Below are positions 1 to 31,419 of a stretch of DNA of 31,419 nt, piece after piece. Each line of letters starts with the position of its first letter. Positions within the stretch are counted from its first letter, which is position 1. Origin of the DNA: a virus; the IMG/VR virus record IMGVR_UViG_3300011113_000486, positions 1 to 31,419 of that record; one strand, 5' to 3'. Both the position numbers and the translations under genes were made by a program. The notes beneath the pieces were generated by a model. It saw only the letters and a list, made by a program, of their open reading frames with translations, was not told the origin of the DNA and did no database searches.

Positions 1-147
1 ACCTTGAATGCCTTGAATGCCTTGAGCACCAGTTGGACCTGTTGGACCTTGAATGCCTTGAATGCCTTGAATGCCTTGAGCACCAGTTGGACCTATTGGA
101 CCTTGAATGCCTTGAATTCCTTGAGCACCAGTTGGACCCGTTGGACC
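1..147 (-). repeat. Nested tandem repeats encoding Gly-X-Y collagen-like sequence
   Basis: The 9-base unit CCTTGAATG (Gly-Ile-Gln on the minus strand) is repeated two or three times inside a larger unit that also holds a CCTTGAGCACCAGTTGGAC block. The larger unit is present nearly three times and continues off the window edge. Third-position differences such as acctgt, acctat and acccgt show that the copies are not all freshly made. The repeats keep the reading frame, so copy-number changes would lengthen or shorten the fibre rod. Confidence 0.9.
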
Positions 148-1056
148 AAAAATATTACTTACTGTTGATATCGTAAAGGTATTTCCACTTTGTGATATAA
201 TAATATTTGAACCACCAGTAATACCAATATTACCATTTACATTATTTACTGATTTAACTGCTCCAAGTAATGTTACTTTTCCATCTGAAGCAACATTGAA
301 ATCTGAAGCGTCATAATAAGCCACACCAGAAATACCAGTTGAGGCTGTTGCTATATTAAATAATATATTACTACCTGAAATTTCAGTGGTGATCGCCTGT
401 CCAGTTTTTCCTCTTAATGTAAATGAAAATGGATCCGTTGCTGATTTTGAACCACTTTGAGCTTTTATGCTATCTGATCGTATACCAATTATTCCAGCTT
501 TTGTAACAAAATCATCAGAATCAAATGCGGCAGAACCGAAAACAGAATCAGCTGAAGATTTTGTGACTTGTGCTTTTTTAGCTGTTAATATTATGTTAGT
601 TTGATTTAAAATGGAAACATCATTAAATCCAAGCCCTGTGGTAATTCCTATATTACCTGATATACCATTAAATGTTCTTACATAAAAATCAACTGGGCCA
701 GTAGGGCCAGTTGTACCAGTATTTCCTCTAACATACCCAATAGAATATTGTGAACCAATAATTCCATTAGGATCTATTTGTGAAATATATAGAAAATCTC
801 CAATTACTTGAGCTGCTGTATAACCATATCCAGAAATACCAGCGATTCCTGTTGGTCCTATAGGTCCAGTTGGACCTGTTGGACCAGTATTACCACGAAG
901 CCCTTGAGGGCCAGAAATAGCAATTCCAAGTGGTGATGCAGAAATGACAGCAGTTGTTTGATTTGTCGAAACAATGTTTGTAACATTATTAGGAACAATT
1001 GTTGTTTCTGTTTCTTTAACATTAGTTACAACAATTACTGGTTTTTCATCTGCCAT
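1..1056 (-). CDS. Collagen-like tail-fibre/structural protein, partial (C-terminus beyond window)
   Basis: The frame is open for 352 codons from an ATG at 1056 to the left edge, with no stop. The start lies just after two tandem TAA codons that close the upstream gene, and the protein begins [13 protein letters not shown]. Around residues 50-72 there is a Gly-X-Y stretch of [10 protein letters not shown] type. A beta-rich middle follows with segments such as [11 protein letters not shown] and [10 protein letters not shown], which resemble segments of the neighbouring 889-residue fibre. From about residue 304 to the edge the collagen-like repeat resumes ([13 protein letters not shown]). Collagen-like repeats are common in fibres of marine T4-like phages, where they form trimeric rods. 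The protein is probably a virion adhesin or fibre. No clear Shine-Dalgarno sequence precedes the start, so coupling to the upstream gene is likely. The role is inferred from repeats and context only. Confidence 0.82.
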
Positions 1057-1059
1057 TTA

Positions 1060-1491
1060 TTATCTCGTAATTTCTCTTGATATTTCAAAACTACCTTCAA
1101 TAAGTCGTTGTACTTCACCCAAAGAATTTATCAATTCTAAATCATAAAAATGTTTACCAGCAGGAGCAAATTTCATGCTTGTAGCGTCAGCTCTTATAAG
1201 TATTCCACCAGTATATCCAGTAGCTCCAGAAATAGAAGTATTAAAACTTATGCCACCAATGCCTGCAATACCATTTATGCCAACAGAAAATTCTCCTGTT
1301 ATTCCACCACAAGTAACTCCATTATTGCTAAAAAATAATATAACGTCATCGTCTTTAATAGATTTACGAACTTGCATCGCACCAGTAAAATTAGACAAAT
1401 CGATACCAGTTCCACCAGAATACTTATAATGTAGGTGTAATTTAAACGTAGATCCTTGTTCTGCGTAAATATCGTATCTTGATGCTGGCAT
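1060..1491 (-). CDS. Small virion structural protein (143 aa)
   Basis: A strong Shine-Dalgarno sequence (TAGGAGAA) precedes the ATG at 1491. The protein begins MPASRYDIYAEQGSTFKL, has an Ig/beta-sandwich-like pattern, and ends with FYDLELINSLGEVQRLIEGSFEI. This 'polar input, then Y/D-L-E-L, then L-x-G-x-F' layout resembles the small baseplate or fibre-attachment domains of tailed phages (BppU N-terminal-like). A Gly-rich middle (GINGIAGIGGIS) fits an extended beta structure. It lies between a small structural gene and the collagen-like fibre gene, so a baseplate or fibre-base role is likely. I do not recognise it as a named T4 protein. Confidence 0.75.
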   Translation of the reverse strand: MPASRYDIYAEQGSTFKLHLHYKYSGGTGIDLSNFTGAMQVRKSIKDDDVILFFSNNGVTCGGITGEFSVGINGIAGIGGISFNTSISGATGYTGGILIRADATSMKFAPAGKHFYDLELINSLGEVQRLIEGSFEISREITR

Positions 1492-1511
1492 AAATTCTCC
1501 TATATTATTTA

Positions 1512-1820
1512 TTATAAATCTGATGCTGTTGCAAATTCGCTATTCGGTAATTGTTTAATATACAAATAAGAATTTAAAACATGATTAACACTTCTAACAT
1601 CTAATTCACTTATACCATACCAAGTATCAAAATCATCTCCTCTGACAATATATGATCGTTGATCTACTGGAGTCTTATTTTGATTTCTTGCTGTCTGATC
1701 CTTATAGCCATACATCAAAATATTTGTCTGTGATGATTCGTAATTTGTTGTGACTAAAACAATTCTCCAATACGAAGCGGTAGTTCCAGTAGAATTTTCT
1801 ATTGTTTGTTGAAGTGCCAT
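1512..1820 (-). CDS. Small conserved structural protein (102 aa), function unknown
   Basis: The ATG at 1820 follows AAAGGTT at a suitable distance. The protein begins MALQQTIENSTGTTASYWRI and is a soluble, polar, beta-rich polypeptide with no signal or membrane segment. The opening resembles small fibre-base proteins of T4-like phages, in which the first residues lead into an S-Y-W-R-I strand. It is tightly packed (a gap of about 11 bases) behind the 889-residue tail fibre gene and ahead of another structural gene, so it probably belongs to the tail-fibre or baseplate set. No function is assigned. Confidence 0.72.
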   Translation of the reverse strand: MALQQTIENSTGTTASYWRIVLVTTNYESSQTNILMYGYKDQTARNQNKTPVDQRSYIVRGDDFDTWYGISELDVRSVNHVLNSYLYIKQLPNSEFATASDL

Positions 1821-1831
1821 TTATTAACCTT

Positions 1832-4501
1832 TTATGACCAAGGGCCGATTGATGTCATTGTTGAAGTTCCAATTGGTGTAAATGAAATATAAGAACCAAA
1901 TTTAGTTAGATTTGTTCCACCAGGAGCAGTACTAAAAGTAATTTGTGGTGTTAAAGTACATCCTGTGGTAGCATCTGTTTCTAACATACCATCAATAATA
2001 ATCGTATTTCTTGCCGATGATGATGTTGCGTTAACTATACCACCAGAAATTGAATCAAAATGTACCATATCTTGTGCGCGAGAAACAGTACCAACTGCTG
2101 CTGGTAAATTAAGAACACTAAATGTCATTGCTGCGGTAACACCACCACCATATAAAAATCCAACGGCAGTAGTATGAGTAGTAGTTCCGCTTTGAATAAT
2201 GTATTGACCTTTTACCAAATATGTTGTATTTGCTCGCAAAGAAATAGTATCAGCAGCACCAGTGAATACACTTTGAGCTGTATTTACATCTGATAAAGAT
2301 ACATCTGATGTAGCAGCGGAAATAATGCTAGATGATAATAATCCTCTACCAGAAGGAGTAGAAGCATATAAAACAGTACCATCATATTCTAGTGCTCCAC
2401 CAACAGGAGTTGATATTAAGGTGTTTGATGATAATTTAATTTGTGCATTTGTTGCTGATCCAGCAGCAGATATACCACCCATTATATTAAGAATAGAATT
2501 TGATGGTAGTATGTTTATAGCACCATCACCAGATACTATATTTGCATTTGTCTGATCATGCTCAAAACGAATAAAATCATTTGCATTCGAATTATCATTC
2601 GAATAAACATAAAGATTTGCGTTAGTGTGTGTAGTTCCTGGTGATCTTGTAGCACTAGCAAAATGAGCACCATTCATAATTGCTACAGCACCACTTGCAT
2701 TTGCATTTGATGTTAATACGCCAATTTGTAAAGTATCATTTCCTGTCTCTGTATGTCTTATTTTGGAATATTGAGAAGAACCAAATGAAAAATTCTTATC
2801 ATTTCCCATCACAATTGCTGTATCAAACAGAAAATCAGCAACATTCAAAGAATTATCTGATGAACGAATTGTTCCTAATCTAGTGCCAAATCCCCATGAT
2901 GTTGCATCAACGTACATTCCATAAGCAGATGAACTTGAAGGTGCAGGCATGAAGTCGATTCTACCATTTGTACTATTTCTTATAAATTCTTCATTTTGTA
3001 AATTAATATTTGATAAAAATGTTGCTCCTGATGTTACAAATAAATTTGATGTTGTAATACCAGCATTCATCACCTGACGAACTGAAAATGTATTTCCTTG
3101 ATTAGTAGATGCTATATTTGTAACAGCACCCGTAATACCATTCACAGAAGAAACACCTTCAATAGCACCACATAAACCATTAAATGATCTTACTAATGGT
3201 AAACTAGATATTGATCTATTTTCCCAACCTGTTGTTCCGTCCACATAAGTTAATAAATCATAATTTGCTGGACCAGTAATTATTACATCTGTAAGATCGT
3301 CTAATGTTAACGATACAGATCCACCACCACTCGTAGTGCTTCTGAAACTTCCTGCTTGCAATATTAAAGCATCACTTGCATTTGTCAGATCTGTTGCGTT
3401 GCCTTTTACGATCAAAAAGCCAACAAATATAGCATTTGTTTTTGTATTTTCAATTTCACTGAAGTTTTCAAGATTTATATTTGCAGCAGCATCAGCAATG
3501 CTTGTATATATTGCTCTACCATAATAAACACCCAACAAACTTGGATTATTTGGATAAAAGAATATTCTCTGTATTGTATATTTTCCAGAAGGAACGGTCG
3601 CAAGAGTTCCAGTACCGTTATCATATTTTGTTGGATCAATTACAGTTTGATTCGGAACTGTTGTAAATGTTCCAGCAGTTGCCGCGCGATAATAACGATA
3701 AAATATACAATCTGTATAAGCACCATCAGATACAACACTTGGATCATCTGTATTGTTGATCCAATTTCTTCCAAGACTGAATGCTTTTCCTGACGTTCTA
3801 TTTAATTTTAAATTTGCACCATTTGGTGATATTGTATGTCCAGAAATTTTAATTGGACCAAATGCTCTAATAAATTGTTCATATTGTTTATCAGTTGCGT
3901 ATGCTACATTTGGATTTGTTCTAGCAATATTAATATATGTTCTTGTCGGGTGAATCAATTGACCAATGATTATCGAAGTCTCTAATAAATCATCAGTATA
4001 ATATTCTGTTCTTTGCTGAACTGTACCAGCATTGTCAATATAAATCCAAGTTGTATCATGTGTTGCCAAATAAGTCAGAGCAATTCCTGTCTGCCCCGGC
4101 CAAGTAACATATTGCAAAGTTGGTAATGGATCTGCTGTATATGTTGACCCAGATGCGTGTATCTGACCTCTACCAGATGTGATATCAAATGCTGCGCTAT
4201 TTCCAGCGTTTATACTTAATATACCACCATGAAGTAATCCTGTTGCTAGATTTGAGGCATAAATTGCTCCCGATACTCCATATAATGTTGGTGAGGATAT
4301 CGTGAATGTTTTTCCTGACAATGATATAGAAACATCATTACCAGCAGATAGACCTATATCACCAGTTATACCATTTATCGTATAAACTTCGTTTGGTGTT
4401 ATATCGTATTTTTCCCACGCATATCCATTATATTTCCATGAGATATTTTCAAAAGAAAAAGTCTCACCAATAGATGGATCATATGGAAAATTAATAATCA
4501 T
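1832..4501 (-). CDS. Large tail fibre protein (889 aa)
   Basis: The N-terminus (FPYDPSIGETF, then WKYNGYAWEKYD) has the 'P-x-x-P-x-x-G-x-x-F ... Y-N-G-x-x-W' pattern seen at the head of many phage fibre and structural proteins. The middle has repeated VNGITG/INGITG segments and LDDLTDVIITGPANYDLLTY, a motif common in marine myovirus fibres. The C-terminal 400 residues are beta-rich and low in charge. They end in FGSYISFTPIGTSTM-type strands, as expected for a trimeric receptor-binding tip. No cysteine cluster or protease signature was seen. The likely role is host adhesion. The ATG at 4501 lies only 6 bases after a TATAAATA late-promoter octamer and has no Shine-Dalgarno sequence. Confidence 0.82.
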   Translation of the reverse strand: MIINFPYDPSIGETFSFENISWKYNGYAWEKYDITPNEVYTINGITGDIGLSAGNDVSISLSGKTFTISSPTLYGVSGAIYASNLATGLLHGGILSINAGNSAAFDITSGRGQIHASGSTYTADPLPTLQYVTWPGQTGIALTYLATHDTTWIYIDNAGTVQQRTEYYTDDLLETSIIIGQLIHPTRTYINIARTNPNVAYATDKQYEQFIRAFGPIKISGHTISPNGANLKLNRTSGKAFSLGRNWINNTDDPSVVSDGAYTDCIFYRYYRAATAGTFTTVPNQTVIDPTKYDNGTGTLATVPSGKYTIQRIFFYPNNPSLLGVYYGRAIYTSIADAAANINLENFSEIENTKTNAIFVGFLIVKGNATDLTNASDALILQAGSFRSTTSGGGSVSLTLDDLTDVIITGPANYDLLTYVDGTTGWENRSISSLPLVRSFNGLCGAIEGVSSVNGITGAVTNIASTNQGNTFSVRQVMNAGITTSNLFVTSGATFLSNINLQNEEFIRNSTNGRIDFMPAPSSSSAYGMYVDATSWGFGTRLGTIRSSDNSLNVADFLFDTAIVMGNDKNFSFGSSQYSKIRHTETGNDTLQIGVLTSNANASGAVAIMNGAHFASATRSPGTTHTNANLYVYSNDNSNANDFIRFEHDQTNANIVSGDGAINILPSNSILNIMGGISAAGSATNAQIKLSSNTLISTPVGGALEYDGTVLYASTPSGRGLLSSSIISAATSDVSLSDVNTAQSVFTGAADTISLRANTTYLVKGQYIIQSGTTTHTTAVGFLYGGGVTAAMTFSVLNLPAAVGTVSRAQDMVHFDSISGGIVNATSSSARNTIIIDGMLETDATTGCTLTPQITFSTAPGGTNLTKFGSYISFTPIGTSTMTSIGPWS

Positions 4502-4507
4502 TATGAA

Positions 4508-4515
4508 TATTTATA
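4508..4515 (-). promoter_or_regulatory. T4-type late promoter octamer TATAAATA before the 889-aa fibre gene
   Basis: The minus strand reads TATAAATA exactly, directly after a strong terminator and 6 bases before the ATG at 4501. T4 late promoters are recognised by gp55 with gp33 and gp45 and have this single element at about -10. The genome is AT-rich, so chance matches occur, but the position between a terminator and a fibre gene supports function. Confidence 0.68.
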
Positions 4516-4519
4516 AATG

Positions 4520-4546
4520 AAAAACGGGGGATTTCTCCCCCGTTTT
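4520..4546 (-). terminator. Rho-independent terminator after the 1285-aa gene
   Basis: On the minus strand there is an 11-bp perfect stem (AAAACGGGGGA with TCCCCCGTTTT) and a GAAA tetraloop, ending in a short T-run. It starts 1 base after the TAA of the upstream gene. This is one of the few GC-rich spots in the window. Confidence 0.9.
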
Positions 4547-4547
4547 C

Positions 4548-7500
4548 TTAGTTAGTTGCGCCTGTACACCATAGCAATGTATGTGGTGTTGCTGGAACTA
4601 CAAATGTCATTGTTTGGCCTCTTAAATATGTATTAAAGAAACCATTATGAGCATAATTACTCCCAATAATTGTATTGAAGTTTAAGTTGGTGCTGTCTGA
4701 TTTATAATATTTTACATTTCCCATAGTAAAATTATCATTCAATGCGACTCTATCATAATAATGTAAAGTATTGCTTACATCACCTGCTATATTTTCCATA
4801 TTTGAATAAAATGCCGGAAGACCACCACGACCTTCAAAATCAAAGTAATTATTATACCATAATCTAAAATGATTATAATTTCTTCTTCTATAATCATTAG
4901 CACTTGCAGTATTATTAAAGGTTAATCTAAAATATCCAGCATTTCCTGGAGCATTGTTAGTTGTTATTTGATCAATTTTATCAACTTTAAACAAATTTGT
5001 TGATGTCCAACCAGAGTAATTAGTACTGTTAATGAAATTCCATTGTGATTGCGTCAATCCAGTTGGTGAAGGAATTTCAACTTCTCTGAATGGATATGAT
5101 GCAAAATCATTATCGACCATATATTTGAAGAAAATAAGTTTTCCAGTTGTAGAAGATGTGTAATTTGCAGTTGAACCGCCAGATGGAACACCTGATGTAT
5201 CGAAAGCAATATTTGTTCCAGCAAAGAAACCTATTACATTATCAGCTTTCTTCCAATTAGAATACTTATATTCATCAGCCATTGCAGAACTACCTGCGAC
5301 AAATGGTGAAGCAACACAATACCATAGATCAGAAATGTTTATGGTATTATTAAATACATCATCATCCATTATAGCAGTAAATCTATTTTGACCAGTTCTC
5401 GTAAGAGATTTCATTGCATATGATGTAGTCAATTTAGCAGTTTCTCCTACATTTGGAAGAATACCTGCTGCTCCAGCAAGTGAATACTTGTCACTATAGA
5501 AAGTAAATTCAATAGGCTGACCAGATTGTGATAATTCCTGCATTGAAGGAATTTGACGAACGTAATCTGTTCGTATTGAAGTATTGACGATATCATTTGA
5601 TACTCTTGGAGCACCAAATCCATATACCGCAAGACGATCTGTAAATTCTTCGTATCGATTATCACTATTTTCTATGATAATTTTATCAGTTATGAATGGG
5701 CCAAATTTAATTCTCAAATCAGCCAACAATTGATATAATCCCAATTGATTTGGTGCAATAAAGATTTTATCATCGATGATTGCGTTTATATTAAGAATTG
5801 TTTGTGGAGAACTGAATACTTTACCATATCCAGAGTAAGTTCTACCAGAACCACCAACAACTGAATATGATGAAATAAATTCTGGAACGAATCCAAATGT
5901 TATGCCATCAAGTGGAACAGCTGGGATTGTATCTGATGCTCCTGCTAAATCATTCGTATTTATTGTTCTTGGTAAGAATGTTGCTCCAGTAACACCTAAC
6001 ATTTGAACAATTACATTACCACCTAAAATATTCGAAGCATCATAAACACTTCCAAGATATGCGGAACCTAGTGCTTTTTGTCTTCTAGTATATGAAGGAA
6101 TAGCTGTATTCCAATACACATCTTTGATGTAATCAACCATAGGTTGTTCAAATGTATTTCCAACCCAATTCATGATTGCAGCATGCTTCATATGTCCTTC
6201 ATCTGCAATATTATTGTAATTTTGTTGTGTAGTTACTGGTAACAAAGTTACACTTGCAAAGGTATGACCATCAAACCATTGATGTGGAGTAAATCCCCAT
6301 CCAGAATAATTTGCTTCCGCCGGATATATCATAAATGTGGATTGATTTGTTGGAGCTTCATTATTATCAAAATCACGGTCTAATATGAAAGTAGCATATT
6401 GAATAGTTGAAACATTACCTACTTGAGCGGTAGTTTGTTCACTTCCTTCTTGTACAGTCAATGCACTTCGATTTACAAATACATTTCGTGAATCAAGAAT
6501 CGTATATGCAGTATTTCCGGCTCCTGGACCTGCGGTAATCTTTAATTTTGAACCAATCAAAGATTGTGGTGTAAATCCCCAGAATTCTGAAACATCAGAA
6601 GCAGAATCAAATCCTTTTCTTAATAAATTACCACTTGAATTTACTGTTAATGGTAAGGTTGCTGGGCCTGGTAAACCATTTGATGGTCCTAAAGATGACT
6701 GTCTAGCAACGAAATCTTTATGAGCAACAACAGCACCAAAATTACCACTTATAATTTCACCTGATAATTTAATGCTGGATACTGTATATGAATATGCACA
6801 AGTTATACCTGTAGCCTTGTAAACCCATCCAGTTCCTGTTGCTCCTGCCGCCTTACTTGGCATTGTAAGACCGTGATATAAGTTTATATTTGGATTTGTT
6901 AGAACAGCAGCCGTAAATCCTTGATAACTTGCATTTGATGGACCATATAATCTAACACGTTGTGCATATTCTTGTGAAGTCAGAGATTTTATATAATAGC
7001 TTTCAGGTGCTTGTATTTGATTAATTTGCCATTTTCCTGTGGATATACCAGCATATGTTTGTCCATTTGATTGATGTGGAACTATGGAATTTAATCTATT
7101 TCTTAATTGTTGATTATTATGCCAATTTTTAATATCACTTCTATCATAGACCCATCCTAAGAAAGACACCCATGGTGTGTTTAAACACATATTAATACCA
7201 CCACCCTGTGGATATGCCCAACCACCAGCATTAATTAAACTCCAGTTATCAATACTATATTGTATTACTTTATCAAGTGCTTTTCTTCTATTAGTTCTTG
7301 ATACCCACGGAACAAATACAGATTGGAAAATTTGATCTTTTACTTTCAAAGCTTTTCCTGGATATCCATATTTCTTTTCAGTTGTATTTGAATTATATGC
7401 ATCAAATGCACTTATAGCATAAGTTGCAGCATATGCACTATGATATGGCATTATAGATGATGTCCAATAACTATTAACATATTCATTCCATGCATTTATT

Positions 7501-8405
7501 TCTTGTTGAATATTTGATGCATTTAAATTTATAGATTCTCCATAAATATTTTTTTCTGGCATTTTCAATAAATAATCTTCAGTATTTTTTACCATATCTC
7601 TTCGGTAAAATATTGGACGATTTGCTAAAGATGCACCATTCCACATTACAGGAGGTCTATAACAATCAGCATAGGTTGGACCAACATTTTGTGGAAAAGT
7701 TGTTAAAATGCCATATTTTTCAACAATACATCTTGACATATATGGTTCAGTCCAAGAAACCCATCTATTTTCTCCTTGTGGGTATGTTGCTTGTTGCCAA
7801 TTCCCATTAAAATTTGATTTAGCAGTAACTAGAACATCACCACCAGAAAGACCTACTGGGAAGTTCAAAAAATTACTCATGGGGTGATCATCTAAATCAG
7901 TAGATTTATTAATAACAAACCCTTTATTAGAATTTACATTCAACGAACAACGTTCATCATATATCCACTTTTGAAGTGTGTACCCAACATTTGTAATTGT
8001 CCAATTAAAATTATTTTGATGCCACCATGCTTCTGGATTCTTCATGGATCCGTTGACCCACATGGTTATACCAACACCAGAAATTTGTCCTGCTTCAGAC
8101 GTATATCCAGTCTTGATAACTGGGCAATTTTCAAATGCACCATCGCCAGTTTGTAATTCATAAGAAACACCAGTAACCATAACACCAGCAGGTGGTAAAA
8201 TCACATAAGGTTCTCCGGAAATAAATCTACCCCAAGTAACTGGAGAACTAAAGCTCCATTTAAATCCATTATAAGTAACTGGAGTCGTGGCACTATTATA
8301 TTGAACTGGTGCTCCAACATTACTTATTAAGTAAGGATTTCCACTTGGTTTAAATGTATCTATTCCTGTTTGTTCTGTTATTATTCCTGGATTCTTTGAT
8401 GACAT
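4548..8405 (-). CDS. Very large virion-associated protein of unknown function (1285 aa)
   Basis: The ATG at 8405 follows AAGGA at a good distance. The protein is soluble, with no signal peptide or membrane helix. Residues 1-180 look like a beta-rich virion-anchoring region. Residues of about 270-450 appear helical and aromatic-rich (PYHSAYAATYAISAFDAY, then GGWAYPQGGGINMCLNTPWV), which recalls alpha/alpha-toroid polysaccharide lyases and glycosidases. A second stretch with HMKHAAIMNWVGNTFEQP lies further on. The C-terminal 500 residues are beta-rich. It sits among fibre genes and ends at a strong terminator. I do not recognise the family. A tail-associated depolymerase or a large adhesin is an inference only. 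Confidence 0.72.
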   Translation of the reverse strand: MSSKNPGIITEQTGIDTFKPSGNPYLISNVGAPVQYNSATTPVTYNGFKWSFSSPVTWGRFISGEPYVILPPAGVMVTGVSYELQTGDGAFENCPVIKTGYTSEAGQISGVGITMWVNGSMKNPEAWWHQNNFNWTITNVGYTLQKWIYDERCSLNVNSNKGFVINKSTDLDDHPMSNFLNFPVGLSGGDVLVTAKSNFNGNWQQATYPQGENRWVSWTEPYMSRCIVEKYGILTTFPQNVGPTYADCYRPPVMWNGASLANRPIFYRRDMVKNTEDYLLKMPEKNIYGESINLNASNIQQEINAWNEYVNSYWTSSIMPYHSAYAATYAISAFDAYNSNTTEKKYGYPGKALKVKDQIFQSVFVPWVSRTNRRKALDKVIQYSIDNWSLINAGGWAYPQGGGINMCLNTPWVSFLGWVYDRSDIKNWHNNQQLRNRLNSIVPHQSNGQTYAGISTGKWQINQIQAPESYYIKSLTSQEYAQRVRLYGPSNASYQGFTAAVLTNPNINLYHGLTMPSKAAGATGTGWVYKATGITCAYSYTVSSIKLSGEIISGNFGAVVAHKDFVARQSSLGPSNGLPGPATLPLTVNSSGNLLRKGFDSASDVSEFWGFTPQSLIGSKLKITAGPGAGNTAYTILDSRNVFVNRSALTVQEGSEQTTAQVGNVSTIQYATFILDRDFDNNEAPTNQSTFMIYPAEANYSGWGFTPHQWFDGHTFASVTLLPVTTQQNYNNIADEGHMKHAAIMNWVGNTFEQPMVDYIKDVYWNTAIPSYTRRQKALGSAYLGSVYDASNILGGNVIVQMLGVTGATFLPRTINTNDLAGASDTIPAVPLDGITFGFVPEFISSYSVVGGSGRTYSGYGKVFSSPQTILNINAIIDDKIFIAPNQLGLYQLLADLRIKFGPFITDKIIIENSDNRYEEFTDRLAVYGFGAPRVSNDIVNTSIRTDYVRQIPSMQELSQSGQPIEFTFYSDKYSLAGAAGILPNVGETAKLTTSYAMKSLTRTGQNRFTAIMDDDVFNNTINISDLWYCVASPFVAGSSAMADEYKYSNWKKADNVIGFFAGTNIAFDTSGVPSGGSTANYTSSTTGKLIFFKYMVDNDFASYPFREVEIPSPTGLTQSQWNFINSTNYSGWTSTNLFKVDKIDQITTNNAPGNAGYFRLTFNNTASANDYRRRNYNHFRLWYNNYFDFEGRGGLPAFYSNMENIAGDVSNTLHYYDRVALNDNFTMGNVKYYKSDSTNLNFNTIIGSNYAHNGFFNTYLRGQTMTFVVPATPHTLLWCTGATN

Positions 8406-8413
8406 GGTTGTCC

Positions 8414-8731
8414 TTAATTTGCTATAATACTAATTAATATTGGATTTCCGTTTAAACTTTTTATTTGAAGCTCTGAGATTTTATCAAGCTCAATAAAAAC
8501 ATTGTCGTTATTTATTATTTCTATTGTATTTGTAGTATTTAATACATTAGATATTTTTACTGAAATAACATCACCATTTATATCTGAATTATTTTTGATA
8601 AAAACTCCGTTGTTTATTTTAATAAAACTTAAATTTATTAAATCTGTTAAATTTACAAATTCATTGTTACTAATTAATAAAGATGCCATGAGTTTTGGTG
8701 AATTTATTACTTGTGTGATAAATTTAGGCAT
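8414..8731 (-). CDS. Small beta-rich virion-type protein, third of three related tandem genes (105 aa)
   Basis: The ATG at 8731 lies 1 base after the TGA of the upstream gene, with AGGAAA before it. The protein ends in a pattern like 'NNDNVFIELDKISELQIKS ... ILISIIAN'. This matches the ends of the next two upstream genes: a hydrophobic strand, E-x-x-S/K-I-S/D-x-I, then I-x-x-N as the last residues. It is the most diverged copy and is rich in Asn and Ile. The family is unknown. The placement between fibre genes suggests a small head, tail or fibre decoration protein. Confidence 0.7.
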   Translation of the reverse strand: MPKFITQVINSPKLMASLLISNNEFVNLTDLINLSFIKINNGVFIKNNSDINGDVISVKISNVLNTTNTIEIINNDNVFIELDKISELQIKSLNGNPILISIIAN

Positions 8732-8732
8732 T

Positions 8733-9065
8733 TCAATTTCCTATAACTTGATATGATATTGCTTGATTAGTATTTGCTTTAATAAAAATATCGCTTATGC
8801 TTGAACATTCTAATAATATACTCTCACCTGGTCCAAGTTTAAAACCACTATTATTTCCATGATTAGTATTAGAATGTTTTATATAAAAAAAACTATTCAC
8901 GTCAGTAGCAATGTTTTTGATTTGAAATCCAACATTTGCTACTGACGTGTCAAGTCCATAAATGTTTGTTGTAATTACAACAAAATCGTCTGCAACACCA
9001 ATAGACAAGCTATTTGAAAATAATTGTTTTACTGGATAATTTTCAAATTCTTGTATGAATGACAT
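8733..9065 (-). CDS. Small beta-rich virion-type protein, second of three related tandem genes (110 aa)
   Basis: The start at 9065 follows AAGGAAA. The core reads 'FQIKNIATDVNSFFYIKHSN', then 'GFKLGPGESILLECSSISDI', and ends QAISYQVIGN. It aligns by eye with the upstream gene (GFVLKANEQIFVEATSLDSI, ending GITFSIYAN). The shared plan is K-N-I-x, G-F-x-L-x-x-x-E-x-I-x-x-E-x-x-S-x-x-x-I, then a final strand ending in N. No known enzyme motif is present. The gene ends in TGA, followed 1 base later by the next ATG, so translation is probably coupled. Confidence 0.75.
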   Translation of the reverse strand: MSFIQEFENYPVKQLFSNSLSIGVADDFVVITTNIYGLDTSVANVGFQIKNIATDVNSFFYIKHSNTNHGNNSGFKLGPGESILLECSSISDIFIKANTNQAISYQVIGN

Positions 9066-9073
9066 TATTTTCC

Positions 9074-9400
9074 TTAATTAGCGTATATGCTAAATGTAAT
9101 ACCTTGACCAGATGAATTGTTTTTAACTGTAATAGAATCTAATGATGTTGCTTCAACGAAAATTTGTTCATTTGCCTTGAGCACAAATCCTGTATTTGAA
9201 GCGTGGGTTGCTCCGCTGAATGCAACTCTCATTTCAAGTGGACCAATATTTTTGACTAAAGCACCATCATTTAATGTCAAACTACTAGCTCCAGAAACGT
9301 GTGCGTTGGCAGTAGCGAAATTTTCAGCTGTTCCGCTAATGTGTCCGACAGTATATAAAGCAGATGGATTTGTGATTGCGATTCCGAATTTCTTTGGCAT
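9074..9400 (-). CDS. Small beta-rich virion-type protein, first of three related tandem genes (108 aa)
   Basis: I chose the ATG at 9400 because it has a strong Shine-Dalgarno sequence (AGGAGAA) and lies just downstream of a late promoter octamer. A longer in-frame start at 9454 would read back through the terminator hairpin and is rejected. The protein begins MPKKFGIAITNPSALYTVGH and is Ala-, Ser- and Thr-rich with regular beta strands and no cysteines. It heads a three-gene unit of related small proteins. The strong late signals suggest high expression, as for a decoration or fibre component. No function is assigned. Confidence 0.8.
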   Translation of the reverse strand: MPKKFGIAITNPSALYTVGHISGTAENFATANAHVSGASSLTLNDGALVKNIGPLEMRVAFSGATHASNTGFVLKANEQIFVEATSLDSITVKNNSSGQGITFSIYAN

Positions 9401-9417
9401 ATTTTCTCCTGTAATTC

Positions 9418-9425
9418 TATTTATA
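9418..9425 (-). promoter_or_regulatory. T4-type late promoter octamer TATAAATA before the small-protein trio
   Basis: This is an exact TATAAATA on the minus strand. It overlaps the T-run of the preceding terminator and lies 17 bases before the ATG at 9400, with a strong ribosome binding site in between. The terminator-then-promoter order marks the start of a new late unit. Confidence 0.78.
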
Positions 9426-9448
9426 AAAAAACCCACTTTCGTGGGTTT
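9421..9448 (-). terminator. Rho-independent terminator after the TPR glycosyltransferase gene
   Basis: On the minus strand there is an 8-bp perfect stem (AAACCCAC with GTGGGTTT), a GAAA tetraloop and a following T-run. It begins a few bases after the TAA at 9454-9456. It has the same design as the terminator at 4520-4546. Confidence 0.9.
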
Positions 9449-9453
9449 AATCA

Positions 9454-10662
9454 TTACTTACGTTCCTTAAATTTCTTAGGTTTTACTTTTTCCATTTCTT
9501 GAGGAGTTTGCATTTCTTTCATTTGACTCTGAAATGCCATTTCTTGTTTTTTCATTTGTTCTAAAATATGTCCATATTGCTGCATATTGCTTTGAATTCT
9601 AGGAATTTCCGACTTTGGAATTTTATTTTCAATCAACAACTTTCTACAGACATCATAACCAAGCTGAAATTGGCCAGCTGCATGAGCGGTTGCTGCTAAT
9701 TCATCTAAAATTGCATAATTATAAATCATATCTGGAACAAACAAAATATCACTCTGTGGGAAAGGTATCTCTGATGCAGCCTTTGCAAACATATATGCAA
9801 TAGCTGGCATATTAAATTTTGTTCGATATATCTGAGCAATATGATATAATGGTTCTGCACGAATTGGTCGTGAATTATATGCAAGTAGGAACGCCTCCAT
9901 AATTTCACCCCAAGGACGATTTAACATAGCCTTTGCAACGGCAATTCGATAGAGAGAGTAATATACTTCTTCTCCCCATCCACCCTTTTCGGCTCGTCGC
10001 ATGTATGCCTCTATCGCTTTTTCCCATTGTTGCGAATCAAAATATGATTGTCCCAAATAGAACATATAACGAATATTATCTGGTTCGTCTATAAGTGCTT
10101 TTTCTAAAGTTTCTGCATCCTTGGAATATTTCTCAATTGGTGTAATACCAACATTTCTTGCTCCAACAGTACGAGCAACAACTCGGTAATTTCCTTCTAA
10201 TTTTGCAATAATTGGTTGTTCTTTAATACGAGAACGAGCATATTCATGTAGAACTCCCACATATTCCCAATCGGCTTCAAGTTTAAATATTTGATTTCTC
10301 CACCAAGAAAATTCTTCTCTTCCTAGACGAAGAGCATATGAATCTGCTTTATTTCCTGGTGGTAATTTAAACTCACCTTGTAGGTAATCATCAGCATCGA
10401 TCATATAGGCATATTCTGCCTTACCTTTGCAAAGATCTAAAGCTTCAGTTCTTGATTTACCGAAACCTTTCCATTCTCGCTCATGAAGTTCTCCTGGAAT
10501 ACCTTTTTCTGCAAAGAACTTCTTGATAATATCTTGTGTTCCATCAGTAGATCCAGTATCAACAATTACCCAATAATCAATAAGTTTATAGATAGAATTA
10601 AGACACTCAAGAATCACATGAGATTCATTCTTTACAATCATTGCCAATGATAATCGATACAT
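9454..10662 (-). CDS. Family 2-type glycosyltransferase with C-terminal TPR repeats (402 aa)
   Basis: The N-terminal half is a GT-A domain that begins MYRLSLAMIVKNE and has VDTGSTDGT (about 34-42) and the metal-binding DADDY (about 89-93). The second half is helical, with tetratricopeptide-like segments such as IRYMFYLGQSYFDSQQWEKA. The last 40 residues are Met-, Lys- and Gln-rich and basic. This GT2-TPR architecture is frequent in T4-like phages and in bacterial surface-glycan loci. The ATG at 10662 has AAAGGA upstream and an exact TATAAATA 18 bases upstream, so it is likely a late gene. It lies next to virion genes rather than deep in the glycan island, so it may glycosylate a fibre or decoration protein. 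The substrate is unknown. Confidence 0.87.
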   Translation of the reverse strand: MYRLSLAMIVKNESHVILECLNSIYKLIDYWVIVDTGSTDGTQDIIKKFFAEKGIPGELHEREWKGFGKSRTEALDLCKGKAEYAYMIDADDYLQGEFKLPPGNKADSYALRLGREEFSWWRNQIFKLEADWEYVGVLHEYARSRIKEQPIIAKLEGNYRVVARTVGARNVGITPIEKYSKDAETLEKALIDEPDNIRYMFYLGQSYFDSQQWEKAIEAYMRRAEKGGWGEEVYYSLYRIAVAKAMLNRPWGEIMEAFLLAYNSRPIRAEPLYHIAQIYRTKFNMPAIAYMFAKAASEIPFPQSDILFVPDMIYNYAILDELAATAHAAGQFQLGYDVCRKLLIENKIPKSEIPRIQSNMQQYGHILEQMKKQEMAFQSQMKEMQTPQEMEKVKPKKFKERK

Positions 10663-10680
10663 TATATAAATCCTTTATAC

Positions 10681-10688
10681 TATTTATA
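10681..10688 (-). promoter_or_regulatory. T4-type late promoter octamer TATAAATA before the TPR glycosyltransferase gene
   Basis: This is an exact TATAAATA on the minus strand, 18 bases upstream of the ATG at 10662, with AAAGGA in between. It overlaps the stop codon of the deleted epimerase remnant, so the promoter may have been kept through, or created near, that deletion. Confidence 0.65.
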
Positions 10689-10801
10689 ATCGAATATTTG
10701 GGTATTTTTCAACAAAATAATCAATTGTTTTTTTAAAGCCATTTTGCATATTTAATTCAGATCATAAAAAGGCCACTTGAACCAGTAATTAAAACATTCA
10801 T
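10684..10801 (-). pseudogene. Remnant of an SDR sugar epimerase/dehydratase gene with a large internal deletion
   Basis: From the ATG at 10801 the minus strand encodes MNVLITGSSGL, the start of an NAD-binding Rossmann fold with a TGxxG motif, and then stops within a few codons. In another frame, ending at a TAA at 10684-10686, it encodes LNMQNGFKKTIDYF followed by VEKYPNIRL. That looks like the C-terminal helix of the extended SDR family (G-x-K-K-T-I-D-Y-F). Roughly 250 codons between the two ends are missing, and the junction lies near 10750-10770. The remnant sits directly after the dehydrase gene, so the intact ancestor was probably the last gene of the sugar operon. Whether it was a fucose synthase, epimerase or decarboxylase cannot be told. 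Confidence 0.75.
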
Positions 10802-10809
10802 AATTTAAA

Positions 10810-12153
10810 TTAAATTCTTATATTATTTGATTTATCAAAATAGTTAGTCACTACAGTTTCAATATAATCTAATTGTTCATCTGTTATGACTGGACTTGTT
10901 CCTAAGAAGAATGTATCAGTAGTGACCTTAGTTGAAACCGGAAAATCCTTCTTTGCGTTTCCAGAATATACTCCATCATATGCTGGCTGTAGAAGAACAT
11001 TTCCACCAAAATAATTTCTTGTTTGTATCTTATTATCTTCAAGATACATTGTAAAATTATTTCGTTTTAGTTTTATATTATCCCGGATAGTCAATGGAAA
11101 TGCAAACCATGATGGATCGGACTTTTCTGTTGCCTTTGGTAAATAAAATATTTTATCATATTTTGAAAAAATTGAAAAAAGACGATTAAAGTTTTTTTTA
11201 CGAATTTCAATAATCTTATCAAGTTTTTTAAGTTGCACTAATCCAATACATGCTTGCATTTCGATTGGTTTTAGATTGTAACCAATTTCTTCGTACACAT
11301 ACTTGTGATCAAAAATTTCATCAGGAAATGATGGAAGCCAATTACTAAATCTTTTTTTGCACATCCCATCTTTTAAACATGACGCACCCTTACCTGAGCA
11401 ATAACAACCCCTACCCCATTCTCTTAGGCTTTTTATTACTGTCTCTTGTTCGTCTGTTTTACAAGCAACAAATCCACCTTCACCCATTGTAATATGATGT
11501 GCTGGATAAAAAGAACAAGATGAAAATTGACCAAATGAACCTAAATATTTTCCATCATATTTACTGCCAAGTGCATCACAACAATCTTCCAATAGAATGA
11601 GATTATATCTATCTACAATCTCCATTAAGCGATCCATATTTGGTGGATTACCTAGAACATGCGCGAAAATAAGAACTTTAGCACCTTGTTTTGCTGCTTC
11701 TTCTACTTGATCAAGATTTAAATTAAGTGTTTCAATATCAATATCAACAAATACTGGAGTAAATCCATTTTGTAAAATCGGATTAATTGTTGTTGGAAAT
11801 CCGGCTGCTGGTGTTATTATTTTGGTTCCTTTTGGAAGATTATAAAGTCTTTTTGACTTTAAAGCACTAATCATTAGAAGATTAGCACTTGAACCACTAT
11901 TTATTAAAGCACCATATTCTTTACCTAGATAAGATTTAAATTGTCTTTCAAATCTAAGACCATTTTCACCAAGCACCCACCATCCATTTAAAATTGATTC
12001 AATAGCAGCAAAATATTCATCACCATCAAAAAAATCACCAGAGTATTGGACATAATCTTTTCCAGCAATCCATTGCTTTTTTTGGTTTATTTTATGCTGT
12101 ATTAATTCTTCAATTTTAGATTTAATTAAATCATTATTTGTTATTTGTATCAT
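10810..12153 (-). CDS. rfbH: RfbH/E1-type PLP-dependent sugar 3-dehydrase with Fe-S motif (447 aa)
   Basis: This is a DegT/DnrJ/EryC1/StrS-fold protein of the size of CDP-4-keto-6-deoxyglucose-3-dehydrase (E1, about 437 aa). The motif SFYPAHHITMGEGG puts His at residue 220, where aminotransferases of this fold carry the PLP-binding Lys. That swap defines the dehydrases. The cysteine set C250-x-C252, C259 and C265 in the WGRGCYC ... MCKKRF region matches the [2Fe-2S] site of E1. Members remove the 3-hydroxyl of an NDP-4-keto-6-deoxyhexose, using electrons from a reductase (E3), on the way to 3,6-dideoxy sugars. No E3 gene is seen here. The start overlaps the upstream SDR gene by 20 bases. The base attached to the sugar (CDP or dTDP) is not settled. 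Confidence 0.88.
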   Translation of the reverse strand: MIQITNNDLIKSKIEELIQHKINQKKQWIAGKDYVQYSGDFFDGDEYFAAIESILNGWWVLGENGLRFERQFKSYLGKEYGALINSGSSANLLMISALKSKRLYNLPKGTKIITPAAGFPTTINPILQNGFTPVFVDIDIETLNLNLDQVEEAAKQGAKVLIFAHVLGNPPNMDRLMEIVDRYNLILLEDCCDALGSKYDGKYLGSFGQFSSCSFYPAHHITMGEGGFVACKTDEQETVIKSLREWGRGCYCSGKGASCLKDGMCKKRFSNWLPSFPDEIFDHKYVYEEIGYNLKPIEMQACIGLVQLKKLDKIIEIRKKNFNRLFSIFSKYDKIFYLPKATEKSDPSWFAFPLTIRDNIKLKRNNFTMYLEDNKIQTRNYFGGNVLLQPAYDGVYSGNAKKDFPVSTKVTTDTFFLGTSPVITDEQLDYIETVVTNYFDKSNNIRI

Positions 12154-12925
12154 AATTTATATCTTTCAGCTTATTATATGTATTTATTATACCAAAATCA
12201 AGACCTTGTTCGTGGATATCTGTTCCATGTGAATTTCCACAATAAAACTCTAATTCTTTATTATTTTGTATAATAATTGGAACCTTATAATCAGCTAAAC
12301 AATTTATTTTTTCTGCTATTGACTTTAATGTATATTTATTTTCATAACAACAATTAATGTTTTTTGGTCCTTCATTATTAATATAAAAGTCAACGAGAGA
12401 TATTAGATCTTGCATATAATAAAAATCCATAATTTTATTATTATGAATAATCATTGCATCTTTTTTAATATAACGTAAAATATTAGATTTAATAAATCTT
12501 GTTTCTAATTCATTATGATCAAATACACCAAATATACGTAAATTATACCAATCATGAATATTATTAATTATTTCATTAATAGCATTTTTACTTATACCAT
12601 ATGGTGTGTTATTTTGAAATATTTCTGCACCAGAACCAAATGTTATTAATTTTTTAAATGAATTTTTATTATCATTTAAATTATAAATCATTTTAAGATT
12701 TTGATAAACGGTATCTTTATTGTCTGTTTTTAATCTACTACCACCAATCACGGCGGTGTGGATTACAACATCAAAAAACTTATTTTCAAAAAATTCTTTA
12801 GTTGATGAAGAATCGGTTAGATCAAATTCATTTCTTGTGACATTTAAAATATTATATTTAATAATTAAATTATTTTTTATACTTTGTGCGATATATCCAT
12901 TGCCACCAGTTATCAAAATATTCAT
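12134..12925 (-). CDS. Short NAD(P)-dependent sugar epimerase/reductase, SDR family (263 aa)
   Basis: A Rossmann start (MNILITGGNGYIAQ, G7-x-x-G10-x-x-A13) and a Y109-x-x-x-K113 catalytic pair in YGISKN mark an SDR. It is shorter than typical extended SDRs (about 310 aa) and has a reduced C-terminal substrate domain, as in some 4-keto reductases. AGGAAAA precedes the ATG at 12925, and the start overlaps the TAA of the methyltransferase gene. Placed next to the 3-dehydrase and the ThDP enzyme, it could reduce the 4-keto sugar or the added branch carbonyl. The substrate is inferred. Confidence 0.83.
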   Translation of the reverse strand: MNILITGGNGYIAQSIKNNLIIKYNILNVTRNEFDLTDSSSTKEFFENKFFDVVIHTAVIGGSRLKTDNKDTVYQNLKMIYNLNDNKNSFKKLITFGSGAEIFQNNTPYGISKNAINEIINNIHDWYNLRIFGVFDHNELETRFIKSNILRYIKKDAMIIHNNKIMDFYYMQDLISLVDFYINNEGPKNINCCYENKYTLKSIAEKINCLADYKVPIIIQNNKELEFYCGNSHGTDIHEQGLDFGIINTYNKLKDINYDTNNK

Positions 12926-13680
12926 TATTTTTTCCTGAAGACTGCGATATAGTTAATTTGATTTGGGTCAAGTACTATTTCTAATAATTCAAAATTATCG
13001 TTTACATCTTTATTTTGCTTATCATTCAAGAAACTTGAATATAGAATATTTGTTTTTTCTGCTAATAGCAACTCTTCACCCAATAACGAATTATCATATT
13101 TATACCAACCTCTTGATTTTAGAGAATTTTGTATATCTTCCATAAAATATAAACCGTCTTTCTCCAATAGATCTATTGATTGCCATAAGCTAATCATCAT
13201 ATGATTTGGCCAATGGCTTCCATCTTCTATTATAAATTTATATTTCACATTTAATTTTTTAATATCAGACCAATCATCAAAATTACCCTGATCTGCATAA
13301 ATAAAATTTATAGATTTATTATTTAACTCTTTTATTTCATCCAATTTATCTGATAAATTATTTCCCCAAAAATTATCAACACAATATAAATTAATATTTT
13401 TGAAATAAGTCATCCACATTTTAGCTGATGCATATGGAAATCGTTTATCACAAACACCAATTTCCAACATATTAAATTGACTTTCTCTGTATGATGACAT
13501 ATATTTATCATAAACTTTTGTATAATGCATACAAAAGTGAGATGGATAATTATTACCCCAAGTTAATGTTTTTTTATCTGCTGTTCCCTTATCTGTTTCG
13601 TAATGATTAGCAATTTCATTTAAATTTTTATCAGCATTATAAAAATTATTTACATTTGATTGTTTTTCAAAAAATTTCAT
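12925..13680 (-). CDS. Class I SAM-dependent sugar O-methyltransferase, MycE/OleY-like (251 aa)
   Basis: The arrangement HYETDKGTADK, then HYTKVYDKYM, FNMLEIGVCD (SAM glycine motif), NLYCVDNF (acidic loop), FIYADQGNFDDW, FIIEDGSHW and DGLYFMEDIQ matches the family of MycE/OleY-type sugar O-methyltransferases and relatives in glycan loci. IEDGSHW carries the metal- and base-type acidic and histidine residues. AAAGGAT precedes the ATG at 13680. In this operon it would O-methylate the nucleotide sugar or its glycoside. The acceptor is not known. Confidence 0.82.
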   Translation of the reverse strand: MKFFEKQSNVNNFYNADKNLNEIANHYETDKGTADKKTLTWGNNYPSHFCMHYTKVYDKYMSSYRESQFNMLEIGVCDKRFPYASAKMWMTYFKNINLYCVDNFWGNNLSDKLDEIKELNNKSINFIYADQGNFDDWSDIKKLNVKYKFIIEDGSHWPNHMMISLWQSIDLLEKDGLYFMEDIQNSLKSRGWYKYDNSLLGEELLLAEKTNILYSSFLNDKQNKDVNDNFELLEIVLDPNQINYIAVFRKK

Positions 13681-13690
13681 TTAATATCCT

Positions 13691-15436
13691 TTATAAATTA
13701 AAAACGTCAGAAATATACATATCAGTCAATTCACCGGGAATAATTTTTCCATTTTTATCTATACCCTTGTGTACTACTTTTGGTTCATGTTTTTCATATG
13801 GGTATGAAAATAATTCACAAATCAATGGTCCATTATAATTAAATACATCATTCAATACGTCATCTATTTGATTATTATTTGTAATTGAAAAATACTTAAT
13901 ACCATATGCATCACTTATTTTTGATAAATTTGGAAAGCTAATTCCGCTATCTGGACCGGAAGCAATCTCTTTTCCATTAAAAAAAGTTTCTTGAGTTATT
14001 TTAATGGACAAATATCCTTCATTATTTATAACAAATATTTTAATAGGAAGATTATGGTGAATTATTGTTTGTAATTCTTGAATATTCATTTGCAAACTTC
14101 CGTCACCTTCCATACAAATAACAGGATTTTTATTATTTGCAAAACAAGCACCAATTGCAGCTGGTAAACCATATCCCATGCTAGCACAACCAACATTAGT
14201 AAAACATATTTGATCTTTTTTCAGATTATATGTTTGTAGTGTAACAACATGTGCTGTACCATCACTTGTTATAATTGGATGCATGTTAGCGTAATTTTTT
14301 AATTTATTAATAAAATAATAAACACTAACATATCCTTTCATTTTTTCGTGTTTTGGATAATAATATATTTGTTGTTTTCTAGTTTCTTTTACAAAACATC
14401 TCCATTCATCAATATTGATTTTATAATCTTCTTTACAAATTGTTTCAATAAAAGTATTTACATCAGCATTTATAGCCAGATCTATTGGAAATTTATGTTT
14501 ATGAATTTCAGACGTATCTATATCTACTTGTATTTTTTTAGAATTTGGAGAAAACCCTTTAAAATTGTATCCAGTCATTTTAACATTTAATCTACTTCCT
14601 AAGATAATTAGTAGATCAGCTTCCTGTACAATTTTATTTGATGTCAATTGCCCTAAAATACCTATTCTACCAGAATATAATTCATATTCATTATCAACTG
14701 AATCAACTCCACTATGAACACCAGTAACTACAGGAATTTTATATTTTTTTATAAAATTATCCAATATTTTTATACTGTTAGATATGCGAATTCCATTACC
14801 AGCAACAATCAATGGTTTTTTAGAATTTTCCAATAATATTTTAAAATTATTTAATATAGATTCATCTATTGTATCAATTTTAATTAATTTTTCATATTTC
14901 TTTAAATCATCAATATCGATTTCAGCACCTTGAAAATCTAAAGGTATATCAATCCAAACTGGGCCTGGTCTACCAGTAATTGCTATTTCATATGCTTTTT
15001 CCAATTCATATAGAATATCTTTTGGATTTTTTAACATTACAGCATATTTTGTCATAGGTTTTACTGAATCGATAATATTGAATTCTTGATCACCAATCTG
15101 GCGACAACCAGTTTCATCTCTAAGTTGATTGGAAGAAACTTGACCTGAAATAAAAATAGCAGGAATGCTATCTAACCAACACCCTAATACACCAGTTAAT
15201 GTATTAGTTCCTCCAGGTCCAGTGGTGACTATTGCAGCACTTAAGTTGTTACTTAATCTAAAATATCCCTCAACAGCCATTGCAGCTGCTTGTTCGTGGT
15301 GTGTGCAAATATATTTTAATTTATTAGATTTACCCAAAGAATCTATAAGATGTATACAACCACCACCAGATACGGTAAATACATGTTTTATTTTTTTATT
15401 TTCTAAAAATTCTATTACTATATCAGATAATTTCAT
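13691..15436 (-). CDS. Acetolactate-synthase-like ThDP-dependent enzyme (581 aa)
   Basis: This is the full three-domain layout of the IlvB family. The N-terminal PYR domain has the cofactor-activating Glu48 in HHEQAAAMAVEGYFR. The middle domain has PLIVAGNGIR. The C-terminal PP domain has E-GDGS (444-447), then NN at 471-472, which binds the diphosphate and Mg. Family members add a two-carbon unit derived from pyruvate to an acceptor. In sugar loci the precedent is YerE, which makes branched-chain yersiniose from a CDP-3,6-dideoxy-4-keto sugar. The dehydrase that makes such a keto sugar is two genes downstream. True acetolactate synthase is the alternative, but no IlvN subunit is present and the neighbours are all sugar genes. 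The start overlaps the HAD gene by 14 bases. Confidence 0.86.
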   Translation of the reverse strand: MKLSDIVIEFLENKKIKHVFTVSGGGCIHLIDSLGKSNKLKYICTHHEQAAAMAVEGYFRLSNNLSAAIVTTGPGGTNTLTGVLGCWLDSIPAIFISGQVSSNQLRDETGCRQIGDQEFNIIDSVKPMTKYAVMLKNPKDILYELEKAYEIAITGRPGPVWIDIPLDFQGAEIDIDDLKKYEKLIKIDTIDESILNNFKILLENSKKPLIVAGNGIRISNSIKILDNFIKKYKIPVVTGVHSGVDSVDNEYELYSGRIGILGQLTSNKIVQEADLLIILGSRLNVKMTGYNFKGFSPNSKKIQVDIDTSEIHKHKFPIDLAINADVNTFIETICKEDYKINIDEWRCFVKETRKQQIYYYPKHEKMKGYVSVYYFINKLKNYANMHPIITSDGTAHVVTLQTYNLKKDQICFTNVGCASMGYGLPAAIGACFANNKNPVICMEGDGSLQMNIQELQTIIHHNLPIKIFVINNEGYLSIKITQETFFNGKEIASGPDSGISFPNLSKISDAYGIKYFSITNNNQIDDVLNDVFNYNGPLICELFSYPYEKHEPKVVHKGIDKNGKIIPGELTDMYISDVFNL

Positions 15437-15821
15437 TTGTAAATTTCTTTAAATCAATCAGGGCTTGAGTCCAATTATGAAATTGGATGGCCTTATCGTC
15501 AATATAACATATACATCTAGGTTTTTCAGCAGTAACTTCAGAAATATATTGTTTGATATTATATTTTTCAAGCCACTCCCATATCAATTGCGTTCCAGTT
15601 TTTCCATTAATTATGGGTCTATCTGCTTTTGCTTTTGCTGTAAATATTACTATCTTATATTTTTGAGATAATAATTTCAGCGATTCAATGGATCCTTCGA
15701 TTGGAGTACCATATATTGTTCCATCATGATATCCATATTCAAAACTATGAATAACTCCATCAAAATCTACTGCTATTATTTTAGATTCGTCTTCCTTAAT
15801 TGTATTTTTATAAGTCATCAT
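15423..15821 (-). CDS. HAD-superfamily phosphatase (132 aa)
   Basis: The HAD motifs are in order: VDFDGVIH (motif I, nucleophile and acid Asp), IFTAKAK (motif II Thr), K in EKPRCICY (motif III) and IDDKA (motif IV). The small size with a minimal cap is typical of phage and glycan-locus HAD proteins. The ATG at 15821 overlaps the TGA of the aldolase gene, and a second ATG at 15818 is equally usable. Placed between an aldolase and a ThDP enzyme, it may remove a phosphate from a sugar-pathway intermediate. A nucleotide 3'-phosphatase-like role cannot be ruled out. Confidence 0.8.
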   Translation of the reverse strand: MMTYKNTIKEDESKIIAVDFDGVIHSFEYGYHDGTIYGTPIEGSIESLKLLSQKYKIVIFTAKAKADRPIINGKTGTQLIWEWLEKYNIKQYISEVTAEKPRCICYIDDKAIQFHNWTQALIDLKKFTNEII

Positions 15822-16615
15822 ATAGCCATTGATTGATTGATTCTATCTTGAATCATTTTAATTCTTTTAATATCTTGATTTGCTAATTTTGTATAAAATT
15901 CATGTTTTGTTTGTAGCCATTCATATTCAAATAATTGACCTTTTGCTAAGGCTTTTGCTAAATTTTTAAGAGCAATGGATGGATCATATATTGCATATCT
16001 TGTCTCAAACTTATCAAGTAAGCCATCAGAATGTAATTTTTTCAGAAATTCTAAAGAATCAATAGATATTGCTCCACCTAAACACAGTTTAAGTCCTTTT
16101 TCTTTAATCTTAGAAAATACTGTTTTTGTCATAGTATATACTTCATCACTATTTACATATGATCTATCTTTTCCCATAGAGGATACTAGATCAACTCTGC
16201 CAATAGTAATTCCATATAATTTATTAACTTCCTGCGTATTTAGCATTTTATCTACATTATTTACAGCAGTTATTGTTTCTACATTAATATTTATATTGAT
16301 ACCAGAAATAACATCTTCTGGAATATAGGTTGTGGATGCTTGAATAAATTTCTTTAATCCAAATTCAGATTCTACCATTGGTGCAACAATGCCTTTAACA
16401 CCAATAACTAGAGAATCTTTAATATCCCTTATAGCTTCGGGTCCGCCAATTTTTAATGTTAATTTTGTATTAGATTGATTACATAATTCTTTAAGACGTA
16501 CAGTTTCATTGAATAATGCACCTTCATCTTCGAAGGATGTTTTTATGCCTATCAAACCATCATTTTCTATTAAGTCTGTAAGTAATTTCACACATTTAAA
16601 TTCTCTACTGTTCAT
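15818..16615 (-). CDS. HpcH/HpaI aldolase / citrate-lyase-beta-like protein (265 aa)
   Basis: The TIM-barrel pattern of the PEP/pyruvate family is visible: GIKTSFEDEGA near the N-terminus, LTLKIGGPEAIRDI, KGIVAPMVES, NINVETITAV (metal-binding Glu) and ITIGRVDLVSS (metal-binding Asp). Members cleave or form C-C bonds with pyruvate or acetyl groups and need Mg or Mn. The last 50 residues are basic and helical. AAAGGAAAT precedes the ATG at 16615. The gene lies just after the RmlB-like gene and before the HAD and ThDP genes. It may supply or use a pyruvate-type unit in the same pathway, but the exact reaction is unknown. Confidence 0.8.
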   Translation of the reverse strand: MNSREFKCVKLLTDLIENDGLIGIKTSFEDEGALFNETVRLKELCNQSNTKLTLKIGGPEAIRDIKDSLVIGVKGIVAPMVESEFGLKKFIQASTTYIPEDVISGINININVETITAVNNVDKMLNTQEVNKLYGITIGRVDLVSSMGKDRSYVNSDEVYTMTKTVFSKIKEKGLKLCLGGAISIDSLEFLKKLHSDGLLDKFETRYAIYDPSIALKNLAKALAKGQLFEYEWLQTKHEFYTKLANQDIKRIKMIQDRINQSMAI

Positions 16616-16627
16616 ATTATATTTCCT

Positions 16628-17581
16628 TTACCATATAAATTTATTTTGATAATATTCTACTATATTTTTAATTTCAATAGAAAAATTCTTTTTAGGAAAC
16701 CAACCTAATTTTTTCAATTTAGTATCGTCAAGTGAATATCTTACATCTTGTCCTACTCTATTGCAAGAAAAATCTACAAAATCTTCAATATTATTATTTG
16801 AAATATTATAATGATATAAAATGTTTTTAATTGTTTCCAAATTACTTTGTTCAAATCCACCACATATATTATAAATTTCATTTTTCACGCCAGAATCTAT
16901 AATAGTAATCACAGCATTAGCTGTGTCTTCTGCATGTAGCCAATTTCTTATAGGCGTTCCATTGTTATGGAGTGGAATTTTTCTACCTAGATTAATATAT
17001 TTACACGCTTTTGGTATTAATTTTTCAATATATTGTCCTATACCATAATTATTTGTTGGTCTTACTATAACATATGGTATGTTATATGTTCTTGACCAAG
17101 CAAGTATCAACATGTCTGCTGCGGCTTTTGTTGCAGAGTATGGATTTGATGGTTTAAGTAAATCTGTTTCGGTATGGGAACCTTCAACAATATCCCCATA
17201 AACTTCATCAGTGCTAAAATGTAGAAGCACTGGGGTTTTTGAACTTTCTTGTCTATAATTTTTAATTAGTTTAAGTAAATTATGAACACCATCTATATTA
17301 GATTTTACAAAATCATCACTATCTGCAATAGAATTTCCTACATGAGTTTCAGCAGCAGTATTGATAATATAATCGCAATCGTATAAAAATTTTAAATCAT
17401 TTATATCACAATGTACAAATGAAAAATTATTATAATTATTAAACTCTTTTAAAAGTTCTTTATTGGCAGCATATGTTATTTTATCTACACCTTTTACATA
17501 CCACCCTTTTTGTAAACATACTCTCGTAACATAAGATCCAATAAAACCTAAGCATCCTGTAATATACACAACTTTTTTCAT
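16628..17581 (-). CDS. rmlB: NDP-glucose 4,6-dehydratase, RmlB/RfbB type (317 aa)
   Basis: The protein has the N-terminal NAD motif ITGCLGFIGS (G9-x-x-G12-x-x-G15) and VDKITYAAN, close to the RmlB signature VDKLTYAGN. Catalytic Thr124-Asp125-Glu126 is in FSTDEVYGD, and Y148-x-x-x-K152 in YSATK. RPTNNYGIGQYIEKLIP and NWLHAEDTANA are further RmlB-like blocks. These point to the dTDP-glucose enzyme rather than the CDP-glucose enzyme, which usually has a different motif at the STDE site. The product would be an NDP-4-keto-6-deoxyglucose, the expected substrate of the downstream 3-dehydrase. The length is slightly below the usual 340-360. Confidence 0.9.
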   Translation of the reverse strand: MKKVVYITGCLGFIGSYVTRVCLQKGWYVKGVDKITYAANKELLKEFNNYNNFSFVHCDINDLKFLYDCDYIINTAAETHVGNSIADSDDFVKSNIDGVHNLLKLIKNYRQESSKTPVLLHFSTDEVYGDIVEGSHTETDLLKPSNPYSATKAAADMLILAWSRTYNIPYVIVRPTNNYGIGQYIEKLIPKACKYINLGRKIPLHNNGTPIRNWLHAEDTANAVITIIDSGVKNEIYNICGGFEQSNLETIKNILYHYNISNNNIEDFVDFSCNRVGQDVRYSLDDTKLKKLGWFPKKNFSIEIKNIVEYYQNKFIW

Positions 17582-17596
17582 TTTTTATAAACTCTA

Positions 17597-18475
17597 TTAA
17601 TTTTGTTTTATAGCTATCCAATCACTTGGAAAATAATTACCATTTAAATATTCAATATCTGGGCGATGATCATTGACATAATTATATGGACAAATAACTT
17701 TTCTATCTTTATTTATGTTTAAATAAGCTGCCATCCATGGAAAACTACTATTAGCTATTATATTATGATTACACATACTCATTAAACATAATTGCTGAAA
17801 TTTATCTAATCCTTCGACATAAACTGCATTGTCTATTTTAAAATTTTCTTTAACCCAAGTCATACCACTATCGCCAAATGCAGCTCCAGAAAAAATTAAA
17901 TATTTTATTTTTTTATCTGGAATTAATTCTTTTATTTTTTCAACTGCTTTATAAAAATATTCCAATGAAAGATTTAATGATGCTAGTTGTAGATAATCAC
18001 CTCTTCTAAATGAAATAGATACAGTTATTTCATCACTATGAACATTTTCATTTAAAAAATTTAAAGAGTGTTCTATATATTCTGGTTTAAATGTAAATAA
18101 TTTTTTTAAATCATCTATATTTTGATGATAATACTTATATAGTCCAACATCCCCATCAATAATGTAATTATTTTTATTATTTAGTGTAAATAAATTTAAA
18201 TCTATATGACTTAACTCATTATTGTTTTTTGGTTCCACATATATAAACTGTTTATCTTTTAAATCTTCAACAGATATCAGCTTTGGTTTGTTTATAAATG
18301 GAATATCTAAACAATAGTTATAAGCACCATTATATAAAGTTCCATATAAATATTCTTTTACAAATACTAATTCAAGGCCACAAGTTTTTGCTATTGAATA
18401 TAGTCCTGCATATTGCGCCATTTGAGATGCGAATCCACAACAAATTGGTATGTTTAATTTTGTTAGATATCCCAT
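17597..18475 (-). CDS. GT11-type (alpha-1,2-fucosyltransferase-like) glycosyltransferase (292 aa)
   Basis: The family GT11 blocks are present: GFASQMAQYAGLYSIAK (compare G-N-Q-M-F-Q-Y), SISFRRGDY (about 153-161, donor binding), CNHNIIANSSFPWMAAYLN and a final FPSDWIAI. Most characterised members transfer fucose from GDP-fucose in alpha-1,2 linkage, although phage donors are untested. AAGGAAA precedes the ATG at 18475. It lies between a GT34-like gene and the nucleotide-sugar block. Confidence 0.87.
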   Translation of the reverse strand: MGYLTKLNIPICCGFASQMAQYAGLYSIAKTCGLELVFVKEYLYGTLYNGAYNYCLDIPFINKPKLISVEDLKDKQFIYVEPKNNNELSHIDLNLFTLNNKNNYIIDGDVGLYKYYHQNIDDLKKLFTFKPEYIEHSLNFLNENVHSDEITVSISFRRGDYLQLASLNLSLEYFYKAVEKIKELIPDKKIKYLIFSGAAFGDSGMTWVKENFKIDNAVYVEGLDKFQQLCLMSMCNHNIIANSSFPWMAAYLNINKDRKVICPYNYVNDHRPDIEYLNGNYFPSDWIAIKQN

Positions 18476-18490
18476 ATATATTTCCTTTTT

Positions 18491-19189
18491 TTATAAATAA
18501 TTTTTAAAATAAGTATTTAAAATTCTCTTTCTATGAATATTTGATGCTCCAGTTAAATGGCACAGAAAAGAATTTTTATTCCAGTGATATGGTATATCTG
18601 CTCTAGTTGCCCATTGCTCTGCGTACATCTCTTTTGATGGTGCTGCATTTAAATAATCATGGTCGAGAATTTTCATCATATTTTTCAATGGAGTATTAAA
18701 ATATAAATAATTCATGGCTACTTGTTCATTTGGAGCTTTACCATTTAAACTATAAAGTACATTTAAAAAATTATCCGTATTATGATTTTTAACAAATAAA
18801 AAATTTCCAGCACTAATGCTATATCTGCCATTCCAATCATATGATGCATAAAATGTAATATTTTCTTCTAAAGGAAAATTTTCTATTTTTATTTCATCAT
18901 TAGTTATTATTGAATCAGCATCTACCCATAAAACAATATCATAATATTTTAACATATCAGCTGTTCTGGATACTCTCAAAAAACCCATATTTGATTCTTC
19001 GAAGTTTTTTTCTTTATCCTCACCAAAATCTTGTATACTTAATAAATCATAACCATGTTTATTAACATATCTTAGTTTTGATGGTAGTGTCATATCTGCA
19101 ATTTCTTTTATTGTTAAATCTCCAGCAGAATAATATGCATCTAATGATTGTTTTCCATATCCTGTAACAAGTAAAATTCGTTTATTCAT
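18491..19189 (-). CDS. GT34-like glycosyltransferase with DxD motif (232 aa)
   Basis: A GT-A fold start (RILLVTGYG), a Lys/Arg-rich second block (SKLRYVNKHGYDLL), the metal- and donor-binding D90-A-D92 in VLWVDADSIITN, an NFLFVKN block and a C-terminal FLCHLTGASNIHRK resemble the GT34 (galactosyl/mannosyl) superfamily and related phage enzymes. The start overlaps the preceding gene by 8 bases, so translation is probably coupled. Donor and acceptor are unknown. Confidence 0.8.
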   Translation of the reverse strand: MNKRILLVTGYGKQSLDAYYSAGDLTIKEIADMTLPSKLRYVNKHGYDLLSIQDFGEDKEKNFEESNMGFLRVSRTADMLKYYDIVLWVDADSIITNDEIKIENFPLEENITFYASYDWNGRYSISAGNFLFVKNHNTDNFLNVLYSLNGKAPNEQVAMNYLYFNTPLKNMMKILDHDYLNAAPSKEMYAEQWATRADIPYHWNKNSFLCHLTGASNIHRKRILNTYFKNYL

Positions 19190-20024
19190 GTATATTCATT
19201 CCCCAATCATTTAAATTTGGTATATTATATTTTTTTACATTATCTTTTATATAATTGTACTTATAGTTATTTTTTAAATTTTGATTTTCATATATTTTTT
19301 CATCTATTTTCAATGGAAATTGAAAATTTTCATATTGCCAATCAAAATTATTAACGGAAGCATCATATGCAGTGGAAGGTAGTACGTCTATATTAAAATT
19401 TTTATTTAAAACATAGTCTTGTATTTTCCAAAAATATTGTTTTATTGCTACTGTTTTTTTATCCAACCACTGTAAATGGGCGATGAACAAATGAGGAACA
19501 GTTATAATTCCTTGTTTTTCTGGTACTGGAAGATGTTCTGAATGTTTTTGTATATTTTTAAAAAATACTGGTTTAGAATAAGAACCCAATCTATCCTTTA
19601 AATTATATTTCCATGGCCCATCAACTCTGATTTGATTTTTTGATGTATATTGAATCCATTGTAAATGAATCATAATATCTTTATTATTATCTAAAATATT
19701 ATAAAGTTCATTTTTACTTAATGTACCATCTAAATATTCATCAGTATCTAAACATATTATTTTATTGCTATATTTTCTTGCTTCATCGAATAATTTTTGT
19801 CTTATATTTGATTCAATTTGTGTTGTTAGATCACTCTCATTAACACCACTATCTAAAATAGATAAAATATTAAACTTATCTTTATTTTCAGTTAAATATT
19901 CTAACGTCCCATCATCACATCGATCTAACATAAAAACAAAAGCATCAGCATATTTTTGCCATTGTTGCATCATTTCTTTAATTAAAAATAATTCATTTCT
20001 TGTTATGGTTATTTGTACTATCAT
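19182..20024 (-). CDS. GT2-like glycosyltransferase (280 aa)
   Basis: The protein begins MIVQITITRNELFLIKEMM, followed by YADAFVFMLDRCDDGT and the D93-T-D95 motif in IICLDTDEYLDG. This is the pattern of the GT2-like family that reads 'T-R-N-E ... W-x-x-Y-x-D-x-x-x-x-x-D-x-x-x-D-x-T'. A His-rich block (HLFIAHLQW) follows, and no membrane helix is present. The ATG overlaps the TGA of the upstream GT10 gene (ATGA). The AT content is extreme, with long A and T runs. The donor sugar is unknown. Confidence 0.82.
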   Translation of the reverse strand: MIVQITITRNELFLIKEMMQQWQKYADAFVFMLDRCDDGTLEYLTENKDKFNILSILDSGVNESDLTTQIESNIRQKLFDEARKYSNKIICLDTDEYLDGTLSKNELYNILDNNKDIMIHLQWIQYTSKNQIRVDGPWKYNLKDRLGSYSKPVFFKNIQKHSEHLPVPEKQGIITVPHLFIAHLQWLDKKTVAIKQYFWKIQDYVLNKNFNIDVLPSTAYDASVNNFDWQYENFQFPLKIDEKIYENQNLKNNYKYNYIKDNVKKYNIPNLNDWGMNIHE

Positions 20025-20857
20025 AATGTCTCCAATATTCTTTTAAATATATTTTCACAGTATTTTTTTGCTTCTTCGAAATTTTTATTAATTTTTTCTA
20101 AGTTTATATTATACCACTCTTCTGTGTAATCATGCACTAACACGCGCTGAAAATCAATCCAGTAGCTCGTATCAAAGAAATCGGAAACATTCGGACATCC
20201 CCAATATACTGGTATTGTTTTTGTAATTAAACAATCAATAAGTTTTTCTGAAATATAATTTTGATCATCTGTGCTTTCAATAGCAACAGAATACATGCTT
20301 TTAAAAAGATGAATTTTGTCATCATTTGGTAATTTTTCAAAGTTTGGTATTGGAAATCTGGTAGAGCTGTAAAAATTTTTCTTTGTTTTAATTTTATTTT
20401 GATTTGCAAATATTATATGTCTAAGCTCATAGCCAGATTTACCAGATAAAGATCCACAAATCATTGAAATAGAAAGCTCTTTTTTAATATTTCCTAGATC
20501 ATCACTATATTTTCCAAATGAGTCTGGGTGATGTGATGATTTATTTAACCAAGTTGTACCATAGAGCATAAATTTTGCATTTTGACATTTTTCTAATACA
20601 ATTGGATTTGATGTTATAATTTTATCATATGCTTTATGATGTTTAATTATATTATCAGGAGTTTCAACCCATCTAGATGTAGTTGGTTCATTAACATGAC
20701 AAAAAATCTTATATGAATTATCATTTACAAAATTAGGAGATCCGCCTGGATATTGATTTTTTCCGAATCGTGTAAAATGTATTTCAGTTGGATTTACAAC
20801 ATCTGGTATCTCATCAGAAGATACCATATAATCCGCGTTGAGTATTATTGGCTTCAT
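20021..20857 (-). CDS. GT10-type (alpha-1,3/4-fucosyltransferase-like) glycosyltransferase (278 aa)
   Basis: The C-terminal half carries the GT10 donor-binding signature: YSVAIESTDDQNYISEKLID, then TIPVYWGCPNVSDFF (about 200-228). The N-terminal half contains SISMICGSLSGKSGYELRH, typical of phage GT10-like proteins. The family usually transfers fucose from GDP-fucose with inversion. A second, more distant GT10 gene lies at 21548-22390. The start overlaps the upstream gene by 4 bases (ATGA). Confidence 0.87.
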   Translation of the reverse strand: MKPIILNADYMVSSDEIPDVVNPTEIHFTRFGKNQYPGGSPNFVNDNSYKIFCHVNEPTTSRWVETPDNIIKHHKAYDKIITSNPIVLEKCQNAKFMLYGTTWLNKSSHHPDSFGKYSDDLGNIKKELSISMICGSLSGKSGYELRHIIFANQNKIKTKKNFYSSTRFPIPNFEKLPNDDKIHLFKSMYSVAIESTDDQNYISEKLIDCLITKTIPVYWGCPNVSDFFDTSYWIDFQRVLVHDYTEEWYNINLEKINKNFEEAKKYCENIFKRILETL

Positions 20858-21537
20858 TTTTGCACCAAAAATTTATTACCAGGACTTTGAAATTTTATAT
20901 TATGTTCATCAAAACCCATATTTCTCAATACTTGCTCTTTAGATTCTCCATCGGCAAGACCCATAGTAATTACTGGTTCTCCACCATGTATAGGAACACC
21001 TGGCCATACGCAATAAGCATTACCCAAAAATGCCATACGAACTCCTGTATTTTCTTGTAACATTTTAGTAAATATCTTTAATAATACTTCATGATCAAAG
21101 GCTACATTTGCTTGTTTTTCTAAAGTTTCACTTGCTTCTATCCAAGCATAAACAAATTCATATGCTTTTGGAGTCTGATTTAGGTATATTGGCGATGCCT
21201 TTGGCATACCAATGCTTTGATCTTCCTTAGTTGGAATTTTAGGAAAAGCCATTGCCAAATCAACTTTATCTGAGAATTCATCAAATACATCAAGCTTTTT
21301 ATGAACCAATGAATCAACGTCTAACCAAACTAATGGTGTACGCAATTCATTCATCATCTCAAGTATGAATCTTGGTTTTGACAAACAATTTGAACGATAT
21401 GAGCCTTTGGATGGTCGATGGCGTATAATGTTTGGAACGCCTAAATCATCAAGATTTTTTTTCAATCTTATAGCATGATCACTATAGTAAGTACGACTAT
21501 CCACATCAGCATAAAAAGAAATCACAGGTGTCTTCAT
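20854..21537 (-). CDS. Nucleotide-diphospho-sugar transferase with DxD motif (227 aa)
   Basis: It begins MKTPVISFYADVDSRTYYSD. It has a basic acceptor-side loop (RHRPSKGSYRSNCLSKPRF) and D73-V-D75 in PLVWLDVDSLVHKK, followed by HEVLLKIF. These are the marks of a small GT-A enzyme of the broad GT77/DUF-type 'nucleotide-diphospho-sugar transferase' group. The start at 21537 lies 7 bases after an exact TATAAATA octamer and has no Shine-Dalgarno sequence. Base composition looks less AT-biased than in the genes just downstream. Donor and acceptor are unknown. Confidence 0.8.
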   Translation of the reverse strand: MKTPVISFYADVDSRTYYSDHAIRLKKNLDDLGVPNIIRHRPSKGSYRSNCLSKPRFILEMMNELRTPLVWLDVDSLVHKKLDVFDEFSDKVDLAMAFPKIPTKEDQSIGMPKASPIYLNQTPKAYEFVYAWIEASETLEKQANVAFDHEVLLKIFTKMLQENTGVRMAFLGNAYCVWPGVPIHGGEPVITMGLADGESKEQVLRNMGFDEHNIKFQSPGNKFLVQK

Positions 21538-21544
21538 GGTCTAG

Positions 21545-21552
21545 TATTTATA
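21545..21552 (-). promoter_or_regulatory. T4-type late promoter octamer TATAAATA before the 227-aa glycosyltransferase gene
   Basis: The minus strand reads TATAAATACTAGACC and then ATG at 21537. TATAAATACT extends the T4 late consensus beyond the octamer. It overlaps the stop of the upstream GT10 gene. A transcript starting here would have almost no leader. Confidence 0.65.
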
Positions 21553-22390
21553 ATTGTTTTATCATATGATATAGAACATCATCAGCATTTTCTAATTTAT
21601 TAACACGGTCAAAATTATTTTTTACTGCATCAAGTTTACTGTAGTATAGTTCTTCAGTAAGTTGTGATGGATCAAATGAGGAGTTGAGTGTAATTATTCC
21701 ATCAGCATCAAAATAATTACCAATATCTTTTGTTCCCCAATATACAGGAATAGTTCCTGTAGCAAAACAATCTGTTAATTTTTCTGTAAAATAACTTTGG
21801 TACTTATCATTTTCAATAACAATTGAAAACATATATGGATTCAAAGCTTTGCTTTTGTCACCCCATGGACGTTTCTCATAACCAAATCTAGGAGATCCAA
21901 GTACACCACCATAAAGATCTATTTTATTTTTCCATTGTTCAGCTAAAGTATGTCGTATTTGATGTCCTATGGTGGACTTTTTGGGGGATGCTATTAAAGA
22001 AACTAATTTTTCTTTTTTAAAAATTTGTTTATCTTCTATCCAAGGTAAGTTACTTCCAGCAAATGAGAAATGAAATTTTTCATTTTTCGTACAATATTCT
22101 TTATCAGAAAAATAAATTGCATCATATGAATCACATATTTTCTTTAAATTATTTTCAAATATATTTTTAGGAAATAAGTGTTCAAAAAATATTGCTCTTG
22201 ATTCGCATATCCACGCTACTTTCTTTTCTCCTGGTTTTTTTACATAATTAATACCATGAGCAATAGAAGAATCTATAAAAACTTTTATTTGAGCATTTTC
22301 AGATGTCCAAGAAAAAAGTTTTGGTTTAAGATCAGAACAAGATGATTGACTAACATCAAACGGAGCACCGATGGCTTGCATTAAATCCAT
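21548..22390 (-). CDS. GT10-type (fucosyltransferase-like) glycosyltransferase (280 aa)
   Basis: The GT10 donor site is clear: MFSIVIENDKYQSYFTEKLTD, then GTIPVYWGTKDIGNYF (about 195-228), with the usual E-N ... T-E-K-L and I-P-V-Y-W-G. The upstream part has KKSTIGHQIRH and ALNPYMF. It is a distant paralogue of the 20021-20857 gene, not a recent copy. It is the first glycan gene after regA, so it marks the junction between the replication block and the glycan island. No strong ribosome binding site is visible before the ATG at 22390. Confidence 0.87.
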   Translation of the reverse strand: MDLMQAIGAPFDVSQSSCSDLKPKLFSWTSENAQIKVFIDSSIAHGINYVKKPGEKKVAWICESRAIFFEHLFPKNIFENNLKKICDSYDAIYFSDKEYCTKNEKFHFSFAGSNLPWIEDKQIFKKEKLVSLIASPKKSTIGHQIRHTLAEQWKNKIDLYGGVLGSPRFGYEKRPWGDKSKALNPYMFSIVIENDKYQSYFTEKLTDCFATGTIPVYWGTKDIGNYFDADGIITLNSSFDPSQLTEELYYSKLDAVKNNFDRVNKLENADDVLYHMIKQL

Positions 22391-22402
22391 ATAAAAAAGA
22401 AC

Positions 22403-22810
22403 TCACTTTCCTATATGGTATTTAGGTATAAGTTGCCAATTGTTTTTGTCTTTATGAGATACTATTTTTATTCTTGCCAATGATAATTGAGGTTCTTTAT
22501 ACTCTTCTGGATCATTAGCTTCACATAAACCCCATTCAATTAATAATTTTACTATAGTATTTCTACGACCAATATCATCATCTGATATATCACTGTCTAA
22601 ATTGTCTAATATAAACATTTCCTTAAAGTGCATAATAGCGTAGCGACCACGTTTATGTAAAATATGACAAGATTGAAATAGTTTATTTTCTTTTTTAGAC
22701 GAAACACCAATTCTAGTAAGTGTTTCTTTGATCTTGAGAAAGTCTTCTTTTGATTTCAAGGTCACTTCGACACCTAGACCATCAAAAATATCATCATTAT
22801 TTTCTTCCAT
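22403..22810 (-). CDS. regA: RegA translational repressor (135 aa)
   Basis: Residues from about 14 align with T4 RegA by eye: VTLKSKEDFLKIKETLTRIG, LFQSCHILHKRGRYAIMHFKEM, LLIEWGLCE and a final NWQLIPKYHIGK (T4: EWKLVPKYTIGN). RegA binds the start regions of early phage mRNAs and blocks their translation. I chose the ATG at 22810, which has GGAG 6 bases upstream. A TTG at 22822 is rejected because it lies inside that ribosome binding site. The N-terminus is extended by an acidic 13-residue tail compared with T4 (122 aa). An exact TATAAATA lies about 22 bases upstream. Confidence 0.95.
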   Translation of the reverse strand: MEENNDDIFDGLGVEVTLKSKEDFLKIKETLTRIGVSSKKENKLFQSCHILHKRGRYAIMHFKEMFILDNLDSDISDDDIGRRNTIVKLLIEWGLCEANDPEEYKEPQLSLARIKIVSHKDKNNWQLIPKYHIGK

Positions 22811-22831
22811 TAAATACTCCAAAATATTAAA

Positions 22832-22839
22832 TATTTATA
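22832..22839 (-). promoter_or_regulatory. TATAAATA late-type octamer before regA
   Basis: This is an exact match on the minus strand in the short gap between the clamp loader gene 62 and regA, 21 bases before the chosen ATG. The gap is almost pure A/T, so a chance match is plausible. Confidence 0.4.
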
Positions 22840-23229
22840 TTATTTAATATTTTCACCAGTATTTAATTGATCCCTGAGTTTTTTAATTTGTTCTTTTGAT
22901 AAGATTTTTGCCGATTCTACTGCTTTTTTATCAGAATAACCATAATATTGCTTAATAATTGCAATATCATCAGAATCAGTAGACTTTTCTTTATGCCATT
23001 TAGCGAATCTCTTCTTTTTTGCAATCTTCAGCAAATAATAATCATATTGCATTTTTTTTCCCAAATTATTAAAAAAATTCATCATATTTGCTTCAAATAA
23101 AGTATCTGGAAAATAAGATAAAGATTTATTAATCATAAAAGGAACATAGATCCGTTCGCATCCCGGATCTACATTCATTAAATTTTTCTTAGTATCATTG
23201 ATGCTATTTAAAAAATCAAATACATCCAT
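22840..23229 (-). CDS. 62: Clamp loader small subunit gp62 (129 aa)
   Basis: The position directly between 44 and regA, the TAATG overlap with gene 44, and the marine-type motifs YVPFMINKSLSYFPDTLFEA and KKKRFAKWHK identify gp62. It is short compared with T4 gp62 (187 aa) but agrees with the compact versions of cyanophage-type genomes. In T4, gp62 joins four gp44 subunits to form the ATP-driven loader that places the gp45 clamp on DNA. Confidence 0.92.
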   Translation of the reverse strand: MDVFDFLNSINDTKKNLMNVDPGCERIYVPFMINKSLSYFPDTLFEANMMNFFNNLGKKMQYDYYLLKIAKKKRFAKWHKEKSTDSDDIAIIKQYYGYSDKKAVESAKILSKEQIKKLRDQLNTGENIK

Positions 23230-24173
23230 TAGATAAACTCACAAGTCATCATTAATTCAACTAAACAAGCAACCATATTAATTTCCTGATCGCTTACAAA
23301 AGCAGCCTTGTATTGATATTCACCAAGAACAATAATAGCACTGGGAATACTGGTGGGGTTTAAATAATTATTCAAATTATCATAAATTTTTCTAAAAATG
23401 TCCGTTTCAGATAAATGAACATTTGATGCGACCCATTTTCTAACATTTGCAAAGTCTTTATTTTTCATAGATGTGATAAGATTTTTAATTTCATTATCAG
23501 CAATATTAATCAAAATACCTTCATCAATCTTACCAGAAACTGAATATCGTTGAAGTTCATTCAAAATTCTACGAAAATCTGGATAATGCTTCATGATAAG
23601 CTTTGCAATTGCTTTCTTATCATATGCCACAGATTCATTCTTAAGAATGTATTCACAACGATCAAGAATACCAGCACATATCATAGGTCTTTCATCATTT
23701 GTAATTGTAAAATCAATACAAGTACAACGAGAATGAATAGGTTCAATAATCCTAGACTTATAGTTACAAGTTAAAATAAATCTACAATTACTTGAAAACT
23801 CTTCAATAGCACCACGAAGTGCTGGTTGAATGCTTTGAGCATTTGAATAATCAAACTCATCAAGAATTACAACTTTCTTTGAATTTTCTGAAAATGATAC
23901 CGTACTCGCAAACTGTCGAATTTTAGTTCGCAAAGTATCGATATTTCCATCTTCAGAACAATTAATTAAAATCCAATCAGCATTTAGTTCATTACACAAT
24001 GCCTTAGCTACCGTAGTCTTTCCTGTCCCTGCTGTTCCAGAAAACAAAAGATTCTGCGGTTCTCCTTTTGCAACCATGTCCTTGAAGGTTTTCTTCAAGG
24101 ACGATGGGAGAATGCATTGATCAATAGTTTGAGGTCGATATTTTTCAACCCAAAGAAATTCATTAGTATTCAT
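23229..24173 (-). CDS. 44: Clamp loader AAA+ ATPase subunit gp44 (314 aa)
   Basis: The start MNTNEFLWVEKYRPQTID is typical of marine gp44. Walker A GTAGTGKT is at 46-53 and Walker B VVILDEFD at 101-108. The sensor 1 region is TCNYKSR, and the arginine-finger motif SRC is at 148-150. The C-terminal collar helices follow. I chose the ATG at 24173, just after the gp45 stop, because homologues begin here. The longer ATG at 24209 would add 12 residues unlike the family. No ribosome binding site is evident, so translation is probably coupled to gene 45. Confidence 0.95.
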   Translation of the reverse strand: MNTNEFLWVEKYRPQTIDQCILPSSLKKTFKDMVAKGEPQNLLFSGTAGTGKTTVAKALCNELNADWILINCSEDGNIDTLRTKIRQFASTVSFSENSKKVVILDEFDYSNAQSIQPALRGAIEEFSSNCRFILTCNYKSRIIEPIHSRCTCIDFTITNDERPMICAGILDRCEYILKNESVAYDKKAIAKLIMKHYPDFRRILNELQRYSVSGKIDEGILINIADNEIKNLITSMKNKDFANVRKWVASNVHLSETDIFRKIYDNLNNYLNPTSIPSAIIVLGEYQYKAAFVSDQEINMVACLVELMMTCEFI

Positions 24174-24174
24174 T

Positions 24175-24861
24175 TTAGGCAGTATATCGTGAATTTGGTT
24201 CCATTGCAAACCAATATGTAAGATTTAGATTTTCATTATCAAATTGAGCAGCAACATTCTTGGCAAATGCAATTTCATAATCACCTGCAAGAAGTCGAAT
24301 ATTTTCCATCTTAAAATTCAATTCGAATTCAGCACCATCAGCATTACCTTCAAGTTCTACCTTATAACTATTACTAGTTGGATCTTTTAGATCACAAATA
24401 ATTGCATAGATGATCGTTCCATCACTTTGGAATGAGAGATCAGGTAATTGAAGAACTGAAGAAATACGTTGAAGTTCATTAAACATTCCTTCACTAATTC
24501 TTGTTCGAACAGTTGCTGGAGGCATATTTACAGACTTAGTTGGATACGTAAGAAGCCTTGGTTCTGAGTAAAAATAATTCACAACTGAATTATTTGGTCC
24601 AATAATACGGACACTCTTTTCTCCAAACTCAAATTGAGGATTGCTGAATAGACTAATAACTCCAAGAAACTTATTCAGATCCCAGATACCAAATTCAACA
24701 TCAAATGTTTCTTCGATGACTGCTTCACCCATACCGCTCTTTGATGGGGTAATTGTCTTAATTACATTTCATGGTTTAACAAGAATATTTGAATTCATGT
24801 TAGCGAAATTCTTAAGAATGGACAGTGTTGTTTTGCTAATTGTAATTGCTGTAGATGTCAT
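24175..24861 (-). CDS. 45: Sliding clamp gp45, reading frame interrupted by an in-frame TGA at codon 31
   Basis: From the ATG at 24861 the frame reads MTSTAITISKTTLSILKNFA, then NMNSNILVKP, a TGA, NVIKTITPSKSGMGEA, and on through DVEFGIWDLNKFLGVISLF to the TAA at 24175. Counting the TGA as one residue gives 228 aa, the length of T4 gp45. The opening matches the T4 helix (LSKDTTALLKNFATINSGI). Family members carry Gly where the TGA sits, so one G-to-T change (GGA to TGA) explains it. The part after the TGA, from an in-frame ATG at 24732, is a 185-codon ORF lacking the first helix and strand of the clamp. gp45 is the replication processivity ring and is also needed for late transcription. Confidence 0.93.
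24769..24771 (-). other. In-frame TGA codon within the sliding clamp gene
   Basis: The plus strand has tca here, in the frame of gp45. Codons on both sides encode conserved clamp sequence (ILVKP before, NVIKT after), so the frame is intact apart from this codon. TGA ends at least seven other genes in the window, so it is a normal stop in this genome. A short inverted repeat (GTAATT, 5-base loop, AATTAC) begins 3 bases after the codon. It may be incidental. Confidence 0.9.
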
Positions 24862-24869
24862 ATGTACTC

Positions 24870-24898
24870 ATTATATAAGATTTATTCGAACTCGTCAA
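24870..24898 (-). promoter_or_regulatory. Sigma70-like promoter directly upstream of gene 45
   Basis: The minus strand has TTGACG (24893-24898), a 17-base spacer and TATAAT (24870-24875). That is five of six and six of six matches with ideal spacing. The -35 lies inside the end of the upstream 60-aa gene. Transcription would begin about 24863-24861, essentially at the ATG of gene 45. Confidence 0.6.
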
Positions 24899-25064
24899 GA
24901 TCATCTTCATCAAGATGTTCATAATCTCCATCAACGTAACTTCTAAGTTTATTTTTAAAATCATTACGTTCTGAAGCACGTTCTTTATCTTTTACTCTAC
25001 GATCTATATTTTTGGTTGTGTGTTTATGTTCACCTTTACCATTACGATCTCTATTTTTCGACAT
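24882..25064 (-). CDS. Small highly charged conserved phage protein (60 aa)
   Basis: I chose the ATG at 25064 because TAGGAGTAAAC precedes it. A longer in-frame ATG at 25088 lies inside the previous gene and has no such site. The protein begins MSKNRDRNGKGEHKHTTKNI and is strongly basic for 40 residues. It ends in an acidic tail (DEDDLDEFE). A similar small gene sits between 45 and 46 in marine T4-like phages, as far as I recall. The basic head could bind nucleic acid or RNA polymerase. It occupies the site of T4 rpbA, but I see no RpbA similarity. Confidence 0.75.
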   Translation of the reverse strand: MSKNRDRNGKGEHKHTTKNIDRRVKDKERASERNDFKNKLRSYVDGDYEHLDEDDLDEFE

Positions 25065-25072
25065 GTTTACTC

Positions 25073-25396
25073 CTAAAACTCTACCCAATGATAACCATTG
25101 TTATCTTTAATCCTGGTATATACGATACCAGTTGTGATATCTAACCACCTATCTCCTTCATTTGAATCCTGTGGTTCTATATCTGTTCTAAAAAATTTAC
25201 TTTCCTCTTCAAATATTTTCCAATATTTTACATCAGTTCCAGGTATTATATCCTTGAATGATGTTACTGCAATATATTTTTTGCCATTATATTCAACTAC
25301 ATCACCAGTAAAATAATTATTAATACGACCATTAGGATCATATTTTTTATATTTACCTTTAAAGTTTATATTTTCTGGAATAAATTCTGATGCCAT
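25073..25396 (-). CDS. Small protein with a fibre- or carbohydrate-binding-like domain (107 aa)
   Basis: The sequence INNYFTGDVVEYNGKKYIAV, then PGTDVKYWKIF, has the layout of CBM5/12-type modules (aromatic, G-D-x-V-x-Y-x-G-K-x-Y-x-A, then a Trp). The C-terminal NEGDRWLDITTGIVYTRI, then HWVEF, resembles the 'G-D-x-W-x-D-x-x-T-G-x-x-Y' motif of phage virion proteins. The ATG overlaps the TAA of gene 46 (TAATG), so translation is coupled. A virion- or glycan-type domain inside a replication operon is unexpected. The function is unknown. Confidence 0.75.
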   Translation of the reverse strand: MASEFIPENINFKGKYKKYDPNGRINNYFTGDVVEYNGKKYIAVTSFKDIIPGTDVKYWKIFEEESKFFRTDIEPQDSNEGDRWLDITTGIVYTRIKDNNGYHWVEF

Positions 25397-27105
25397 TAGA
25401 TCATCTTACTGAAATTATTTTTCTTTTCGAAACTTACAACGTTATTAAATTTATCTACGATTTGATCTGCTTTATGACTGATAACAAATACGTTTGAATT
25501 TACTCCCAATGTATTTAGTAATTTCATTACTTCGTCTGTACCTACAGAATCTAAGGATGAATCAAAAACTTCATCAAGAATTAATAAATTACAGTTAACG
25601 CTATTTTTTAGTTTAGCTATATCTCTCCATGATAACAATAGTGATAAATCAATTCTCATTTTTTCACCTTCGCTAAAATTCATATAAGAAAATTCATCTC
25701 TATTTCTACTTTTTATAGTTTCTTGAAAATTTTCATCTAGATAAAAATGAATAAAGAAATCCATAGCTTTCAAATACTTATTAATATTTTTATTCATAGA
25801 CGGAAGATAATGTTTAATAATTTTAGCTTTAACTCCGCTATCTTTAAGAATATCTGATATTTGTTCCAATTGGATATATTCTTCTTTTTTAGATTCTTTT
25901 TCTTCTTCTAATATTTTTAATGCTATTTGATATTCATTTAAATTTCTTTTTTCAGCATCAATATCAATTTGATCATTTACTGTCTTTTGAAGTTTAAGAC
26001 GAGAATGATCTATAGACATATTAATAATAGCAATTTGATTTTTTAAATCTTTAATTTTACCATCTAAAATATTATTTTGTTTTAATTTATTTTTAATTAA
26101 ATTAATAGAGTTTGATAATGATTCTATTTCTTTTTCAAATGTTTCGTTTGCTTCTTTGAATTGTTCAATATTTTTTTCGATTTCTTGTATATTTTTTTCT
26201 TTAGTTTCTTGAGTGATTTTACCTTTACATTTTGAACAATTTTCTTCTTTTTCATAAAAATCTTTTTCTTCTACAGCAGTAGATAATTTTAACGTGATCT
26301 GTGCAGTAAATTTTTGAAATTTAATTAGTTCTTTTTCTGATAATGATAATTCACTCTCATCTACTACTTGTTTATTATTTTCAAATTCTTGAATTTGATT
26401 ATTTAAATCATATATTGATTCTTCATTATTTTTTATAAATGCATTTATTTCATTTATTTCATCATCTGTCAAACCTATTGTTTTATTAATTATCTTCTTT
26501 TGATATTCTATCTTTTGTTTTTGATTTTCAATCTTATTAGTAATATCTCTCAGATTTTCTTTACTAAGTAGAATTTTACCTTTAAGTAATGTATTCATAT
26601 TTGTGAATACATTGATATCTAAAATATTTTCAATAACTGCTCTTCTATCGGCTGCACTTAATTGCATAAATGGAACAAAGGACGAACTACCAAGTATTAC
26701 TACTTGCGTAAACGTCTTATAATTCATTTTTATAATTTGTTGTTCTAACACATCTTGATAATCTGATGTTTTTGCATCTTGATTTATCAATTTATTATTT
26801 TTTATAATTTCAAATAATTTTGGCCCTAAACCACGTCGAATTACATACTCGTCAGTTCCTATAGAAAAATATAATTCTACTAAACAATCTTTAGTATTGA
26901 TTGAATTTTGTAGTTGTGGAATGTTAATTTTTCTAAAAGGTTTTCCGAATAACGCAAAAGTAATAGAATCTAATAGTGCAAATGATTTACCACTACCATT
27001 TTTTCCACATACTAAGGTTGTAGGTGACTTTACGAGATCAATTTCAGTAAATTTATTACCAAATGATCCAAAATTCTTAAACTTTACTTTCTTGAATATT
27101 ATCAT
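25396..27105 (-). CDS. 46: gp46, Rad50/SbcC-like recombination nuclease ATPase (569 aa)
   Basis: The length is close to T4 gp46 (560). The N-terminal ATPase half has Walker A GKNGSGKS (34-41) and LDSITFALFGKPF. A long coiled coil runs from about 170 to 440 and is broken at C290-S-K-C293, the zinc-hook CxxC. The C-terminal half has the ABC signature FSEGEK (about 477-482), Walker B LLILDEVFD (about 507-515) and an H-loop SHKAD. With gp47 it resects DNA ends for recombination-dependent replication. The start overlaps the 41-aa ORF by 29 bases. Confidence 0.96.
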   Translation of the reverse strand: MIIFKKVKFKNFGSFGNKFTEIDLVKSPTTLVCGKNGSGKSFALLDSITFALFGKPFRKINIPQLQNSINTKDCLVELYFSIGTDEYVIRRGLGPKLFEIIKNNKLINQDAKTSDYQDVLEQQIIKMNYKTFTQVVILGSSSFVPFMQLSAADRRAVIENILDINVFTNMNTLLKGKILLSKENLRDITNKIENQKQKIEYQKKIINKTIGLTDDEINEINAFIKNNEESIYDLNNQIQEFENNKQVVDESELSLSEKELIKFQKFTAQITLKLSTAVEEKDFYEKEENCSKCKGKITQETKEKNIQEIEKNIEQFKEANETFEKEIESLSNSINLIKNKLKQNNILDGKIKDLKNQIAIINMSIDHSRLKLQKTVNDQIDIDAEKRNLNEYQIALKILEEEKESKKEEYIQLEQISDILKDSGVKAKIIKHYLPSMNKNINKYLKAMDFFIHFYLDENFQETIKSRNRDEFSYMNFSEGEKMRIDLSLLLSWRDIAKLKNSVNCNLLILDEVFDSSLDSVGTDEVMKLLNTLGVNSNVFVISHKADQIVDKFNNVVSFEKKNNFSKMI

Positions 27106-27202
27106 TGTCTAATATCTTTTCTGGAACAATCATTGAACGAAATATTGGCTTTGTATCTTCATCTTTTCTGAATATAAATTCATCTGCTGGTATTTCTTTC
27201 AT
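27077..27202 (-). CDS. Small ORF between genes 47 and 46 (41 aa)
   Basis: The ATG at 27202 overlaps the TGA of gene 47 in the usual ATGA form, and the frame runs 41 codons to a TAA at 27077, crossing the start of gene 46 by 29 bases. The protein begins MKEIPADEFIFRKDEDTKPI. It is acidic at the front with FRSMIVPEKI in the middle. The coupled overlaps on both sides and the sharing of otherwise empty space between two paired genes suggest that it is real. It resembles nothing I can name. T4 also has small ORFs (46.1 and 46.2) in this place. Confidence 0.65.
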   Translation of the reverse strand: MKEIPADEFIFRKDEDTKPIFRSMIVPEKILDNDNIQESKV

Positions 27203-28239
27203 AATGTCATACTCTCCATATAAAGTTCTTTTACAAGCATCTTTATTTTGTCTTTATTTAAGATATTTTCATTTGAATCTATCTCAGATGCAATAATACT
27301 AATAGTATCTTGTGTAATATCTACTTCATTTTCATCAGTAGCATTATTTTCAAAATCTTCAATAATAGTTAATTCTTGCAATTCGCAGGAATTTAAAATA
27401 TCAATATAAGAATCAAATAATTTAGGTTTCTTTTTATTTAATACAATTAATTTTACGTGGGTATTTTTCAGTGCATTTAAATCTGCTTTTTCAAATCCAT
27501 TTACATCATCATATTTTATGATATGAAAAACTTTTCTTGCATTTTCAATAAATTCTAATTCTCTTGTATCTGTATCTAATACCGTAAATCCCTTTTTTGA
27601 ATTTACATCACCAAAATTTAATTCGTATTGTGTTCCAAGATAATAAATATTACCTTTTGATTGTCTTAAATGAAAATGTCCAGATAAAACTTTATCAAAT
27701 TTACTAAACATCTCAGAATCAGATCCAGAAGAATGGCGAATATTTGTAACTACTTCGAATCCATTGATTTCGAAATGCCCAACAAGAATAGAAGAAGATG
27801 TACTCTGAAGGAAATCCAAGCTTTCATTTTCGTTATCATGTGTAATCCATGGCACTATGCCAATTTTTAAAGTATCAAACTGAAGTTCAATAGGTTTATC
27901 ATATAATACTATATTATTAGAATCACAAAATAATTCTTTAATAGAATTTATATTATTTGTGTTCTTATAAAATGTATCGTGATTACCCAACGTAATGTGT
28001 AATTTTATATCATTTTTAGAAAAAAATCTTATAAATCTCTCACGAACTTGATGCAAAGTATTAAAATTCACATACTTGCGTCTATCCATAAGATCTCCCA
28101 TATGAATAACATTTTTTATGTTATTTTTAAGAAGATATGGAAAAAATTGTTCTTCAAAGAATTTAAGAGATTCTTCTAAAAAGAACTGTGAGTCATTTTT
28201 ATGACCAAAATGTGTATCTGAAATTATTGCTAGTTTCAC
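27199..28239 (-). CDS. 47: gp47, Mre11/SbcD-like nuclease subunit (346 aa)
   Basis: The metallophosphoesterase motifs are in order: ISDTHFGHKND (D8, H10), HMGDLMDRRK (about 47-55), TLGNHDTF (about 83-90), VGHFE and SGHFHLRQ. The length agrees with T4 gp47 (339). The start codon is GTG at 28239, and its GTGA overlaps the TGA stop of gene 55. It works with gp46 as the end-processing exonuclease in phage recombination and host DNA breakdown. Confidence 0.96.
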   Translation of the reverse strand: MKLAIISDTHFGHKNDSQFFLEESLKFFEEQFFPYLLKNNIKNVIHMGDLMDRRKYVNFNTLHQVRERFIRFFSKNDIKLHITLGNHDTFYKNTNNINSIKELFCDSNNIVLYDKPIELQFDTLKIGIVPWITHDNENESLDFLQSTSSSILVGHFEINGFEVVTNIRHSSGSDSEMFSKFDKVLSGHFHLRQSKGNIYYLGTQYELNFGDVNSKKGFTVLDTDTRELEFIENARKVFHIIKYDDVNGFEKADLNALKNTHVKLIVLNKKKPKLFDSYIDILNSCELQELTIIEDFENNATDENEVDITQDTISIIASEIDSNENILNKDKIKMLVKELYMESMTL

Positions 28240-28778
28240 TGTTTCTTACGTTTTCTTTTTTTAGGTTGTGTTTCTTGTTCTAATTTTTGAATATCATTTT
28301 CAGACAAATAAAAGTTTTTTTGTAAAAATTCTGCAAATGTAGCTGATTCGTTATTTTCTTTCAACCACTCTGAAAATTTAGCATCAATATTATGCATTTC
28401 TAAACATTTAAATTTAATATATGCCTGCTTTTTTTCTTTTTCTATTCGTCGTAAGAATGCAAAATAAATTATTTGAGTAAAATATGAGAAAGGGTTTTTA
28501 GACTTCGTATCATCAAAATTATGTGCATATTGCAAACAATTTTCAACACCATCACTTATCATATCCTCACGAAATGGATAATTAATAAAATTTGGTCTTT
28601 GAGATAGATGTTCGGCAATCTTCATAAAGCATTCTCCAATATAATTTGTAACTGGAGGAATTTGTTGCTTCTTCTTTAATGCTTTATTTACTATTTTTTT
28701 CCAAGAATTCATCTCTTTTAAGAATTCTTCATTATTTATATAATGTTTTAATTTTTTATCTGGTTTTATATTTTCCAT
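28236..28778 (-). CDS. 55: gp55, late-transcription sigma factor (180 aa)
   Basis: The core (FREDMISDGVENCLQYAHNF, then NPFSYFTQIIYFAFLRRIEK) matches sigma region 2 of T4 gp55, and the C-terminus is very basic (KKRKRKKQ). gp55 directs host RNA polymerase to TATAAATA late promoters. I prefer the ATG at 28778 over the upstream ATG at 28793. The shorter form MENIKPDKKLKHYINNEEFL lines up with the T4 start, and the upstream ATG lies between the -35 and -10 boxes of an apparent promoter. The length then nears T4's 185. Neither start has a good ribosome binding site. Confidence 0.93.
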   Translation of the reverse strand: MENIKPDKKLKHYINNEEFLKEMNSWKKIVNKALKKKQQIPPVTNYIGECFMKIAEHLSQRPNFINYPFREDMISDGVENCLQYAHNFDDTKSKNPFSYFTQIIYFAFLRRIEKEKKQAYIKFKCLEMHNIDAKFSEWLKENNESATFAEFLQKNFYLSENDIQKLEQETQPKKRKRKKQ

Positions 28779-28784
28779 ATCATC

Positions 28785-28812
28785 ATTATACATGATTTTA
28801 AGATTCTTTCAA
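28785..28812 (-). promoter_or_regulatory. Sigma70-like promoter at the start of gene 55
   Basis: The minus strand has TTGAAA (28807-28812), a 16-base spacer and TATAAT (28785-28790), just downstream of a strong terminator. The start point would fall about 28778, the preferred ATG of gene 55. This gives the 55-47-46 unit its own promoter. Confidence 0.6.
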
Positions 28813-28820
28813 TATTATTT

Positions 28821-28849
28821 TAATAAAAATGTCAAGATTGCTCTTGACA
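28821..28849 (-). terminator. Rho-independent terminator between the Sm-like gene and gene 55
   Basis: On the minus strand there is an 8-bp perfect stem (TGTCAAGA with TCTTGACA), a GCAA tetraloop and then TTTTTATTA. It lies about 65 bases after the TAA of the upstream gene. It separates the uvsY-uvsW unit from the 55-47-46 unit. The 64 bases between that stop and the hairpin contain nothing else I can recognise. Confidence 0.88.
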
Positions 28850-28913
28850 CATTTCTATAGAATAATTATAATTACTTTGTCTGGTATAAGGAAGACTAGG
28901 TTTCTTAAAGAAC

Positions 28914-29630
28914 TTATAGATAATCATCTGACTTTGGATCTGGATTCCAATCACTAAAACGATTACCAAAATCTTTGTGATTCTTTTCATCACCAGTAAA
29001 CTTTGCTTTTTTCTTTACCTCATCAATCATAATTTGGAGCATTTCTGGTTCAAGTATACCAGAAGAAATAAGATTCATAATTGCTTCTGGTGGTATAACC
29101 ATATTTAGGTAAATCATAGGACGCTCCTGAAGTTCCTTTGGAATCATATTAGCAGAATCATCAGATTTACGCTTACGACGCTTCTTGCGTCGTTTTTTAC
29201 TTCTCTCATATTCTTCATATGGGGTTTCATCCTCATATGGCATTTCTTCTTCATATTTTGTAGAATTTATCATTTGATCAACAATATTATCTACATCTTT
29301 CATGAACTGTTCTAATTCTTTTTGATCAAGTTCATTCTGCATTTTTAAATCATTTTCATTCTTTTCTTTTTCTAAAGTGTAATGTTGAACACACTTTTTA
29401 CTCGCATCTGTCATAGCCACGACTCTATCTTTATATAAATCAATGGTTTTAACATCACTATTATTCAACCAATCTTTCATGAAAGTAACATCTACGGTAT
29501 TTCCATTTGGATCAGTCATAGTTGATGTTAAAAAAACCATTGGATTATTTATTGTATATTTGTCGGAGTTTTCATGAACATCAGCGATTAATTCTTCACC
29601 GTTGCTAAGTTTTATTATTTTGCAATTCAT
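28914..29630 (-). CDS. Sm-like-domain protein with charged C-terminal region (238 aa)
   Basis: Residues 1-80 (CKIIKLSNGEELIADVHE, then YTINNPMVFLTST) follow the Sm/Hfq-like beta-barrel pattern of 'I-x-L-x-x-G-E-E-x-I-A-x-V ... I-x-N-P'. A helical acidic stretch follows (about 84-142), then a dense basic cluster at 144-155 (KKRRKKRRKRK), then a C-terminal domain with MVIPPEAIMNLISSGILEPE. A perfect TAGGAGG precedes the ATG at 29630. Similar proteins occur beside uvsW in marine T4-like phages, to my recollection. RNA or DNA binding is plausible but untested. Confidence 0.78.
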   Translation of the reverse strand: MNCKIIKLSNGEELIADVHENSDKYTINNPMVFLTSTMTDPNGNTVDVTFMKDWLNNSDVKTIDLYKDRVVAMTDASKKCVQHYTLEKEKNENDLKMQNELDQKELEQFMKDVDNIVDQMINSTKYEEEMPYEDETPYEEYERSKKRRKKRRKRKSDDSANMIPKELQERPMIYLNMVIPPEAIMNLISSGILEPEMLQIMIDEVKKKAKFTGDEKNHKDFGNRFSDWNPDPKSDDYL

Positions 29631-29638
29631 TATGCCTC

Positions 29639-31108
29639 CTATAAGCGAATGTTTTTAATACTATATGTAAACTTCTCTTTAGTATATAGTTCTATACGTT
29701 CATCCATATGACGTAAGGTATGATTTCTGTAGGATTTCCAACTCAAATTATCACCAATATCGAAAACCAAAGCCTTATCCTTCCTATCTGATTTACGAAG
29801 TCCTCTACCTATAGACTGAAGGATGCGTACTACAGATTTTGAGGGAGAAGCAAATATAATAGCATTTATATTTTTAATGTTTATTCCTGTACTACAAGTA
29901 CCATATGAAGCAACTAATAAGCTATTTGAATGTTTATCTACTATGTTTCGTATTAGTTCTCTTTGTTCAATATCAGTTTTACCATAGATCATAAACACAT
30001 CTTTTTTCTTCATTGAATTTAATTGATTAAATAATCGTATACCATGTTTTTCTACATAATTGAATAGAACAAGAACATTACCATCAAGGCTATTTGCTAG
30101 ATTACATATAAAATCATTTCTTTTTTTATTTAAAATAATCCACTCAATCTCACTTTGATAACTACATTTTTTAATTTCTTGATAATCTTTAATATCATAA
30201 TTTAAAAGAATAGAATTAATTGTAAGAGTTGATAGTATCTTATCATCCATTAAATTTTTTGTTGTTGTTACTGAAAAACATCTTCCAAACAATCCTTCAA
30301 TCATTAATTTATGTGCTTGTGTGTTATCTAGAGTACCTGTTGTTCCAGTTCTAAATATAGAAAATTTACATTTTTTCATCATTGAACTTAATGATTTTGC
30401 TTTATATAGATGAACTTCATCCCCAAACACACCATAAAAATTTTTAAAAAATATATCTGATTCTTTGTAAATACTCTGCCATGTAGATATCACAATTCTT
30501 CTAGTTACTTCTTTTGATTTTCCCTGAAATATTGTATGTATTTGTCTTAATATATTTTTATCATGATTGCAGTAATCAGCAAAATCTCCTGCCATTTGGG
30601 TTACTAAACCTGTAGTCGGAACTATAATTAAATATTTACTTTCTTTATAGTGCTCAAGAAGAAATCTCAGTATAAGATATATTATTAATGACTTACCTGA
30701 GCCAGTAGGAGACAGTAGAAGACTTCTATTTTTAGTAAGTGCGTGTATTACACCTTCGATTTGGTGAGCGTGTGGAATGATTTCTTTGCCATTAGAATAA
30801 ATTTTTTGATTTAATAGCCATTCTCTAATTTGGGGTTCTGTTATTTTTTGAAGTTCTATTCCGGTTATTTCATACTTATACAAACGATCTTCACAAAATT
30901 TGATGATATAATCAAGTAATCCAACATAAATTGTCTGTGATGCAAGATTAAAAAGCTTGATTGTTCCATCCCATCGTTTCTTTTTATATGCAGGTGTAAA
31001 CTGGTGATTAGGAACTTTAAATGTAAAAAATCCAGACAATTCCTTCGCAATTGAAGGTTCACAGTCGATCTTTAAATATACTTCATCGACTTTATGAATT
31101 TTTAACAT
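29639..31108 (-). CDS. uvsW: UvsW RNA-DNA/DNA helicase (489 aa)
   Basis: The N-terminal domain (YLKIDCEPSIAKELSGFFTF, then KKRWDGTIKLFN) aligns with T4 UvsW (RIDCEESTFHELRDFFSF, NWDGRIRL). The superfamily 2 motifs follow: SPTGSGKS (133-140), DEVH (230-233), TGTTGT (254-259) and QSIGRGLRK near 431. Length and layout equal T4 UvsW (about 500). UvsW unwinds R-loops and branched DNA, and so shifts the phage from origin-dependent to recombination-dependent replication. The start follows the uvsY stop by 2 bases. Confidence 0.96.
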   Translation of the reverse strand: MLKIHKVDEVYLKIDCEPSIAKELSGFFTFKVPNHQFTPAYKKKRWDGTIKLFNLASQTIYVGLLDYIIKFCEDRLYKYEITGIELQKITEPQIREWLLNQKIYSNGKEIIPHAHQIEGVIHALTKNRSLLLSPTGSGKSLIIYLILRFLLEHYKESKYLIIVPTTGLVTQMAGDFADYCNHDKNILRQIHTIFQGKSKEVTRRIVISTWQSIYKESDIFFKNFYGVFGDEVHLYKAKSLSSMMKKCKFSIFRTGTTGTLDNTQAHKLMIEGLFGRCFSVTTTKNLMDDKILSTLTINSILLNYDIKDYQEIKKCSYQSEIEWIILNKKRNDFICNLANSLDGNVLVLFNYVEKHGIRLFNQLNSMKKKDVFMIYGKTDIEQRELIRNIVDKHSNSLLVASYGTCSTGINIKNINAIIFASPSKSVVRILQSIGRGLRKSDRKDKALVFDIGDNLSWKSYRNHTLRHMDERIELYTKEKFTYSIKNIRL

Positions 31109-31110
31109 TA

Positions 31111-31419
31111 TTATACACCCTGAGTAAATTTAATCCATTCTATAGATGCACGAATAGACCATATTTTATTGGATATTAACTTCACAACACTTTCAAGATA
31201 ATTTACTTTCTCTTTTTGCATTGTAAGTTTCAAATCTAATTGAATTATATCGATATCGCTATCTATAAAACGATCAAGATCCTGTCGTATAACAGCCAAT
31301 TCGAATGGTTCCCATTTTAGTTCATTCAGTCTTTCCTCACTGAACTTACCAGAATAATAAAGCCATTTATCTCTTTTGAGGATATTTAAATCGCTTTCGT
31401 ATTTTGCAAGAATGAGTTT
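31111..31419 (-). CDS. uvsY: UvsY recombination mediator, partial (N-terminus beyond window)
   Basis: The frame is open from the right edge to the TAA at 31111, giving 102 codons of the C-terminal part. The visible sequence includes LKRDKWLYYSGKF, then FELAVIRQDLDRFIDSDIDI, then NYLESVVKLISNKIW and WIKFTQGV. The Y-Y-S/T-G-K block and the C-terminal helical region match UvsY (T4 has DYYSGRG). UvsY loads the UvsX recombinase onto ssDNA coated with gp32. The TTG at 31299 is an internal codon, not the start. Confidence 0.9.
   Translation of the reverse strand, partial: KLILAKYESDLNILKRDKWLYYSGKFSEERLNELKWEPFELAVIRQDLDRFIDSDIDIIQLDLKLTMQKEKVNYLESVVKLISNKIWSIRASIEWIKFTQGV

Follow-up and report, generated by a model that had tools for sequence, protein, structure and literature searches.

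Gene content and phage context

The stretch of DNA analysed here (31,419 nucleotides, hereafter the window) carries at 10810-17581 seven complete ORFs on the minus strand, which are separated by gaps of -20 to +12 bp in the window ORF list:

10810..12153, minus strand: E1/RfbH-type PMP/[2Fe-2S] NDP-4-keto-6-deoxyhexose 3-dehydrase, 447 aa (NCBIfam PRK15407, PDB 3bcx)
12134..12925, minus strand: short extended SDR, 263 aa, proposed branch-ketone reductase (PF01370, E 4e-17; GGNGYIA and YGISK motifs)
12925..13680, minus strand: MycE-like SAM-dependent O-methyltransferase, 251 aa (3ssm MycE, E 2e-7; 8ia9 demethylmacrocin O-methyltransferase, E 6e-7)
13691..15436, minus strand: ThDP-dependent YerE/JanthE-like carboligase, 581 aa, proposed C-branching enzyme (phmmer, tree, AF2/Foldseek)
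15423..15821, minus strand: HAD phosphatase, 132 aa, proposed to dephosphorylate the aldol adduct (NF046079, E 7e-4; DFDG/T/DD motifs)
15818..16615, minus strand: divergent-subfamily aldolase of the HpcH/HpaI superfamily, 265 aa, proposed to synthesise the donor (PF03328, E 1.7e-10)
16628..17581, minus strand: RmlB-type NDP-glucose 4,6-dehydratase, 317 aa (TIGR01181, 300 bits; STDEVYG and YxxxK motifs)

Judged from its genes, the window is a fragment of a T4-like phage. Between 22 and 31 kb it encodes homologues of gp45, gp44, the clamp-loader small subunit, a gp46-like protein, the late sigma factor and UvsW, and a 97% relative (L002) has an identical gene order. All the enzyme classes listed in an earlier, sequence-only reading are found at 10810-17581, but the "SDRs" of that inventory consist of one short SDR plus RmlB. 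No RmlA, RfbF or E1-reductase gene was recognised within the window.

Proposed enzymes of the sugar ring

With regard to the dehydratase, the DE catalytic pair and the YxxxK motif are present, and the protein scores 300 bits against TIGR01181, which is below the cut-off of 365, compared with 67 bits against the CDP-glucose 4,6-dehydratase model TIGR02622. It is probably of the RmlB type, with dTDP as the presumed carrier, unlike the CDP type of yersiniose biosynthesis.

The 3-dehydrase exceeds the cut-off of NCBIfam PRK15407 (481 versus 423 bits), and its best PDB match is 3bcx (E1, E 5e-108). The replacement of the PLP-lysine by His220, which had been proposed earlier, was found as described (SFYPAHH, 214-220), and all [2Fe-2S] cysteine positions (C192, C250, C252 and C265) are occupied. 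The aligned DegT proteins of phage loci have His at the PLP position in every case and Lys in none, and the E1 cysteines are retained within the RfbH class. In related phages the ThDP gene is accompanied by a His-type 3-dehydrase and an SDR, the latter lying one or two genes away in 34 of the 38 phage loci where this was scored. The pairing of the ThDP gene with an E1-type 3-dehydrase, already noted for the window, is kept across many phage and bacterial loci.

The ThDP-dependent carboligase

JanthE (Janthinobacterium sp. HH01, PDB 8RPH) is the best PDB match of the ThDP enzyme by sequence, with 378 bits in phmmer versus 280 for the next AHAS, and the six best Foldseek matches to its AF2 model (pLDDT 90.7) are all JanthE (TM 0.91-0.93). 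In a phylogenetic tree where JanthE is the sole characterised YerE-like member, the window enzyme joins JanthE in a group that excludes true acetolactate synthases (SH-aLRT 99). This bears out the earlier assignment to the YerE type rather than to acetolactate synthases. The catalytic glutamate, E48, is invariant and the ThDP motif GDG..N is present; JanthE has CDG where the window enzyme has GDG, and P293 of JanthE (paper numbering, the alignment being offset by one) corresponds to a lysine. On these comparisons the enzyme is a member of the YerE/JanthE-like carboligase class, with predicted activity on keto-sugars. The acceptor-carboxylate arginine of the AHAS motif FDDR, which is a lysine in the window, was rejected as a diagnostic residue because most bacterial relatives keep the arginine.

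Aldolase and HAD protein

The AF2 model of the aldolase (pLDDT 95) shows a TIM-barrel fold with SbnG/HpaI as best Foldseek matches, and profile searches matched the HpaI and YfaU aldolases (E 0.001). Residues E113 and D142 align with the metal ligands of GarL, and no histidine aligns with the GarL active-site residue His50. Together, these data suggest a member of the HpcH/HpaI superfamily with presumed aldolase chemistry, which shares only about 17% identity with class II pyruvate aldolases of solved structure and whose nearest folds include the citrate synthase SbnG. The HAD protein matches NF046079 with an E of 7e-4, far under the model cut-off. As single sequences, neither protein had a phmmer match in the PDB, and the aldolase matched none of the phage records searched.

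Methyltransferase and glycosyltransferases

The best PDB match of the methyltransferase is 3ssm (MycE), aligned over residues 49-184 only, and from this weak similarity the predicted sugar may be O-methylated. The co-oriented gene run exceeds 10810-17581, with six genes upstream (17597-22390), five of which are glycosyltransferase-like, and one glycosyltransferase gene downstream:

9454..10662, minus strand: GT2-TPR glycosyltransferase, 147 bp past RfbH (PF00535, E 3e-14; phrog_13126, E 1e-26)
17597..18475, minus strand: GT11-type glycosyltransferase, within the operon's gene run (PF01531, E 1e-18)
18491..19189, minus strand: GT34-like glycosyltransferase (PF05637, E 8e-10)
19182..20024, minus strand: GT2-like glycosyltransferase (PF13704, E 2e-5, slightly under the gathering score)
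20021..20857, minus strand: GT10-like glycosyltransferase, weak (PF00852, E 7e-4, under the gathering score)
20854..21537, minus strand: 227-aa protein amid the glycosyltransferase genes (no Pfam match)
21548..22390, minus strand: GT10-type glycosyltransferase (PF00852, E 7e-10)

Neither Wzx (PF01943) nor Wzy/WaaL-type proteins (PF04932) were found in 29 viral records; as most of these are fragments, this leaves undecided whether the virion or the host surface is the target.

Proposed donor modules in related loci

The gene beside the carboligase varies among related loci: aldolase with HAD, as in the window, aldolase with an SDR and an AroB-like protein, a PanB-like protein, a NeuB-like protein, or DJ-1 with cupin and HAD. 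The first four modules plausibly yield 4-hydroxy-2-oxo acids, their substrates being deduced from enzyme class. When the search started from the aldolase, a ThDP relative was located within 6 kb in 69 of 75 viral loci, and three of the six exceptions are cut by contig ends. HAD (12 loci) and the AroB-like phospholyase (53 loci) are mutually exclusive and never occur together. Starting from PanB, the ThDP gene was found at most 200 bp away in 78 of 79 viral loci, and none of these loci contained panC, ilvC or ilvD, nor did any have a HAD homologous to that of the window.

In a nearest-neighbour test, the donor module followed the ThDP enzyme (same module in 39 of 41 cases) much better than RmlB (23/34), the SDR (16/36) or RfbH (17/32). 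Like the enzyme classes and the key residues, this linkage is seen directly in the sequences. A natural swap is provided by loci L005 and L075, whose RfbH and RmlB proteins are 95% and 89% identical, whereas their ThDP enzymes share 35% and are accompanied by an aldolase in one case and PanB in the other. At eleven non-redundant ThDP loci no module was recognised. Physical adjacency could partly explain the linkage between module and ThDP enzyme; the adjoining SDR and RmlB show it less strongly.

Proposed pathway and comparison with known systems

The most likely product of the seven genes is a rare sugar that bears an additional carbon side chain, the structure of which is predicted. We favour, with reasonable confidence, a nucleotide-activated, C-4-branched 3,6-dideoxyhexose, and we infer all substrates, the use of dTDP as carrier, the reaction order and the glycan target as follows. 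RmlB would convert NDP-glucose, probably dTDP-glucose, into the 4-keto-6-deoxy sugar. The E1/RfbH-type enzyme, supplied with electrons by a host reductase, would then remove O-3 to produce the NDP-4-keto-3,6-dideoxy acceptor. The HpcH-type aldolase would condense pyruvate with a small aldehyde, probably a phosphorylated one, and HAD would then take off the phosphate to leave a 4-hydroxy-2-oxo acid as donor. The ThDP enzyme would decarboxylate this acid and attach the resulting acyl group at C-4 of the acceptor, after which the SDR would reduce the new ketone and the methyltransferase would cap a hydroxyl. Finally, glycosyltransferases would place the sugar on a virion or host-surface glycan.

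In the sequence-only reading, the aldolase and HAD had been regarded as extra steps of a pathway leading to a two-carbon, yersiniose-type branch. They are better read as a module making the donor of the carboligase, given the linkage in 69 of 75 loci and the replacement by PanB or NeuB. A two-carbon branch is unlikely because aldolase and HAD better fit the synthesis of a longer hydroxylated 2-oxo acid, and the branch is probably longer than two carbons.

The yersiniose A pathway of the Yersinia pseudotuberculosis O-antigen shares with the window the ThDP carboligase subclass (YerE), an E1 3-dehydrase supplying the 4-keto-3,6-dideoxy acceptor and an expected subsequent ketone reductase. It differs in using RfbG (CDP) instead of an RmlB-type (dTDP) enzyme, and neither RfbF nor RfbG of its CDP-glucose branch was recognised in the window. 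The window, in turn, adds the aldolase and HAD beside the carboligase, the methyltransferase, the phage location and probably a longer branch. By its description, the erwiniose pathway of Pectobacterium atrosepticum is closest in logic, since its YerE-like enzyme, ErwE, prefers 4-hydroxy-2-oxo acids as donors (PMC12247030). Synechococcus cyanophages such as S-H68 and S-B05 carry an RfbH homologue with 43% identity to that of the window; no YerE-like ThDP matches were found in Synechococcus phage records.

Alternative explanations

The sugar could instead resemble yersiniose, with a two-carbon branch (acetyl, then hydroxyethyl) derived from pyruvate and with the aldolase and HAD performing unrelated steps. 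YerE does act on pyruvate and CDP-4-keto-3,6-dideoxyglucose (PMC12247030), JanthE also accepts pyruvate, and some phage ThDP loci (L062-L064) have RfbH without a recognised donor module. Nevertheless, we consider this explanation rather unlikely: with plain pyruvate as donor, the near-constant proximity of the aldolase to the ThDP enzyme would have no reason, and PanB or NeuB takes the place of the aldolase in the same neighbourhood, the module following the ThDP tree.

Less probable still is a pathway in which some unrelated ketone or aldehyde serves as acceptor and the ThDP enzyme makes an acyl decoration that is attached to a 3,6-dideoxy sugar, instead of forming a C-C branch on its ring. 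In favour of this, YerE-like enzymes are promiscuous, with JanthE accepting many ketones and aldehydes with its natural substrate not known (PMC12188165), and most loci retrieved by an RfbH-first search hold the RfbH-RmlB-SDR set without a ThDP gene, which occurs in 29 of 80. On the other hand, a His-type 3-dehydrase, from one DegT cluster with His throughout, is present in 68 of 81 ThDP loci, which is what one would expect if the carboligase used the dehydrase product as acceptor, and the window operon contains no recognised acyltransferase gene.

It is highly improbable that the enzyme is a genuine acetolactate synthase which, together with PanB in sister phages, serves as an AMG for branched-chain amino acids or CoA. 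Acetolactate synthase models do give the best NCBIfam scores, and a viral survey (PMC8226683) assigns ilvB-type K01652 to the biosynthesis of valine and pantothenate. However, the scores shown are all far under the cut-offs (at best 354 versus 538 bits, TIGR00118), no regulatory-subunit gene adjoins the ThDP gene, and this AMG reading is contradicted by the position of AHAS outside the enzyme's group in the tree and by the absence of panC, ilvC and ilvD from the viral loci examined.

Implications of a probable phage-borne branching pathway

Given a YerE-like carboligase and exchangeable donor modules, the C-4-branched sugar pathway proposed above represents a modular, phage-borne version of a pathway type known from bacteria. 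In the open-licence literature searched, neither a phage-borne C-branching pathway nor the exchangeable donor modules were found to be described. The pathway would offer a concrete function for viral genes commonly annotated as acetolactate synthase or PanB, and would bring into phage biology branched sugars, which until now have been reported from antibiotics and from the surface glycans of bacteria.

More tentatively, T4-like and other phages may possess a combinatorial system for C-branched sugars, in which a shared RmlB-dehydrase-SDR ring core is combined with an exchangeable cassette, and the branch is determined by the ThDP carboligase with which each cassette is matched and coupled. As the side-chain enzymes are swapped as modules in related phages, an unusual glycan, borne by the virus or by its host, probably differs from phage to phage. 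If such a system exists, cassette exchange between phages would allow quick glycan changes on virion or host, as an antigen-like or exclusion trait, and some of the viral genes classified as acetolactate synthase or as pantothenate AMGs would belong to it. The paired donor-making enzymes and carboligases would also represent a natural library for building tertiary alcohols.

Phage setting and dideoxy-sugar core

The virus record (31,419 bases) was found to be T4-like, given its homologues of the sliding clamp, clamp loader, UvsW, gp46-like SbcC subunit and late sigma factor at 22-31 kb. Fourteen consecutive genes, each on the minus strand, lie in the interval between these homologues and the genes for tail-fibre-like and collagen-like proteins, which are found at 1-9 kb. 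The sugar operon claimed from the sequence alone is present here as seven closely packed minus-strand genes (10810-17581; gaps of -20 to +12 bp), transcribed in the order RmlB, aldolase, HAD phosphatase, ThDP enzyme, methyltransferase, SDR and RfbH. As a second contig, L002, has the identical gene order, with 84-97% identity over the compared genes, misassembly is unlikely to account for this order. In two loci (L009, L072), ThDP, aldolase or RmlB genes are split over several frames, through decay or assembly error.

RfbH scored above its curated family cut-off, is nearest to the E1 enzyme 3bcx among solved structures, and has both His220 and cysteines at the four positions that a [2Fe-2S] cluster calls for, which bears out its earlier assignment as an E1/RfbH-type 3-dehydrase. 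The dehydratase is far nearer to the RmlB model (300 bits) than to the CDP-glucose enzyme model (67 bits), which suggests that the sugar is carried on dTDP. The window has no recognised gene for an E1 reductase, whose part a host reductase would have to take. The methyltransferase can be assigned only weakly as MycE-like. Across the PLP site, every aligned DegT protein, whatever its class, has His in place of the aminotransferase Lys. One class, with the motif SFYASHVIT (L007, L011, L012, L043, L050-L053, L056, L076, L081), has this His and none of the Fe-S cysteines, and is perhaps a 3-dehydrase working without an Fe-S cluster.

A YerE-like carboligase

The top PDB match of the ThDP enzyme is JanthE (378 bits), a YerE-like enzyme coupling 2-oxo acids to ketones (PMC12188165, PMC12247030); the runner-up is an acetohydroxyacid synthase (280 bits). 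The sequence-only reading had likened the enzyme to YerE, and this kinship held in a tree of 146 proteins, where JanthE, its sole characterised YerE-like member, groups with the enzymes from phages and with 86 relatives from bacteria, apart from IlvB, IlvI, Gcl and PoxB (SH-aLRT 99, with an outgroup of six rows, two of them long branches). With the predicted structure (pLDDT 90.7), the six best Foldseek matches were all JanthE chains (TM up to 0.93), acetohydroxyacid synthases ranking below (TM 0.84-0.89).

Among the 81 ThDP loci, window counted, 68 have a DegT-family protein of a single cluster and 62 a protein of the SDR cluster; the bacterial ThDP relatives are likewise paired with RfbH. 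In the other direction the link is looser: a viral search starting from RfbH found a ThDP gene in 29 of 80 loci (9 of the 22 with two long flanks). The dideoxy-sugar core is thus also found on its own, which is what one would expect of a branching step that is an optional addition. Distant YerE-like ThDP genes in L048, L058, L059, L060 and L068 adjoin apparent phage portal and minor head genes, with no sugar genes recognised nearby.

Putative donor modules

The ThDP gene is adjoined by one of several unrelated gene sets, the first four of which are proposed to make its 2-oxo-acid donor.

Proposed donor modules and their loci
Module 1: aldolase and HAD (window)
Module 2: aldolase, SDR and AroB-like (TIGR04425-related) (L011, L053, L093, L097 and others)
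Module 3: PanB-like
Module 4: NeuB-like
Module 5: DJ-1, cupin and HAD (L013-L019, L034-L036, L073, L078)

In module 2, the SDR and the AroB-related "sugar phosphate phospholyase" (TIGR04425-like) occupy the place of the window HAD, between aldolase and ThDP enzyme. The fifth set, DJ-1/PfpI with a mannose-6-phosphate-isomerase-type cupin and usually a HAD, lies upstream of the ThDP gene and is a putative donor-side module. Pyruvate aldolases give 4-hydroxy-2-oxo acids as their products, as do PanB and NeuB-type enzymes. A review (PMC12247030) reports that ErwE favours acids of this kind, pyruvate not being a substrate.

Searches with the donor genes alone, non-dereplicated, led back to the carboligase: a ThDP relative lies at most 6 kb from the aldolase in 69 of 75 viral loci, and a ThDP gene within 200 bp of PanB in 78 of 79 newly fetched loci, the remaining PanB gene lying at the edge of its contig. 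Around the aldolase, HAD and AroB-like genes exclude each other, and no window-type HAD was found beside PanB in the PanB loci. This fits a HAD that would remove phosphate where the aldol partner is a sugar phosphate and be needless where it is a one-carbon unit. The window aldolase is a divergent superfamily member of clear fold (pLDDT 95) whose structure matches HpaI/SbnG; as one GarL catalytic His is not conserved and SbnG is a citrate synthase, we can only infer its reaction.

To see whether the module belongs to the carboligase, phage loci were dereplicated at 90% ThDP identity and nearest relatives compared: the module was shared in 39 of 41 cases for ThDP, against 23/34 for RmlB, 16/36 for SDR and 17/32 for RfbH. 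Module changes numbered 3-5 on ThDP trees versus 12-17 on those of the other genes (fasttree). Adjacency by itself does not explain this, as the SDR and RmlB are frequently neighbours as well. Two loci, L005 and L075, have near-identical RfbH and RmlB but different carboligases and modules, and represent a natural swap.

Novelty and viral annotation

Bacteria are already known to make branched 3,6-dideoxy sugars and to have YerE-like enzymes, and more than 200 predicted YerE-like enzymes are cited in a review (PMC12247030). Searches of open-access papers turned up no phage-borne version of this pathway. In the phage collection, the aldolase had no match and the top match of the ThDP enzyme was 33% identical, in records resembling host acetolactate synthase. 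The viral PanB-like query scores over the NCBIfam panB cut-off; yet PanB has a YerE-like ThDP gene within 200 bp in 78 of 79 loci (L252-L330), and never panC, ilvC or ilvD. AMG annotations of viral genes as PanB or acetolactate synthase are perhaps mistaken.

Glycan target

A scan of 29 viral records, most of them fragments, turned up neither a Wzx nor a Wzy/WaaL-type gene. This tilts the reading towards a glycosylation target in the cytoplasm, e.g. a virion protein. Comparable glycosyltransferases of pelagimyophages have been read as host O-chain modifiers (PMC7029224), and we prefer neither target. No scored window protein has a membrane-type hydrophobic stretch. Two candidate glycosylation targets are encoded close to the glycan genes:

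1-1056, minus strand, collagen-like repeat protein
1832-4501, minus strand, tail-fibre-like protein (phrog_16641)

Three successive small proteins (8414-9454, minus strand; 105-126 aa), alike in their endings and possibly paralogues, separate the glycan genes from the tail-fibre-like genes.
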